A stretch of 64,000 bases of DNA from Paraburkholderia sabiae (GTDB lineage: Bacteria > Pseudomonadota > Gammaproteobacteria > Burkholderiales > Burkholderiaceae), in contig NZ_CP125295.1 in NCBI RefSeq assembly GCF_030412785.1, positions 2,542,001 to 2,606,000 of the forward strand, read 5' to 3'. Of this stretch, positions 1 through 64,000 are shown in pieces. The notes under the pieces were generated by a model. It saw only the letters and a list, made by a program, of their open reading frames with translations, searched no databases and was not told the origin of the DNA. Position numbers and translations under genes: made by a program. How positions within the stretch are numbered: the first letter of the stretch is position 1; the number at the start of each line of letters is the position of its first letter.

Positions 1-263
1 TCTCCCAGTGGCGGCACGACACTTTCGCCCCCCTCCGGCTGTTCCCTGACATAGACGCCGGAGCCGATGCGTATCTCAACCTGCCCTCCGATCTCCAGCG
101 CGATCAACGCCTCTCGCAACGAGGGTCGCGATACGCCTAGTGTATTTGCGAGTTCCCGCTCGGGTGGCAGACGCGCTCCCGGCGACATCCCTCCCTGACG
201 AATCAGCGCGAGAATCTGCATCGCAACGGATTGGTAAAGCCGCTTGGGTTCGGTTTGCTTCAT
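1..263 (-). CDS. FadR-subfamily GntR regulator, N-terminal part (runs off window)
   Basis: Only the first 87 codons lie in the window; the rest is beyond base 1. The visible part is a GntR winged helix-turn-helix: the segment LPPERELANTLGVSRPSLRE is the classic recognition region, and it is followed by the wing motif IRIGSGVYV. The effector domain (presumably FCD) is not visible. The ATG at 263 is followed by MKQTEPKR, a short N-terminus normal for the family. The gene is transcribed away from the sugar ABC operon, across a spacer holding inverted repeats, so it is probably the local autoregulated repressor of that operon. Its recognition helix closely resembles that of the GntR regulator at 11434, which suggests related operators. 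Confidence 0.85.
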   Translation of the reverse strand, partial: MKQTEPKRLYQSVAMQILALIRQGGMSPGARLPPERELANTLGVSRPSLREALIALEIGGQVEIRIGSGVYVREQPEGGESVVPPLG

Positions 264-373
264 TTCTACCCGTATTCCTGTCGGTCGTCCGCATGCGCGG
301 ACCGCGACAGCAGTCTAGCACGCAGGCCTCTCAGGCTTGCTGCTCACGGCAAGACGCCGTACCAGGGTATTCC

Positions 374-464
374 TTATTGGCAAGAACAATGCGCAAATAC
401 CTATATTGGCTTGACCAGATGCCCTCTTCCGGGCTTTAATTCGCTACCAATTGGACAGGCCAAT
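374..464. promoter_or_regulatory. Divergent control region with operator-like inverted repeats
   Basis: The spacer between the GntR gene (start 263) and the ABC operon (start 522) contains a perfect repeat at 450-464, arms ATTGG and CCAAT with a 5-base spacer. It also holds ATTGGCTTGACCA at 405-417, followed by GATG. The reverse complement of this 13-mer recurs at 11282-11294 in front of the second GntR gene. A looser copy, ATTGGCAAGAACAAT, is near 376. These resemble operators of FadR-type GntR proteins with TGG/CCA half-sites. Which protein binds them is inferred. Confidence 0.55.
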
Positions 465-521
465 TTTCCCGCTTGCGGGGCATCGGCACGCGGCGATGTC
501 CTTAACGATCTGGAGGCGAGA

Positions 522-2069
522 TTGACAGGTGAGACGTTGCACGGCGGGGCTGCTGTTTCGTTCGCGCCGCCTGCGGAGGAAGACCTATTGCGACTGCGGG
601 GTGTGGGCAAGCGCTTTCCCGGCGTCGTTGCACTGGACGGCATCGATCTCGATCTACGCGCAGGGGAAGTCCATGCCGTATGCGGCGAGAACGGCGCCGG
701 AAAATCCACGCTGATGAAGATCATCAGCGGTCAATACCGTGCCGATGAGGGCACCGTGTGCTATCGAGGCGCACCAGTCCAGTTTGCTTCGACGTCCGAA
801 GCACAGGCCGCCGGCATCGCGATCATCCATCAGGAGCTGAATCTCGTTCCGCATCTGTCCGTCGCGGAAAACATCTACCTCGCGCGCGAACCCAAACGCG
901 GGCCGTTCGTCGACTACCGCACGCTTAACGCCAATGCGCGGCAGTGTCTGCAACGCATCGGGCTGAACGTGTCGCCGGTGACGCTGGTCGGCGCACTCTC
1001 GATCGCGCAGCAGCAGATGGTGGAGATTGCGAAGGCGCTCTCGCTGGACGCGCGCGTTCTGATCATGGATGAGCCCACGTCCTCACTGACGGAATCGGAA
1101 ACGGTCCAGCTGTTCCGGATCATCCGGGAGCTACGCGCCGATGGCGTGGCGATTCTTTATATCTCGCACCGGCTGGACGAGATGGCCGAAATCGTGGACC
1201 GCGTCACGGTGCTGCGCGATGGCCGACACATTGCGACAAGCGATTTTGCGTCGACAAGCATCAACGAGATCGTGGCTCGCATGGTGGGACGTCCGCTCGA
1301 CGACGCCTATCCGCCGCGCCAGTCCACGCCTACCGGCGAGCTCCTGCTACGCGTGCGCGATCTGCAACGGACGGGCACGTTCGGTCCCGTTTCGTTTGAA
1401 CTGCGCAAGGGCGAAATACTTGGCTTCGCAGGCCTGATGGGCGCGGGTCGTACCGAAGTCGCGCGTGCGATCTTCGGCGCCGATCGCCCCGACTCCGGTT
1501 CGATCCTGCTAGGCGACACCCCTGTGTCGATCGGATCGCCGCGCGAGGCGATCCGTCACGGCATAGCGTATCTGTCCGAAGACCGCAAGAAGGATGGTCT
1601 CGCGCTCTCCATGCCCGTTTCGGCAAACATCACACTCGCCAATGTGCGGGCCATCTCGTCGCGCGGCTTTCTGCGCTTCTCCGAAGAAGCGGCCGTCGCT
1701 GGGCGCTATGTGCGGGAGCTTGGCATCCGCACGCCGACGGTCCGGCAGATTGCGAAGAATCTCTCCGGCGGAAACCAGCAGAAGATCGTGATCAGCAAAT
1801 GGTTATACCGCGGCTCGCGCATCCTGTTCTTCGACGAACCGACCCGGGGCATCGATGTCGGCGCGAAGTACGCGATTTATGGGTTGATGGACCGACTCGC
1901 GTCAGACGGCGTCGGCGTCGTCCTGATCAGCTCCGAACTGCCTGAACTGCTCGGCATGACGGATCGCATTGCCGTCTTTCACGAAGGACGTATCACCGCG
2001 GTCCTCGAGACCAGTCAGACCAGCCAGGAGGAGATCCTGCATCATGCATCGGGGAGAAGTCATGCTTGA
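522..2069 (+). CDS. Sugar ABC transporter ATP-binding protein (RbsA/MglA type)
   Basis: Energises import of a monosaccharide as the cytoplasmic double-ATPase subunit. About 515 residues. The first ABC domain has Walker A GENGAGKST near residue 55, signature LSIAQQQ and Walker B IMDEPTSSL. The second has a degenerate Walker A (GLMGAGRTE), signature LSGGNQQK and FFDEPTRGID. This asymmetry is usual for the CUT2 family. I chose the TTG at 522 because GGAGG lies 5 bases upstream (512-516). It gives the usual family length, whereas in-frame starts from 231 add an unconserved leader through the promoter. The stop overlaps the permease start by 8 bases. First gene of the putative L-galactose/L-fucose operon. 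Confidence 0.93.
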   Translation: MTGETLHGGAAVSFAPPAEEDLLRLRGVGKRFPGVVALDGIDLDLRAGEVHAVCGENGAGKSTLMKIISGQYRADEGTVCYRGAPVQFASTSEAQAAGIAIIHQELNLVPHLSVAENIYLAREPKRGPFVDYRTLNANARQCLQRIGLNVSPVTLVGALSIAQQQMVEIAKALSLDARVLIMDEPTSSLTESETVQLFRIIRELRADGVAILYISHRLDEMAEIVDRVTVLRDGRHIATSDFASTSINEIVARMVGRPLDDAYPPRQSTPTGELLLRVRDLQRTGTFGPVSFELRKGEILGFAGLMGAGRTEVARAIFGADRPDSGSILLGDTPVSIGSPREAIRHGIAYLSEDRKKDGLALSMPVSANITLANVRAISSRGFLRFSEEAAVAGRYVRELGIRTPTVRQIAKNLSGGNQQKIVISKWLYRGSRILFFDEPTRGIDVGAKYAIYGLMDRLASDGVGVVLISSELPELLGMTDRIAVFHEGRITAVLETSQTSQEEILHHASGRSHA

Positions 2070-3093
2070 AATGTCATCAGGTGCCACACAGGCCGTCGAA
2101 AAGCAGGCTCGACAGCGACGTCGCGATCTCATTCAGAAATTCGCCGCATTGGGTAGCCTCGTTGTCCTTATCGTCGCGTTTTCATTGACCAGCGCCGCCT
2201 TCTTCTCCGTCGGCAACGCGATGACGGTCGCGTTGCAGGTCACCTCCATTGCCTATCTCGGCGTCGCGGCAACGTGCGTGATCATCACGGGCGGGATCGA
2301 TCTGTCGGTCGGGTCCGTGCTGGCGCTAGCCGGGGTCGCGGCGGCCCTTCTCGTCAAGGCAGGTGTGCCCATTCCCGTCGCCATGCTCGGCGGCGTGCTC
2401 GTCGGTGGGGCGTGCGGATGGGTCAATGGCATCTGCGTCACGCGTATGGGTTTGCCTCCGTTCATTGCGACGCTCGGCATGATGCTGGTCGCGCGCGGAA
2501 TCGCGCTGCAGATAACGGGTGCAAGACCTGTCTCGGGGCTAGGCGATGCTTTCGGCGAACTGGGCAACGGCGCCCTTTTCAAGATCTCCCACGTGGGCGC
2601 CGACGGTTTCCCCGACACAGTCTTCCCTGGCATTCCGTATCCCGTGCTCATCATGGTGATCCTGTTCGCGGCGGTCTCGGTTCTGTTGTCGCGAACCTCG
2701 CTGGGCCGTCACATCTACGCAGTCGGTTCAAACGCGGAAGCCGCGCGTCTGTCCGGCGTCAACGTGCAGGGCGTCAAGCTGTTCACCTACGTGCTTTCGG
2801 GATTGCTGGCGGGTGCCACCGGCTGTGTGCTGATGTCGCGCCTCGTGACTGCGCAGCCGAACGAAGGGGTGATGTACGAGCTCGACGCCATCGCCAGCGC
2901 CGTCATCGGTGGCACGTCGCTGATGGGAGGTGTCGGCACGATCTCCGGCACCGCGATCGGTGCGTTCGTGATCGGCGTGCTGCGCAACGGTCTGAACATG
3001 AACGGCGTGTCCAGCTTCATCCAGCAAATCATCATCGGTGTCGTCATTCTCGGCACCGTATGGATCGATCAACTCCGGAACCGGAAGTTGTAA
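2062..3093 (+). CDS. Sugar ABC transporter permease (RbsC type)
   Basis: Inner-membrane channel of the CUT2 sugar importer, 343 residues. It has a short charged N-terminus and then many hydrophobic segments. Family hallmarks are GGIDLSVGSVLAL near residue 72, the cytoplasmic loop AVGSNAEAARLSGV and the late motif GGTSLMGGVGT. The ATG at 2062 is preceded by GGGGAGAA and overlaps the ATPase stop by 8 bases, indicating translational coupling; the ATG at 2071 is a less likely alternative. Substrate is inferred from the downstream enzymes only. Confidence 0.93.
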   Translation: MLEMSSGATQAVEKQARQRRRDLIQKFAALGSLVVLIVAFSLTSAAFFSVGNAMTVALQVTSIAYLGVAATCVIITGGIDLSVGSVLALAGVAAALLVKAGVPIPVAMLGGVLVGGACGWVNGICVTRMGLPPFIATLGMMLVARGIALQITGARPVSGLGDAFGELGNGALFKISHVGADGFPDTVFPGIPYPVLIMVILFAAVSVLLSRTSLGRHIYAVGSNAEAARLSGVNVQGVKLFTYVLSGLLAGATGCVLMSRLVTAQPNEGVMYELDAIASAVIGGTSLMGGVGTISGTAIGAFVIGVLRNGLNMNGVSSFIQQIIIGVVILGTVWIDQLRNRKL

Positions 3094-3133
3094 TCGAAAG
3101 ACGAAGTCCCAGACCACAATCGAGGAGCGAGAC

Positions 3134-4081
3134 ATGAAAAAGCTATCCATACTGGCCGCGGCCGCCATGACGTGCGCGATGTTCAGCGTGTATGCGCAGG
3201 CGGCGGGCGGTGAAATTGCCGTCATCGTGAAAACAGCCAACTCCAATTACTGGCAGAACGTTCAGAAAGGCGCAACGGCCGCCATGGCCGATGCGAAGGG
3301 CTACACGATGACCTTCCAGGGGCCTGCCGCGGAGTCCGCCATCGCGGACGAAGTCAACATGGTCGAGAACGCAGTGAACCGGCATGTGGCCGGCATCGTG
3401 CTCGCGCCGTCGGACCCCGACGCCCTCGTCCCTGCGATGAAGAAAGCGTGGGAAGCGCATATTCCCGTTGTGCTCATCGACTCATCGGTGTCCGATTCTG
3501 GCAAGCAGTACTATCAGTCGTTCCTATCGACCGACAATGCAAAAGCCGGCGAATTGTGTGCGAAAGCGATGATCGATCGTGTCGGACAGAACGGCAAGGT
3601 GGCGATCATGTCGTATGTGCCGGGCGCGGGCTCGGAAGTCGGTCGCGTGGGCGGGTTCCGCAAGTACATCGCCGCGCATTCGAAGCTGCAGGTCGTCGGA
3701 CCGTTCTATTCACAGTCGCAGATGGCGAACGCGCTGAACCAGACCACTGACGTTCTGTCGGCAAACCCCGACCTCAAGGGAATATTCGGCGCCAACGAGC
3801 CGACTGCCGTAGGGATGGGGCGCGCCCTCCAGCAGTCCGGAAAAGGCGGCAAGGTGGTGGCGATCGGCTTCGACGGAAACCAGGATCTGCAAGGCTTCGT
3901 GCGCGACGGCACGATCCAGGCGATCGCGGTCCAGAGCTCGTACCAGATGGGGTACAAGGGCATCCAGACTCTCGTCAGCGTGATCGAGCGCAAATCCGTG
4001 TCGAAGCAGGTGGACACGGGCGTCATGATGGTCGAAAAGCAGAACCTCGACTCGTCCGAGGCAAAGAACGTTCTCTACTGA
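3134..4081 (+). CDS. Periplasmic sugar-binding protein of the ABC importer
   Basis: Captures the sugar in the periplasm and delivers it to the permease. 315 residues, starting with a signal peptide (MKK, hydrophobic stretch, cleavage probably after AQA near residue 23). The mature protein is a type I periplasmic-binding fold of the RbsB family, recognisable from IAVIVKTANSNYWQNV near the N-terminus, the segment GIVLAPSDPDALVPA and the late region GFDGNQDL. GAGGAG precedes the ATG at 3134. The gene follows the permease by 40 bases. CUT2 operons commonly order the binding protein first; here it is last. Confidence 0.92.
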   Translation: MKKLSILAAAAMTCAMFSVYAQAAGGEIAVIVKTANSNYWQNVQKGATAAMADAKGYTMTFQGPAAESAIADEVNMVENAVNRHVAGIVLAPSDPDALVPAMKKAWEAHIPVVLIDSSVSDSGKQYYQSFLSTDNAKAGELCAKAMIDRVGQNGKVAIMSYVPGAGSEVGRVGGFRKYIAAHSKLQVVGPFYSQSQMANALNQTTDVLSANPDLKGIFGANEPTAVGMGRALQQSGKGGKVVAIGFDGNQDLQGFVRDGTIQAIAVQSSYQMGYKGIQTLVSVIERKSVSKQVDTGVMMVEKQNLDSSEAKNVLY

Positions 4082-4150
4082 TGAACGTGCTGGCGGACAG
4101 CGCCGGGTCGTCCGCCAGGCCGCTTACTTACTCATCCAGATATCGCCTCC

Positions 4151-5167
4151 ATGAAAGCCATTGCGACGCGCGCGCTACCGCGCAACGGATTGACGCTGAC
4201 CACAGTCGGCCTGGGCTGCTCGCAACTGGGCGGGCTCTACAAGCCGATGTCGGCCGGAGAGGCCAACGCGCTCGTGGATTGGGCGTGGGAAGCCGGCATC
4301 CGCTATTTCGACACCGCGCCGTTCTATGGCTATACCCTCTCTGAACGGCGAATCGGACTAGCGCTGCAAACGCGCGAGCGCGCGCATTACGCGCTGAGCA
4401 CCAAGGTCGGGCGGCTCATGCAGCCCGACGACACCGTTCAGGCGGGCGACGACGGGTGGGCGCAACCCCTTCCGTTCCGGCCTCGTTTCGACTATACGTT
4501 CGACGGCATCATGCGCTCGTACGAAGATAGCCAGCAACGTCTCGGGATGCGGACAATCGACGTTCTCTATGTGCACGACATCGGCGCCGCTACGCACGGC
4601 GACCGGCATTCGCACTACTGGGAGCAACTGACACGAGGGGGCGGCTTCCGGGCACTCGCCGAACTGCGCGACTCGCACGCGATTGCCGCAATCGGGCTCG
4701 GCGTGAACGAATGGCAGGTCGCTGCCGACGCGATGCAGGAGACGGATCTCGACCTTATCCTGCTGGCTGGCCGCTACACCCTGCTCGAACAGGAAGCGCT
4801 CTCCCCGTTGCTGGACGGGTGCATGCGCGACGATGTGAGGATCGTCGCCGGCGGCGTGTTCAATTCGGGCGTTCTGGTCGGCAACGGCAAGTTCAATTAC
4901 GCCGATGCACCGCCCGAAGTCGCGCGCAGGGTGAGCCGTCTCGCCGACATCTGCGCCCGCTTCGACGTGCCGCTCGGCGCCGCCGCACTCCAGTTTCCGC
5001 TGGCGCACCCGGCAGTTGTATCGTGCGTCATCGGCGCGCGCAGCATCGACCAGTTGCAAAAAAATCTCGCGTGGCTCGACACGCCCATTCCACCGGAACT
5101 CTGGGACGCGTTGACGGCGGAGCGGCTGATCGACCCGTCGGCGCCCGTGCCGGGAGTGTGCGCGTGA
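4151..5167 (+). CDS. Aldo/keto reductase, aldose 1-dehydrogenase (L-fucose/L-galactose dehydrogenase type)
   Basis: Predicted to oxidise the anomeric carbon of a free aldose to the lactone with NAD(P)+. 338 residues, a TIM-barrel aldo/keto reductase. The catalytic tetrad is visible as Asp54 and Tyr59 in YFDTAPFYGY, Lys85 in STKVG and His142 in LYVHD. The overall sequence fits the D-threo-aldose 1-dehydrogenase/L-fucose dehydrogenase group, whose members also accept L-galactose. It follows the binding-protein gene by 69 bases. No strong Shine-Dalgarno is visible before the ATG. Neighbours argue for an aldose of L-galacto configuration; a pyridoxal dehydrogenase role, known in the same family, fits the context less well. 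Confidence 0.82.
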   Translation: MKAIATRALPRNGLTLTTVGLGCSQLGGLYKPMSAGEANALVDWAWEAGIRYFDTAPFYGYTLSERRIGLALQTRERAHYALSTKVGRLMQPDDTVQAGDDGWAQPLPFRPRFDYTFDGIMRSYEDSQQRLGMRTIDVLYVHDIGAATHGDRHSHYWEQLTRGGGFRALAELRDSHAIAAIGLGVNEWQVAADAMQETDLDLILLAGRYTLLEQEALSPLLDGCMRDDVRIVAGGVFNSGVLVGNGKFNYADAPPEVARRVSRLADICARFDVPLGAAALQFPLAHPAVVSCVIGARSIDQLQKNLAWLDTPIPPELWDALTAERLIDPSAPVPGVCA

Positions 5168-5314
5168 CGCTGCGAACCGGTGCCCATCCGCCATGTTGCG
5201 GCAATGTTCTGGAGCCCGAAGCGCACGCCCGCGTTTCCGGTGGCCATGCATGTCATTTCCATAGAATCGATCACCCGTCCGGCGATCGATACGCTCAATA
5301 ACGAGGAAGCCAGA

Positions 5315-6322
5315 ATGCTTAGCGTCATTTGCGAATCGCCCGGTGTGCTGCGCCACGAAGACCGCGAACTGCCTCTGCGCGCGGACGGCGAGGTTCTGTT
5401 GCGCGTGCGCCGTGTCGGCATTTGCGGCACGGACATGCACATCTACTCGGGCAACCAGCCTTACCTGCAATATCCGCGCGTCATGGGACACGAGTTGTCA
5501 GCGACCGTCGTCGAAGCCGATCCCGGCGCGCACGTCACCTCCGGCGACACCGTCTACGTGATGCCCTACCTGTCATGCGGACATTGCATCGCGTGCAGAC
5601 AGGGCAAAACCAACTGTTGTGTCAACATCAAGGTGCTCGGTGTGCATAGCGATGGTGCGTTGACCGAATACCTGTCCGTACCCGCGCAGTTCGTGCATCG
5701 GGCCGAAGGCGTGACGCTGGATCAGGCCGCCATGCTCGAATTTCTTGCTATCGGCGCGCATGCCGTGAGGCGTGCCGATGTGTCGGCCGGTCAGCGGGTT
5801 CTGGTCGTCGGGGCGGGTCCGATCGGCATGGCGGCCGTGCTGTTTGCGACTCTGCGCGGCGCCAGCGTGACCTGCCTGGATACGCGCGCCGATCGTCTGG
5901 CGTTCTGTCGCGAGCATTTCGCGGTTTCCACGGTGGAAATCGGAGCGAATGACGTCGAGGAACTGTCGGCGCTCACGGGCGGCGAGTTTTTCGACGTCGT
6001 GTTCGATGCGACGGGCAACGTCAAGGCGATGAATCGCGGTTTCGCCTTCATCGCGCACGGCGGCAAGTACGTGCTGATTTCGATCGTGCCGGGCGAGATC
6101 TCGTTCTCCGATCCCGAATTTCATAAGCGCGAAGCGACGCTACTCGGTAGCCGGAATGCGACCGCGAAAGACTTCGAGACGGTCCTTGATGCGATGCGGG
6201 CGGGCCGCATTCCCGACAAGGCGCTCAATACGCACCGGATGAGCCTGTCCGATGTTCCCACCGAGTTTCCCAAACTGCTCGAGCCTGGACGGACCGTCGT
6301 CAAGGCGCTGGTCGAGTGCTAA
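5315..6322 (+). CDS. Zinc-dependent dehydrogenase, RspB/LgoD-like (candidate L-galactonate 5-dehydrogenase)
   Basis: Medium-chain zinc alcohol dehydrogenase of 335 residues. Catalytic zinc ligands are Cys37 in GICGTD and His59-Glu60 in MGHE. The structural zinc site is the four-cysteine block CGHCIACRQGKTNCC. The Rossmann motif VVGAGPIG follows. The sequence resembles E. coli RspB and LgoD; LgoD oxidises L-galactonate to D-tagaturonate. The next gene is a tagaturonate-reductase-type enzyme, which is why I prefer a sugar-acid 5-dehydrogenase over a simple alcohol dehydrogenase. The ATG at 5315 has GAGGAAG upstream; an in-frame ATG at 5180 adds an unconserved leader. The gap of 147 bases before it is unusually long for this operon. 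Confidence 0.8.
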   Translation: MLSVICESPGVLRHEDRELPLRADGEVLLRVRRVGICGTDMHIYSGNQPYLQYPRVMGHELSATVVEADPGAHVTSGDTVYVMPYLSCGHCIACRQGKTNCCVNIKVLGVHSDGALTEYLSVPAQFVHRAEGVTLDQAAMLEFLAIGAHAVRRADVSAGQRVLVVGAGPIGMAAVLFATLRGASVTCLDTRADRLAFCREHFAVSTVEIGANDVEELSALTGGEFFDVVFDATGNVKAMNRGFAFIAHGGKYVLISIVPGEISFSDPEFHKREATLLGSRNATAKDFETVLDAMRAGRIPDKALNTHRMSLSDVPTEFPKLLEPGRTVVKALVEC

Positions 6323-6346
6323 CCGAAACCGCTGGAATCGTTCGAG

Positions 6347-7507
6347 ATGAGTGAACCCATTCTTCAATTCGGCACCAGCCGGTTTCTGCTGGCACACGTC
6401 GCGCTGTTCGTTTCGGAAGCCCTTGAACGCGGCGACGCAATCGGCGGCATCAGCGTCGTGCAGACCACGAGCAACCCTTCGAGCCGCGCGCGCGTCGCCG
6501 CATTGAACGAGACGGGCAGCTACCCGGTGAAGATCCGTGGAAGGGAGCGCGGTGCGATCGTGGACAAAGTGGTTCACGGCCGCGCCATAGGAGCCGCGTG
6601 GATTGCCGATCGCGACTGGGCGACGATCCGGAGCGCCGTGATTCATGACGTGCGCGCCATCGTCTCGAACACGGGCGACACGGGCTACTGTCTCGATCCA
6701 CGTGATACCGCTGCCGTTCTCGCGTCCGACGGACCCGTGCCACATAGCTATCCCGCGAAGCTGCTCGCCCTCCTTCATGCCCGATGGCGCGAACGGCCGG
6801 ACTCGGGCGTATCCGTCTTCCCTTGCGAACTCGTCGCCAGCAATGGGGACACGCTTCGCGATCTGGTCATTGGCCTCGCCGAACGATGGGAAGCGCCTGC
6901 GTCGTTTATCGCGTATCTGTCGCAGCGATGCGTGTGGATCAATTCGCTGGTCGACCGGATCGTATCCGAGCCGATCGAGCCGGTGGGCGCAGTCGCCGAA
7001 CCCTATGCGCTGTGGGCAATCGAGCGACGGCCGGGCATGGACCTGCCGTGTACGCATGAAAATATCGTCGTGACGGAGGACCTGCGCAGCTATGAGCAAC
7101 TGAAGCTCTTCTTTCTGAACCTCGGACATACCTGGCTCGCCGACCAGTGGCTTGCGCACGGACGAAGTGCCACCGAGACCGTCGTCGAAGCGATGAACGA
7201 CGCGGTCCTGCGCGACGGTCTTGAAGCCGTGTGGGCGGAAGAAGTGTTGCCCGTTTTCGATGCGATGGGTCTGCGCAATCGTGCGGAGCAGTATGCCGCG
7301 AGCGTGCGCGAACGTTTTCTCAATCCCTACCTTCGCCATCGCATCGCGGACATCGCCAGCAACCATCCTGAGAAGGTTCGCCGGCGGATTCTGCCGCTGA
7401 TCGATCTGGCTGATTCGCTGTCGGTGCCGCCTCTTCAGACGCGCCTGCGCGTTACACTCGCACGGCACGAAGCGATGCCTTCGGCGCAAAAGGCGGACGC
7501 GTCGTGA
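6347..7507 (+). CDS. Mannitol dehydrogenase family oxidoreductase, UxaB-like (candidate tagaturonate reductase)
   Basis: Polyol-specific long-chain dehydrogenase family, 386 residues. The N-terminus ILQFGTSRFLLAHV matches the nucleotide-binding start of UxaB/UxuB. The catalytic arrangement Lys-x4-Asn-x2-His is present in KLFFLNLGH near residue 253. It is shorter than E. coli UxaB (about 480 residues), belonging to the shorter subgroup. Placed between an LgoD-like dehydrogenase and, across the convergent junction, a UxaA-like dehydratase, it fits reduction of D-tagaturonate to D-altronate. A mannonate/fructuronate reductase role cannot be excluded from sequence. It follows the previous gene by 24 bases. 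Confidence 0.8.
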   Translation: MSEPILQFGTSRFLLAHVALFVSEALERGDAIGGISVVQTTSNPSSRARVAALNETGSYPVKIRGRERGAIVDKVVHGRAIGAAWIADRDWATIRSAVIHDVRAIVSNTGDTGYCLDPRDTAAVLASDGPVPHSYPAKLLALLHARWRERPDSGVSVFPCELVASNGDTLRDLVIGLAERWEAPASFIAYLSQRCVWINSLVDRIVSEPIEPVGAVAEPYALWAIERRPGMDLPCTHENIVVTEDLRSYEQLKLFFLNLGHTWLADQWLAHGRSATETVVEAMNDAVLRDGLEAVWAEEVLPVFDAMGLRNRAEQYAASVRERFLNPYLRHRIADIASNHPEKVRRRILPLIDLADSLSVPPLQTRLRVTLARHEAMPSAQKADAS

Positions 7508-7558
7508 CGCATCGTCACTCGCACCATTCTTTTCACCTATCCCCGACGCGGAGTCGTT

Positions 7559-7900
7559 ATGCGTTTTTGCCTCGCGCTAGACCTGAAAGATGACCCGGCG
7601 CTGATCGAAAGCTACGAAGAACATCATCGTCACGTGTGGCCTGAAGTGCTGCACCATCTGCGCGAGCATGGCGTGGTGGGGATGGAAATTTTCCGGCTTG
7701 GAACGCGTCTGACCATGGTAATGGACACAGACGATATGGTCTTCGACCAGGACAAGATGTCCCGAGCGGCTCAATCGCATCCGGTGATTCGCAAGTGGGA
7801 GGAATTAATGTGGACATTCCAGGCCGCCACGCCGTGGACGCCAGCAGGCGAAAAGTGGATTCGGATGCAGCCGATATTTGACCTGCGTCGACAGCCTTGA
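7559..7900 (+). CDS. L-rhamnose/L-fucose mutarotase family protein (RhaM-like)
   Basis: Interconverts alpha and beta anomers of the imported sugar so that the anomer-specific dehydrogenase is supplied. 113 residues, close to the family norm of about 104-115. The family signature is visible in ESYEEHHRHVWPEVL near residue 18, with the catalytic-type histidine, and in the C-terminal block PWTPAGEKWIRM. Last gene of the plus-strand operon, 51 bases after the reductase. Members of this family (DUF718) in Burkholderiales are often found with L-fucose oxidation genes; deoxy-sugar versus L-galactose specificity is not readable. Its end abuts a decayed gene on the other strand. Confidence 0.85.
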   Translation: MRFCLALDLKDDPALIESYEEHHRHVWPEVLHHLREHGVVGMEIFRLGTRLTMVMDTDDMVFDQDKMSRAAQSHPVIRKWEELMWTFQAATPWTPAGEKWIRMQPIFDLRRQP

Positions 7901-8078
7901 GCGGACCTGCTGGGGTGACGAGCGTGCGCGGCAAGAACGCGATTTCGTCGAACACGTCCCGATTGCGACGCAGCGTCGCCTCGTCCTCGGCGCCGCCTTC
8001 GATGTATTCGAAACAGAAGTTGGGCAACCGCCTGCGTGCCATCGCGCGCAGATCGTCGATGCTGTGCGCGCGGTTCAC
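7901..8078 (-). pseudogene. Remnant of an FMN-dependent alpha-hydroxy-acid (L-lactate) dehydrogenase
   Basis: Reading the minus strand from a GTG at 8078 gives the N-terminal signature of LldD-type enzymes: DDLRAMARRRLPNFCFEYIE, then GGAEDEATLRRN and DEIAFLPRTL. Homology stops after about 60 residues, where the frame runs antisense into the mutarotase gene. The FMN-binding and catalytic regions (about 300 residues) are therefore missing. It lies downstream of the UxaA-like gene on the same strand, so it was probably once the last gene of that operon. L-lactate is an end product of L-fucose oxidation, so the remnant may be a relic of a fuller fucose cluster; that is inference. Confidence 0.7.
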
Positions 8079-8152
8079 GTCGCGGCCTGAATAAAGGCGG
8101 CGTTTCAATACAGTTCTGCTCTTCTGTTCGCCTCTCTGGCACGCATCGCTTC

Positions 8153-9700
8153 TCAGGTCACCACGCCGACCTGCCAGGGCACAAACTCGCTTTGCCCGTA
8201 GCCATGCAGCTCGCTTTTCGAGCGTGTGCCGGATGCGCAGTCGAGCATCATCCGGAAAATCGCTTCGCCCAGCTCGTCGATGCTGGCGGTGCCATCGACA
8301 ACGCCGCCGCAGTTGAGATCGATGTCCTCCTCCTGCCGCTCCCACAGCGCGGTGTTGGTCGCGAGCTTCAGCGAAGGCGACGGCGCGCATCCATATGCGG
8401 AGCCTCGCCCCGTCGTGAAGCAGATCAGGTTCGCGCCCGAGGCGACCTGCCCCGTCGCCGACACGGGATCGTAGCCGGGCGAGTCCATGAATACGAAGCC
8501 CTTTGCGTCGACAGGCTGCGCATACTCGTAGACCTCGACGAGATTCGTCGTGCCGCCCTTCGCGACCGCACCGAGCGATTTTTCGAGGATTGTCGTCAGG
8601 CCGCCCGCCTTGTTGCCGGCCGACGGATTGTTGTCGAGCGCACCGCCGTTGCGCGTGCAGTAGTCCTGCCACCACGCGATCCGCGCGAGCAGCTTGTCGC
8701 CCACCGCCTGGCTCGTGGCGCGGCGCGTCAGCAGGTGCTCGGCGCCGTAGATCTCCGGCGTCTCCGAGAGGATTGCGGTGCCGCCGTGCGCCACCAGCCG
8801 GTCGACTGCGGCGCCTAGCGCGGGATTCGCGGAAATGCCCGAATACCCGTCCGAACCGCCGCACTGAAGACCGACGCACAGATGCGACGCGGGCACCCGC
8901 ACGCGTTCAACGCGGTTCGCGTCGGCGAGCATTTCCTTGACCAGCGCGACGCCGCGCTCGATCGTCTTGCGAGTGCCGCCGCTGTCCTGAATCGTGAAGC
9001 TGCGCAGCTTCATCTCTTTGCCGGCCGGGCCGGCCGCTTCGAGCACGCCGTCGATCTGGTTGGTCTCGCAGCCGAGTCCGACGAACATCACCGACGCGAA
9101 GTTCGGATGGACCGCGTAGCCGGCCAACGTGCGGCGCAATACGGCGATGCCTTCTCCCTGCATGTCGATTCCGCAGCCGAGCCCGTGTGTCAACGCGACG
9201 ACGCCGTCCACGTTCGGGAAGTCGGCGAGCGCTTCGGGGCGCACGTCGCGCCTGAAGTGATCGGCGATCGCGCGCGCGACCGTGGCCGAACAGTTCACAC
9301 TCGTCAGGATGCCGATGTAATTGCGGGTCGCGACGCGGCCGTCGTCGCGGCGAATGCCCATGAAGTGCGCGGGCTCGGCGACGTAGTCGGTCGGATGCGT
9401 GTCGACGCCGAACGCATGATCGCGCGAGAATTCGGACATGCCGAGGTTGTGCACGTGAACGTGCTGGCCACGCGCGATCGCTTCGCGCGCCACACCGATG
9501 ATCTGGTTGTAGCGCTTGACCGGCTCGCCCTTCGCAATATCGCGCGTAGCGATCTTGTGGCCGGGCGGAACGAGTCCTGTCACGACCAGTCGTTCTGCGT
9601 CGATGCGCGTGCCGGGCAACAACTGCCGGGTCGCGATGATTACATCGTCGTTCGGATGCAGACGAATCACCTGGGGCGCGCTGCCAGCTTGAGTCAACAT
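8153..9700 (-). CDS. uxaA: Altronate/galactarate dehydratase family protein (UxaA-like)
   Basis: Predicted to dehydrate a hexonate, most likely D-altronate to 2-keto-3-deoxy-gluconate (KDG). 515 residues. An N-terminal SAF domain covers about residues 10-85. It is followed by the catalytic dehydratase region with GLGCGIDMQGEG, QCGGSDGYSG, NPSAGNKAGGL and TTGRGSAYGCAPSPSLK. The block MDSPGYDPVSATG is closer in style to UxaA than to GarD, so altronate is preferred, but galactarate remains possible. GAGG lies 7 bases before the ATG at 9700. It is 46 bases downstream of the MFS gene and forms an operon with it, convergent with the UxaB-like gene that would make its substrate. Confidence 0.85.
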   Translation of the reverse strand: MLTQAGSAPQVIRLHPNDDVIIATRQLLPGTRIDAERLVVTGLVPPGHKIATRDIAKGEPVKRYNQIIGVAREAIARGQHVHVHNLGMSEFSRDHAFGVDTHPTDYVAEPAHFMGIRRDDGRVATRNYIGILTSVNCSATVARAIADHFRRDVRPEALADFPNVDGVVALTHGLGCGIDMQGEGIAVLRRTLAGYAVHPNFASVMFVGLGCETNQIDGVLEAAGPAGKEMKLRSFTIQDSGGTRKTIERGVALVKEMLADANRVERVRVPASHLCVGLQCGGSDGYSGISANPALGAAVDRLVAHGGTAILSETPEIYGAEHLLTRRATSQAVGDKLLARIAWWQDYCTRNGGALDNNPSAGNKAGGLTTILEKSLGAVAKGGTTNLVEVYEYAQPVDAKGFVFMDSPGYDPVSATGQVASGANLICFTTGRGSAYGCAPSPSLKLATNTALWERQEEDIDLNCGGVVDGTASIDELGEAIFRMMLDCASGTRSKSELHGYGQSEFVPWQVGVVT

Positions 9701-9746
9701 GAGAAAGCCTCGAATGGAATGAATTGCGGGGCGGCTGCCCGCTACG

Positions 9747-11030
9747 TCAGATCGTTGAGGTCACACGCGTCGACGCTTCTTCGGAATCGGAAGCAATGGA
9801 CAGCGGTTCGATGCGGCCCACGATCACCAGATAGCTGAACGCCCCGAGAAAACAGAAGCCACCGGCCACGACAAGGGGAATCGTGAACGAGCCCTTGGTC
9901 ATGGCGACCATCACGCCGGTGAATGTCGTGATCACGATGCCGGCGAGGTTCGACGCAAAGTTCTGAATGCCGCCGATCGATGCGACATGGTCCGGCGTCG
10001 GCGCGACGTCGCCCGGCAGCGACCAGATGCTGGCCGCGGCGAACGCGAGGCTGCCGTACGCGATGCCGAAGAACGCGAGCATCAGATAAACGTTCGCCGT
10101 GAATGCCGACAGCGTGATCACCGACGACAACAGCATGCCGCCGACCATGCAGGTCTTGCGCGCAGCCGTCAGGCTCCAGCCGCGCCGGAACAGCGCATCC
10201 GACACATAACCGCCGAGCCAGCCGCCCGGGATCGAGATCAGCGCCGGAATCATCCCGAGCGTGCCGAGCGATTTCAGCGAGAAGCCGCGCGTCTGCACGA
10301 GATAGCTCGGAAACCACGTGATGAAAAAATAGATCACGAAATTCAGGCAAAAGAAGCCGAGCATCATTCCCCACAGCGTGCGGTGGCGAAACAGCGAGCC
10401 CCACGTGACGCGTTGGCGCTGTCTGACGCCGGGCGCGTTGGCGGCCGCTTTCGAGCTGCCCGTATCGTGCGGCTCGGGGTTCCGGTAGATCACGAACCAG
10501 CCGAGAATCCATACCGCGCCAAGCGCACCCGTGATGACGAACGCGGCTTTCCAGCCGACCGAGCTGATGATCAGCGCGACGACGGGAATCGACAGCGCGG
10601 AGCCGACACGTGAACCGCTATCGAAGATACTCGTCGCGAGCGCGCGCTCCTTGACAGGGAACCACTGGCTCACGAGCTTCGCGCATGACGGATACGCGCC
10701 CGCCTCGCCGACGCCGAGCAGCAGCCGGCAGCCGAACATCCCCGCAACGCTGCTTGTCGCCGCGGTCAACGCGGTGAACACGGACCACCAGCCAACGGCG
10801 AGCGGCAACGCGATACGTGCGCCGACGCGATCGACGAACCAGCCGAACGGCATCTGCATCAACGCGTAGGTCCAGAAGAAGCCGCTCAGGATGAAGCCCA
10901 TCTCCGCCGGTCCGATGCCCAGCGCCTTTTCGATCTCCGGCGCCGCAACCGCCAGATTCGCACGATCGATGTAGTTCACCGCAATCGCCAGAAAGCTTAG
11001 AAAAATCACCACCCAACGCATTTTGCGCAT
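9747..11030 (-). CDS. MFS transporter, anion:cation symporter family (hexuronate/sugar-acid type)
   Basis: Inner-membrane proton-coupled permease of 427 residues with 12 predicted helices. The start MRKMRWVVIFLSFLAIAVNY, followed by IDRANLAVAAPEI, is typical of the ExuT/GudP/phthalate-permease (ACS) family. GGAGGAG precedes the ATG at 11030; longer in-frame readings upstream run through the promoter and lack family similarity. It is the first gene of the minus-strand operon with the UxaA-like dehydratase. It probably imports a sugar acid (altronate, galactonate, tagaturonate or hexuronate), giving a second entry point into the same route. Divergent from the GntR gene at 11434. Confidence 0.88.
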   Translation of the reverse strand: MRKMRWVVIFLSFLAIAVNYIDRANLAVAAPEIEKALGIGPAEMGFILSGFFWTYALMQMPFGWFVDRVGARIALPLAVGWWSVFTALTAATSSVAGMFGCRLLLGVGEAGAYPSCAKLVSQWFPVKERALATSIFDSGSRVGSALSIPVVALIISSVGWKAAFVITGALGAVWILGWFVIYRNPEPHDTGSSKAAANAPGVRQRQRVTWGSLFRHRTLWGMMLGFFCLNFVIYFFITWFPSYLVQTRGFSLKSLGTLGMIPALISIPGGWLGGYVSDALFRRGWSLTAARKTCMVGGMLLSSVITLSAFTANVYLMLAFFGIAYGSLAFAAASIWSLPGDVAPTPDHVASIGGIQNFASNLAGIVITTFTGVMVAMTKGSFTIPLVVAGGFCFLGAFSYLVIVGRIEPLSIASDSEEASTRVTSTI

Positions 11031-11433
11031 GGCATGTCTCCTCCGTGATCGAATATGGGACCGGTTCCCTGATCGCGCGCAATGCGGGCGACTTATGCGA
11101 TTGCGGCGCGCAGCGCATCGCCGTTCCACGGCACCCGCTCGCACGGCAGCAGTGTCAACGGCGTGGCGCCTCCGCCGGGCGCGCGCAGCAGCACGATGAA
11201 CTTCGCCGTGCGGTAGCCGCGCCGCACACCAGAATCCATCTGGCCTTACCAGATGCGACAAATTAAAATGCCACCGGTAAGTGGTCAAGCCAATTATCGG
11301 AAAATTCGGGAAATCCCGGGTTGGACGAACGTCCGCTGTCGCGCCGCGTCGTTCGTTTGCGGGCAGCACCCTTCGATCTACAATCGGCGCTCGCCCAACG
11401 GCGAATACCCGCGCCACCTCGTCAGGAAAGCTT
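11031..11433. promoter_or_regulatory. Divergent MFS/GntR control region with perfect inverted repeat
   Basis: This 403-base intergenic stretch has no convincing gene. It holds a perfect 7-base inverted repeat, CATCTGG at 11237-11243 and CCAGATG at 11249-11255 with a 5-base spacer. It also holds TGGTCAAGCCAAT at 11282-11294, the exact reverse complement of 405-417. The site at 405-421 ends in CCAGATG too, joining both motifs. They are good candidate operators for one or both FadR-type regulators, linking the two halves of the locus. Confidence 0.6.
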
Positions 11434-12153
11434 GTGACAGACAAACCCGCCGACCCTCGCCGCCTCTATCTGCAGATCGCGGAGAAGCTGCGCGATCTGA
11501 TCGCGCAGCCGGAGTTCGCGCCGAACGGCCGCTTGCCTTCTGAGCGCGCACTCGCGACAGCGCTTGCGGTGTCGCGCCCGTCGGTGCGCGAGGCGCTGGT
11601 TGCACTGGAACTGGAAGGGCTGGTCGAAATCCGCATGGGCTCCGGCGTCTACGTGTGCGCAACGCCGCCGGCGCACAGCAAGGAGCCGTTGTCGCGCGCC
11701 GAACTCGGCGACAGCCTGCTCGACATCATGCTTGCGCGCTGTGTGATCGAAGGCTCGATTGCGGCAAGCGTCGCACCGTTTTGCAAAGCGAAGGAGCTGA
11801 AGCACCTGCGCGAGCTGTACGACGAGATGCAGCACGAAGTTTCTTCGGGACGGATTCCCGTCGCCGCCGATCGCGCATTTCATCTCGCGATCGCGCAGAT
11901 GACCGGCAACGAGGTGCTCGTGCGCACCGTTAGCTCACTGTTCGATGCGCGACACAGCCCGCTGTCCGAAAAGCTGCGCGGCCATTTCGAAAACGAGAGC
12001 ACATGGGGCGCGGTTCCTGATGAGCATCGCCTGATCCTCGAAGCGCTCGAAGCACATGATCCGATCCAGGCTCAGGCGAGCATGCAGCGTCACCTGAAGA
12101 TGTCGCTGGAACGGGTGATCGCCGGCGAGCGGCCGAATGCGAAGCGGCGCTGA
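11434..12153 (+). CDS. FadR-subfamily GntR transcriptional regulator
   Basis: DNA-binding repressor/activator of 239 residues. The N-terminal winged helix contains LPSERALATALAVSRPSVRE and the wing motif IRMGSGVYV. The C-terminal FCD effector domain includes the metal-site type pattern DRAFHLAIAQMTGNEVL and a final histidine-containing helix. The GTG at 11434 follows GTCAGGAAAG and gives the usual length; earlier in-frame starts extend into the control region. It is divergent from the MFS-uxaA operon and likely regulates it in response to a hexuronate-pathway intermediate, as ExuR/UxuR do. Its recognition helix strongly resembles the partial regulator at the left edge. Confidence 0.88.
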   Translation: MTDKPADPRRLYLQIAEKLRDLIAQPEFAPNGRLPSERALATALAVSRPSVREALVALELEGLVEIRMGSGVYVCATPPAHSKEPLSRAELGDSLLDIMLARCVIEGSIAASVAPFCKAKELKHLRELYDEMQHEVSSGRIPVAADRAFHLAIAQMTGNEVLVRTVSSLFDARHSPLSEKLRGHFENESTWGAVPDEHRLILEALEAHDPIQAQASMQRHLKMSLERVIAGERPNAKRR

Positions 12154-12172
12154 AAACAACCTGCCCCTGGCT

Positions 12173-13105
12173 TTACAGGCGTTCAATCAGGCGCTGATCC
12201 CCCGCTGCGCAATACTGATGACACGCCGTACGCGCCGCATTCGCCGCGCCGTGCACGAACAGTGGCGCGTCCGAGCGTCGCGACATCGACACCACGATGG
12301 AAGGCGGCGAAGGCAGCAACGGTAACTCCACCACCTCGCCGCGCGCGATCAGATCGTCGACGAAAAGACGCGGTATCGCCGCCACGCCGAATCCATCACG
12401 CACGAGTTGCACGATCACCGAGATCGACGGCGAGCCCGTGATGCGCGTGTCCGCCAGCGGTACACCATTCGCGAGCGCCAGCTTGCCGACGATGTCCTCC
12501 AGCGCACGATGCGGCGCCGTTCCGCGCCCGAACGTCAGGATCGGATGACGCAGCACACGCTTGGCGAGCCCGCTGCGCGAAAGCGGCAGCAGACCCGCGC
12601 GCGCGATCCAGTGCACCGGATAGTTGGCGAGCGCATCGCACACCACGGATTCCTCGTCGCTGCCTTCCACGCGGATGATCAGATCAAGCTCTCCCGCCAT
12701 CAGACGCCGCTGCAACACCACGCTCACGTCCACGGCCAGTTCGACTTCGAGTTGCGGGAAGTCATCGGCGAGGCGTCGCATGTAATCGGCGAGCCAGCTA
12801 TGCACGACCGTCTCGATCACGCCGAGCCGCAGCTTGCCGCGCATCGCGCCTTCATGCGAGGCCGCCGCCTGCAACTGACGCGTCGCTTCCACCACGGCCT
12901 TCGCATAGCCCAGCAGATATTCGCCGTTCGCCGTGAGCCGGAAATCGCGGCTCTCGCGATCGACGAGCGTGGTGTGCAACTCGTCTTCCAGCGCCTTCAG
13001 CCGCTGCGAGATCGCAGCGGGCGTGGCGTGCAATGCGGTCGCCGTGGTGCGGAAGCTGCGCAGTTTGGCCAGCGTGACAAAAGTCTCGAGAAAGCGCGTA
13101 TTCAT
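12173..13105 (-). CDS. LysR-family transcriptional regulator
   Basis: 310 residues. The N-terminal LysR helix-turn-helix is clear: FLETFVTLAKLRSFRTTATA followed by ISQRLKALEDELHTTLVDR. The remaining sequence is the periplasmic-binding-like effector domain (GKLRLGVIETVVHSWLADYM onward). It is divergent from the UPF0317/MFS/oxoprolinase genes across 226 bases, the classic layout for a LysR activator and its target. The inducer is unknown but probably a substrate of that operon, such as 5-oxoproline or a hydantoin-like compound. The gene converges with the GntR gene at 11434, leaving 19 bases. Confidence 0.9.
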   Translation of the reverse strand: MNTRFLETFVTLAKLRSFRTTATALHATPAAISQRLKALEDELHTTLVDRESRDFRLTANGEYLLGYAKAVVEATRQLQAAASHEGAMRGKLRLGVIETVVHSWLADYMRRLADDFPQLEVELAVDVSVVLQRRLMAGELDLIIRVEGSDEESVVCDALANYPVHWIARAGLLPLSRSGLAKRVLRHPILTFGRGTAPHRALEDIVGKLALANGVPLADTRITGSPSISVIVQLVRDGFGVAAIPRLFVDDLIARGEVVELPLLPSPPSIVVSMSRRSDAPLFVHGAANAARTACHQYCAAGDQRLIERL

Positions 13106-13331
13106 AGGGCGAAGGCCGCCTGGGCGACGAAAGAAAGCGCTTCAAAAATATCGACGTGATTCGGGAAAACCCGCGAAGTCGTTAAGAAATTCTATCCATG
13201 CGATGCAAATAAAACTAGTTGGCGTCAAATTTTCTTCTTTTCTATGCTTTGTTTGAACGCAGCAACAATGTTTCACGCATCTCACTTCATAGCAGACGAA
13301 CCAGAGCAACCCGCACGAGCACGCCGACACC

Positions 13332-14105
13332 ATGACTCCATTCGAATTCCGCCAGGCTGTCCGCCATCGCGACTTCCGCGGTCCGACGGCCGGCCATTGC
13401 GGCGACTACGCGCAGGCCAATCTCGCGATCCTGCCCGCCGCGCACGCGCACGATTTTCTGCGCTTCTGCCATGCGAATCCGAAGCCGTGTCCGCTACTGG
13501 GCGTGGGTGAACCGGGCGATTTCCGCGTGCCGGTGCTCGGGCGCGATATCGACATCCGCACCGACGTGCCCGCCTACAACATCTATCGCGACGGCAAGCT
13601 GAGCGAGAGCGTCGAATCGATCGAGGCGCTCTGGCAAGACGATTTCGTCGTTTTCGCAATCGGCTGCTCGTTCTCGTTCGAGCAGATGCTCGCAAAGGAA
13701 GGCATCGGGCTTCGCCACGTCGAAGAAGGCCGCAACGTGCCGATGTACCGCACCACGATCGCTAACCATCCCGCAGGCGTTTTCGGCGGCGAACTCGTCG
13801 TGTCGATGCGCCCGTTGCGCGGCGCCGACGCGATCCGCGCCGTGCAGATCACGAGCCGCTTTCCGGGCGTGCATGGCGCGCCCGTGCATATCGGCGATCC
13901 GGCGGAACTCGGAATCGCCGATCTCGCGCGCCCTGAGTTCGGCGATGCCGTGACGATCCGCGCAGGCGAGCTGCCCGTCTACTGGGCGTGCGGTGTGACG
14001 CCGCAAACCGCGCTGATGGCCGCGAAGCTGCCGCTCGCCATCGCGCACGCGCCGGGCCACATGCTGATGACGGACATCACCAACGCGTCGCTGGCCATCT
14101 TCTGA
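13332..14105 (+). CDS. UPF0317/DUF1445 (YcsI-type) putative hydro-lyase
   Basis: 257 residues, cytoplasmic, matching the UPF0317 family along its full length: start [20 protein letters not shown], middle [10 protein letters not shown] and [11 protein letters not shown], end [10 protein letters not shown]. These proteins are annotated as putative hydro-lyases. The mammalian D-glutamate cyclase DGLUCY carries a UPF0317 region, and bacterial relatives often neighbour 5-oxoprolinase genes. Here a fused oxoprolinase-like gene lies two genes downstream. A role in producing or processing 5-oxoproline or a related lactam fits, but the reaction is not established by sequence. Target of the divergent LysR by position. 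Confidence 0.85.
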
Positions 14106-14280
14106 CCGTTCCAGCGCCGCGCATGGCGCGACATCGACCGTCGCCGCGCCGCCGCCGGTTCAAGGCATCACCCACAGTATCTCGAAGCCATCCGGCCATC
14201 CGGCCCGGAGGGAATGACGCATCCCTACGCTCCTGCGCGGCTTCGCTCGTTACTCATGCGTCTATCCACGGGAGCAACAG

Positions 14281-15588
14281 ATGGACAGCAAGACACTCAC
14301 GGCAAACGTCGACGATGACGCCGACATGAACGCAACGGCCGACACGCCAGCGCTTTCCTGGTACGCCGAAGCCAGTCCACGCGCCCGTCGCGCGTTCTGG
14401 AGTTGCAAGGTCGGCTACATGCTCGACGGCATGGATACGCAGATGCTGTCCTTCGTCATTCCGACACTCGTCGCGACCTGGGGCATCTCGCTCGCCGACG
14501 CCGGCTTCATCGGCACCATGACGCTGCTGTCCTCCGCGCTCGGCGGCTGGATCGCGGGGATTTTGTCCGATCGCATCGGCCGCGTGCGTACGTTGCAGCT
14601 CACCGTGCTGTGGTTCGCGGTGTTCACCGCGTTGTGCGGTCTCGCGCAGAACTACGGCCAGTTGCTCGCGGCGCGCGCGCTGATGGGCTTCGGCTTCGGC
14701 GGCGAATGGACGGCGGGTGCCGTGCTGATCGGCGAAGTGATCCGCGCACGCGATCGCGGCAAGGCGGTCGGTCTCGTTCAGTCGGGCTGGGCGCTCGGCT
14801 GGGGCATGGCCGCCCTGCTCTACGCCGTGCTGTTTTCCGTGATGGCGCCGGAAATCGCGTGGCGCACCTTGTTCCTGATCGGACTCGTGCCGGCGCTGCT
14901 CGTGCTCTTCATTCGCCGCTACGTGAAGGAACCCGAAGTATTCGAGCACGCAAAAGTCCGTCAGCAGCACACGCAGGATAAGCCTCGCTTTACTGAAATC
15001 TTCTCACCCAGACTGCTTTCGACGACGCTGCGCGCCGCGCTGCTCACGACGGGCGCACAGGGCGGCTACTACGCGATCACGACGTGGCTGCCGACCTTTC
15101 TCAAGACCGAGCGTCATCTGACCGTGATGGGCACGGGCGGCTACCTCGCGATGATCATCGCGGGTTCGTATGTGGGGTATCTGTGCAGCGCCTGGCTCAC
15201 GGACCGCATTGGCCGCAAACCGAACTTCATTCTGTTCGCGCTGGGTTCGATGGCGATTGCCTTCGCGTACACCTCGTTGCCGCTGACGAATGCGTCGATG
15301 CTGTGGCTCGGCTTTCCGCTCGGTTTCTTTGCGTCGGGCATTTTCTCCGGCATGGGCGCATTTCTCACCGAACTCTTTCCGACTCGCGTACGCGGCTCCG
15401 GCCAGGGGTTTTGCTACAACGTCGGCCGCGCGATCGGCGCATTGTTCCCCGTGCTGATCGGCACGCTGTCGAGCCGCTTCGGCCTCGGCACGAGTATCGG
15501 CCTGTTTGCGGTGGCTGCGTATGGCGTACTGATCGTCGCCGCGCTCACGCTGCCCGAAACACGAGGCCGCGAACTCGAAGCTGCCTGA
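14281..15588 (+). CDS. MFS transporter (sugar/aromatic-acid proton symporter type)
   Basis: 435 residues, 12 predicted membrane helices. Conserved major-facilitator loop motifs are visible: [13 protein letters not shown] between helices 2 and 3, [17 protein letters not shown] near helix 4-5, and the C-half copy DRIGRKPNF. It lies between the UPF0317 gene and the oxoprolinase-like gene on the same strand, so it probably imports their substrate. It is strikingly similar to the MFS protein at 24481 (shared [31 protein letters not shown]), so the two operons may handle related compounds. A 175-base gap precedes it, with ACGGGAGCAACAG just upstream of the ATG. Confidence 0.88.
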
Positions 15589-15635
15589 ACTGCACCTTGC
15601 GCACCGTATTGAATTTTTCGCATCAGGACCACGAC

Positions 15636-19271
<3,636 letters not shown>

Positions 19272-19442
19272 CTCCCGACCCGTGGCGGTTGCCATTAGCG
19301 CGGTCCAGGCGTCGCGCGCCGGGATGTCGGGCTGTCGGGCGTGAGTAAGGCACAGCGGAAGAGGATCGGAGAAGAGTCAGAGAAAAGTCAGTCTTGCAGG
19401 TCCGCTCGGCTATCATGGCGATCCTCTCCGAAGTAGCTTCTT

Positions 19443-21104
<1,662 letters not shown>

Positions 21105-21133
21105 CCGAGGGCCATCATCTGGGTTACCCCCGG

Positions 21134-21159
21134 GCGGGCGTCTCGATCGCCCCGCTTTT
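21134..21159. terminator. Possible terminator after the ABC-F gene
   Basis: GGGCG at 21136-21140 and CGCCC at 21148-21152 form a short stem with a 7-base loop; the stem can extend with a bulge. It is followed by CGCTTTTA. It lies 30 bases after the ABC-F stop and at the end of the convergent hypothetical gene. The stem is weak. Confidence 0.4.
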
Positions 21160-21472
21160 ATGCGTCTTTCAGCCAGGGCATTTCCACGGGTGACACCACC
21201 AGATGTCGGGACTCGCGTTTCAGTTCGAAAATGAATCCGACGAGGATCATCGAGTCGGCATAGGGAATCGGGAATACGTGAGGATTTTCCGCTGCGCGGA
21301 GTGGGTGCTCAGGCGTGTCCGCCGTCGTCGCGGCGTTCTCGCGGACGCTTTCCAGCTCGTCAGCCATTGCCTGCCCGCTTACTTTCAGGACGCGGTCACG
21401 AAGGTCATTGAAGGGTTCGATGCGCGCCCCGTCTTCGTTGTATTCCGGCACTTCATAGATGAACCAGGACAT
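21158..21472 (-). CDS. Conserved-looking hypothetical protein (104 residues)
   Basis: I do not recognise the family. The reading from ATG 21472 begins MSWFIYEVPEYNEDGARIEP and contains an acidic middle part and a hydrophobic segment near DSMILVGFIFELKRE. A GGGAGC stretch lies just before the ATG. The longer in-frame reading to 21571 has no supporting ribosome site. It has no signal peptide or clear domain. It is convergent with the ABC-F gene and divergent from the hypothetical gene at 21714. Composition and clean length make it probably real. Confidence 0.55.
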   Translation of the reverse strand: MSWFIYEVPEYNEDGARIEPFNDLRDRVLKVSGQAMADELESVRENAATTADTPEHPLRAAENPHVFPIPYADSMILVGFIFELKRESRHLVVSPVEMPWLKDA

Positions 21473-21713
21473 TTTCGGCTCCCAGGAAAAAGTTCGCGAT
21501 TTTAACAGTGGGCGTAACGGACCAGCTCCGGACAGCCACCTTATTCTCTCCATTTGACCACCGTCCAGCAATGCTTCTGACAGGGCCGATGCGGTGAAGC
21601 AGGCGCCGTCCTTGCCCGGTGCCCAGGTGAAGCCGACGAATGGCGCACAATGAGATCACGAGCCGGGCGTGAGGGTGCAGACGCTAGCGACAACCTTACT
21701 GTAGAGAGACACA

Positions 21714-22277
21714 ATGAAAAAAGGAAAGACGAAACTGACCCGGCATGATGCTGAGCGCCTTTTCGAGGGATTGCCCCAAGGGCAGACGAGAGTATCGAGC
21801 CGCCCCGACAACCCGTTTGAGCCAGGGATGTTCGACGAGGTTGAGCGCGTCGACGACGAAACCAGACTTTGGAAAGACAACCTCATTACCCTTCCGATGG
21901 CGATCGAGTTGCCTGCTTGCTACGAGTCGGTGTCTCGCATGCGCGAGTCGATGGTGCGGGCATGGCGCGTGAAGTGGGTGAGAGAAGATAAAAACGAGGT
22001 TGTCACCGAATTCCCTGAAGGGTGGACGGCCGTACGCCCGGCAAGCGGACCCACAGAGCTGCGAGATCCCTTCGGAGTGGTCCGCGCTGTGTACGGATGG
22101 GCCAACGATGCCGAACTGAGGATTCTGCCAAGGTATCTGGTTGAGTCACAGGCGAACGGTCTAAGCGGATTGGGCAGTTTGCTGGTCCGTGATCGCGGGA
22201 ACGGCCAAATTCTTGAACGGTCGTCGATCTGGTCGGCTCAAACGGGTACCAACCATCCAGACTGGACCAGGCTGTAA
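21714..22277 (+). CDS. Hypothetical protein, possibly cut short by an in-frame stop
   Basis: 187 residues, not recognised. It starts MKKGKTKLTRHDAERLFEGL and is soluble, charged and tryptophan-rich (WRVKWVRE, EGWTAVRP). Upstream bases include TAGAGAGACACA before the ATG. After the TAA at 22275-22277 the same frame continues with plausible protein-like sequence, WLKSRYPHHLDPLRYWEDCE, to a TGA at 22356-22358. The gene may therefore carry a nonsense mutation, or the extension may be chance. It lies in a patch of orphan and broken genes, which suggests horizontally acquired DNA. Confidence 0.55.
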   Translation: MKKGKTKLTRHDAERLFEGLPQGQTRVSSRPDNPFEPGMFDEVERVDDETRLWKDNLITLPMAIELPACYESVSRMRESMVRAWRVKWVREDKNEVVTEFPEGWTAVRPASGPTELRDPFGVVRAVYGWANDAELRILPRYLVESQANGLSGLGSLLVRDRGNGQILERSSIWSAQTGTNHPDWTRL

Positions 22278-22529
22278 GAGTGGCTCAAGTCGCGCTATCC
22301 CCATCATCTCGACCCGCTTCGGTATTGGGAGGACTGCGAGAAAAACATCTTGAGCTGACCGACGTTTGGCGGCGCTGACACGCCTCGCACCGCCGTTCAG
22401 AATTGCTGGTGTCGATTCCGCAAAGGAAACGGCCAGCGAATTCGCGTGAATGATGTATCGCTTGTCGGACTCGGCGGACCTTCGAGCGAATCCGGGCGGC
22501 CGTACAGATAGGCTCCGACGTGCGCTTTG

Positions 22530-22730
22530 CTAGCGAAATGCCTGCCGGATTCCCAGCGCAATCATGAGCCCTCCGCATGTGAGGTCGATCCATGCCTTCG
22601 CGCGACGATACGCCGTCGCAATCGCCGCTTGCGATAGAACGAGCGCCACTGCTCCGTACCAGCATGTCGCTGCTGCACCGACAGTAGCAAGCATCGCGAA
22701 GAACGTCGATCGGCGCTGCGCAGAAACCAT
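22530..22730 (-). pseudogene. C-terminal remnant of a LysE/RhtB-family exporter
   Basis: From ATG 22730 the 66 residues read as the last part of a LysE-type amino-acid exporter: two hydrophobic segments around FFAMLATVGAAATCWYGAVA and the terminal WIDLTCGGLMIALGIRQAF. A complete family member has about 200 residues and five to six helices, so the N-terminal two thirds are missing. The remnant sits directly downstream of the SGNH hydrolase gene on the same strand, with 13 bases between. Not expected to function. Confidence 0.7.
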
Positions 22731-22743
22731 TTCGTTAAGCTAA

Positions 22744-23394
22744 TCAACCGCCGACATGACTTACGGCCGTCCTGCATACTTCATGGAGCAAATTCCGGTC
22801 GATAGTACTCAATGTATTCTCGGCCGACGTATCGGGAACTGCCTCAATGTCGGCAAACGAGAAAAGGTGAGTACACGCCACTAAATATGACCCTATCGTT
22901 GATGGATGACTTCCATCGGGTTCATATAGATCGATTTCAGGCCGGAGTCTGCGGAACTGATCCCAAGCCAGCCCGACCGGAATAACTCTGGCCCCGGTCG
23001 CTTCAGCCAAACCCTGAAACGCAGTAACAATATTTGCCTGCGACGCCGGATCATTCTTCCGAGCCCATGTCATGTACAGATATGGCTTCGCCCCAGCAAC
23101 CTGAATCGCACCGACGAACCTTCGCACATGTTCTTGCATGCTTTTCAATGCACGGAGCGCTCGAGTACTTTGGTCCTGCAACACGACCGCATTCCATTTC
23201 TCGGCAGTTAGACGCTTTTGGACTTCGCCTCGGTTCCAATGCGCCGCAAGCGATGCTCCGCCAAATGCGATTACATCTGTCTTCACCTGCATACCGGGAA
23301 AGCTTGCCCCAAGGAGCCTGGCAAGCATCGTCGGCATATCGTTTCTCGTTGTATAGCTGTTGCCGACAAAGAGGACTCGAAACTCGCTGCTCAT
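22744..23394 (-). CDS. SGNH/GDSL-type hydrolase (DUF4886-like)
   Basis: 216 residues. The SGNH blocks are visible: block I FVGNSYTTRNDM with the nucleophile serine near residue 12, the central region VVLQDQSTRAL, and block V DGSHPSTIGSYL with the catalytic Asp/His pair near residue 170. No signal peptide, so probably cytoplasmic. Substrate unknown; such proteins are esterases or acyl hydrolases. It lies alone upstream of a LysE remnant, with lower GC than its neighbours. The ATG at 23394 gives the family's usual start. Confidence 0.75.
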   Translation of the reverse strand: MSSEFRVLFVGNSYTTRNDMPTMLARLLGASFPGMQVKTDVIAFGGASLAAHWNRGEVQKRLTAEKWNAVVLQDQSTRALRALKSMQEHVRRFVGAIQVAGAKPYLYMTWARKNDPASQANIVTAFQGLAEATGARVIPVGLAWDQFRRLRPEIDLYEPDGSHPSTIGSYLVACTHLFSFADIEAVPDTSAENTLSTIDRNLLHEVCRTAVSHVGG

Positions 23395-23694
23395 AGTGAT
23401 GGATGCTCTCCTCTACCTTGTCCCTCATGGTACCCCGCCCGAACGACGGTCGCCTGTGCGACCTCGAACGAGACAGCTATATCGGCTCAACTGTGATTCA
23501 GAAGTACGGTCGGTCTGTCGCGAACCGCCCGGCGAAACAAATAGGGGCAACATCATATTCATATAGATGTATCGCTTCCACGACGACATTCCTGTGCCGA
23601 CGACAGCCTGCTTTTGCCATATATAAGGGTTATCCCGGAATCATTTATCGGGAAAAAATGTAATCATATATATGAATTTTTCAGGAGGACGGTA
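23395..23694. promoter_or_regulatory. AT-rich control region of the GntR/MFS operon
   Basis: The 300-base spacer has no supported gene. It contains the perfect 12-base palindrome TCATATATATGA at 23664-23675, twenty bases upstream of the regulator start. Related AT-rich words lie near 23554 (TCATATTCATATAG) and 23618 (CCATATATAAGG). HutC-type GntR proteins bind AT-rich palindromes, so autoregulation at 23664 is likely. AGGAGG at 23683-23688 is the ribosome site. Confidence 0.5.
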
Positions 23695-24417
23695 ATGCAC
23701 GCGGACGGCCGTTTGCCCCGTTATCAGCGGTTGCGCGACGAGATGGTCGCTCTTATCGCGGCTCGCCACTGGCGCCCCGGTGAGGCCATTCCGACGGAAC
23801 AGGCGCTCGCGAAAAGCTATGACGTGGCGGTTGGAACAGTTCGCAAAGCCGTCGATCTGCTCGTCGCTGAAGGACTGCTCGAGCGCTTCCAGGGCAGAGG
23901 GACGTTCGTGCGCCGCGCGAGCTTCGACAGTTCCCTGTTTCGCTTCTTCCGCTTCCAGACCCGGCAAGGCGAACGGCGCATTCCCGAGAGCCGCATCTTG
24001 CGGCGCGAGATCGTCGACGCACCTTCGGCTGTCGCCGCGACCTTGCAAATTTCGAGTAGCGCGCGCGTGATCCAGATGCTGCGCCTGCGGCTGATTGACG
24101 ACGTGCCGATGCTTGCCGAAGAAATCTGGCTGCCTTACGTCCGTTTCGTGGCGTTTGCGGAGATGGACCTGAACGAAGTCGGCGACCTGCTGTATCCCGT
24201 GTACGAAACGCAGTGCAATCAGGTCGTGGCGTCCGCCTCCGAAACACTGACCGTCGAAGCCATTGGCCCGCTGCATGCACGGCTGTTACGCATCGAACCG
24301 GGTACGCCCGCGGTCGTGATCGAGCGCCTTGCTTATGGTTACGACAGACAGCCGCTCGAATGGCGCCGCTCACGCGGGCCCGCCAGCGAATTCATCTATC
24401 AGGCCGAGATCCGCTAG
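23695..24417 (+). CDS. HutC-subfamily GntR regulator (UTRA domain)
   Basis: 240 residues. The N-terminal winged helix reads PRYQRLRDEMVALIAARHWR, then TEQALAKSYDVAVGTVRKAV and the wing RFQGRGTFV. The C-terminal UTRA domain follows from about residue 90, with ARVIQMLRLRLIDDVPMLAE and the final RRSRGPASEFIYQAEI. ATG 23695 is chosen over earlier in-frame starts because AGGAGG ends 6 bases before it. It precedes the MFS and amidohydrolase genes on the same strand and probably represses the operon until its small-molecule ligand binds. Confidence 0.9.
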   Translation: MHADGRLPRYQRLRDEMVALIAARHWRPGEAIPTEQALAKSYDVAVGTVRKAVDLLVAEGLLERFQGRGTFVRRASFDSSLFRFFRFQTRQGERRIPESRILRREIVDAPSAVAATLQISSSARVIQMLRLRLIDDVPMLAEEIWLPYVRFVAFAEMDLNEVGDLLYPVYETQCNQVVASASETLTVEAIGPLHARLLRIEPGTPAVVIERLAYGYDRQPLEWRRSRGPASEFIYQAEIR

Positions 24418-24480
24418 CGATCGGGCGCTCATCACAAATACGTCGTTCTCAAGCAGGAACGGCGACGCAGGAGACAGCCA

Positions 24481-25776
24481 ATGTTCAAGTGGTTCAGCGA
24501 GATTTCAGGCAACGAACGCCGGACGTTCTGGGCGTGCTTCGGCGGATGGGCGCTAGATTCGCTCGACGTGCAGATGTTCAGCCTAGTGATTCCGGCAATC
24601 ATCGCCGAATGGTCGATCAGCCGCACTCAGGCTGGCCTGGTCAGCGGCGCCACGCTCGTTGCGTCAGCGCTGGGCGGCTGGATCGCGGGCATGCTTTCGG
24701 ACCGGTTTGGACGGGTCAGGACGCTGCAATGGACCGTCGCGTTCTTTTCCGTGTTTACGTTTCTGTGTGCCTTCACGCAAAACTATCCCCAGTTTCTGGT
24801 GCTGAAGACGCTGCAGGGGTTCGGCTTCGGCGGAGAATGGGCGGCAGGCGCCGTTCTGATGGCTGAGACGATCCGCGACAGGCATCGCGGCAAGGCAATG
24901 GGCAGTGTCCAGAGCGCATGGGCTGTCGGCTGGGGCGCAGCGGTGCTGCTTTATCTGTTGATGTTCTCGCTGCTGCCCGGACACACCGCATGGCGCGTGA
25001 TGTTCGGAATCGGCATCGTTCCAGCGCTGCTCATCCTGTACGTTCGACGCGGCGTCCAGGAGCCGACAAAGTCAGCGCACACGACGCGCGCGGCAAGCGC
25101 GCCTCACGACGAAACGGCATCCGGCCTGATCGTCGGTATCTTCGCGCCGAAAATGCTGCGCATGACCTTGATCGGTGCGCTGCTCGGCGTCGGCGCACAT
25201 GGTGGCTATTACGCGCTGATGACCTGGCTGCCGACGTTTCTGAAGACCGAGCGTCACCTGTCAGTTTTGAGTACGGGTGGCTACCTTGCTGTCGTGATCA
25301 TCGCGTTTTTCTGCGGCTGCCTCGTGAGTGCGCAACTGCTTGATCGCATCGGGCGCCGCAACACGATTCTCATCTTTGCGATCTGCTGCGTAGTGACGGT
25401 GATCGCCTATCTGTTTCTTCCGCTCGGCAACACCGCGATGCTGTTTTTCGGCTTCCCGCTTGGATTTTTTGCGGCAGGCATTCCCGCGAGCATGGGCGCG
25501 CTGTTCAACGAACTGTATCCGAGCGGCATGCGCGGCACGGGTGTCGGGTTTTGCTACAACTTCGGGCGCGTCGTATCGGCGGGATTTCCTGTGCTGGTCG
25601 GGCATATGTCCACGAACATGTCGCTCGGAACGGCGATCGGCATTGATGCAGCACTGGCCTACGCCATTGTCGTACTGTCCGTGCTCATGCTGCCGGAGAC
25701 ACGAGGCCGCGCGCTAGGCGAAGCCGCTCGCGATACCAACGTCCGCCATCCACTCTCGCCTGCTCAACGGCATTGA
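24481..25776 (+). CDS. MFS transporter, paralog of the one at 14281
   Basis: 431 residues with 12 predicted helices and MFS motifs [32 protein letters not shown] and DRIGRRNTI. Residue-level similarity to the transporter at 14281 is high along the full length, including [13 protein letters not shown] and GFCYNFGRVVSAGFPVLVGH. GAGACAGCCA lies just before the ATG. The gene sits between a HutC-type regulator and an amidohydrolase and probably imports the amidohydrolase substrate or its precursor. Specificity for lactones, aromatic acids or sialate-like acids cannot be told apart. Confidence 0.88.
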   Translation: MFKWFSEISGNERRTFWACFGGWALDSLDVQMFSLVIPAIIAEWSISRTQAGLVSGATLVASALGGWIAGMLSDRFGRVRTLQWTVAFFSVFTFLCAFTQNYPQFLVLKTLQGFGFGGEWAAGAVLMAETIRDRHRGKAMGSVQSAWAVGWGAAVLLYLLMFSLLPGHTAWRVMFGIGIVPALLILYVRRGVQEPTKSAHTTRAASAPHDETASGLIVGIFAPKMLRMTLIGALLGVGAHGGYYALMTWLPTFLKTERHLSVLSTGGYLAVVIIAFFCGCLVSAQLLDRIGRRNTILIFAICCVVTVIAYLFLPLGNTAMLFFGFPLGFFAAGIPASMGALFNELYPSGMRGTGVGFCYNFGRVVSAGFPVLVGHMSTNMSLGTAIGIDAALAYAIVVLSVLMLPETRGRALGEAARDTNVRHPLSPAQRH

Positions 25777-25828
25777 CCCGCCCGGCATGAACCTGTCGCC
25801 GCCAAACATTGTTGATGAAGGAATGTTC

Positions 25829-26713
25829 ATGATGGACAAGTCGGAGACCTATGCAGGCCGCCGGCAGCCGGCGCATCGGCCCTCCCGCCTTGCATCGGTC
25901 GACACGCACGCCCATGTATTCGAGCGCGGTCTGCCGCTCGCTCAGCAGCGCCGCTACGCACCCGACTACGACGCGCTACTCGACGCCTATCTTGCGCAAC
26001 TGGATGCGCACGGCATATCGCATGGAGTGCTCGTTCAGCCCAGCTTTCTTGGCACCGATTGCGGCTACTTGCTGGATGCGCTGCGTCGCGCGCCTGCCAG
26101 GCTACGCGGCGTCGCGGTGATCGAGCGCGATTGCGGATTCGATACGCTGAAGCAGATGGCGAATGCGGGTGTCGCGGGGATCCGGCTGAACCTGATCGGG
26201 CATGATGACCTGACGCTAGACAAATGGTTGAGTGCGCAAACGCTCGCGCACGTTCGCGAACTCAACTGGCATGTCGAAGTACACGCCGAAGCCGCGAGGA
26301 TGCAGGACATCGTCGAACCGCTTCTCGAAGCAGACATGAAAGTCGTCGTGGATCATTTTGGCAGGCCCGATGCCAGCCTCGGTGTGAGCGACGCAGGGTT
26401 TCGCCGTCTCCTCGAGTTGGCTCACACACAACGCGTGTGGATCAAGATATCGGGCGCATACCGGAACTGGCCGGACGATAGCGGCGGTCGCGAGCAGATG
26501 CTCGATACGTTCCGCCTCCTGAAGGGGGCCTTCGGCCTTCATCGCATGATGTGGGGAAGCGACTGGCCCAATACGCAATTTGAGGCAAGCGAGCGCTTTT
26601 CCCGTGCGCTACAGCAGTTGCGCGTACTGATTCCGGATGACGACGAGCGCAGCGTCGTTCTGGCGGGCACACCGGCAAGCATCTACATGTTCGACCATGC
26701 GCGCGTCGGCTAA
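25829..26713 (+). CDS. TIM-barrel amidohydrolase (PF04909, LigI/lactonase-like)
   Basis: About 294 residues. Amidohydrolase-2 type: the N-terminal metal motif VDTHAHVFERGLPL, a central HVEVHAEA, VVDHFGRPDAS and the C-terminal MWGSDWPNTQ with the catalytic aspartate. The family includes pyrone/sugar lactonases (LigI, L-fuconolactonase-type) and decarboxylases. ATG 25829 follows GAAGGA by 6 bases; ATG 25823 and 25787 are in-frame alternatives. It follows the MFS gene in the GntR-led operon. A lactonase is missing from the sugar pathway at 4151-9700, so activity on sugar lactones is worth considering, though the two loci are 16 kb apart. Confidence 0.82.
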   Translation: MMDKSETYAGRRQPAHRPSRLASVDTHAHVFERGLPLAQQRRYAPDYDALLDAYLAQLDAHGISHGVLVQPSFLGTDCGYLLDALRRAPARLRGVAVIERDCGFDTLKQMANAGVAGIRLNLIGHDDLTLDKWLSAQTLAHVRELNWHVEVHAEAARMQDIVEPLLEADMKVVVDHFGRPDASLGVSDAGFRRLLELAHTQRVWIKISGAYRNWPDDSGGREQMLDTFRLLKGAFGLHRMMWGSDWPNTQFEASERFSRALQQLRVLIPDDDERSVVLAGTPASIYMFDHARVG

Positions 26714-26737
26714 ATCACTCAAACCAAAATTTCTTTC

Positions 26738-28123
26738 ATGACCCCTCTAGACATAGACCTGTTACTGACCGCACTGGTCAGCGTGCTTGTGCTCGTCGCG
26801 CTCATCGTGTCGCGCATCAAGATGCACCCGCTTCTGGCCCTGCTGGTCGTTTCCATTGGCGTGGGCTTTGCAACCGGTATGGAGCCGCAAAGCATCGTCA
26901 AGCATCTGATCAACGGAGCAGGCAAGACATTGGGCGCGGTGGGGATCGTGATCGCACTGGGTGCCATGCTGGGCAAAATTCTCGCCGATGCCGGCATCAC
27001 TGAGCAGATCGCAGAAGCCATTCTAAGTCGCGCCTCGGACCGGATGATCCCTTGGGCCATGACGCTCGTGGCGTTCGTCGTGGGCATTCCGATGTTTTTC
27101 GAAGTGGGTCTGGTGGTCCTGCTGCCCCTCATATTCAGTGTGGCGCGCAAGCTCGAAAGCCATGCGCGCTTTAACGGCTCGGCATATGTGTATGTCGGCG
27201 TGCCCGTGATCTCCGCGCTTGCCGCGATGCACGGCATGGTGCCGCCCCATCCGGGCCCTCTGACAGCCATCGCTACCCTCAAAACCTCGGTGGGCCCTAC
27301 GATGCTGTATGGCTTTCTGGCCGCTGTTCCCGCCATGATTCTGGGCGGCCCGCTCTACGGTGCATTCATTTCGCCGCGCATGAGCACGAAACCCGACCAG
27401 GCCTTGCTGGACCAGTTCACCCTCACAGAGAATGCCGACGTCGGCCAGCGACCCGGGGTCGGGCTCGGCGTGCTGGCAGCTTTGCTTCCCGCGATCCTGA
27501 TGCTGGTTCATGCCGTCGCTGAGATGGTGCTGACCAAAGGCACTCCGGCGATGCATGTGGCCAGCTTTTTGGGCGATCCCTTGATCGCCATGCTTCTAGG
27601 TGTGCTGTTCGCCGCTGCTGCTCTCGTCCTCGCCCGCCGCGGCGACGCCGGAAAGCTGCGCGACGCACTGAGCCGAAGTCTCAAACCCATCGCATCCATC
27701 ATCATGATCATTGCGGGAGGCGGCGCCTTCCAGCAAATGCTGACGAGTGCCAAGGTCGGCGATGCCATCGTGCATCTGACCCAGCAGTTTGCCTTTCCCC
27801 CGCTCATTCTGGGCTGGCTGATCGCCATGCTGCTCTCTGTCTCGACGGGTTCGGCTACCGTAGGTATCGTGGGCGCAGCGGGCTTGCTCGCGCCGCTGGC
27901 CGGCGCCGATCCCAGCCTGAACCTGCCCTTGCTGGCGCTGTCCATTGGTTGCGGTTCGTTGTTCTTCAATTACGCGAACCACGCCGGCTTCTGGATGGTC
28001 AAGGAGTCGTTTGGCATGACCATGAGCGACGCTACCAAAACGATTTCGGTGGTTCAATCCATCGTGGCTGTAGTCGGACTGGTCATGGCGCTTGTTTTTA
28101 ACGCAGTAGTCCATCTTCACTGA
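26738..28123 (+). CDS. GntP-family gluconate/organic-acid permease
   Basis: 461 residues, hydrophobic throughout. Family features include the N-terminal MHPLLALLVVSIGVGFATGM, HGMVPPHPGPLTAIATL near residue 168 and the C-terminal SVSTGSATVGIVGAAGLLAP. GntP members import gluconate or related hydroxy acids by proton symport. It starts 24 bases after the amidohydrolase on the same strand and may be its fourth operon member. It also lies convergent to 6-phosphogluconate dehydrogenase and transketolase, so gluconate is a sensible but unproven substrate. Confidence 0.9.
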   Translation: MTPLDIDLLLTALVSVLVLVALIVSRIKMHPLLALLVVSIGVGFATGMEPQSIVKHLINGAGKTLGAVGIVIALGAMLGKILADAGITEQIAEAILSRASDRMIPWAMTLVAFVVGIPMFFEVGLVVLLPLIFSVARKLESHARFNGSAYVYVGVPVISALAAMHGMVPPHPGPLTAIATLKTSVGPTMLYGFLAAVPAMILGGPLYGAFISPRMSTKPDQALLDQFTLTENADVGQRPGVGLGVLAALLPAILMLVHAVAEMVLTKGTPAMHVASFLGDPLIAMLLGVLFAAAALVLARRGDAGKLRDALSRSLKPIASIIMIIAGGGAFQQMLTSAKVGDAIVHLTQQFAFPPLILGWLIAMLLSVSTGSATVGIVGAAGLLAPLAGADPSLNLPLLALSIGCGSLFFNYANHAGFWMVKESFGMTMSDATKTISVVQSIVAVVGLVMALVFNAVVHLH

Positions 28124-28229
28124 ATGGTGAGAGACAACCGTCGCAATGCGCAGGACGCGTCTGCATCAGGCGCGCCCGTTTGCCTCGTCGGTTCCGGTGA
28201 TCGCAGTTCAACGCGTCTCACGGCCTCGC

Positions 28230-29210
28230 TTACTTGACGGGGAACTCCTTGTGTCCACCGAAGCCGAAGCGCATCGCCGAGAGCATGCGCTCGGGGAACG
28301 ACTCGGCGTCGCGTGAGCGGAAGCGCGTATAAAGCGCCGCTGATAGCACCTGCGCGGGCACGGCTTCCTCGATCGCCGCCTCGATGGTCCAGCGCCCTTC
28401 TCCGCTGTCCGCGACTTCCGTCGAGAAATGTTCGAGCTGGCCATCCTGTGCGAGCGCGCCAGCCGTCAGATCGAGCAGCCACGAAGACACCACGCTGCCG
28501 CGCCGCCACACTTCGGCCACATCGGCGAGATCCAGCGTGTAGCGCTCGGCTTCGGGCAACTCGGCGAGGTCCTTGTGTCTGAGGATGTGGAACCCTTCCG
28601 CATACGCCTGCATCAGCCCGTATTCGATGCCGTTGTGCACCATCTTCACGAAGTGTCCCGAGCCGACGGGGCCCGTGTGCATGTAGCCGTTCTCGACGCG
28701 CGGATCGCGTCCGTCACGATTGGGCGTGGCGGGCACATCGCCGCGTCCAGGCGCGAGCGTCGACAGAATCGGATCGATGCGCTTCACGACGTCGACGTCC
28801 CCGCCGATCATCATGCAATAGCCGCGCTCCAGTCCCCAGACGCCGCCGGATGTCCCCACGTCCACGTAATGCACGCCGATCTCGCGAAGCTGCGCGGCCC
28901 GCCGGATGTCGTCCTTATAGAAGCTGTTGCCGCCGTCGATCACCACATCGTCGGCCTTGAGGATGCGCTGCAGGTCGGTGAGCGTGTCCTCGGTGATCTT
29001 GCCTGCGGGCAGCATCAGCCACACGACGCGCGGCGCGTCGAGCTTCGCGACAAGATCGCCCAGATCGCTCGCGCCCGTTGCGCCCTCTTTGGCGAGCGTG
29101 TCGGTGGCCTGCGGATTATGGTCGTAGACCACGCACTGATGGCCGGCTCGCATCAGCCGCCTGCCGATGTTGCCGCCCATGCGGCCCAGTCCCACGATAC
29201 CGATCTGCAT
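28230..29210 (-). CDS. gnd: 6-phosphogluconate dehydrogenase, decarboxylating (short form)
   Basis: Oxidative decarboxylation of 6-phosphogluconate to ribulose 5-phosphate. 326 residues, the short GndA/YqeC-type rather than the 470-residue E. coli type. The Rossmann motif [17 protein letters not shown] is at the N-terminus. The second strand ends in VYDHNPQ, where the aspartate suggests NAD+ preference. The family catalytic motif [16 protein letters not shown] is near residue 172. It follows transketolase by 6 bases in a tkt-gnd operon on the minus strand. Cofactor preference is inferred from that single position. Confidence 0.93.
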
Positions 29211-29216
29211 GATGTC

Positions 29217-31313
29217 TCACTCCTTGACGTTCGATTTGCACCGCGCAATCTGCTTCTTCGCTTCGTCCACGACGCGTTCCGGCGTAAAGCCGAACTTCGT
29301 TCTCAACGACTTGAGCGGCGCCGACGCGCCGAACGTATGCATCACGATCTGCGAGCCGAGACGACCCGCATAGCGGTCCCAGCCTAGCGTCGCAGCCTGT
29401 TCGACGGCGACGCGCGCATGGACGTCGCGCGGCAGCACCGATTCCTTGTAGGCCTGGTCCTGTTGTTCGAACACGTCCCACGATGGCATCGACACGACGC
29501 GCGCGTTGATGCCTTCGGACTTCAGCGTCTCGTATGCGTCGATGCACAGCGCCACTTCGCTGCCCGTTGCCAGCAGAAGCACGTCGGGCGTCTTGCCGCC
29601 CGACGTGTCGGCGAGCACATACGCCCCGCGCCGCACGCCCTCGGCGGACGCGTACTTCTTGCGATCGAAGGTCGGCAGCGGCTGACGCGTCAGGACCATG
29701 CACGCGGGCACATGCGGGCGCGACAGCGCGAGACGCCACGCTTCGCTAACCTCGTTCGCGTCGGCGGGGCGCAGCGTTGTCAGGCCGGGAACGCCGCGCA
29801 ACGACGCAAGCTGCTCGATCGGCTGGTGTGTCGGCCCGTCTTCGCCGACACCGATCGAATCGTGCGTGAACACGTAGATGACGGGCACCTCCATGATCGC
29901 GGAGAGGCGGATCGGCGGCTTCATGTAGTCGCTGAAAATCAGGAACGTCGAGGCGAATGGTCTCAGTCCCGACAACGCGAGGCCATTCGCCACCGCGCCC
30001 ATGCCGTGCTCGCGGATACCGAAGTGCAGATTGCGGCCGCCGTAGTTGTCATGCTCGAAGCTGCCCGCGCCTTCGAATTTCAGATTCGTTTTCGTCGATG
30101 GCGCAAGGTCCGCCGCGCCGCCGATGATCCACGGAACGCGCTGGGCGATCGCGTTGAGCACCTTGCCCGACGACTCGCGCGTGGCAATGCCTTTCGCGTC
30201 GGCGTCGAACACGGGGATATCCGCGTCCCAGCCTTCCGGCAGTTGCGACGTCTGCATCTGGTTGAATTCCTTCGCGAGCTGCGGATACTTTTTTGCGTAC
30301 GCTTCGAAGCGTTTATCCCACGCGTCGTGCGCCGCCTTGCCTCGCGCGCCGATGCCTTGCGCAAAGTGCTCGCGCACGCCGTCGGGCACGAGGAATTGCG
30401 CGTCCTCCGGCCAGCCATAAGCGCGCTTGGCCAGTTTGACTTCTTCTTCGCCGAGCGCCTCGCCATGCGCGGACGCGGTGTCCTGCTTGTTCGGCGCACC
30501 CCAGCCGATGATGCTCTTCACGACGATCAGCGTCGGCCGGTCGGTGATGGACTTTGCTTCGTTGATCGCGGCTTCGAAAGCGTCCGTGTCGTTGGCGCTG
30601 TCCACGTGCAGCGTGTGCCAGTTGTAGCCGCGAAAGCGCGATTCCACGTCGTCGCTGTACGCGAGGTCGGTGTGGCCTTCGATCGTGATTCGATTGCTGT
30701 CGTAAATCCAGATCAGGTTCGACAGCTTCAGATGCCCCGCCAGCGATGCGGCCTCGTGCGACACGCCTTCCATCATGTCGCCGTCGCCGCACAGCGCATA
30801 GACGCGGTAATCGAAGAGCGGCGCGTCGGGCTGGTTGAAATGCGCCTCGTGCCAGCGCGCCGCCATCGCCATGCCAACGCTATTGCCGAGCCCCTGCCCG
30901 AGCGGGCCCGTGGTCGTCTCGACGCCCGTCGTCATCCGGTACTCGGGGTGGCCGGGCGTCACGCTGTCGAGCTGGCGGAACTGTTTGATGTCGTCGATAG
31001 AGACAGCGGGCTTGCCCGTCAGCTTGCCGTCGTCGTCGACGGCTTTCACGCCTGCGAGATGCAGCAGCGAATACAGCAGCATCGATGCATGCCCGACAGA
31101 CAGCACGAAACGGTCGCGATTGGGCCACAACGGCGCGTCGGGATCGTAGCGAAGGTGGTTCTGCCACAGATGGAATGCGACGGGCGCAAGCGCCATCGGT
31201 GTGCCAGGGTGGCCGGAATTGGCCTTTTGCACGGCGTCCATCGAAAGCGTGCGGATCGTGTTGATCGCAAGCTGGTCGAGTTCGGACGAAGACTTCGGTG
31301 TGGCTTGTGACAT
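29217..31313 (-). CDS. tkt: Transketolase
   Basis: Thiamine-diphosphate enzyme moving two-carbon units between ketose and aldose phosphates in the pentose phosphate pathway. 698 residues, full-length single chain. The substrate histidine region is SGHPGTPMALAPVAFHLW near residue 35. The ThDP/metal motif is GDGDMMEGVSHEAASLAGHL near residue 162 followed by IYDSNRIT. The pyrimidine domain has FGIREHGMGAVANG, and the C-terminal domain is intact. It is the first gene of the operon with gnd. A second, split transketolase lies at 42131-43980. Confidence 0.96.
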   Translation of the reverse strand: MSQATPKSSSELDQLAINTIRTLSMDAVQKANSGHPGTPMALAPVAFHLWQNHLRYDPDAPLWPNRDRFVLSVGHASMLLYSLLHLAGVKAVDDDGKLTGKPAVSIDDIKQFRQLDSVTPGHPEYRMTTGVETTTGPLGQGLGNSVGMAMAARWHEAHFNQPDAPLFDYRVYALCGDGDMMEGVSHEAASLAGHLKLSNLIWIYDSNRITIEGHTDLAYSDDVESRFRGYNWHTLHVDSANDTDAFEAAINEAKSITDRPTLIVVKSIIGWGAPNKQDTASAHGEALGEEEVKLAKRAYGWPEDAQFLVPDGVREHFAQGIGARGKAAHDAWDKRFEAYAKKYPQLAKEFNQMQTSQLPEGWDADIPVFDADAKGIATRESSGKVLNAIAQRVPWIIGGAADLAPSTKTNLKFEGAGSFEHDNYGGRNLHFGIREHGMGAVANGLALSGLRPFASTFLIFSDYMKPPIRLSAIMEVPVIYVFTHDSIGVGEDGPTHQPIEQLASLRGVPGLTTLRPADANEVSEAWRLALSRPHVPACMVLTRQPLPTFDRKKYASAEGVRRGAYVLADTSGGKTPDVLLLATGSEVALCIDAYETLKSEGINARVVSMPSWDVFEQQDQAYKESVLPRDVHARVAVEQAATLGWDRYAGRLGSQIVMHTFGASAPLKSLRTKFGFTPERVVDEAKKQIARCKSNVKE

Positions 31314-31852
31314 GAGCGACGACTCCTTTGCAGAGTGTGCTGAAGCACGACAGGTGCCGCAGCGGGCAATCCGGTCAATGGAGCAAGTGTAGTGCCGTCC
31401 TTCCGGCGCTGCAGAAGGAGCGTCTCCGTCACGTCAGATAGGGTTGTGAGACACCGCGAGAGGTCGCGAGTAGCCGTAAGTAGCCGTGTAAGGCAGCAAA
31501 AGGGGATGCATCGAAACTATGCTGCACCGCACTAAACCGGGCGCACCCCGGCTCAACGCTCGAAGAAATCGAGTGCCGCGAGCGTGAAAGACCTGAAACG
31601 CAGAGTCAAGGACCGAGGACACAACCTGAGACTTCGGTCGACTCAAACTGTGCGGCTAACGCGAACAGTCATCGCCTGTCTGTTGGACGACTGACGTCAA
31701 ATGGCGTTTGCAGCACCCGACCCGCAAAGGCAATTGCGCATCTAATCAATGGTGTAGACCGATATGCCGCATTGGCACGTGACCTGCAATGTTGGTCACA
31801 AGCCTGCTTTACCTTGCGCCGAATGGCTAAACCGGCACTGAGAGGCTTCGAA
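31314..31852. other. Intergenic stretch with no supported gene
   Basis: No open frame here has protein-like composition or a ribosome site. A short tandem word, AGTAGCCGT at 31467 and again about ten bases later, is the only repeat noticed. The tkt promoter presumably lies at the left end, reading leftward. Confidence 0.6.
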
Positions 31853-31878
31853 ACACCGGGCGCACCGACGCCCGGTGT
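31853..31878 (+). promoter_or_regulatory. Perfect 10-bp hairpin just before the cysteine protease gene
   Basis: ACACCGGGCG at 31853-31862 pairs perfectly with CGCCCGGTGT at 31869-31878 around a 6-base loop. The stem ends 8 bases before the GGAG ribosome site (31887-31890) and 19 bases before the ATG at 31898. It could be a terminator of upstream transcription without a T-run, a translation-control structure or a stability element. Confidence 0.5.
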
Positions 31879-31897
31879 GGCTTCCTGGAGTTGACCC

Positions 31898-33025
31898 ATG
31901 CCGCTCGCTCGACTGCTTCTCTGCATTCTCCAGTGTACGTTCGCGGCCGCAGTGCTTTCGCCCGCGATCGCGGTCGCCGTCAACCTGCCAGCCGGATCGC
32001 AACGCTATGCATCCGCTTCGCGCGACGCGGGCCCAGGCGATTCCGCTTCGCCACACGCGCTGAAAGCCGGCATCGAGCGTCTGCGCACCGGAACGTGGTG
32101 GGAAGCCAATCGCAAGATCCGCCCGGAACTTGCGCAAGTCGGCGACCTGATGTTCCTCCTGCCGCTTGCCGACAGGAAGCTCGAACCATCGTCGGATGCG
32201 ATCGGCCGCGTACAGCGTCTGCGCGAAGCGCTGCGTAGCCACCTGATACGCGAACCTGCCGGATGGACCCGCCTCGTTGCGCAGGTACGGGCAACGCGCA
32301 TGAAGGCCGGCGATGCGTCAGCCGTGCTGCTCGCCGACGCGCTCGTCAACGAAGTCCGCTACCGCGATGGAACCGACGGCAGCTACTACTCTCCGGCAAG
32401 GTTCTTTGCCGAAAGCGGCGTGTGCAAGGATTTCGCCGTCGCCAAATACCTGCTACTGCGCGACGCGGGTTTCGACATCGCGCGGCTGCGTCTCGTGTCG
32501 CTCGCGCCGCGCTACAACAACACGGCGGACGACTGGCACGTCATCCTCGTCGTACAGGTCGACAACGCGAGCGAACCGCTCGTGCTCGATTCACCGGGTG
32601 TATCGACCGCGAAGCGCGCCGCCGATACGGTTAACGAAGCATCGGCCTCAAGCGGTCCGTCCGCGCTGCTCAGTGCGATCCTCGCCGGCCGCGTGCCCGC
32701 CGAGGGGGTGCTGCGCGCGCCCGTCGGACCGCTTGCCACGCCCGTCAGCCGGTCAGGCCAGGCGCGCAGGCCGCTCGCGACCGTGTTCAACGAACAGGGC
32801 AGCCGGTCGTTCGAGCGCGCTGCGCCGGGCGCCCAACGGCGCGCGTCGGCGGCCAGGCGAAGCGCGAACACGACGTATGTCGACGAAATGGGCGAGTCAT
32901 GGGAAGTCGACGGCTCCGGGACGTTTCCGAAGTGGCACATTGCCGTTGACCCGGCTGACGCGCTGGCGAAGCCAGGTCAGGCGTCACGGTTAATAAGCGT
33001 GGCGGATGCGGGCGTCCGGCCATAG
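31898..33025 (+). CDS. LapG-like periplasmic transglutaminase-type cysteine protease (BTLCP)
   Basis: 375 residues with an N-terminal signal peptide (MPLARLLLCILQ, cleavage probably after AIAVA near residue 27). The bacterial transglutaminase-like cysteine protease triad is Cys176 in GVCKDFAVAKY, His214 in DDWHVILVV and Asp231 in LVLDSPG. LapG-type members cleave surface adhesins under c-di-GMP control through LapD. No lapD-like gene or large adhesin is adjacent, so the substrate is open. The C-terminal 120 residues beyond the domain are low-complexity and arginine-rich, longer than typical LapG. A perfect hairpin lies just upstream. Confidence 0.85.
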   Translation: MPLARLLLCILQCTFAAAVLSPAIAVAVNLPAGSQRYASASRDAGPGDSASPHALKAGIERLRTGTWWEANRKIRPELAQVGDLMFLLPLADRKLEPSSDAIGRVQRLREALRSHLIREPAGWTRLVAQVRATRMKAGDASAVLLADALVNEVRYRDGTDGSYYSPARFFAESGVCKDFAVAKYLLLRDAGFDIARLRLVSLAPRYNNTADDWHVILVVQVDNASEPLVLDSPGVSTAKRAADTVNEASASSGPSALLSAILAGRVPAEGVLRAPVGPLATPVSRSGQARRPLATVFNEQGSRSFERAAPGAQRRASAARRSANTTYVDEMGESWEVDGSGTFPKWHIAVDPADALAKPGQASRLISVADAGVRP

Positions 33026-33098
33026 GAGCATTGGTATCACGGAGGTCATTCCCGGACCATGCGGACGCTCTTCGCATTGGCGTACTCCGCGCGACTTA

Positions 33099-33127
33099 TC
33101 CTCTAGCCATTTCGGATGGCTAGAGGA
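33099..33127. terminator. Bidirectional terminator, perfect 12-bp stem
   Basis: TCCTCTAGCCAT at 33099-33110 pairs perfectly with ATGGCTAGAGGA at 33116-33127 around the loop TTCGG. It lies between the plus-strand protease gene and the convergent HPP gene, where a shared terminator is expected. There is no long T-run, so the stability of the hairpin is the main argument. Confidence 0.7.
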
Positions 33128-33132
33128 CAACG

Positions 33133-33645
33133 TCAGTTCCATCGCAGTGGCCATGAGCCGCGTTTAATCGTAGTCCAGTAGACCCAGCCAATTGCAACCA
33201 GCGCGACTGCCCCTGACATCGTCGGCAACACCAGAAAAGACCAGCCAGGTTGAGCGGCGAAGATGATCACCGGGTTGCTTCCGGCAGGTGGGTGAACGGT
33301 CCGCGTGATCATCATCAGCATCAGGGCGCACGCGGCCGCAGCGGCCATGGGAACGTACCCCGGACCAAACAGGTGCAAACAGAGCAGACCCGTCAGGGTC
33401 GTCAAAACGTGACCACCGACGATGTTGCGCGGTTGTGAGAATGGACTGGCCGGGAAGCCGAACAGCAGCACACAGGTTGCTCCAAACGAGCCGAGAATCC
33501 ATGGCTGGGCAGTTCTGGTCGCGAGCATTCCCACGAGAGCCAGGGCGATGAATCCGCCCAGGCCGGCGAGCAGTATGCTGCCGGCCTGGGCACGCCACGT
33601 CGAGGCCCCGCTATCGCCAGCAGGAGCAGCGGACGGGATGGTCAT
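33133..33645 (-). CDS. HPP-family integral membrane protein
   Basis: 170 residues, four to five hydrophobic helices, ending in a short basic tail. The family signature HPPAGSNPVI lies near residue 120, preceded by the helix LMLMMITRTV. Plant and cyanobacterial HPP proteins have been linked to nitrite transport; the bacterial function is otherwise little known. The gene begins 5 bases after the formate dehydrogenase stop, so the two are co-transcribed. A role in moving a small anion such as formate is an inference from that pairing. Confidence 0.87.
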   Translation of the reverse strand: MTIPSAAPAGDSGASTWRAQAGSILLAGLGGFIALALVGMLATRTAQPWILGSFGATCVLLFGFPASPFSQPRNIVGGHVLTTLTGLLCLHLFGPGYVPMAAAAACALMLMMITRTVHPPAGSNPVIIFAAQPGWSFLVLPTMSGAVALVAIGWVYWTTIKRGSWPLRWN

Positions 33646-33650
33646 AGGGC

Positions 33651-34853
33651 TTAGCCTTTCTTGAAGCGAGCCGCTTCTTCCGATCCTTTCGTCGCGTTGC
33701 CCGCGCTGTATGAATGCGCGCCGACGCCTGCGAGCTTGCCGCCTTGTACGATGAGATATTCATCGCGGATCGGGCGTCCTTCGAAATAACACTCGAGGAT
33801 TTCGCGTGTGCCTGCTGCGTATCGAGCCTGCGCCGAGAGGCTGGTGCCCGAAATGTGCGGCGTCATACCCTGGTGCGGCATGCTGCGCCACGGGTGATCC
33901 GCGGGTGCAGGCTGCGGGAACCACACGTCGCCGCCGTAGCCCGCCAGCTGACCGCTCTTCAGCGCATCGACGATTGCATCGCGATCGCACAGCTTGCCGC
34001 GTGCCGTATTGATCAGGTAAGCGCCGCGCTTGAAGTTCTTCAGCGTGTTCGCATTGATCATGTGTTCCGTTTCCGGGTGCAACGGGCAGTTCAGCGTCAC
34101 GACGTCACACACCTTCGTCAGGCTCTCGAGGCTAGTGTGATGCGTGAGGTTGAGTTCCTTCTCCACGGATTCGGGCAGACGGTGGCGATCGAGGTAGTGC
34201 AGCTTCATGTCGAACGGCTTGAGCAGCCGCAGGACGCGCAGTCCGATCCGGCCGGCGGCGACGGTACCCACGTGCATCCCTTCGACGTCGTACGAGCGCT
34301 CGACGCAATCGGCAATGTTCCAGCCGCCTTTGTTGGCCCAGTCATGGGACGGAATATAGTTGCGGACGAGAGCAAGCGTGGTCATCACGACGTGTTCGGC
34401 GACGCTATTGCTGTTGCAGTACGTGACTTCCGCAACGGTGATGCCCCGATCCATCGCAGCCTGCAAATCGGTGTGGTCGGAACCGATACCCGCCGTGACG
34501 ATCATCTTGAGCCTGGGTGCCTTCGCAATACGCTCGGCGGTCATATATGCAGGCCAGAACGGCTGCGAAATGACAATTTCTGCGTCATGCAGTTCGCGGT
34601 CGAGCACGCTGTCGGCGCCGTCTTTACTGGACGTCACGACCAGCTGATGGTCTTTCGATTCCAGATATTTGCGCAGGCCCAGTTCGCCCGACACGCATCC
34701 CAGCAGATGCCCCGGTGTGAAATCGATCGCCTTGGGAGTCGGCGTGGTCTGTCCGTCCGGATAGCGCGTGATTTCCGGAATGGTGTCACGCGCATATTGC
34801 TTCGGCATACCGTTGACCGGATCGTCGTACAACACACAAACAATTTTCGCCAC
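33651..34853 (-). CDS. fdh: NAD-dependent formate dehydrogenase (single-subunit)
   Basis: Oxidises formate to CO2 with NAD+, cytosolic and metal-free. From the GTG at 34853 (preceded by GGAGAC) the protein has 400 residues, matching the well-known Pseudomonas enzyme. Key regions are IVTAGIGSDHTDLQAAM, YCNSNSVAEHVV, the Rossmann segment AAGRIGLRVL with Asp in YLDRHRLP (NAD specificity), NTARGKLCDRDA and the catalytic histidine in MTPHISGTSL. An in-frame upstream extension to 34895 lacks family similarity. Forms an operon with the HPP membrane protein. Likely supplies NADH from formate produced by C1 catabolism. Confidence 0.95.
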   Translation of the reverse strand: MAKIVCVLYDDPVNGMPKQYARDTIPEITRYPDGQTTPTPKAIDFTPGHLLGCVSGELGLRKYLESKDHQLVVTSSKDGADSVLDRELHDAEIVISQPFWPAYMTAERIAKAPRLKMIVTAGIGSDHTDLQAAMDRGITVAEVTYCNSNSVAEHVVMTTLALVRNYIPSHDWANKGGWNIADCVERSYDVEGMHVGTVAAGRIGLRVLRLLKPFDMKLHYLDRHRLPESVEKELNLTHHTSLESLTKVCDVVTLNCPLHPETEHMINANTLKNFKRGAYLINTARGKLCDRDAIVDALKSGQLAGYGGDVWFPQPAPADHPWRSMPHQGMTPHISGTSLSAQARYAAGTREILECYFEGRPIRDEYLIVQGGKLAGVGAHSYSAGNATKGSEEAARFKKG

Positions 34854-35053
34854 GATTTCTGTCTCCGCTCTGAAGGAATAGGAACCGGGTGCCATGGGGC
34901 TGCCCGCGTACGATCGCGCTGCTTGCGGCCGATCGACGCACAGAGTGTTGACCAGAGGCGTGGCGAAGGTCTAATCGTTTCGACGTATGACTTGATAAAG
35001 GAGACTTATGAAGGGCGAGTCGCTCAAACCGAGGGGGTTCTGAATCCATGCCT

Positions 35054-36118
35054 TCAGGTCTTGCTACTGTGACCCATCACAGTTGAGTACTTCAGCGAAT
35101 CTTCGTCCGGTCCCCAGGATTGAATTTTCAAGCCTGTACCGTTGCTGTTGGATGTGTGACTTGTGGTTATCGACTGGTCGGTCACCGTCTCATCCTTTTG
35201 TTCCCAGCGTGACGATTGGTTTCCGGATGCTTCCTGCGTCTTAACCCATTTTTGGGGTAGCGCGACGCTTTTTCCTGAAGGCCCTTTCGTTTCAACAGTT
35301 GTATTGGACGAAGCCGTCAGCCGATCCATTTCGGTCGTGACGTCCTTGATCTCGCTTCGTCCGATCGGGCGGATATTTTCGTCTTGCCGAGCTTGTGGCT
35401 CCGGAGCGGGTCGTCCTGCTGACTTGTCGGCCAGAGCGATGCGCCCTTTTTTTGACTCATCCGTCTTGAAGACATACGCCGACTCGAACCGGCTTTTTGA
35501 CTGCAGGTCCCGCAGTTCGCCATTCAACCTCTGAAATTCCGGGTGGCTCTTCAACATGCCCGCCCGGCCCGCCGCTTTCTCAGCTTCCCTCAGATCCGCC
35601 AGAGCACTTTTCCTGGCTTCGATTTCTGCACTGTAGCGAGGGCCGTGCGCAACCACGCCGAGCTTATCCGGATTGAACGAGGCTTGAGACGCACCCACCT
35701 TGGCTGCAATCACAGAACCCGGCAGGCTTTTATGTGGCCCCATCGCCGCATCTGGCTTCAGGCGCGCGTCGACATTGGACACGGGAGGTCTTCCATAGCC
35801 ATAGTCAACAACGTGAACAAGCCCCTGGTTACGCCCGCTTGCCGCCTGATTCCATTTTTCGAATGCGGATTGCTCATCACTTCTGCGAGCAATGAGCGGC
35901 GCGATGGCCTCCTGCTCCGCCTTGTATTTCGATGGTGTCCCCGCTCGAAACTGCATCTTTGGCGGCGGCGCCTTTTCTGTCAAGCCGGCCAATGCCGCCG
36001 GCGCAGAGGCTGAGCGGGAAACCTTGGGACGGGCTTGTGCAGCTGGCCCCTCCATGCCGTGGTTGCTTGTCGTCGCAGGGACGCTTGAAGGAGCTCGTGT
36101 TCGATTGATAGTGGTCAT
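35054..36118 (-). CDS. Hypothetical protein, candidate type III secretion effector
   Basis: 354 residues from ATG 36118, which has GGAG 5 bases upstream. Not recognised as a named family. It is hydrophilic throughout with no membrane segment. The first 50 residues are rich in Ser, Thr, Pro and Ala (TINRTRAPSSVPATTSN), the usual composition of type III secretion signals. The body is charged, with a helical region around AEIEARKSALADLREAEKAA and a Ser/Thr-rich end. A PIP-box-like element lies 144 bases upstream. An in-frame TTG at 36211 would add a signal-peptide-like leader, but its ribosome site is poor. Lower GC than neighbouring genes. Confidence 0.65.
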   Translation of the reverse strand: MTTINRTRAPSSVPATTSNHGMEGPAAQARPKVSRSASAPAALAGLTEKAPPPKMQFRAGTPSKYKAEQEAIAPLIARRSDEQSAFEKWNQAASGRNQGLVHVVDYGYGRPPVSNVDARLKPDAAMGPHKSLPGSVIAAKVGASQASFNPDKLGVVAHGPRYSAEIEARKSALADLREAEKAAGRAGMLKSHPEFQRLNGELRDLQSKSRFESAYVFKTDESKKGRIALADKSAGRPAPEPQARQDENIRPIGRSEIKDVTTEMDRLTASSNTTVETKGPSGKSVALPQKWVKTQEASGNQSSRWEQKDETVTDQSITTSHTSNSNGTGLKIQSWGPDEDSLKYSTVMGHSSKT

Positions 36119-36261
36119 TCCTTCTCCAGAATTGTTTCGTCGTTCTTGTGCCGAACCGGGAGCACAAGCGAAGGACACGGTCGCCGCTACAAGCAGTGGC
36201 ACGGACCTCAAGGCTCATCCAGCATATGGTCGCGCAAGGTCGTACGCTTGATTGCGTCTAT

Positions 36262-36286
36262 CCGAAGTGATACTGGTATTTGCGAA
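36262..36286 (-). promoter_or_regulatory. PIP/hrpII-box-like promoter element
   Basis: On the minus strand the sequence is TTCGC, 15 bases, TTCGG. This is an exact match to the plant-inducible-promoter box TTCGB-N15-TTCGB bound by HrpX/HrpB-type activators in Xanthomonas and Ralstonia. A weak minus-10-like GACCAT follows about 31 bases downstream, near 36231-36226. About one chance match is expected in 64 kb, so only its position upstream of the effector-like gene makes it notable. Confidence 0.5.
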
Positions 36287-36614
36287 ACAACCTGTCTTTA
36301 CGAACCAATGGTCGGCAATCGGCGCCGGCGCGTGGTGTATCTGTATGTCGAGCGCTTGGGAACATGGCTGCGCTCGAGGGTTGCCTGGTTGCGCGGCTGC
36401 ACTACACTCTATTGTGCGATCCGCCGTAAGCTGTCGAGACGGGCGTGGGTTCGCGGGCCTGACGGTCCTGAACGGCCCTCGGGCGACGAACGGCGAGTGA
36501 TCTTCCGAGTCAGTCGCTGCCTTATACGCAGCCGATAGCATCCCGGGCAACGCCTGTCGCATCCTGTTTCGACCTTTCCATCCGCAACCATATGCAGTGA
36601 ATGGAGGCTTCGAG
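36287..36614. other. Intergenic stretch, no gene seen
   Basis: About 330 bases between the PIP-like element and the carrier gene at 36615. I see no supported frame. The right end should hold the promoter of the carrier operon, but no box is clear. GGAGG at 36603-36607 is the ribosome site for the ATG at 36615. Confidence 0.55.
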
Positions 36615-37922
36615 ATGAACAGAAAGAATGCCGCGGCCATCTGGATTCTGATCGCGATGCTCGTCGGCATCGCGATCGGCTATATGATCTACACGAGCTT
36701 TCCGGACAGGAAGAGCGCGACGGAGATCGCGGGCTACATCTCGCTGGTGTCGGACGTGTTCCTGCGTCTGATCAAGATGGTGATCGGCCCGCTCGTCTTT
36801 TCTACACTCGTCGTCGGCATTGCGCACATGGGCGATGCCGCCTCGGTTGGGCGTGTGTTCGCGAAAGCGCTAGGCTGGTTCATCACCGCGTCGCTGATCT
36901 CGCTGCTTCTCGGCCTGTTGATGTCCAATCTGCTCAAGCCTGGCGAGAATCTCGGGCTGCCTTTGCCCGACATCGGCGCATCAGCGAACCTGGCGACTGC
37001 CAAGTTCACGCTCAAGGACTTCGTCGGTCACATGGTCCCAAGGTCCTTCGCGGAGTCGATGGCCAACAACGAGATTCTGCAGATCGTCGTGTTCTCGATG
37101 TTCTTCGGCATCGCGCTTGCCGCGCTCGGTGAGAAAGGCAAGGTTCTCGTGGCCGCGATCGATCAGCTTTCGCACGTCATGCTCAAGATCACCGGCTACG
37201 TGATGAAGCTCGCCCCGCTGGCAGTGCTCGCGGCGATGGCCGCAACCGTGGCGGTCAACGGCCTGACGATTCTGCTGAAGTTCGCGGTCTTCATGGGGGA
37301 CTTCTACCTCAGCCTTTTTCTGTTGTGGGCGGTGCTGACGGCGGCCGGTTTCCTCTTTCTCGGGCCGCGCGTGTTCAAGCTGCTGGCGCTGATCAAGGAG
37401 GCCTTCATGCTTTCGTTTGCGACGGCAAGCTCCGAGGCCGCGTATCCGAAGATCCTCGACGCGCTCGACCGTTTCGGCGTGAAGCGCAAAATCTCCAGCT
37501 TCGTGATGCCGATGGGGTACTCGTTCAACCTCGACGGCTCGATGATGTACTGCACCTTCGCGACGCTGTTCATCGCCCAGGCGTACAACATGCACCTCTC
37601 ACTAGGCACGCAGCTGACGATGCTGCTGATCCTGATGCTGACGTCCAAAGGGATGGCGGGCGTGCCTCGCGCGTCGCTGGTCGTGATTGCCGCCACACTC
37701 AACCAGTTCGGCATCCCCGAAGCCGGATTGCTGCTGATTCTGGGCGTGGACACGTTCCTTGACATGGGCCGATCGGCTACAAACGCGGTGGGCAACTCGA
37801 TCGCGAGCGCGGTGGTCGCCAAGTGGGAAGGCGAACTGATGTCAGAAGCCGAGGCGCAGGCCAACGCGGCGCGCATCGACGCCGAGCTGGACGCGACGAT
37901 CGCCCATCCGGCAGAAAGCTGA
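36615..37922 (+). CDS. Dicarboxylate/amino acid:cation symporter (DAACS, GltP/DctA type)
   Basis: 435 residues, integral membrane. Family hallmarks: a serine-rich re-entrant motif SFATASSEAAYPKILDAL, the helix-7 motif SFNLDGSMMYCTFATLFIAQ and the C-terminal VDTFLDMGRSATNAVGNS. Substrates in the family are glutamate, aspartate or C4-dicarboxylates. ATG 36615 is chosen because GGAGG sits 7 bases upstream; the GTG at 36597 is an alternative. It is followed after 13 bases by a periplasmic binding protein, an unusual partner for a secondary carrier. Confidence 0.93.
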   Translation: MNRKNAAAIWILIAMLVGIAIGYMIYTSFPDRKSATEIAGYISLVSDVFLRLIKMVIGPLVFSTLVVGIAHMGDAASVGRVFAKALGWFITASLISLLLGLLMSNLLKPGENLGLPLPDIGASANLATAKFTLKDFVGHMVPRSFAESMANNEILQIVVFSMFFGIALAALGEKGKVLVAAIDQLSHVMLKITGYVMKLAPLAVLAAMAATVAVNGLTILLKFAVFMGDFYLSLFLLWAVLTAAGFLFLGPRVFKLLALIKEAFMLSFATASSEAAYPKILDALDRFGVKRKISSFVMPMGYSFNLDGSMMYCTFATLFIAQAYNMHLSLGTQLTMLLILMLTSKGMAGVPRASLVVIAATLNQFGIPEAGLLLILGVDTFLDMGRSATNAVGNSIASAVVAKWEGELMSEAEAQANAARIDAELDATIAHPAES

Positions 37923-37935
37923 CAGGGACCGAGCC

Positions 37936-38883
37936 ATGAAGACGCAGCGATTCTGGTCGGTGCTGGCCATCGCGGGGCTGCTGATGGCCGGTGCCACAGT
38001 GGGGGCGCAGGAGGACACGAAGCTGTCGCGCCCGGTTCCCGACAGCTTCGCGCCGGCGGCGCTGACGGGCACGCTGTCCAAGGTGCGAGAGAGCGGCACC
38101 ATCGCGCTCGGCTACCGCGAGTCGTCCGTGCCGTTTTCCTGGCTGAACACGCGCAAGGAGCCGATCGGCTATTCGATCGAACTGTGCAAGGCACTGGTGT
38201 CGGCGATAGGAGACGCAGTCAACCGCACTTTGACCATCCAGTGGGTGCCTGTCACCCCCGAAAACCGCATTGACGCGGTGGTCAGCGGCCGGGTGGATCT
38301 GGAGTGCGGTTCTACGACCAGCAACGTGGAACGTCAGAAACGTGTGGCCTTCTCTCCGATCATCTTCGTTGCCGGCACCAAAGTGATGGTAAAGAAAGGT
38401 TCGCCAATCGGCTCGTTCCGCGATCTCGCGGGCAGAAGGGTTGCGGTGACGGCCGGCACCACGAACGAGAAGGCGCTGCGCGATCTGGACAGGAAGTTCA
38501 GGCTCGGGATTCAGTTGCAGGTGGTGCCCGACCATGCGCAGGGCTTCGCGCAGGTGGCCGACGGACAGGCCGACGCGTTTGCCACCGACGACGTACTGCT
38601 GTATGGCTTGATCGCGGAGCATGCCGGCGAGCGGGGTGAGTATCGCGTTGTCGGCGATTATCTGTCTTATGACCCGTATGGGATCATGTTCCGCAAGGAC
38701 GACCCGCAGCTCGCGCAAGTGGTGAAGGATACCTTCCAGGAACTCGCGGCGGACGGAGAAATCGACCGTCAATACAAGCGGTGGTTCTTGCGCCGCCTGC
38801 CGTCGGGCACCAGCCTCAACCTGCCGATGAGTGCGCAGCTTGCGGCCATCATTCAGACGATGGCCGGTGGCGAGGCGCAGTGA
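37936..38883 (+). CDS. Periplasmic amino-acid binding protein (GltI-like, family 3)
   Basis: 315 residues with a signal peptide (MKTQRFWSVLAIAGLLMAGA, cleavage near VGAQ at residue 24). The solute-binding family 3 fold is recognisable from TLSKVRESGTIALGYRESSV, PIGYSIELCKAL, DAVVSGRVDLECGSTTSNVE and GRRVAVTAGTTNEKAL. Closest in style to glutamate/aspartate-binding GltI. No ABC permease or ATPase follows. Instead it is tightly linked to the DAACS carrier upstream, so it may feed a distant ABC system, assist sensing, or cooperate with the carrier. Confidence 0.9.
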   Translation: MKTQRFWSVLAIAGLLMAGATVGAQEDTKLSRPVPDSFAPAALTGTLSKVRESGTIALGYRESSVPFSWLNTRKEPIGYSIELCKALVSAIGDAVNRTLTIQWVPVTPENRIDAVVSGRVDLECGSTTSNVERQKRVAFSPIIFVAGTKVMVKKGSPIGSFRDLAGRRVAVTAGTTNEKALRDLDRKFRLGIQLQVVPDHAQGFAQVADGQADAFATDDVLLYGLIAEHAGERGEYRVVGDYLSYDPYGIMFRKDDPQLAQVVKDTFQELAADGEIDRQYKRWFLRRLPSGTSLNLPMSAQLAAIIQTMAGGEAQ

Positions 38884-39360
38884 GCGCTACGCGGTAGATT
38901 AGCAATAGCACGTTCTCGGACGAAACGATGGATACGTGGCAAGCACCGCGTCGATATCCTGAGATTTCGACCTATACGAAGGCTATCTGTCTTATGCGAA
39001 CATCGTCGGCGCCAGCGATGGCATTCACGTGACCCGCAGAGGAATGGTCCGCTTTTGGACTGCGTCAGCGCGATCGTCAGTCCCATGGATGCCTGAAGTC
39101 GACCCTCCACTACCGCTCGTCACTCGAGCTTCCGATTGTCCGTCTAACCACACGGTTCACGAACGACCAGGACTTGCGAGCCGCCAAATCGAAATGGGTA
39201 CGGGATGTTGCTACGGCCGTTCTGACAACCAGGGCACCAGGAGGCGCCTTCGTCTTCTCGTGTTCGAAGCGCACTAATTCCAAGGTGACGACGATCTTCC
39301 CGTACGAACGGCATCGGCTGCTGACATGCAGCAGACCGATGCCCTTACAACAATGCGCGT
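38884..39360. other. Intergenic stretch, no gene seen
   Basis: The 477 bases between the binding protein and the convergent Tim44-like gene contain only short frames with no ribosome sites or recognisable motifs. No strong hairpin was found. It may hold decayed sequence; I see no support for any feature. Confidence 0.55.
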
Positions 39361-40326
39361 TTAGTGGCTGATCTGCTGGATACCCGCCAGGCGCCACGCT
39401 CGGCCGCCCTGCGCGTTCTTCACCAGATTCCAGATCTCCTGGAACGGCTCGGCAGTCTGTGCGTCGTCTTCTCGCATCTGACCGTAGAAGCGCACGCTGA
39501 CCAGCGTTTCATCGGCGTTGCTCTCCGTGCCCAGCACTTCGGCGTCGAGTTGCGTCACTTCTGTCACACCCGGCTTGCCGCCTTGAGCTTCCAGATCTTG
39601 CTTGAGCCGCATGAACATGTCGTGCGTCGTCAACTCGAACATGTCGCCCTGATCGTTCCGGTCCCACGCGCTCTGAAGGCGCATGAACAGGGTCTTCGCC
39701 GATGCCAGAAAGGCAGCCTGGTCGGACCCGGACACGAGCTCCGGAGCCTTCACGGCGCCTGCAACTCCCGTCGAACCCGTCGCGGCAGCCGGCCAGTTGT
39801 CCGACCGCGCGTCAGACCGCGCATGGCCAAACTGGTTGAACAGCGATGAACCGTTGGTCTGCTGCCGGTTTGCGGCGCCATGCCCATACGCCAGATCCGG
39901 ACGGCGTCGGTTGGCGATAAAGCGGAACAACATCACACCCGCGAGAACCACGAGGCCGATCAGCAGCGCATTCGACAGCATTTGCGCCAGCCCTTCACCC
40001 AGGCCAAACGACGACAGCAGTGCCGCAATGCCCAAGCCGGCCGCGAGGCCCGCAAGCGGGCCCATCCAGCGGTTACCTGCCGCGGCAGCAGGCGTCTGCG
40101 CGGTCTGTTGCGCCGGCTGGGCTTGCTGGCTTCGCTGCGTTTGTCCAGACGGCGACGCCGTCTGTGATTGACGCCCGATACTTTGACTGCCGCCCACCCG
40201 CTTCGCTTCGGCATCGTTCGATGCCACGGCGCCAAGCGCGAGCAGGCCCGCCAGACCGAGCGCCGCGGTCCCGCGCGTCACCGCGCCGGCAGCACGTCGA
40301 AGTTGATTGACGAATCGCGTGAACAT
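39361..40326 (-). CDS. Tim44-like domain protein
   Basis: 321 residues. An N-terminal hydrophobic segment (GLAGLLALGAVAS near residue 25) looks like a signal anchor or signal peptide. A Gln/Ala-rich low-complexity stretch follows (QTQRSQQAQPAQQTAQ). Then come hydrophobic segments GLAAGLGIAALLSSF and ALLIGLVVLAGVMLFRF near residues 110-145. The C-terminal Tim44-like domain spans about 200-321 and ends in QEIWNLVKNAQGGRAWRLAG. In bacteria such proteins are membrane-associated with unknown function. It is monocistronic on the minus strand. Confidence 0.88.
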   Translation of the reverse strand: MFTRFVNQLRRAAGAVTRGTAALGLAGLLALGAVASNDAEAKRVGGSQSIGRQSQTASPSGQTQRSQQAQPAQQTAQTPAAAAGNRWMGPLAGLAAGLGIAALLSSFGLGEGLAQMLSNALLIGLVVLAGVMLFRFIANRRRPDLAYGHGAANRQQTNGSSLFNQFGHARSDARSDNWPAAATGSTGVAGAVKAPELVSGSDQAAFLASAKTLFMRLQSAWDRNDQGDMFELTTHDMFMRLKQDLEAQGGKPGVTEVTQLDAEVLGTESNADETLVSVRFYGQMREDDAQTAEPFQEIWNLVKNAQGGRAWRLAGIQQISH

Positions 40327-40417
40327 AAAAAATCTCTCCAGTGGTAAATCGGTCTTCCTGCATCGCGCGCCCTGAAAGCACGCATTTCAAATTACGAAAA
40401 GTAATATTTTGAGGTCG

Positions 40418-40900
40418 TCATAGTTGCGCCGATTGTGTTTGCACGCCGTTACGGCCAGCGTGAAAGCCGTTGCCATGGATGTAGTGCTCCAGTTGCCGGA
40501 TGGTGTGTTCCTGCTCGGCAATCTGGTTCTTGATCAGGTCGCCGATCGACACCATTCCAATCACCTGCCCCGCCGTAATCACGGGCAGATACCGTATGCG
40601 ATGTTCTGTCATGACCGCCATACATTCGTCGGTGGTCTGATGCGGACTGACGTAGCGCACCGCCGCCGACATGATGTCGCGCACGGGCGTATCCCTTGAT
40701 GAACGGTCCATTAACACGATTTTCCGTGCGTAGTCGCGCTCCGTGACGATGCCGGCGAGGCGCCCCTGATGTGCGACGATCAGCGCGCCCACCTTCCGGT
40801 ACGCCATGATCGCGATCGCGTCGTAGACCGATGCGGACGCCTCCGTGGTCCACACTGCCTGCGAAACTTTCAAGCGAAGAAATTGCGCAACCGATGCCAT
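40418..40900 (-). CDS. Two-CBS-domain protein
   Basis: 160 residues consisting almost entirely of a CBS pair, which binds adenosyl nucleotides. CBS1 is around ASASVYDAIAIMAYRKVGAL and IVTERDYARKI; CBS2 is around YVSPHQTTDECMAVM and MVSIGDLIKNQI. The C-terminal tail is helical (AEQEHTIRQLEHYIHG). Stand-alone CBS proteins are common in Burkholderiales and usually regulatory. It is on the minus strand, divergent from nhaR across about 150 bases. Confidence 0.9.
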   Translation of the reverse strand: MASVAQFLRLKVSQAVWTTEASASVYDAIAIMAYRKVGALIVAHQGRLAGIVTERDYARKIVLMDRSSRDTPVRDIMSAAVRYVSPHQTTDECMAVMTEHRIRYLPVITAGQVIGMVSIGDLIKNQIAEQEHTIRQLEHYIHGNGFHAGRNGVQTQSAQL

Positions 40901-41047
40901 AGCTCACCTCTGTCCGTTATCGAGATCCGCCCGTTGACGTCCACGTCCGAGGCTTCAATCTATCCGAACCGGATCCAATAGAAAACTCGTATTTTTATTG
41001 CCAATACCTCGAAAAAACCGTAGCGTTGGCTGATCGACGGAGGGAGC

Positions 41048-41944
41048 GTGAACTTCAAACATCTGCATTACTTCTGGGTCACGGCACACGCAGGAGCAAT
41101 CGTCCGGGCGGGCGAGCAGTTGCATATCTCACCGCAAACGCTGAGCGGCCAGATCAAGCTGCTCGAGGAAGCGCTGGATAGAAAACTGTTCAGGAAGAGC
41201 GGGCGCACCATCGAACTGACCGATGCTGGCCGGTTGGTGCTCGATTACGCGGACGAAATATTCTCTTTGGGCTCGGAGCTTGAGAGCGCGGTGCGGCGCG
41301 AGAACGAATCCGGTGCGCAAATGCGGTTTCGTGTCGGAATTGCAGATTCGGTTCCGAAGGCGATCGCGTACCGGCTACTGGAACCCGCGCTGAGCGCTTC
41401 AGTACCGGTACGCATGATCTGTCACGAAGGCAAGCTGCATGCGCTGCTTGCGCAACTGGCTGTGCATCGCCTCGATCTGATCATCACAGACGCCCCCATT
41501 CCCGCCGACGTCAACATCAAGGCGTTCAACCACCGTCTCGGCCGTTCGACGCTGGGCTGCTTCGGGGCGCAGACGCTGATCAGGAGCGGCAAGAAACGCT
41601 TCCCGCTGCTGCTCGGCCAGCTGCCGGTGCTACTGCCGGGCACGGAATCGGCCGTGCGTCGCAAGCTGGATCACTGGCTTGCGTCACATGCCATATCGCC
41701 GCACATCGTCGGCGAATTCGACGACGGGGCGATGGCCATGGCGTTCGGCCGCGAAGGCCGCGGCCTGCTGTTCGCACCCACTGTGCTGGAGAGTCAGTTA
41801 AAGGCCGAGCACAAGCTGACGATGATCGGGCAGATCAAGACGATCGTCGAAGAGTTCTTTGCGATTTCGATCGAGCGTCACATCAGTCATCCCGCGGTCG
41901 CGACGATCATGAATGCGGCGCGAAGCGATCTGTTCAATGAGTAG
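41048..41944 (+). CDS. nhaR: NhaR-type LysR transcriptional activator
   Basis: 298 residues from a GTG start, preceded by GGAGGGAGC. The N-terminus NFKHLHYFWVTAHAGAIVRA is diagnostic of NhaR, followed by LHISPQTLSGQIKLLEEAL in the helix-turn-helix and the acidic VRRENESGAQMRFRVGIAD start of the effector domain. In E. coli NhaR activates nhaA in response to sodium. No nhaA-type antiporter is adjacent, so its targets lie elsewhere, as in many Burkholderiales. Confidence 0.92.
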   Translation: MNFKHLHYFWVTAHAGAIVRAGEQLHISPQTLSGQIKLLEEALDRKLFRKSGRTIELTDAGRLVLDYADEIFSLGSELESAVRRENESGAQMRFRVGIADSVPKAIAYRLLEPALSASVPVRMICHEGKLHALLAQLAVHRLDLIITDAPIPADVNIKAFNHRLGRSTLGCFGAQTLIRSGKKRFPLLLGQLPVLLPGTESAVRRKLDHWLASHAISPHIVGEFDDGAMAMAFGREGRGLLFAPTVLESQLKAEHKLTMIGQIKTIVEEFFAISIERHISHPAVATIMNAARSDLFNE

Positions 41945-42130
41945 GAACCGCGTTTCCTGGCCGGGATCAGGCGCGACGACCGGCGCACAGATGTCGAAAG
42001 AGATGCCGTGCGGCGAGCGGCCTACAACGCAATTGTGTCGAACAGGTTGTGCGTGGTCATATCAATCACGCCAACATGCCTCGCGAACATCACCCGTTAG
42101 CCCGTCAGATTGCGAACATGGCAGCGCCTC

Positions 42131-43132
42131 CTATGCCAGCCACTTCCTGATGTTACCGGCCATCACGCTCGTGGAAATGCCATAGCGGTCATGCAGCGTG
42201 GGCAGTGCACCTGCATCGAGGAACGCATCGGGCAGCGCGATCTGCCTGAAGGCACAAGAAACGCCCGCACTCAACAACGTCGTCGCCACGGCTTCACCCA
42301 GTCCGCCGATAACCGTATGGTTTTCGGCGACCACAACCATTCGCCCGGTTCGCTGTGCTTCGCGAATGATCGTTTCCGTGTCCAGAGGCTTGATGGTCGG
42401 CACGTGCAGCACACCGACATCCACCTTGTCCGCTTCGAGCGCCTTCGCGGTTTCGAGCGCACGCATCGTCATCATCCCCGACGAGATGATGAGTACATCC
42501 CTGCCGTCGCGAAGCATCTTCGCCTTGCCGAGTTCGAACCGGTAGTCGTACTCGTCCAGCACAGCCGGTACATTGCCGCGCAACAGGCGCGCGTAGACCG
42601 GGCCTTTGTGAGCCGCAATGGCGGGTACCATCTGCTCGATGTCCAGCGCATCGCATGGATCGATGACGGTCATGTTCGGCATTGCGCGCATCAGCGCGAG
42701 ATCTTCGGCGGCCTGGTGACTCGGGCCGTAGCCCGTGGTGAGTCCAGGCAGCGCACAAACGATCTTCACGTCCAGGTCGTCTTCCGCGATGGTCTGGTGA
42801 ATGAAGTCGTACGCACGCCGCGTCGCGAATACTGCGTAGGTGGTGACGAACGGCTGCGCGCCTTCGTGAGCGAAGCCGGCTGCCGCGCCCATCAGCAACT
42901 GCTCGGCCATGCCCATCTGGTAGTAGCGCTCCGGAAACGCCTTCGCGAAGATATGGAGGTCGGTGTATTTGCCGAGATCGGCCGTCATGCCGATCACGTT
43001 GGTATTCGTACGTGCGAGTTCGGCGAGCGCGTGGCCGAACGGCGCGGAGCGCGTGATCTGTCCTTCGCCCGCAATGGATGCGATCATCGCCGAGGTCTTC
43101 AGGCGAGGCTTTTTATCAATGACCGAACTCAT
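42131..43132 (-). CDS. Split transketolase, C-terminal subunit
   Basis: 333 residues holding the pyrimidine-binding and C-terminal domains of a transketolase: QITRSAPFGHALAELA, the catalytic glutamate region YYQMGMAEQLLMGAAAGFAH, and the C-terminal VAENHTVIGGLGEAVATTL. It overlaps the N-subunit gene by 4 bases (ATGA), so both are made together. Split transketolases act in specialised pathways such as apulose phosphate or sulfo-sugar metabolism rather than the housekeeping pentose pathway. Partner genes here are an MFS transporter, an SDR and a LysR regulator. Substrate unknown. Confidence 0.9.
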   Translation of the reverse strand: MSSVIDKKPRLKTSAMIASIAGEGQITRSAPFGHALAELARTNTNVIGMTADLGKYTDLHIFAKAFPERYYQMGMAEQLLMGAAAGFAHEGAQPFVTTYAVFATRRAYDFIHQTIAEDDLDVKIVCALPGLTTGYGPSHQAAEDLALMRAMPNMTVIDPCDALDIEQMVPAIAAHKGPVYARLLRGNVPAVLDEYDYRFELGKAKMLRDGRDVLIISSGMMTMRALETAKALEADKVDVGVLHVPTIKPLDTETIIREAQRTGRMVVVAENHTVIGGLGEAVATTLLSAGVSCAFRQIALPDAFLDAGALPTLHDRYGISTSVMAGNIRKWLA

Positions 43133-43980
43133 GCTTTTCTCCCTGCGAAAGTTTCATCGAGTGCTTCGAGCGCCAGCTTCCATTCGTGCGGATCGACGCG
43201 GATAAAGTGATTCTTCTCGCGTTGCTCGAGGAACGGCACGCCGCAGCCCATCTTCGTGTCGCACACGATGATGCGCGGTTTGGCTTCCTTCAGGTTTCGC
43301 GCGTTGTCGAATGCGTGCTTCACAGCGTCGATATCGTTGCCGTTCACGCGCTGCACATACCAGCCGAACGCTTCGAGCTTCGGCACGAGCGGCTCGAAGG
43401 CCATGATTTGCGTCGACGGACCGTCGGCTTGCTGGTTGTTCACATCGACCATCGCGATCAGGTTGTCGATCTTCCAGTGAGCCGCCGACATCAGGCCTTC
43501 CCAGATCGCTCCTTCGTCGAGTTCGCCGTCGGAGAAGAGCGTGTAGACGAATGCTTTCGAGCCCTTGCGCCTGAGACCGAGGCAACGGCCCACCGCGATC
43601 GTCAACCCTTGACCCAGCGAGCCGCCCGACATCTCCATGCCTGGCGTGTAGCTGGCCATGCCGGACATCGGCAGACGGCTGTCGTCGCTGCCGTAGGTCT
43701 CGAGTTCTTCCTGCGGAAGAATGCCTGCTTCGAACAGCGCCGCGTACAGCGCAATCGCGTAGTGACCATTCGACAGCAAAAAGCGGTCGCGATCTTCCCA
43801 TTCGGGATCGCCGGGACGGTAGTTCATTGCGCCGAAGTACGAGACGGCCAGCACGTCAGCGATGTCGAGTGCCTGCCCGATGTAGCCCTGGCCTTGCACT
43901 TCGCCCATCAGAAGGGCATTGCGTCGGATGCGATAGGCGCGCTCGGCGAGCGTCACATCCTCGATGACGGGAGTACTCAT
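43129..43980 (-). CDS. Split transketolase, N-terminal subunit
   Basis: 283 residues forming the ThDP-diphosphate-binding domain. Motifs: DRFLLSNGHYAIALYAALFE, SLGQGLTIAVGRCLGLRRKG and the metal/ThDP motif FSDGELDEGAIWEGLMSAAH, ending its core with DVNNQQADG. It is complete for a split-type N-subunit and overlaps the C-subunit start. It follows the MFS gene by 28 bases. It belongs to one minus-strand operon, MFS, TktN, TktC, probably preceded by the SDR. Confidence 0.9.
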   Translation of the reverse strand: MSTPVIEDVTLAERAYRIRRNALLMGEVQGQGYIGQALDIADVLAVSYFGAMNYRPGDPEWEDRDRFLLSNGHYAIALYAALFEAGILPQEELETYGSDDSRLPMSGMASYTPGMEMSGGSLGQGLTIAVGRCLGLRRKGSKAFVYTLFSDGELDEGAIWEGLMSAAHWKIDNLIAMVDVNNQQADGPSTQIMAFEPLVPKLEAFGWYVQRVNGNDIDAVKHAFDNARNLKEAKPRIIVCDTKMGCGVPFLEQREKNHFIRVDPHEWKLALEALDETFAGRKA

Positions 43981-44008
43981 TTGCTTGTCTCCAGAAAAGA
44001 ATCAGGTA

Positions 44009-45337
44009 TTAGCGATTGACGGTTTTTGCGGGTACGAAGAACACCAGGACCGCGCCAAGTACGACCGCCGATGAGATAAAGATCAGCCCTGCCGTGGACT
44101 TGCCTGTGAGGTCGTTCAACCAGCCGACGATAGCGGGCGAGAAGAAGCCGGCGAGATTGGCAAAGCAGTTGACGGCGGCAATCCCCGCCGCAGCCGACAT
44201 ACCGCCAAGGACAGCCGTAGGCAGCGCCCAGAACAGCGACGAGGAGGCGAGAATGCCCGCCGCTGCAACGCTCACGCAGACGATCGACGCACCCACGCTG
44301 CCGAGCATCGGCAAGGTAGCGAAGCCGGCTGCCGAGACGAGCATCGGAATGGCCAGGTGCAGCCGGCGTTCACGTCGCTTGTCTGCGCTGCTGCCGAGCA
44401 GGGGCAGCGCGACGATGGCGCAGAGGTACGGGATCGCCGTCAGGATGCCCACCCACAACGGGTCGGCTACGCCCGTGCGGCGGATGATCGTCGGCAGCCA
44501 GAACGTGAGTCCGTATTGGCCCAGCACGACACAGAAGTAGATGGCGGCCATCAGCCACAGGCGCCGGTCGGCGATGAATGCACGAATCGACATGTGTTCG
44601 GTGGTCTGCGTGCGGTCCTTGTCGACGTTGCGCTTGAGCAAGGCCTTCTCGTCATCCGTCAGCCACTTCGCACTGGCGATGCCGTTGTCGAGATAGAGGA
44701 TGATCGCAAAGCCAAGTACGAGCGACGGCACCGCTTCGAGCATGAACAGCCATTTCCATCCGGCAAGGCCATGCAGCCCCTGAAACGAATGCATGATCCA
44801 GCCCGACAGCGGCCCGCCCACGATACCCGCGAGCGGAATCGCCATGAAGAACATCGACAGCGCCTTCGCGCGCCGTGCTGCGGGAAACCAGTACGTGAGG
44901 TACAGAATCACGCCGGGCGCAAATCCCGCCTCGGCGACGCCGAGAAGGAAACGCAATACATAGAACACAGTCGGCGATTTCACGAACACGAAGCTCGCCG
45001 AAATCAGCGCCCACGTCAGCATGATGCGCGCGAGCCAGTTGCGCGCCCCCACCTTGTGAAGGATCACATTGCTCGGCACTTCGAAGAGGAAATAGCCCAG
45101 AAAGAAGATACCCGCGCCGATGCCGTACACCGTCTCGGAGAAGCGCAGATCGTTGAGCATCTGAAGCTTCGCAAAACCGACGTTGACGCGATCGAGGTAC
45201 GCCCCCAGGTAGCAGAGCATCAGAAAGGGGATCAGACGGCGCGCGACCTTGGCATAGGTTCCTGCTTCGAAGCCGACGGCGTCGTCAGATACGCGAAGCT
45301 CTGCGCCGATCATGGGCGAGGCCATTTTGGGTTTCAT
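44009..45337 (-). CDS. MFS transporter, ACS family
   Basis: 442 residues from ATG 45337 (AGGAGA upstream). Anion:cation symporter features include the N-terminal RLIPFLMLCYLGAYLDRVNV and GFAKLQML, the sequence FFLGYFLFEVPSNVILHKVG, and RFLLGVAEAGFAPGVILYLT. Such permeases carry sugar acids, phthalate or tartrate-type acids. It leads the split-transketolase operon and so probably imports the sugar acid or hydroxy acid handled there. A longer in-frame start at 45364 lacks a ribosome site. Confidence 0.9.
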   Translation of the reverse strand: MKPKMASPMIGAELRVSDDAVGFEAGTYAKVARRLIPFLMLCYLGAYLDRVNVGFAKLQMLNDLRFSETVYGIGAGIFFLGYFLFEVPSNVILHKVGARNWLARIMLTWALISASFVFVKSPTVFYVLRFLLGVAEAGFAPGVILYLTYWFPAARRAKALSMFFMAIPLAGIVGGPLSGWIMHSFQGLHGLAGWKWLFMLEAVPSLVLGFAIILYLDNGIASAKWLTDDEKALLKRNVDKDRTQTTEHMSIRAFIADRRLWLMAAIYFCVVLGQYGLTFWLPTIIRRTGVADPLWVGILTAIPYLCAIVALPLLGSSADKRRERRLHLAIPMLVSAAGFATLPMLGSVGASIVCVSVAAAGILASSSLFWALPTAVLGGMSAAAGIAAVNCFANLAGFFSPAIVGWLNDLTGKSTAGLIFISSAVVLGAVLVFFVPAKTVNR

Positions 45338-45480
45338 GAGTTGTCTCCTGTTGGCCGGACGCATGCCTTCGATGCCACGTCTGACCGCAAGCTTGTGAGC
45401 CGTCTATACGGCGCGACACCCCGTGTGTTCGGGTGCGTCGTGAGCGTGCGCATCGTTGCGAAGCACACGCGAATGCATGG

Positions 45481-46230
45481 TCAGTGAATCAGCATGCCGC
45501 CGTTGACATCGAGCGTGATGCCCGTGAGATACGTCGACAAGCCGCTTGCCAGGAACAGACAGGCGTTGGCGATATCGTTGGCGTCGCCGAGACGTCCGAG
45601 CGGAATGCCCTTGATGATGTCGGCGCGCATTTCCGGCGTCAGCTTGTCGCCCGTGATGTCAGTCTGAATCAGACCCGGCGTGATCGAGTTCACGCGGATG
45701 TGGTCGCCACCGAACTCGCGCGCCATGGCCTTCGCGAGGCCGAGCACGCCTGCTTTCGCGGCGCTGTAATGCGGGCCGCCGAAGATTCCGCCGCCGCGTT
45801 GCGCGGAGACGGACGACATGCACACGATGCTGCCGCCTTGCTGTTTCTTCATCTGCGGAATGACTGCTTGCGACATGTACAACGTGCCGAGCAGGCTGAC
45901 GCCGATCACTGCGTCGAAGTTTTCGCGGGCGATTTCCAGCGTCTTGATGGGCTGCGTGATGCCCGCATTGTTCACCAGCGCATCGATGCGGCCGTATTTC
46001 TCGACGACGGCATTGGCCGCGCCAATACACGCGCCCTTATCGGTGACGTCGCACGCCAGGCCCAGGTGGCCGTCTCCCAGGTCGCGCGCTGCGCTTTCGG
46101 CTTCGGCCTGTTTGAGGTCGAGGATCGCAACGCGCGCGCCCTGCGCGGCCATCGCTTTCGCCGTCGCCTTGCCGATACCGCGCGCCGATGCCGCGCCCGT
46201 GATGATGACCACTTGATTCTCGAGCAACAT
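45481..46230 (-). CDS. Short-chain dehydrogenase/reductase
   Basis: 249 residues, classical SDR. Cofactor motif TGAASARGIGKATAKA near residue 11, NNAG in LVNNAGITQPI, catalytic Ser in SSVSAQRGGG, and Tyr-x3-Lys in YSAAKAGVLGLAKAMARE. The second strand ends LDLKQAE with aspartate, suggesting NAD(H). It is the first enzyme gene upstream of the MFS/split-transketolase genes, 143 bases away. Likely oxidises an imported polyhydroxy acid or alcohol to the keto substrate of the transketolase; this order is inferred. Confidence 0.92.
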   Translation of the reverse strand: MLLENQVVIITGAASARGIGKATAKAMAAQGARVAILDLKQAEAESAARDLGDGHLGLACDVTDKGACIGAANAVVEKYGRIDALVNNAGITQPIKTLEIARENFDAVIGVSLLGTLYMSQAVIPQMKKQQGGSIVCMSSVSAQRGGGIFGGPHYSAAKAGVLGLAKAMAREFGGDHIRVNSITPGLIQTDITGDKLTPEMRADIIKGIPLGRLGDANDIANACLFLASGLSTYLTGITLDVNGGMLIH

Positions 46231-46326
46231 GTTGGTGTCTCCGTTGGTGAACTAGGTGTAGGCGAAGTTTCTCCGCCTGCGACCTGACCATCAACGCAGT
46301 TTTGCTCAATCGGTGCTGAGAAAATT

Positions 46327-47241
46327 TCAGCTGCGGGGTTTCCCTGGCATGCGAGGCGCGCTGCGCCCGACCTCCTGCTCGATCCATGCGAGGAACCGGG
46401 CTACGCGCGGCAGATCGGCGTTCTGGCTCGGGTAAACCAGGTGGTGAGCGCCGACCTCGACGGAATGCGCGTCGTCGAACACGGGCACCAATGCGCCTTC
46501 CCGGATCTTGACGGAGGCAAGCATGAGACTTTCCAATGCGATGCCCAGGCCCAGCGCGGCCGTTTCGATAGACATGTATGAACGGTCGAATGAAAAATCG
46601 AAAGTCTTCTGCGCGCCAGCAACGCCGAGGCGTCCAAACCACTGACGCCACTGCACAAGCGGCGTCTCGGAAAAAATGAGCCGATGCCCGAGGAGATCTT
46701 CGGGCGTCGTTACCGGGTGCCGCTCCAGATATTCCGGCGAGGCCAGCGGCGCGATGAACTCGCCGCGCAGCGTCTTGACTTCGACGTTGGTCCACTCACC
46801 GTATCCGTGACGAATGTCGATGTCGTAGTAGCCGTTCGAAAACGACACGTTTTCATACGAGCAGGCGAGGTTCAGCTGGATGTCGCCGTTCGCCTCCTGG
46901 AACGAAGCCAGCCGCGGCAACAGCCACATGAGACCGAAGCTCGGGCTTGAATGGACCCGCAGGATGTCGACCTCCTTGCGGCTCGACGCCCGTTCCGTCG
47001 CGCGACTGAGGTCCGCCAGAGAACCCGTTACGTCGGACAGGTAGCGCTCGCCCGTGGGCGTCAGGACCAGACCGCGCCCCGTTCGCTGGAACAGGGGCTG
47101 GCCAATGATCGACTCAAGATTGCTGAGTTGATGGCTCACTGCTGACGCCGTCAGGCCAAGCTCCTCGGCTGCGCGGTTCACACTCCTGGTTCTCGCAATG
47201 CATTCGAAGGCAATAATGGCCTTGACGGGGGGAATACGCAT
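46327..47241 (-). CDS. LysR-family regulator (GcvA-like)
   Basis: 304 residues. The N-terminus IPPVKAIIAFECIARTRSVN and AAEELGLTASAVSHQLSNLE form a GcvA/AmpR-style helix-turn-helix. The effector domain starts at DILRVHSSPSFGLMWLLPRL. ATG 47241 gives the normal start; the longer frame to 47325 is unsupported. It is on the same strand as, and upstream of, the SDR/MFS/split-transketolase genes, so it is probably their regulator though not divergent. Confidence 0.9.
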   Translation of the reverse strand: MRIPPVKAIIAFECIARTRSVNRAAEELGLTASAVSHQLSNLESIIGQPLFQRTGRGLVLTPTGERYLSDVTGSLADLSRATERASSRKEVDILRVHSSPSFGLMWLLPRLASFQEANGDIQLNLACSYENVSFSNGYYDIDIRHGYGEWTNVEVKTLRGEFIAPLASPEYLERHPVTTPEDLLGHRLIFSETPLVQWRQWFGRLGVAGAQKTFDFSFDRSYMSIETAALGLGIALESLMLASVKIREGALVPVFDDAHSVEVGAHHLVYPSQNADLPRVARFLAWIEQEVGRSAPRMPGKPRS

Positions 47242-47643
47242 GGTTGATTTCTTCAGGGCAGTTGAAGAGAACCGCATTGCCCGCATGTGCCTGTCGCAGC
47301 CATTCCGACCGCAAGTGCCGTGCATTCGAACATTTCGAACAGCCTTCTCACAACCCCTCTGACATGGATCGAGTGTGTGCTTTGCGGCCCTTGATAGTCG
47401 GAACCGATGATGACAGGCGCCAGGCGGTCTTGGCGGGGATCCGCGTCAGGCCCGCTAATGGGTGTCGACAATTCTAATCCCGGTCTCGAATGTTCGGTGA
47501 TGGGCCGCACCCAGCCGATCATCGCCGATCTTTGGTAATCTGTCGGCCGCCGCGGATCGGGCACACGAAGGGACAATCGAGACGGAATTTTTGTGCGGGA
47601 CGCACCGGTCCCGCTCGTGACTCCAGTAATACCTAACAATCAA
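47242..47643. other. Intergenic stretch with a hairpin downstream of the H-NS gene
   Basis: No supported gene in 402 bases. GCGGGAC at 47595-47601 and GTCCCGC at 47608-47614 form a perfect 7-bp stem with a 6-base loop, 30 bases past the H-NS stop on the minus strand. It may be a terminator but lacks a T-run on that strand. Confidence 0.45.
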
Positions 47644-48405
47644 TCAGGAGGCAGACGTCTCGCTGACGACTTCGGGTGCAACAGCAGGAACAGTGCTACC
47701 CGCGTCGACACTGACAGCCCGCTTCTTCGCAATCACTCTCTTCGCTGCCTTACGCATGACTGCTTTTTTGGTAGCAACCTTCTTCGCCGCGCCCTTTCTG
47801 GCGACCGCCGTTTTAGCGGCTGCTTCCTTTGCAGCGACTTTCTTCACCGGCGCCGATGCTTTCTTCGCTACTGAAGGTTTCGACTCCGTAGCGCTCTCAA
47901 CCACCCCTGCAATCAGAAACCTGGTGCGATCCTTTGCGCCGGCCAGCCATGCGGGTGCAGGACCGCGGCCGCTCCATGTGGCTCCCGTTTTTGGATCGCG
48001 GTACTTCGGCGCCTGCGGGCCGCGAACGTAATTGCCAGCCTTTTCGTTCTTCGCCATTGCAGATCCCGAAGCGACAGCGTTGCCTTCGATCAGATACCTG
48101 CTGCGGTCTTTCGCACTGGCAATCCATGCGGGCGCGCGACCGTGGCCCGTCCAGGTCGCGCCGCTTTTCGGGTCGCGATACTTTGCTGTCGATGCGGACG
48201 GCTGGGCCGCAACCTTGATGCCCGGCTTGCGTCCAACTTTCGTCGAAGCGCCGATATGCGCGTCGATGTCGGCCGTCGTCAAACCGTGCTCTTCCATGAT
48301 GTCGCGAATCTTCGCGATCACGCCGGACGACTGCTTCGCGGCTAGCGCTTCCGCCTGAGCCTGGAGCTTTGCGATCTGCGCCTGAACCTTTTCAAGTGTT
48401 GTCAT
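47644..48405 (-). CDS. H-NS family protein with two DNA-binding motifs and an H1-like tail
   Basis: 253 residues. An N-terminal coiled region (EKVQAQIAKLQAQAEALAAK) is followed by two copies of the H-NS-type DNA-binding motif: YRDPKSGATWTGHGRAPAWI near residue 76 and YRDPKTGATWSGRGPAPAWL near residue 135. From about residue 175 the chain is a Lys/Ala-rich tail (KKASAPVKKVAAKEAAAKT) like eukaryotic histone H1 or the bacterial HU/H1 extensions. Ordinary H-NS proteins have about 100-135 residues and one motif. Probably a nucleoid protein able to bridge and compact DNA. Divergent from a short H-NS gene. Confidence 0.92.
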   Translation of the reverse strand: MTTLEKVQAQIAKLQAQAEALAAKQSSGVIAKIRDIMEEHGLTTADIDAHIGASTKVGRKPGIKVAAQPSASTAKYRDPKSGATWTGHGRAPAWIASAKDRSRYLIEGNAVASGSAMAKNEKAGNYVRGPQAPKYRDPKTGATWSGRGPAPAWLAGAKDRTRFLIAGVVESATESKPSVAKKASAPVKKVAAKEAAAKTAVARKGAAKKVATKKAVMRKAAKRVIAKKRAVSVDAGSTVPAVAPEVVSETSAS

Positions 48406-48582
48406 TGATATTTCTCCCCGTCGTTAGTGTTGGCGGCACTATGCCATATAACCGCGCAAACAGACCATCGAGCGACATACCTTATACGCGGCACTCAAAC
48501 CGGAGTGATAATCTCAAGGCACAGCGCTTGCACTGGCAACCGAACATGTCAGTGGGTGCAATTCGTAAAACGGGGAAATGTC

Positions 48583-48921
48583 ATGGATGAGCGAAAACGC
48601 GACAGTATGGTCGCTTACCTGCGCCGCAGGATGGCCGAAGTCGGAATCGAACTGGATGATCTCGCGGCGGCGATCGCCGAAGACCAGATCCGGCAGAAGG
48701 CGGCTCGATATCGCAGTGCGACGGGAGAAAGCTGGTCAGGCGACGGTGAGATGCCGCAATGGCTGAAGCAGGCCATTAGCGCGGGTCAGACTCTGGAGCA
48801 CTTTACCGTCGCGCGCCAGGCACAGCCAGAGCCCGAGCCTCGTTCGAAGGTGGATTGGCGTCAGGATCCGTTTGCAGGCAGCCGGCTAGCGGCCGGTCAG
48901 CCGTCGCATCGAGACCTGTGA
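48583..48921 (+). CDS. Short H-NS family protein with a divergent DNA-binding motif
   Basis: 112 residues from ATG 48583, with GGGGAAA upstream. The helical N-terminus contains DSMVAYLRRRMAEVGIELDD; the C-terminal motif YRSATGESWSGDGEMPQWLK is an H-NS DNA-binding motif. Its key Gly-Arg-Gly-like loop is replaced by GDGEMP, losing basic charge. That could weaken DNA binding and make it a partner or antagonist of other H-NS proteins. The promoter region is shared with the long H-NS gene (177 bases). Confidence 0.8.
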   Translation: MDERKRDSMVAYLRRRMAEVGIELDDLAAAIAEDQIRQKAARYRSATGESWSGDGEMPQWLKQAISAGQTLEHFTVARQAQPEPEPRSKVDWRQDPFAGSRLAAGQPSHRDL

Positions 48922-49104
48922 GTAGGCGCCTGGTTTGCCCGGCTGACGTCAGGAAGACCCGCTGAGTCTGATATGCCAAAACGGCACGCGCCCGATGTGG
49001 CCGTCGATGCCGATGCTGGACCAAGGTGAACGCCATTGGTAATCTGCTTGCACAGAACAAAGCCTCGACCGCACTGACCTTGACCTTCATTCCCGGGAGG
49101 ATTC

Positions 49105-49416
49105 ATGCAAGTGAGCACGGAAATGCTTGTCGACATGCTTCGCGAAGTGGAAGCAGAAGATCCCATCGACTATGCAGACCTGCCGTTTGGTGAACAGGAA
49201 CTTAGACGGCTCATTGTCAGCTCGCTCGTTGAGCGTCATCACAGTGTGGAAGCAGACATGTCCGTCTCGGACGTCCATGCGCTATACCTCCTGAGCACCG
49301 CCAAGCTTGTTCTCGAAAACACGGTGCTCCACGCGCGACTGCTTCTGCTTCAGGGGCATCAGCTCGACATGGAGGCGTTGCTCGCGCCCTTCACGCTCAA
49401 AGGGAAGCGAAACTGA
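49105..49416 (+). CDS. Hypothetical protein (103 residues)
   Basis: Not recognised. The ATG at 49105 is preceded by GGGAGGATTC, a good ribosome site. The protein is acidic and mostly helical: STEMLVDMLREVEAEDPIDY, then a helix ending LVLENTVLHARLLLLQGHQL. No signal peptide or membrane segment. It follows the short H-NS gene by 183 bases. Good codon composition and ribosome site make it likely real; similar small acidic proteins are common in Burkholderia accessory regions. Confidence 0.6.
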   Translation: MQVSTEMLVDMLREVEAEDPIDYADLPFGEQELRRLIVSSLVERHHSVEADMSVSDVHALYLLSTAKLVLENTVLHARLLLLQGHQLDMEALLAPFTLKGKRN

Positions 49417-49546
49417 CCGGCTGGCGGTTCGGACGAACGGCAATAGTCGGCCACTCAGGCGGCCATCCGGTGCTCGTAATATGGCCGCTCCCTGTCGTCG
49501 AGTATCGCGTATCGCGCGTCCAGACGCTTCGGGTCGAGATTCAGCC

Positions 49547-49870
49547 ATGCGTCGCGATGCGCATCCTTGGGATGCGGAACACATCGGCCTCGAATGGGCA
49601 CGGGCGTGGGTCCTGTCAGGTCGAACACGGATGCCCGATCACCGGTTTATCGCTACTTTCCATGGCCTGTGGCGTTCTTACGTGGCGGGTGAAGAAGTGC
49701 TGCATTCAATGGAATGGTCCCGGAAGGTACGCAAGGGGCTACCTCCGAAAGGCACCGGTTGGGAAGGTTTATGTGAGGCATTGGGGGATATATCACCCCC
49801 GACTATCACATATCTCTGGACATGCGAACGACTCGTCGCCGCCCTTTTCTGCAGGCGCAAGCTAAACTGA
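49547..49870 (+). CDS. Doubtful hypothetical protein
   Basis: A frame of 107 residues containing WARAWVLSGRTRMPDHRFIA, with several tryptophans and arginines. There is no good ribosome site, and another frame is open across the same stretch, so it may be non-coding. It is the only candidate gene in the 658 bases between 49417 and 50074; the remainder of that stretch shows nothing else. Confidence 0.25.
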   Translation: MRRDAHPWDAEHIGLEWARAWVLSGRTRMPDHRFIATFHGLWRSYVAGEEVLHSMEWSRKVRKGLPPKGTGWEGLCEALGDISPPTITYLWTCERLVAALFCRRKLN

Positions 49871-50134
49871 TTTAGGCTTAACCGGCTAATGCGTAACCGA
49901 ACTGGTTTCGCCGTTGAAAGTGGGACTGTTTGCGCACCACATTTCACCGGGCATGTTCTGCGATGCAGTGATAAGGCACGGGTTATCACGGCAACTGATT
50001 AACTTCGCCATCAGAAAATCTGAAGCCTTCGATCAAAACAATGAGATTCTCTTGTTAGCGTAGTTCTGCCAAAGTTGCCGCATGGACCCTCTCCACAGCG
50101 TCAACTGCAGCATGAGCACGAAACCGTGAAAACA

Positions 50135-51472
50135 ATGATCATGGACCATCCACTGCGCGCCCAACTGGCCGCAGAACTGCATGCTCGCCCGTTTCTCAAA
50201 CTGGCCGAGTCTGTTTCACTGCTGCATTACGCTATCTACACGGAAAACGATCCGTCAATGCACGAAACGGTATTGCGTGCGTTGTGCCGCGACACGAGCA
50301 TCCCGCTTCCGGTGGACGGTGCCACGCACTATTCCGTGCAGTCTTCGTTCGGGTGGCATTTGAAGTGGGAACGGCACACTGAATTCTCCACGTTCACATT
50401 TGTCATCGCCCGCAATGACATTGATTATTTCAGCGACGCAGAGATTCAAGGCGTTCCAGCAAACTGGTTTGAGCAAATTGCCGGCAGCCGATTCGTCGCG
50501 TGCCGTATGGAACTGCTATCGGGAGACCATGCGCATGCGGCGCGCGAGGCATCCTCTCAATGGATCGACGGACCCATCGTCGTAGGCAGCAGCGTACTCG
50601 GCGGGGGGCGGGTGTTTTGCGACTGGAGCGTACGGGCAGATGGTTTCATGCGCTTTCTCGTCATCGACGAGGGCTTCCGCGAGGAACAAGGCGGGCGGCT
50701 GCTGCAGCGGCTCTATGAAATCGAAACATACCGGATGATGGCCTTGCTGGCACTGCCAATCGCTCGCAAGTTAGGACGCGATCTGGACGAGATTCATAAT
50801 TCGCTTCAATCCCTGATGCAGCAGATGGACTCCCCCGGTGTGAACGGAGATGATTCGCAGTTGCTCGTCAAACTCACACACCTCGCGGTTCGCCTCGAAT
50901 CCCTGTCCGGCTCCGGGGGACGCTTTAGCGCGTCACGTGCCTACGAAAAACTCGTTCTCGCACGAATACAGGAGTTGCGGGAAGAGCGGATCGAAGGGAT
51001 GCCGACGATCCAGGAGTTCATGGAGCGACGCTTCGCGCCCGCGATGGAAACCTGCCGTAGCGTTTGGGCGCGTCACGAACAGATTGCGGCACGGATTGCG
51101 CGCGCCGTCGATTTGCTGCGCACGCGCGTGAACCTTGCACAGGAGCAGGATGTCACCCGCCTGCTCGCCGGCATGGAGCGCACGGCGCGCAACCAGTTGC
51201 ATTTGCAGCACGCCGTCGAAGGCCTATCCGTAGCGGCGATTTCTTACTACGTGCTATCGCTGGTTGCCGCAGCATTCAAGGCATTGCACCTGTTGAGCAT
51301 TCCAATCGAGCCCGAACTCGCCGAAGGCATAGCGATTGGACCCGTCGTACTTGCCGTGATCGCCATTACCCGTCGCACCCGAGGTCGGCTCGCGAAGGGA
51401 AACGCAACTGATGAAAGATGTGTAGTTAAACCCTTGAATCCGCCCCTTCATTCTCAACAGGAACACGCATGA
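50135..51472 (+). CDS. DUF3422 membrane-anchored protein
   Basis: About 445 residues matching DUF3422 over its length. Visible features: DHPLRAQLAAELHARPFLKL at the start, the diagnostic WHLKWERHTEFSTFTFVIAR near residue 70, a long helical middle part, and C-terminal hydrophobic segments (AISYYVLSLVAAAFKAL and IAIGPVVLAVIAI). Function unknown; predicted to be an inner-membrane protein with a large cytoplasmic domain. Start choice is uncertain: ATG 50135 gives the conserved N-terminus, with GTG 50126 and ATG 50141 nearby. Its stop overlaps a small frame (ATGA) at 51469. Confidence 0.88.
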   Translation: MIMDHPLRAQLAAELHARPFLKLAESVSLLHYAIYTENDPSMHETVLRALCRDTSIPLPVDGATHYSVQSSFGWHLKWERHTEFSTFTFVIARNDIDYFSDAEIQGVPANWFEQIAGSRFVACRMELLSGDHAHAAREASSQWIDGPIVVGSSVLGGGRVFCDWSVRADGFMRFLVIDEGFREEQGGRLLQRLYEIETYRMMALLALPIARKLGRDLDEIHNSLQSLMQQMDSPGVNGDDSQLLVKLTHLAVRLESLSGSGGRFSASRAYEKLVLARIQELREERIEGMPTIQEFMERRFAPAMETCRSVWARHEQIAARIARAVDLLRTRVNLAQEQDVTRLLAGMERTARNQLHLQHAVEGLSVAAISYYVLSLVAAAFKALHLLSIPIEPELAEGIAIGPVVLAVIAITRRTRGRLAKGNATDERCVVKPLNPPLHSQQEHA

Positions 51473-51642
51473 CCGTCGCCGAAAAGAGCCAGAAGCAAAG
51501 TCCCGCACAGCACATTGACCACGAAAATCAAAACGCTGTGACATCCTACCTGCTCGCACTTCGAGAGCCCACCGTATCGCTGGCATGTAGTTCGAACGAC
51601 CGCCCCGACGTCGCTACCGCAGCGATACTAGGCTATAACTAA
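51469..51642 (+). CDS. Small hypothetical protein coupled to DUF3422
   Basis: 57 residues. The ATG overlaps the DUF3422 stop (ATGA), and AGGA lies 6 bases upstream, the usual sign of translational coupling. The product is hydrophilic (TVAEKSQKQSPAQHIDHENQ) with no recognisable domain and ends at TAA 51640-51642. It could be a real small protein or the truncated start of a longer gene, since the next few hundred bases contain remnants. Confidence 0.45.
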   Translation: MTVAEKSQKQSPAQHIDHENQNAVTSYLLALREPTVSLACSSNDRPDVATAAILGYN

Positions 51643-51674
51643 AAAAAGTTATCTCCCGGCCCGCAGTGTCATCG

Positions 51675-51812
51675 TTACCTGTTCACCGGCACTATAAAAT
51701 TGATCGACACGATCGCCGGGAGGTTTCTGGAGTCGGTTCCCGAAGACTTTTGATAGATGCCGATCACGTAGACATCGGCTCCAGAATGGGGTGCTGACAC
51801 AAGCCCGACGCT
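51675..51812 (-). pseudogene. Possible C-terminal remnant of an unidentified gene
   Basis: A 45-residue minus-strand frame reads protein-like sequence GADVYVIGIYQKSSGTDSRN and ends IVSINFIVPVNR at TAA 51675-51677. Upstream it is closed by a stop at 51813. It has no start context. It may be a broken gene next to the aldehyde dehydrogenase remnant; I do not recognise the family. Confidence 0.3.
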
Positions 51813-51858
51813 TTACAAGCTTTTGCCTTGGGACAACGCACCCACGGCTTGCACGACG

Positions 51859-52161
51859 TTAAGCCGCGGGTTGCAACCTGCCATCGATGCGACGGTTCAC
51901 ACCGAGGGGATTCTCCGTCTTGACCGCGTCAGGCAGCAACGCATCCGGCAGATCCTGATAACTCACCGGCCGCAGAAACCGGTCGATCGCAAGGGTGCCG
52001 ACCGGGGTCGAGCGGCCATCTGCCGTAGACGGATACGGGCCTCCGTGGACCATCGCATGGCCGATTTCGACACCCGTACCGAACCCGTTCACCAGCAGCC
52101 TGCCGGCGCGGCGCTCGAGCGCGGGCAGGAAGCGCTTCGCTTCGGCATAGTCCGCTTCCAC
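51859..52161 (-). pseudogene. C-terminal remnant of alpha-ketoglutaric semialdehyde dehydrogenase
   Basis: About 95 residues match the end of KGSADH/2,5-dioxovalerate dehydrogenases: [20 protein letters not shown], then [31 protein letters not shown] and the terminal [12 protein letters not shown] complete enzyme has about 525 residues, so the cofactor-binding part and catalytic cysteine are missing. Upstream in frame the sequence loses similarity. It lies in a short patch with other debris between DUF3422 and DUF1330. Not functional. Confidence 0.75.
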
Positions 52162-52378
52162 TTTCGACGCCTCGCGGTCGTCGTCGGCCGGCGCATCCGC
52201 GAGACTATCGCGAACCGCATTTTTGCGACTTGGTAGAAATGTCCAGAAATAAAGAGGCTGGATGGCTAGATAGCGCTCCAGCCCTTCATCGCGCGACGCC
52301 TCTCACGGCGCCGGGCTCCGCAGCCCGTCATTTCGTGGCGGCCTCGATACCCTGATCCCGACCCACCCGCGCGCCCCG

Positions 52379-52669
52379 TCAGGCGCTTAATCCTTCGACG
52401 ATCGCCACCTGCGCGATGCAATGCCCATCGCGCTTGAGTTTGGCTGACTGATATTCGGGCGAGTTGTAGCAGGCCAGCGCCGTTTCCAGATCGCTGAACT
52501 GGATCACCACATGGCGCTCGAACGACTCCCCCTCGAGCGATTTCGATGCGCCACCACGCGCCAGGAAAACGGCGCCGAACTTCTTGAACGCCAGCGGCGC
52601 GATGTCGGTGTAATCCTTGTATTTCACCGGATCAAGCACGGTGACATGGGCGATCCAATATGCAGTCAT
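52379..52669 (-). CDS. DUF1330 family protein
   Basis: 96 residues, full length for DUF1330, a small dimeric alpha/beta-barrel fold. Signature features: AYWIAHVTVLDPVKYKDYTD at the start, FLARGGASKSLEGE, and VVIQFSDLETALACYNSPEY. AGGAG precedes the ATG at 52669. It is divergent from the monooxygenase operon across 207 bases and may belong to the same regulon. Function unknown; relatives are often found in catabolic clusters. Confidence 0.88.
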   Translation of the reverse strand: MTAYWIAHVTVLDPVKYKDYTDIAPLAFKKFGAVFLARGGASKSLEGESFERHVVIQFSDLETALACYNSPEYQSAKLKRDGHCIAQVAIVEGLSA

Positions 52670-52814
52670 CTCTGCTCCTTTTCCCTTTCATTCATCCATT
52701 GACCCGAAGCCGCGCATGCGCGCGGACATCGGCGACACCCTCACTCTTCCACCACCGCGCCCGCCAAACCCCTTTGTTTTCAAGGCCCCGGCAACCTTTC
52801 AGGGTTAACACGCA

Positions 52815-52839
52815 TGGTACGCCGTACTATGGCATACCA
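52815..52839. promoter_or_regulatory. Operator-like inverted repeat before the DUF1185 operon
   Basis: TGGTACGCC at 52815-52823 and GGCATACCA at 52831-52839 form a 9-bp inverted repeat with one mismatch and a 7-base spacer. It lies 38 bases upstream of the first gene, where a repressor would block transcription of the operon and possibly of the divergent DUF1330 gene. TGG/CCA arms suit GntR or similar regulators, but no regulator gene is adjacent. Confidence 0.5.
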
Positions 52840-52876
52840 CAATTCTCCCATCATTAACTGAACGTGGGAAGTTGCA

Positions 52877-53479
52877 ATGAGCCTGATTCGCAAATCCATC
52901 CTCCATGTCGAGAACGTGTTCGTCGACGGCGGCAAAGAGGCGGCAAAGCCGTTGAAGCTGATCGGCGCAGTGGCCGTCATCAAGAACCCCTGGGCAGGCC
53001 GCGGCTTTGTCGAGGACCTGTCGCCGGAGATTCGCGCCATCGCGCCGCAACTCAGCGAGCACCTGACGAAACTCATCATCGACGAAGCCGGTTCGGGCGA
53101 AGCGGTCGAGGCATTCGGCAAGAGCGCGATCGTCGGCCTGGATGGCGAACTGGAACACGCGTCGGCGCTGATCCACACGCTGCACTTCGGCAACACCTAT
53201 CGCAAGGCTGTCGGCGCCAAGTCGTATCTGGCCTTTAACAACACGCGCGGCCCGGCGAATGCGCCGCTGCTGATCCCGATGATGGACAAGAACGACGAAG
53301 GCCGCCGCTCGCACTACCTGACGCTTCAGTTCGCGATTCCCGACGCACCGGCCGCTGACGAAATCGTGATCGCAATCGGCGGCGCAACGGGCGGCCGTCC
53401 GCATCACCGCATCGGCGATCGTTATAAAGACCTTGCAGAGCTTGGAAATGATGTCAACAACCCTGCCGCTGTCAAATAA
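52877..53479 (+). CDS. DUF1185 (amino acid synthesis) family protein
   Basis: 200 residues matching PF06684 along the full length: LIRKSILHVENVFVDGGKEA, AVAVIKNPWAGRGFVEDLSP, ALIHTLHFGNTYRKAVGAKS and GGATGGRPHHRIGDRYKDL. Structures of the family show a chorismate-mutase-like fold with unknown activity, proposed to act in amino-acid or small-molecule metabolism. It is the first gene of a six-gene operon; its end overlaps the hydrolase gene by about 30 bases. Conserved presence with flavin monooxygenase genes would suggest an isomerase, hydrolase or ligand-handling step. Confidence 0.9.
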   Translation: MSLIRKSILHVENVFVDGGKEAAKPLKLIGAVAVIKNPWAGRGFVEDLSPEIRAIAPQLSEHLTKLIIDEAGSGEAVEAFGKSAIVGLDGELEHASALIHTLHFGNTYRKAVGAKSYLAFNNTRGPANAPLLIPMMDKNDEGRRSHYLTLQFAIPDAPAADEIVIAIGGATGGRPHHRIGDRYKDLAELGNDVNNPAAVK

Positions 53480-54266
53480 TCGCGTCGCGCACTATCTCGA
53501 ACGCGGGACGGGCGAGCCGCTGGTCCTGATTCACGGCGTCGGCATGCAGGCGGGTGCCTGGTATCCGCAGATCGATGATCTGTCGTCCGACTTCCGGGTG
53601 ATTGCCGTCGACATGCCGGGCCACGGCGAGAGCACCGCATTGGACGCGAACGCCGGCTTGCAGGATTTCGTGAACTGGGCGATCGAGTTCATCGAAGCGC
53701 TGAACGTCGGCCCCGTCAATCTCGCGGGCCATTCGATGGGTTCGTTGATTGCGGCTGGCGTGGCTGTCACGCGTCCTGATCTGACAAAGCGCGTGGCGGT
53801 GCTGAATGGCGTGTATCGCCGGACAGCCGAAGCGCGCGACGCCGTGCTGCAACGGGCGGCCGAACTGCGCTCGGGTTCCATCGACATCGAGACGCCGCTC
53901 AAGCGCTGGTTCAATGCCGAAGAAGCGCAACGCATCGCCGCGCAGAAGGTCGAGTCCTGGCTGAAATCCGTCGATCTCGCCGGCTACGCCACGGCGTACA
54001 CGGCCTTCGCAAAGGGCGACGAGGTGTATGCCGACGGTTGGAACAAGATTGCCTGCCCCGCTCTCGTATTGACGGGTTCGGACGACCCGAACTCGACGCC
54101 CGAGATGACGAGACAGATGGCCAGTGCCGCCCACAGCGGCAACGCCGTCGTGATCGAAAACGAGCGGCACATGGTGAATCTGACCGCACCGGACGAAGTC
54201 AATCGTGCGCTGCGTGCCTGGTTACAGACCGAGCCCGTGGCCGAATCAATGAAGTCGGAGGCGTGA
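53448..54266 (+). CDS. Alpha/beta-hydrolase
   Basis: About 272 residues. The oxyanion motif is VLIHGVGMQAGAW, the nucleophile elbow GHSMGS near residue 100, the acid in LTGSDDPNS and the catalytic histidine in ENERHMVNLT. Start is at one of two adjacent ATGs (53448 or 53451), both inside the end of the DUF1185 gene, so the genes are translationally coupled. Probably hydrolyses an ester, enol-lactone or C-C/C-N bond formed by ring oxygenation. The next gene starts 1 base after its stop. Confidence 0.92.
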   Translation: MMSTTLPLSNNRVAHYLERGTGEPLVLIHGVGMQAGAWYPQIDDLSSDFRVIAVDMPGHGESTALDANAGLQDFVNWAIEFIEALNVGPVNLAGHSMGSLIAAGVAVTRPDLTKRVAVLNGVYRRTAEARDAVLQRAAELRSGSIDIETPLKRWFNAEEAQRIAAQKVESWLKSVDLAGYATAYTAFAKGDEVYADGWNKIACPALVLTGSDDPNSTPEMTRQMASAAHSGNAVVIENERHMVNLTAPDEVNRALRAWLQTEPVAESMKSEA

Positions 54267-54267
54267 C

Positions 54268-55191
54268 ATGAGCCAGCAACCCGCCCAGATCAACACCCGC
54301 GAATTGCGCGACGCATTCGGCGCCTTCATGACAGGCGTCACGATCGTTACCACGACACGCGACGATGGCCAGCCGCTTGGCTTCACCGCGAACTCGTTCT
54401 CGTCCGTGTCGCTGGACCCTGCCTTGCTGCTGGTCAGCATCGCGAAGACGTCGGGCAACTATCAGACGTTCTCCACCACGGGGCACTTCGCGATCAACAT
54501 CCTCGCGGAAAGCCAGAAGGATCTGTCCAATACGTTCGCGCGGCCTAGCGAAGACCGCTTCGCCAACGTGGACTGGCAGATGAGCGCGATCGGAAACCCG
54601 CTGCTCGGCGAGGTCAGCGCATGGTTCGACTGCACGACCCATGCGGTGATCGATGCGGGCGATCACGCGCTCATCATCGGCAAGGTCGAGGCATTCCACT
54701 CCGCCGGTTACGCAGGCCTCGGCTATTACCGTGGCGGCTATTTCACGCCCGCCAAGGTCTCCGCCGAAGTCATCGCGGGTCCGAAGGTCATCGTCAGCGC
54801 GATCATCGCGCGCGACGACAAGGTCCTGCTGACGCGCTCCGCGGACAACAAGTGGGGCCTGCCGTCGAAGCAGATTGGCTCCGAAGGCGCCGACAAGGCG
54901 CTCGCCGATCTCTTCGCAAAGTACCAGCCTGATGCATCGGCCAGTTTCATCTACTCGGTCTACAACAACACCGAAACGTCGTACCAGTACATTTCGTTTC
55001 TCTGCAGCGCGCCCGACGAGGCCGCCGTCTCGGGCGAATTCGTGAGCCTCGACGACATCGAGCCGGCTCAGTTCCAGGACAGTGCGCTCGCCAGCATGCT
55101 CGGGCGCTACCGCAAGGAAAGCCAGTTGAAGAGCTACGGCATGTACTACGGCGACCACAGCAGCGGCACGGTCCGCCCGCTTCTTTCCTGA
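54268..55191 (+). CDS. Flavin reductase fused to a degenerate Nudix-like domain
   Basis: 307 residues in two parts. Residues 1 to about 165 are a flavin reductase-like domain: RDAFGAFMTGVTIVTTTRDD, then GFTANSFSSVSLDPALLLVS and ETSGN-type turn KTSGNYQTFS. Residues 170-307 resemble a Nudix fold: VIVSAIIARDDKVLLTRSAD followed by KWGLPSKQIGSEG. The catalytic Nudix box (REx2EE) is absent, replaced by ADKALADLFAKY. The reductase should supply reduced FMN to the adjacent luciferase-like oxygenase; the second domain may bind a nucleotide-like ligand or the partner. Starts 1 base after the hydrolase stop. Confidence 0.87.
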   Translation: MSQQPAQINTRELRDAFGAFMTGVTIVTTTRDDGQPLGFTANSFSSVSLDPALLLVSIAKTSGNYQTFSTTGHFAINILAESQKDLSNTFARPSEDRFANVDWQMSAIGNPLLGEVSAWFDCTTHAVIDAGDHALIIGKVEAFHSAGYAGLGYYRGGYFTPAKVSAEVIAGPKVIVSAIIARDDKVLLTRSADNKWGLPSKQIGSEGADKALADLFAKYQPDASASFIYSVYNNTETSYQYISFLCSAPDEAAVSGEFVSLDDIEPAQFQDSALASMLGRYRKESQLKSYGMYYGDHSSGTVRPLLS

Positions 55192-55201
55192 AAGGTATCC
55201 A

Positions 55202-56239
55202 ATGCGCTTTTCCCTTTTCGCTCACATGGAGCGCGTCTCCGACAAGACGAGCCAGAAGCAGCTTTACGAAGAGATGGTCGAGTTGTGCCAGATCGCGGAC
55301 CGTGGCGGCATGCACGCCGTCTGGACGGGCGAGCATCACGCGATGGACTTCACGATCGCGCCGAATCCGTTCCTCAATCTCGTCGACCTGGCGAACAAGA
55401 CGAAGAACGTCCGGCTCGGCACGGGCACGGTGATCGCACCGTTCTGGCACCCGATCAAGCTCGCGGGCGAAGCCGCGATGACCGACATCATCACGAACGG
55501 CCGTCTCGAACTCGGCATCGCGCGCGGCGCCTATTCGTTCGAGTACGAGCGCCTGATGCCGGGCCTCGATGCATGGGGCGCGGGTCAGAGAATGCGCGAA
55601 CTCATTCCCGCCGTGAAGAAGCTGTGGGAAGGCGATTACGCGCACGAAGGCGAGTTCTGGAAATTTCCGTCGACCACTTCCTCGCCGATGCCGCTGCAGC
55701 AGCCGCATCCGCCCATCTGGGTCGCCGCGCGCGATCCGAACAGCCACGAGTTCGCCGTCGCGAACGGCTGCAACGTGCAGGTCACGCCGCTGCATCTCGG
55801 CGATGAGGAAGTCGAGAAGCTGGTCGGCCACTTCAACGCTGCGTGCGAGAAGTTCAGCGACGTGCCGCGTCCGCAGATCATGCTGCTTCGTCATACCTAT
55901 GTCGCGAGCAGCGAAGACGACGCGCAGGTCGCCGCCGACGAAGTGAACGTGTTCTACAACTACTTCGGCGCATGGTTCAAGAACGAGCGGCCCGTCAGCC
56001 GTGGCCTGATCAAGACGCTGAGCCAGGAAGAAATCAAGGCTCACCCGTTCTACACGCCGGAAGCGATGCGCAAGAACAACGTCATCGGCACGCCGGAAGA
56101 AGTGATCGCGCGCCTGAAGGCCTACGAGGCACTCGGGTTCGACGAGTACTCGTTCTGGATCGACACCGGCATGAGCTTCGAGCGCAAGAAGGCGTCGCTC
56201 GAAAGGATGATCAACGACGTGATGCCTGCCTTTAAGTGA
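55202..56239 (+). CDS. Luciferase-like FMN-dependent monooxygenase
   Basis: 345 residues, bacterial luciferase-like TIM barrel using reduced FMN. Features: FSLFAHMERVSDKTSQKQLY at the start, HHAMDFTIAPNPF near residue 45, LGTGTVIAPFWHPIKLAGEA, LELGIARGAYSFEYERL and the late PEEVIARLKAYEALGFDEYS. AAGGTATCCA precedes the ATG, 10 bases after the reductase gene. Two-component enzymes of this type open N-heterocycles (RutA on uracil, PyrA on pyridine) or oxidise other small molecules. It is the likely committing step of this operon; the substrate is unknown. Confidence 0.93.
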   Translation: MRFSLFAHMERVSDKTSQKQLYEEMVELCQIADRGGMHAVWTGEHHAMDFTIAPNPFLNLVDLANKTKNVRLGTGTVIAPFWHPIKLAGEAAMTDIITNGRLELGIARGAYSFEYERLMPGLDAWGAGQRMRELIPAVKKLWEGDYAHEGEFWKFPSTTSSPMPLQQPHPPIWVAARDPNSHEFAVANGCNVQVTPLHLGDEEVEKLVGHFNAACEKFSDVPRPQIMLLRHTYVASSEDDAQVAADEVNVFYNYFGAWFKNERPVSRGLIKTLSQEEIKAHPFYTPEAMRKNNVIGTPEEVIARLKAYEALGFDEYSFWIDTGMSFERKKASLERMINDVMPAFK

Positions 56240-56251
56240 GGTTCTGATTCC

Positions 56252-57721
56252 ATGAGTTTCGATTTCCAGCTGTATATCGACGGCCAGTTCGAGCCGGGCG
56301 CCGCCACCTTCGGCAGCGTGGACCCGTCCACGGGCGAAGTCTGGGCGCAGATGCCCGAAGCCCGCACGGACGAAGTGAACCGCGCCGTGGCAGCGGCCAG
56401 TCGCGCGCTCGGCGACGCCGCGTGGGCCAGACTGACCGCGTCGGCGCGCGGAAAGCTGCTGTACAAACTCGCGGATCTTCTCGAGAAGGCAGCGCCGCGG
56501 CTCGCTGAAATCGAAACGCGCGATACGGGCAAGATCATCCGCGAGACGTCGAGCCAGATCGCGTATGTCGCCGAGTACTACCGCTATTACGCCGGTATCG
56601 CCGACAAGATCGAAGGCAGCCACGTCCCCGTCGACAAGCCCGACATGCAGGTCTGGCTCGACCGGCAACCCGTCGGCGTGGTGGCCGCTATCGTTCCGTG
56701 GAATAGCCAGTTGTTCCTCTCCGCCGTGAAGCTCGGCCCGGCGCTCGCCGCCGGCTGCACGGTCGTGCTCAAGGCATCGGAGGAAGCGCCCGGACCGCTA
56801 CTCGAATTCGCAAGGCTCGTGCATGAAGCGGGCTTTCCGCCCGGCGTCGTGAACGTGATCACGGGCTTCGGCCCGGAATGTGGCGCGGTGCTGAGCAGCC
56901 ATCCCGACGTGGACAAGGTCGCCTTCACGGGCGGCCCCGACACGGCGCGGCATATCGTCAGAAACACGGCGAACAATCTCGCGAAGGTGTCGCTGGAACT
57001 GGGCGGCAAATCGCCGTTCATCGTTTTCGCCGATACGGATATTCAGAGCGCGGTCAACGCGCAGGTCGCGGCCATCTTCGCCGCGAGCGGCCAGAGTTGT
57101 GTCGCGGGTTCGCGGCTGCTGATCGAGGCGTCGGTGAAGGACCAGTTCCTTGCGTTGCTGGTGGAACGTGTCTCGCGCATTCGCGTCGGTGCGCCGGGTG
57201 AGATGGAAACGGAATACGGTCCGCTGTGCACGGAGCGGCAACGTCGACTCATTCAGTCGGTTGTCGAAAGTTCCGTGCGTCAGGGCGCGAAAGTGCTTGC
57301 GGGCGGGAAGCCGATCGAGCGCGCGGGCTACTACTACGCGCCGACGATTCTGGATTGCACGGGCGTCTCAAACGCAGACAGCATCACGACCGAACTCTTC
57401 GGGCCGGTCCTGTCCGTCGATACCTTCACGACCGAACAGGAAGCGATCGACAAGGCGAACAGCACGGCTTACGGGCTCGCCGCCGGCATTTTCACCACCA
57501 ATCTCACGCGCGCCCACCGCGTGTCGAAGCGCGTTCAATCGGGCATCGTCTGGATCAACACGTATCGGGCGGTGTCGCCGCTCGTGCCGTTCGGCGGCTT
57601 CGGCTTGTCGGGGCACGGTCGCGAAGGCGGCTTCGCCGCAGCGCTCGAATACACGACAACGAAGTCCGTGTGGCTTCGCACGTCGGACGAACCGATCAGC
57701 GATCCGTTCGTCATGCGCTAA
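56252..57721 (+). CDS. Aldehyde dehydrogenase
   Basis: 489 residues, complete. The catalytic cysteine is in ASGQSCVAGSRLLI near residue 287, the general base glutamate in SLELGGKSPFIVF, and the cofactor region in FTGGPDTARHIVRNTANNLA. It begins 12 bases after the monooxygenase. It would oxidise the aldehyde released by ring opening to an acid, as SSADH-type enzymes do in pyridine and similar pathways. Chain length and carboxylate preference of the substrate are not readable. Confidence 0.93.
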   Translation: MSFDFQLYIDGQFEPGAATFGSVDPSTGEVWAQMPEARTDEVNRAVAAASRALGDAAWARLTASARGKLLYKLADLLEKAAPRLAEIETRDTGKIIRETSSQIAYVAEYYRYYAGIADKIEGSHVPVDKPDMQVWLDRQPVGVVAAIVPWNSQLFLSAVKLGPALAAGCTVVLKASEEAPGPLLEFARLVHEAGFPPGVVNVITGFGPECGAVLSSHPDVDKVAFTGGPDTARHIVRNTANNLAKVSLELGGKSPFIVFADTDIQSAVNAQVAAIFAASGQSCVAGSRLLIEASVKDQFLALLVERVSRIRVGAPGEMETEYGPLCTERQRRLIQSVVESSVRQGAKVLAGGKPIERAGYYYAPTILDCTGVSNADSITTELFGPVLSVDTFTTEQEAIDKANSTAYGLAAGIFTTNLTRAHRVSKRVQSGIVWINTYRAVSPLVPFGGFGLSGHGREGGFAAALEYTTTKSVWLRTSDEPISDPFVMR

Positions 57722-57838
57722 TCGGGCGCGTGTTCACTGCGGTATCGACTCACGGCCGTAAAGGCTGTGCTTCGTCACGCCCATCGCGTTCATCGCGGGG
57801 GCGACGCGGCACAGCCTGGCAATAAAGATGGAGACATG

Positions 57839-59251
57839 ATGACAAACCCGTCGAACGACAACAGCGTTCTGACCATCGAAAGCAACTCGATCGAGTATGT
57901 TCCCCCAGAGAACCGGCACGGTAAGCCAGCCGATCTCTTCACCCTGTGGTTCTGCACGAATGTCGCGCCGCTCGCGGTCATTTCCGGCGCGACGTCCGTA
58001 CTGGTCTTTCACCTCGACCTGATCAGCGCCATTCTCGCGATCGTGGCCGGGCAATTCTTCGGCGCCATTTTCCACGCCCTGACTTCCGCGCAGGGGCCGC
58101 TCGTCGGTGTGCCGCAGATGATCCAGAGCCGCGCGCAGTTCGGCCGCTATGGATCGCTGCTCGTGGTGGGTTTCACGACGCTGATCTATCTCGGCTTCTT
58201 CGTTTCGAACATCATTCTCGCGGGCAAGACGCTCAACGCCGCTATCCCTGTCGTTCCCATTCATATCGCAACGGTGCTGGGCGCGATTCTGGCGACCCTG
58301 GTCGGCGTGATCGGCTATCACTTCATCCATCGTTTCAACAAGATCGGTGCGTGGTTCATGGGCAGCGCGCTCCTGATCGGCCTGATCCTGATGGCGCCCG
58401 GTCTCGACGCTCGCGTTCTTCAGCAAGGCCACTTCGATCTGTCAGGCTGGTTCGCGATGTTCGGACTCTGCGCGGTGTGGCAAATCAGTTTCGCACCGTA
58501 CACGTCCGACTATTCGCGCTATCTGCCGACCACCACCGGCTTCCGCAGAACGTTTGCGTTCACGTACTTCGGCACGTCACTGGGAACGATCTTCGCGTTC
58601 GTGTTCGGCGTCGTGGCCGTGAGCACGGGCCACGCCACCGACGCGATGCAGGCGATTCGCACGCAAACGGGCATGTTCGGCTACGTGCTGATCTTTCTGT
58701 TTCTCGTCAACATCATTGGCCATAACGGCATGAATCTGTACGGCGCAGTGCTGTCGTTCATCACGGCTGCACAAACGTTCCGTCCGCACTGGGTGCCTGG
58801 CCGCAATGTTCGCGTCGCGGTGTCGACGGTCGTGCTGGTGGCTTCCACTGCGACCGCGTTGTGGGCGTCGAGCAACTTCATCGCCATCTTCCTCAATGCG
58901 ATCTTCGCGATGCGCATCGTGCTAGCGCCTTGGATCGCGATCAACCTCGTCGACTTCTATCTCGTCAGCAAGCGGCACTATCACGTAGCGGAAATCGTCA
59001 GTAGCAACGGCGGCGTGTACGGCTCGTTCAATGTCAAGGCAATCGCGCTGTACGTCTTCGGCATTGCGGTTCAGGTGCCGTTCATGGAAGAGAGCTTCTT
59101 TCACGGCCCGCTGGCTTCGATCCTCGGCGGTGCGGACGTGTCGTGGATGGTCGGCCTCGTTGCGACGGCGCTCGCGTACTACCTGCTCTCGCCGAACGAC
59201 GGCTCGCGGGCGCCTCGCCGTTCACCGGCTGGCGCGACGGCCTCCGAATAA
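57839..59251 (+). CDS. NCS1 permease (cytosine/purine-type)
   Basis: About 470 residues, 12 predicted helices. Nucleobase-cation-symport-1 features: PADLFTLWFCTNVAPLAVIS near the N-terminus, GVPQMIQSRAQFGRYGSLL, and SFAPYTSDYSRYLP near helix 6. NCS1 members import nucleobases, hydantoins, allantoin or pyridoxine-type rings, so the operon's substrate is probably a nitrogen heterocycle. ATG 57839 follows GGAG by 5 bases; ATG 57836 is adjacent. It is last in the operon, 117 bases after the aldehyde dehydrogenase, followed by a terminator. Confidence 0.92.
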   Translation: MTNPSNDNSVLTIESNSIEYVPPENRHGKPADLFTLWFCTNVAPLAVISGATSVLVFHLDLISAILAIVAGQFFGAIFHALTSAQGPLVGVPQMIQSRAQFGRYGSLLVVGFTTLIYLGFFVSNIILAGKTLNAAIPVVPIHIATVLGAILATLVGVIGYHFIHRFNKIGAWFMGSALLIGLILMAPGLDARVLQQGHFDLSGWFAMFGLCAVWQISFAPYTSDYSRYLPTTTGFRRTFAFTYFGTSLGTIFAFVFGVVAVSTGHATDAMQAIRTQTGMFGYVLIFLFLVNIIGHNGMNLYGAVLSFITAAQTFRPHWVPGRNVRVAVSTVVLVASTATALWASSNFIAIFLNAIFAMRIVLAPWIAINLVDFYLVSKRHYHVAEIVSSNGGVYGSFNVKAIALYVFGIAVQVPFMEESFFHGPLASILGGADVSWMVGLVATALAYYLLSPNDGSRAPRRSPAGATASE

Positions 59252-59275
59252 GCGCGTTTTTCATGTCGTAAACGC

Positions 59276-59310
59276 AAGCCGGCCCGTTGTTTCAACGAGC
59301 CGGCTTTGCT
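59276..59310. terminator. Bidirectional rho-independent-type terminator
   Basis: AAGCCGGC at 59276-59283 pairs with GCCGGCTT at 59299-59306, and inner bases CGTTG/CAACG extend the stem around a short loop. It is followed by TGCTTTG. It sits between the NCS1 permease and the convergent chemoreceptor gene. Confidence 0.75.
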
Positions 59311-59323
59311 TTGAGGCCGCGGA

Positions 59324-60898
59324 TTATGCGCGCTGCTCAACATGCTCCGCGACGACGAACACCGAGACCGCGTGCTTCAGATCCTTTGCGTGGTCTTCGA
59401 GCGACTGCGCCGCCGCTGCGGCCTGCTCGACGAGCGCCGCATTCTGCTGCGTGACCTTGTCCATCAGATTCACCGCCTGATTCACCTGCTCGATGCCGCG
59501 GCTCTGTTCGTCCGATGCCGCCGCGATCTCGCTCACGATGTCGGCCACCTGTCTGATCGCGAGCTTCACTTCCGTCATCGTGCTGCCTGCGTCCTGCGCC
59601 TGCCTCGCCCCGCTCTGGATCGTCTCCACCGACGTGCCGATCAGTTCCTTGATCTCGCGCGCTGCCGTTGCCGAGCGCTGCGCGAGCGCGCGCACCTCGT
59701 TCGCGACGACGGCGAACCCGCGTCCCTGATCGCCTGCCCGCGCGGCTTCGACGGCCGCGTTCAAGGCCAGGATGTTCGTCTGGAAAGCGATACCTTCGAT
59801 CACGGCGGTGATGTCGGAGATCTCGTCCGAGCTGCCGCTGATACGGCCTATCACCTCGACCATGCCGCGCACCGCGTCGTTGCCCGTGTCGGCGATGTCG
59901 GATGCACGCGTCGCCAGCGTGCTTGCCTGACGTGCGTTGTCCGCATTCTGGCGCACGGTTTCCGTCAGTCGCGTCATGCTCGCCGCCGTCTCCTCCAGCG
60001 AACTCGCCTGCTCTTCGGTGCGCGACGACAGGTCGAGATTGCCTGCGGCGATCTCGCTGGACGCGGAAGCGATGCGATCGGCGCTCGAACGAACGCCGCC
60101 TACGATGCTCGCGAGACTTTCGTTCATCGTTTTCATCGCCAGCATCAGTTGCCCCGTTTCGTCCGCCGATGTCGCCTCGATGCGATTCGTCAGATCGCCG
60201 TCGGCGACGCAGCTTGCTACCGACACCGCTTCTTTCAATGGTCGCGAGATCGAGCGCGAAAGCCAACGCCCGGCGAGAATCGATGCGAGCACGGCGATCA
60301 GTGAAGCGCTGAGCACACTGACATAAATCGACGCGCGCAAGGTATCGAGTTGTGCGCGACTCGCCAGCACGCGCTGTTGTTCGTAGCTTTCCAGTTTTCC
60401 GACCGCTGCGATCAGCTTTTCGGTTCCCAGATACGAACCGAAGCTCTCCGTCAACGCAGAAAGATCGCCCACGCCGACCGAAAACGCATCCACCTTCTTA
60501 CGCATTTCCACCAGCGGGTCGACGACGGTTTTCAGCCAAGCGTTGTATTCCTGTTGGCCCTCCCGGGCTAATGAGGCGCCTTCGGGCGTCGCATCCATCT
60601 GGCTGATCTTCATCAGTTTGCTATCGAAGTCAGCACGGTGATCGATGATCCACTTCCCGTGCGACGCCTTCCCGTTCAGGTTGTTCGCCAGCACCGCCCA
60701 GATGATGTTCAGGTAGTCGCCCGTGCCGTCCTTCAACAGCAGCAGCATCTGCTCCGATGCCTCGATCTCTTTCTGCTTCTGGTCGATCGCCCGGACGCTG
60801 TAGAGACAGATGCATGTGCTGACGATAAAAGCAAAAATCGCGCTGGAAAACGCGACTGAAATCTTGCTCCCGATAGGCAGGTCTTTTATGGTTTTCAT
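59324..60898 (-). CDS. Methyl-accepting chemotaxis protein
   Basis: 524 residues. A cytoplasmic [17 protein letters not shown] start leads into a first membrane helix ([13 protein letters not shown]). A periplasmic 4-helix-type sensor spans about residues 40-190, with a second helix ([17 protein letters not shown]) near 195. A HAMP domain follows, then the signalling domain with the hairpin tip [20 protein letters not shown] and [17 protein letters not shown]. It starts 42 bases after the transporter on the same strand and may be co-transcribed with the transporter and dehydrogenase, hinting that it senses their substrate. No C-terminal CheR-docking pentapeptide is seen. Confidence 0.95.
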
Positions 60899-60940
60899 GG
60901 TGAAACGTGCAAGTTATGGTTGTGTGAATCAGTCGCAAAG

Positions 60941-62305
60941 CTACGCCGCGCGTTGGCGCGGCACCAGCAGCACAGCAATGGCAGCCATCAGCCCCACTGC
61001 CGCAAAGACATAGAAGTTCCACTCGAGCGCCACGCCGCCTTGCGCCAGAGCGCCGCCGATCAACGGTCCCGCGATCGCGCCAAACCGCCCGATACCAAGC
61101 GCCCAGCCGATTCCCGTCGCCCGGTTGCGGGCCGGGTAGTACCGCGTGATGTACGCGCCGAGCAGCATCGTGTTGCCGATCGCGCCCACGCCCGCGAGCC
61201 CGACCAGCACGTACGTCAGCACGACGTCATGTGTCAGTGGCAACGCGCACAGGCTCGCCGCCGCGAGCAGATAAAGCGCGCTCACCACCCGCTTCGAACC
61301 GACACGGTCAGCTACCGCGCCGCCGAAGAGTGAGCCCACAGCGGCGGCGAGATTGAGCGTCATGAGCAGCGCGAGACTCGATCCGAGCGGATAGCCCGCC
61401 CTGCGCATCAGTTGCGGCAGCCACGTGCTCAGGCCATACAGCAGAAGCAGGCCCATGAACATCGCGAGCCAGAATGCCAGCGTGGCGAATAAGAAGTGAC
61501 GATCGAACAGTGAGCGCACCGGCGCATGAGGTTGTTGATGAGTGACACGCTGTTGTTCTTCGTGCTCGCTATCGAGCGCCGTGTGACGGATTCGCAGCGC
61601 ACTCGCCAGCGACCGCGCCTCGGCAAAGCGCTTCCTCGCGATCAGGAAATCGAGCGACTCCGGCAACGAACGACCCACTGCGAACACCAGAAGCAGCGGT
61701 AGCGCGCCGAGACCGAACAGCCATCGCCAGCCGTGCGACGGCAGCCAGGCGATCGCCAGCAGCGCGACCAGAATGCCGCCTAGCGAATAACCCGTGTAGA
61801 TCAACGCATAGTTGAACGAGCGACGATGCGACGGCGAGTATTCGACCGTAAGCGCTGCCGCAGTCGGCACGACACCGCCCAGTCCCAGCCCGCCAATTAC
61901 ACGCGCAACGACGAACGCCATCGGCGTAGGCGCGAGTGCCGCCGCACCCATCATCGCCGAGAACAGCGCCACGCTGCCGAGCAACACGCGGCGACGTCCA
62001 ACCAGGTCGCTCACCGTACCGGCGAACATGGCACCGATCATCATGCCCGCCAGCGAGCAGCTCGCGATTGCGCCCAACTGGAACGGCGAAAGAGACCAGT
62101 TCGTGCCGTGCGTCAGCATCGGCAGCACAGCGCCGTATATCGCGACGTCGTAACCTTCGGCGAGGATCATCGCCAGACAGATCGCGACGACGCGTATCGT
62201 CACCGGCAGCGGTATCGCGACCGAGCCGGCTTCATTTTCTTCCGGCGCTGCGCCGTGCAAACGGTGCGCGCCTGTTTCATTGTTAGTGGAAGACCACGTA
62301 CTCAT
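60941..62305 (-). CDS. MFS transporter, AAHS (aromatic acid/proton symporter) type
   Basis: 454 residues from ATG 62305, with AGGGGG upstream; TTG 62311 is a marginal alternative. Twelve predicted helices. Motifs: ILAEGYDVAIYGAVLPML (the DxxD-like helix-1 motif of AAHS carriers), GTVSDLVGRRRVLL, and the C-half copy GAVADRVGSKRVV. Family substrates are benzoate, 4-hydroxybenzoate and related acids. It follows the succinate-semialdehyde dehydrogenase-like gene by 36 bases. Substrate may be an aromatic or short-chain acid feeding that enzyme. Confidence 0.9.
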   Translation of the reverse strand: MSTWSSTNNETGAHRLHGAAPEENEAGSVAIPLPVTIRVVAICLAMILAEGYDVAIYGAVLPMLTHGTNWSLSPFQLGAIASCSLAGMMIGAMFAGTVSDLVGRRRVLLGSVALFSAMMGAAALAPTPMAFVVARVIGGLGLGGVVPTAAALTVEYSPSHRRSFNYALIYTGYSLGGILVALLAIAWLPSHGWRWLFGLGALPLLLVFAVGRSLPESLDFLIARKRFAEARSLASALRIRHTALDSEHEEQQRVTHQQPHAPVRSLFDRHFLFATLAFWLAMFMGLLLLYGLSTWLPQLMRRAGYPLGSSLALLMTLNLAAAVGSLFGGAVADRVGSKRVVSALYLLAAASLCALPLTHDVVLTYVLVGLAGVGAIGNTMLLGAYITRYYPARNRATGIGWALGIGRFGAIAGPLIGGALAQGGVALEWNFYVFAAVGLMAAIAVLLVPRQRAA

Positions 62306-62341
62306 GTTCAAGCGCCCCCTTTTGCACTGCGTTATGTCAGG

Positions 62342-63802
62342 TCAAACCGCCATGCAGAGATATTTGATAACGACGTAATCGTCGATGCCGTAGTGCGAAC
62401 CTTCGCGTCCCATGCCCGACTGCTTCACGCCTCCGAACGGCGCGACCTCGTTCGAGATCAGACCCGTGTTCACGCCGACCATGCCGTACTCCAGCGCTTC
62501 CGCCACCTTCCAGACGCGAGCGAAGTCGCGGCTATAGAAATACGCGGCGAGGCCGAACTCGGTGTCGTTGGCGAAGCGGATCACTTCGTCGTCGCTGCTG
62601 AATCTGAAGAGCGGCGCGAGCGGGCCGAACGTCTCGTCCTTCGCGACTTTCATCGCGGGCGTCACGTCGCGAAGCACCGTCGGTTCGAAAAAGCCGTGGC
62701 CGAGCGCGTGGCGTTTGCCGCCCGTGACGACGGATGCACCTTTCGCGAGCGCATCGGCGATATGCGCTTCGACCTTCTGCACGGCCGCTTCGTTGATGAG
62801 CGGCCCTTGCGCGACATCGGGCTCGGTGCCGCGTCCGACCTTCAGACGGTCGACAGCGGCCGCGAGCTTCTCGGCGAACTGGTCATACACGGCGTCGTGC
62901 ACGTAGAAGCGATTCGTGCAGACACACGTTTGCCCGCTGTTGCGATACTTCGATGCGATGGCGCCTTGCACGGCTGCATCGATGTCCGCATCGTCGAACA
63001 CGATGAACGGCGCGTTACCGCCGAGTTCGAGCGAGACCTTTTTGACTGTCGCAGCACACTGGCTCATCAGCACTCGGCCGACCTGGGTCGACCCCGTGAA
63101 CGACAGCTTGCGCACGACCGGGTTCGACGTCAGTTCGCCGCCGATCGCCTTCGGGTCGCCCGTCACGACGCTGAACACGCCAGCAGGCACGCCCGCGCGT
63201 TCGGCCAGTACCGCCAATGCCAGCGCGGAGAACGGTGTGGCCTCGGCGGGCTTGACGACGATCGTGCAGCCCGCCGCGAGCGCGGGACCGACCTTGCGCG
63301 TGATCATCGCGGCCGGAAAATTCCACGGCGTGATCGCGGCGCACACACCGATCGGCTCTTTCACCACAACAATGCGCTTGTCGCTCGCCGGCGTCGGAAT
63401 CGTATCGCCGTATACGCGCTTGCCCTCTTCGGCGAACCATTCGAAGAACGACGCCGCATAGCCGATTTCACCGCGCGCCTCGGCGAGCGACTTGCCTTGC
63501 TCGGTCGACAGGATCAGCGCGAGGTCATCGGCGTTTTCCATCATCAGATCGTGCCATTTGCGCAGAATCGCGCCGCGCTCTTTCGCGGTCTTCTTGCGCC
63601 ACGCGGGCCAGGCCGCGTTCGCCGCGTCGATTGCCTGACGCGTTTCCGGCGCGCCCATCAAAGGAACATTGCCGACGATCTCGCCCGTCGCGGGATCGTT
63701 AACCTCGAACGACTCTGCGCTGAGGGCGTTCTGCCATTCGCCGTTGACGTAAGCCTGTTGTCGAAGCAGCAGCGGGTCCTTCAACCGGGTTCCCAATTCC
63801 AT
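62342..63802 (-). CDS. gabD: Succinate-semialdehyde dehydrogenase family (GabD-like)
   Basis: 486 residues. Catalytic cysteine in NSGQTCVCTNRFYVHD near residue 288, with the second cysteine two positions on that marks GabD-type redox control. The base glutamate is in SLELGGNAPFIVFDD, and cofactor contacts in WNFPAAMITRKVGPALAAGC. The end GREGSHYGIDDYVVIKYLCM is characteristic of GabD. Converts succinate semialdehyde to succinate, or a related semialdehyde. Start MELGTRLKDPLLLRQQAYVN is standard. Leads a minus-strand operon with the AAHS transporter and perhaps the chemoreceptor. Preceded by the GntR end. Confidence 0.93.
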   Translation of the reverse strand: MELGTRLKDPLLLRQQAYVNGEWQNALSAESFEVNDPATGEIVGNVPLMGAPETRQAIDAANAAWPAWRKKTAKERGAILRKWHDLMMENADDLALILSTEQGKSLAEARGEIGYAASFFEWFAEEGKRVYGDTIPTPASDKRIVVVKEPIGVCAAITPWNFPAAMITRKVGPALAAGCTIVVKPAEATPFSALALAVLAERAGVPAGVFSVVTGDPKAIGGELTSNPVVRKLSFTGSTQVGRVLMSQCAATVKKVSLELGGNAPFIVFDDADIDAAVQGAIASKYRNSGQTCVCTNRFYVHDAVYDQFAEKLAAAVDRLKVGRGTEPDVAQGPLINEAAVQKVEAHIADALAKGASVVTGGKRHALGHGFFEPTVLRDVTPAMKVAKDETFGPLAPLFRFSSDDEVIRFANDTEFGLAAYFYSRDFARVWKVAEALEYGMVGVNTGLISNEVAPFGGVKQSGMGREGSHYGIDDYVVIKYLCMAV

Positions 63803-63854
63803 AGTCTTTCCTACAAGGGTTGCTAAATAAGTGTGGTGCGATCGGATGGCGACA

Positions 63855-64000
63855 TCAGCCCGCGCGTTTCAGCGTCAGGTGTTGCTGTCCGTCGAGCAAC
63901 AGGTTCCTCGCGATTTCCAGCACGCGGTTGATGTGGCTGATGGCAGCGTCGCGTGCGGCGGCCTCGTCCTTCGCCCTGATTGCGGCGAGCACCTGACGCA
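63855..64000 (-). CDS. GntR-family (FCD) regulator, C-terminal end
   Basis: The last 48 residues of a gene continuing beyond base 64000. The sequence RQVLAAIRAKDEAAARDAAI with a following HINRVLEIARNLL is the final helix pair of an FCD effector domain. The tail ends in LKRAG at TGA 63855-63857. The winged-helix part is outside the window. Same strand as and directly upstream of the GabD-like gene, so it is probably the operon's regulator. Confidence 0.75.
   Translation of the reverse strand, partial: RQVLAAIRAKDEAAARDAAISHINRVLEIARNLLLDGQQHLTLKRAG

Follow-up and report, generated by a model that had tools for sequence, protein, structure and literature searches.

A gene cluster of Paraburkholderia sabiae that very probably encodes the known pathway for trigonelline breakdown

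A gene cluster in a 64,000-nucleotide stretch of Paraburkholderia sabiae DNA (here called the window) very probably corresponds to tgn, the catabolic operon for trigonelline (N-methylnicotinate). We put the probability of this reading, which comes from sequence comparison, at roughly 0.92. An earlier note on the same DNA had called the operon undescribed-looking; the pathway is already known and is found here in another host, as the gene set has been characterized for trigonelline in Acinetobacter. The outline proposed in that note, uptake and opening of a nitrogen heterocycle, holds by homology (two-component flavin monooxygenase, aldehyde oxidation, and hydrolase), whereas its novelty does not. 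Recognizing the operon as tgn leads to a concrete prediction, namely, that the bacterium should grow on trigonelline, and narrows the puzzle to the reaction of the DUF1185 protein and the substrate of a second operon in the same genome.

All seven families named in the earlier note were found in the window with strong Pfam scores, and the genes lie at the places and with the spacing that it had given (Table 1). The hydrolase gene overlaps the DUF1185 gene, and the subsequent gaps, up to the aldehyde dehydrogenase gene, are 1, 10, and 12 bases. Comparison with an orthologue makes ATG 53448 more likely than TTG 53433 as the start of the hydrolase gene; the permease gene more likely starts at ATG 57836 (leaving a gap of 114 bases) than at GTG 57767. 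The DUF1185 protein passes the cutoff of Pfam family PF06684 (224.5 versus 27 bits), and the solved structure 3rh7 matches residues 9 to 305 of the 307 residues of the reductase (E = 1.8e-78). Beyond the end of the region covered by the earlier note, we found genes for a methyl-accepting chemotaxis protein (MCP), an MFS transporter, and a succinate-semialdehyde-dehydrogenase-like protein, all on the minus strand. The MFS transporter scored 321.6 bits against NCBIfam model TIGR00895, below its cutoff of 418.55, and the MCP is possibly for the same compound as the operon.

Table 1. Genes and proposed operator of the trigonelline-type locus in the window
Feature	Position	Strand	Basis
DUF1330 protein, divergent	52379-52669	-	Pfam PF07045, E 1.4e-30
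TGGCATACCA, one base from TGGTATACCA, proposed GntR/FCD operator	52830-52839	.	Upstream of DUF1185
DUF1185/AA_synth protein, TgnF-like according to a passage in PMC7913881	52877-53479	+	PF06684, E 8.1e-67
Alpha/beta hydrolase, proposed hydrolase of ring-opened acid	53448-54266	+	Pfam, E 2.2e-26
tgnA, flavin reductase component, extra C-terminal part	54268-55191	+	Flavin_Reduct, E 1.1e-42
tgnB, luciferase-like oxygenase component	55202-56239	+	Bac_luciferase, E 2.1e-56
tgnC, aldehyde dehydrogenase	56252-57721	+	Aldedh, E 8.5e-160
NCS1 permease, proposed trigonelline importer	57836-59251	+	Transp_cyt_pur, E 3.6e-45
Methyl-accepting chemotaxis protein	59324-60898	-	Pfam; same neighbor in Paraburkholderia sprentiae
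MFS transporter, resembles aromatic acid/H+ symporters	60941-62311	-	Same neighbor in P. sprentiae
Succinate-semialdehyde dehydrogenase (gabD/tgnE-like), proposed last step	62342-63802	-	Pfam Aldedh
GntR/FCD regulator gene, 3' end; gene runs past window	63855-64000	-	L162 2856-3563

The assignment came from a tblastn search of plasmid records with the window oxygenase, in which 1195 records had a match. The ninth best, from Acinetobacter sp. PK01, is annotated as "tgnB: flavin-dependent trigonelline monooxygenase oxygenase component" and is 84% identical to the window oxygenase. At this plasmid-borne locus (NZ_CP094644.1), RefSeq annotates tgnA, tgnB, and tgnC, the last being named as the dehydrogenase of (Z)-2-((N-methylformamido)methylene)-5-hydroxybutyrolactone. 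The genes run DUF1330 (-), GntR (-), amino acid synthesis family protein (that is, DUF1185), alpha/beta hydrolase, tgnA, tgnB, tgnC, cytosine permease, hypothetical protein, succinate-semialdehyde dehydrogenase, and carboxymuconolactone decarboxylase (CMD) family protein. The core gene order is the same as in the window, although at the PK01 locus the semialdehyde dehydrogenase and CMD-family genes lie on the operon strand. The window reductase and aldehyde dehydrogenase are 67% and 78% identical to the annotated tgnA and tgnC products, respectively.

A scan of genome contigs also gave, among its best 80 loci, the type strain Acinetobacter baylyi DSM 14961 (locus L049; used here instead of strain ADP1 itself), with the same core order as the window. 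Identities to the window proteins were 54% for DUF1330, 80% for DUF1185, 69% for the hydrolase, 64% for the reductase, 83% for the oxygenase, 78% for the aldehyde dehydrogenase, 58% for the NCS1 permease, and 61% for the semialdehyde dehydrogenase. The window thus contains a TgnB orthologue with tgnA and tgnC adjacent in the same order, the alpha/beta hydrolase (which we take to be tgnD) and DUF1185 upstream in the operon, and a linked succinate-semialdehyde dehydrogenase on the opposite strand. Identities from 64% (reductase) to 83% (oxygenase) do not fix the substrate. Orthologues annotated as tgnA, tgnB, and tgnC, in the same order and with the same flanks, speak for trigonelline. Perchat and coworkers are said to have worked out the trigonelline pathway in A. 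baylyi. Passages in PMC7913881 and PMC9151330 cite Perchat et al. 2018 for this pathway, the latter naming tgnAB for trigonelline, and a passage in PMC8269262 has bacterial trigonelline breakdown begin with ring opening by TgnA/TgnB.

To view the operon across genomes, we compared the best 80 of at least 577 confirmed relatives, selected by the oxygenase query, and judged gene presence in each locus at chosen identity thresholds. DUF1185, the aldehyde dehydrogenase, and the oxygenase (the selecting query) were present in 80/80 of these loci, the hydrolase in 78, the reductase in 74, and DUF1330 in 69. The NCS1 permease was found in 45 loci, the semialdehyde dehydrogenase in 38, the MCP in 6, and the MFS transporter in 5, and all five core genes occurred together in 74. 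Because flanks did not exceed 9 kb and some loci were truncated by the end of a contig, an undetected gene may sit elsewhere. An oxygenase tree was built from 40 rows (the window plus 39 of 100 extracted sequences). Here, 13 rows formed a clade (support, 100/99) that unites the window oxygenase with Xanthomonas, Lampropedia, other Burkholderiaceae, and four rows from Acinetobacter, among which are A. baylyi and the annotated tgnB. In P. sprentiae, where there is no NCS1 gene at this place, the aldehyde dehydrogenase gene is followed directly by the counterparts of the three minus-strand genes of the window: genes for an MCP and an MFS transporter and a gene annotated as gabD, to whose product the window semialdehyde dehydrogenase is 94% identical.

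On the trigonelline reading, the NCS1 permease would import the compound and TgnA would provide reduced flavin, with which TgnB and O2 would open the pyridinium ring to yield an N-methylformamido-methylene hydroxybutyrolactone (or its semialdehyde form). TgnC would oxidize this product to a dicarboxylic acid, which the alpha/beta hydrolase would split into succinate semialdehyde, methylamine, formate, and CO2, leaving the nearby dehydrogenase to convert succinate semialdehyde to succinate. Perchat and coworkers reportedly described in 2018 the product of TgnC, its hydrolysis to the same four compounds, and the oxidation to succinate; these later steps fit the hydrolase and gabD genes of the window. 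Homology, gene order, conservation, and the motif described below were computed here, whereas the names tgnA to tgnC, the substrate of TgnC, and ring opening by TgnA/TgnB come from annotation or papers; the substrate in the window strain, its transport, and its regulation are what we infer from these. The NCS1 permease, placed by its position, is a weak candidate for the trigonelline carrier, since 35 of the best 80 loci (of at least 577) had no NCS1 gene at the threshold used within the stretch examined and there is none in the P. sprentiae operon. Some relatives have different carriers at this position, for example an ABC transporter in Gemmobacter.

A palindrome, TGGTATACCA, recurs upstream of the DUF1185 gene. 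Between positions -80 and -30 of this gene, it was exact in 64/85 loci and present with at most one mismatch in 83/85, whereas the remaining sequence of these loci predicts 0.0002 exact sites and 0.0023 sites with at most one mismatch per locus; the loci are related and hence nonindependent. The two loci falling outside, L021 and L024, have two mismatches. The window site, TGGCATACCA, is the only one in the 64 kb with zero or one mismatch to TGGTATACCA. A GntR/FCD regulator would probably act at this site; the likely candidates for recognizing the palindrome are the regulator of this type encoded next to the A. baylyi operon and those encoded next to the operons here.

Another contig of the same genome (locus L003, on G000:C2) carries a paralogous set of GntR, DUF1185, hydrolase, reductase, oxygenase, and aldehyde dehydrogenase genes, followed by an apparent ABC transporter (its genes recognized by eye) and another GntR gene. 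Identities to the window proteins were 67% for DUF1185, 43% for the hydrolase, 41% for the reductase, 63% for the oxygenase, and 67% for the aldehyde dehydrogenase. The same TGGCATACCA lies about 60 bases before its DUF1185 gene (L003 9773-9782, position counted by eye). In a sample of 200 Burkholderiaceae genomes, a threshold of E 1e-100 gave oxygenase matches in 20; 10 oxygenases were of the window type (type A, 91 to 100% identical to that of the window) and 11 were of the second type (type B, 62 to 65%), and within this sample only the genome of the window had both. Just past the end of the window, a stretch with 84% DNA identity to the type-B transporter and regulator is followed by a remnant of the C-terminal part of a type-B reductase (148 residues, 72%) and then by a second GntR gene. 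We read this stretch as a decayed B operon adjoining the A operon.

With two operons of this type in the genome, a compound other than trigonelline might be the substrate of one of them. The window operon could then serve a different N-alkylated pyridine (e.g., N-methylisonicotinate or 1-methylnicotinamide) as its main substrate and leave trigonelline to the second operon; in favor of this are the two operons in one genome, whose oxygenases are 63% identical. This assignment is improbable, as the window oxygenase groups with those of A. baylyi and the annotated tgnB (83 to 84% identity), whereas that of the second copy falls outside the 34-row clade (100/99) of the 40-row tree that holds all three. 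The titles and opening lines of abstracts of the three papers matched by a literature search described no homarine operon that would be a relative of the second copy.

Loci whose A operon lacks the reductase or hydrolase bear on how the two types relate. In four Caballeronia loci (L019, L020, L021, and L024), an A operon without its reductase adjoins a five-gene B set in back-to-back orientation; L024 lacks the A hydrolase as well, and the match to the B-type DUF1185 in L019 is split in two, possibly because the gene is broken. Burkholderia sp. H160 (L026) has a B-type reductase and hydrolase beside an A set whose hydrolase match covers 36 residues, with no B-type oxygenase or dehydrogenase within the stretch examined, and L009 is without a reductase and has no B genes within its stretch. 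All six loci have the A-type oxygenase, dehydrogenase, and DUF1185. Our reading of this pattern is that reductase and hydrolase may be exchangeable between the A and B pathways, with oxygenase, dehydrogenase, and DUF1185 being specific. The pattern comprises few independent losses in loci chosen by their oxygenase, two of which (L009 and L024) share a strain name, and DUF1185, as the first gene, would be spared by losses in the middle of the operon.

The DUF1185 protein has relatives of solved structure, 3byq (BB2672) and 2qtp (SPO0826), at 33 to 35% identity, and among its conserved residues K82 is invariant and S145 nearly so. The conserved lysine and serine led us to consider a relationship to the cyanuric acid hydrolase/barbiturase fold; no such structure was among the 50 entries listed, which proves nothing, as only the top Foldseek chains were aligned. 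Structures of chorismate mutase and RidA gave only middling Z scores, and either function for DUF1185 would be hypothetical. We also surveyed DUF1185 neighborhoods in 40 regions, hand-picked to cover different genera rather than sampled at random. Neighbors were clustered, with a crude open reading frame caller, only for the 22 regions without the oxygenase or the full partner set; among 17 proteins scanned, one from each of some clusters, 7 had no Pfam match at 1e-10.

In the Rut pathway, RutC is thought to act on aminoacrylate. By analogy, DUF1185 might, for instance, hydrolyze or isomerize an N-methyl enamine on the route to succinate semialdehyde. As a whole, the following is tentative and rather doubtful: DUF1185 would be a catalytic, pathway-specific enzyme of N-heterocycle catabolism rather than an accessory protein, acting on a ring-opened intermediate, and the A and B pathways of Burkholderiaceae would use different ring substrates, with reductase and hydrolase shareable and each pathway having its own oxygenase, aldehyde dehydrogenase, and DUF1185. 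The earlier note expected DUF1185 to gain a pathway role for the first time; a passage in PMC7913881 already ties it, second-hand, to TgnF as a homologue said to stimulate succinate-semialdehyde oxidation. The equation of DUF1185 with tgnF rests on that passage; a further gene, of the CMD family, is present in the A. baylyi operon.

The Rut pathway, too, has a flavin reductase, a luciferase-like oxygenase, and an alpha/beta hydrolase encoded in one operon. The analogy drawn with it in the earlier note is sound for the logic of the pathway and fails at the sequence level: against NCBIfam models, the window reductase scored 84.8 bits (RutF cutoff, 254.75) and the hydrolase 61.3 bits (RutD cutoff, 238.5). 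The 25 families listed of 28 matched did not include the RutA model. An undescribed pathway with Rut-like chemistry for a nucleobase, hydantoin, lactam, or similar ring, to which the NCS1 permease and the flavin-dependent two-component oxygenase might have pointed, is scarcely credible beside annotated tgn orthologues, and their orthology together with the missed cutoffs led us to reject this or another unknown ring pathway. What Rut shares with the window operon is this set of three enzymes, and the sequences give no support for a Rut substrate. With the A. baylyi tgn operon, in contrast, the window shares both content and order, from the divergent DUF1330 gene through the NCS1 permease. In A. 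baylyi, the genes for DUF1330 and DUF1185 are separated by a GntR gene; in the window, a GntR gene is found beyond gabD. After the permease, A. baylyi has on the same strand a gene without a Pfam match, the semialdehyde dehydrogenase gene, and the CMD-family gene, whereas gabD of the window lies on the opposite strand.

The genome carries, besides the trigonelline (tgn)-type operon of the window (type A), a diverged set on another contig (type B; locus L003). The oxygenase of this second operon is 63% identical to that of the window, two GntR genes accompany the operon, and it appears to have an ABC transporter of its own. In the decayed type-B operon of L162, the transporter and GntR stretch shares 84% DNA identity with its L003 counterpart; the reductase survives as a C-terminal remnant, and there is another GntR gene as well. 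By eye, the ORF after this operon looks like a candidate IS110-type transposase. The aldehyde dehydrogenase fragment in the window looks like a gene remnant; its full-length relative lies in L003 (2258-3841).

Locations of features in the window and elsewhere in the genome
Feature	Position	Strand	Remarks
Aldehyde dehydrogenase C-terminal fragment	window 51874-52152	(-)	93 residues, 64.5%
Palindrome, reads TGGCATACCA	window 52830-52839		upstream of DUF1185
Diverged second tgn-type operon	L003 (G000:C2:630000-649999), 8901-19839		same genome as window
Decayed type-B operon	extended coordinates 63999-69964 (L162)		beyond window end

Allowing one mismatch, 83 of 85 loci have the conserved palindrome TGGTATACCA ahead of their DUF1185 gene; it is a probable operator common to type-A and type-B operons.

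Six loci (Caballeronia L019, L020, L021, and L024; Burkholderia sp. H160 L026; and L009) have a type-A operon without the reductase, and the hydrolase is likewise missing in L024 and L026. All six retain the oxygenase, dehydrogenase, and DUF1185 genes, and type-B versions adjoin the operon in five. Diverged DUF1185 genes occur as tandem pairs in seven surveyed regions (L125, L126, L127, L132, L133, L137, and L140), within which no match to a luciferase-like oxygenase was found. Molybdenum-hydroxylase genes, assigned by cluster membership, are present in L125, L127, L137, and other DUF1185 regions.

In the window's flavin reductase (54268-55191), the C-terminal part (residues about 170-307) had no Pfam match, and the solved structure 3rh7 matched residues 9-305.
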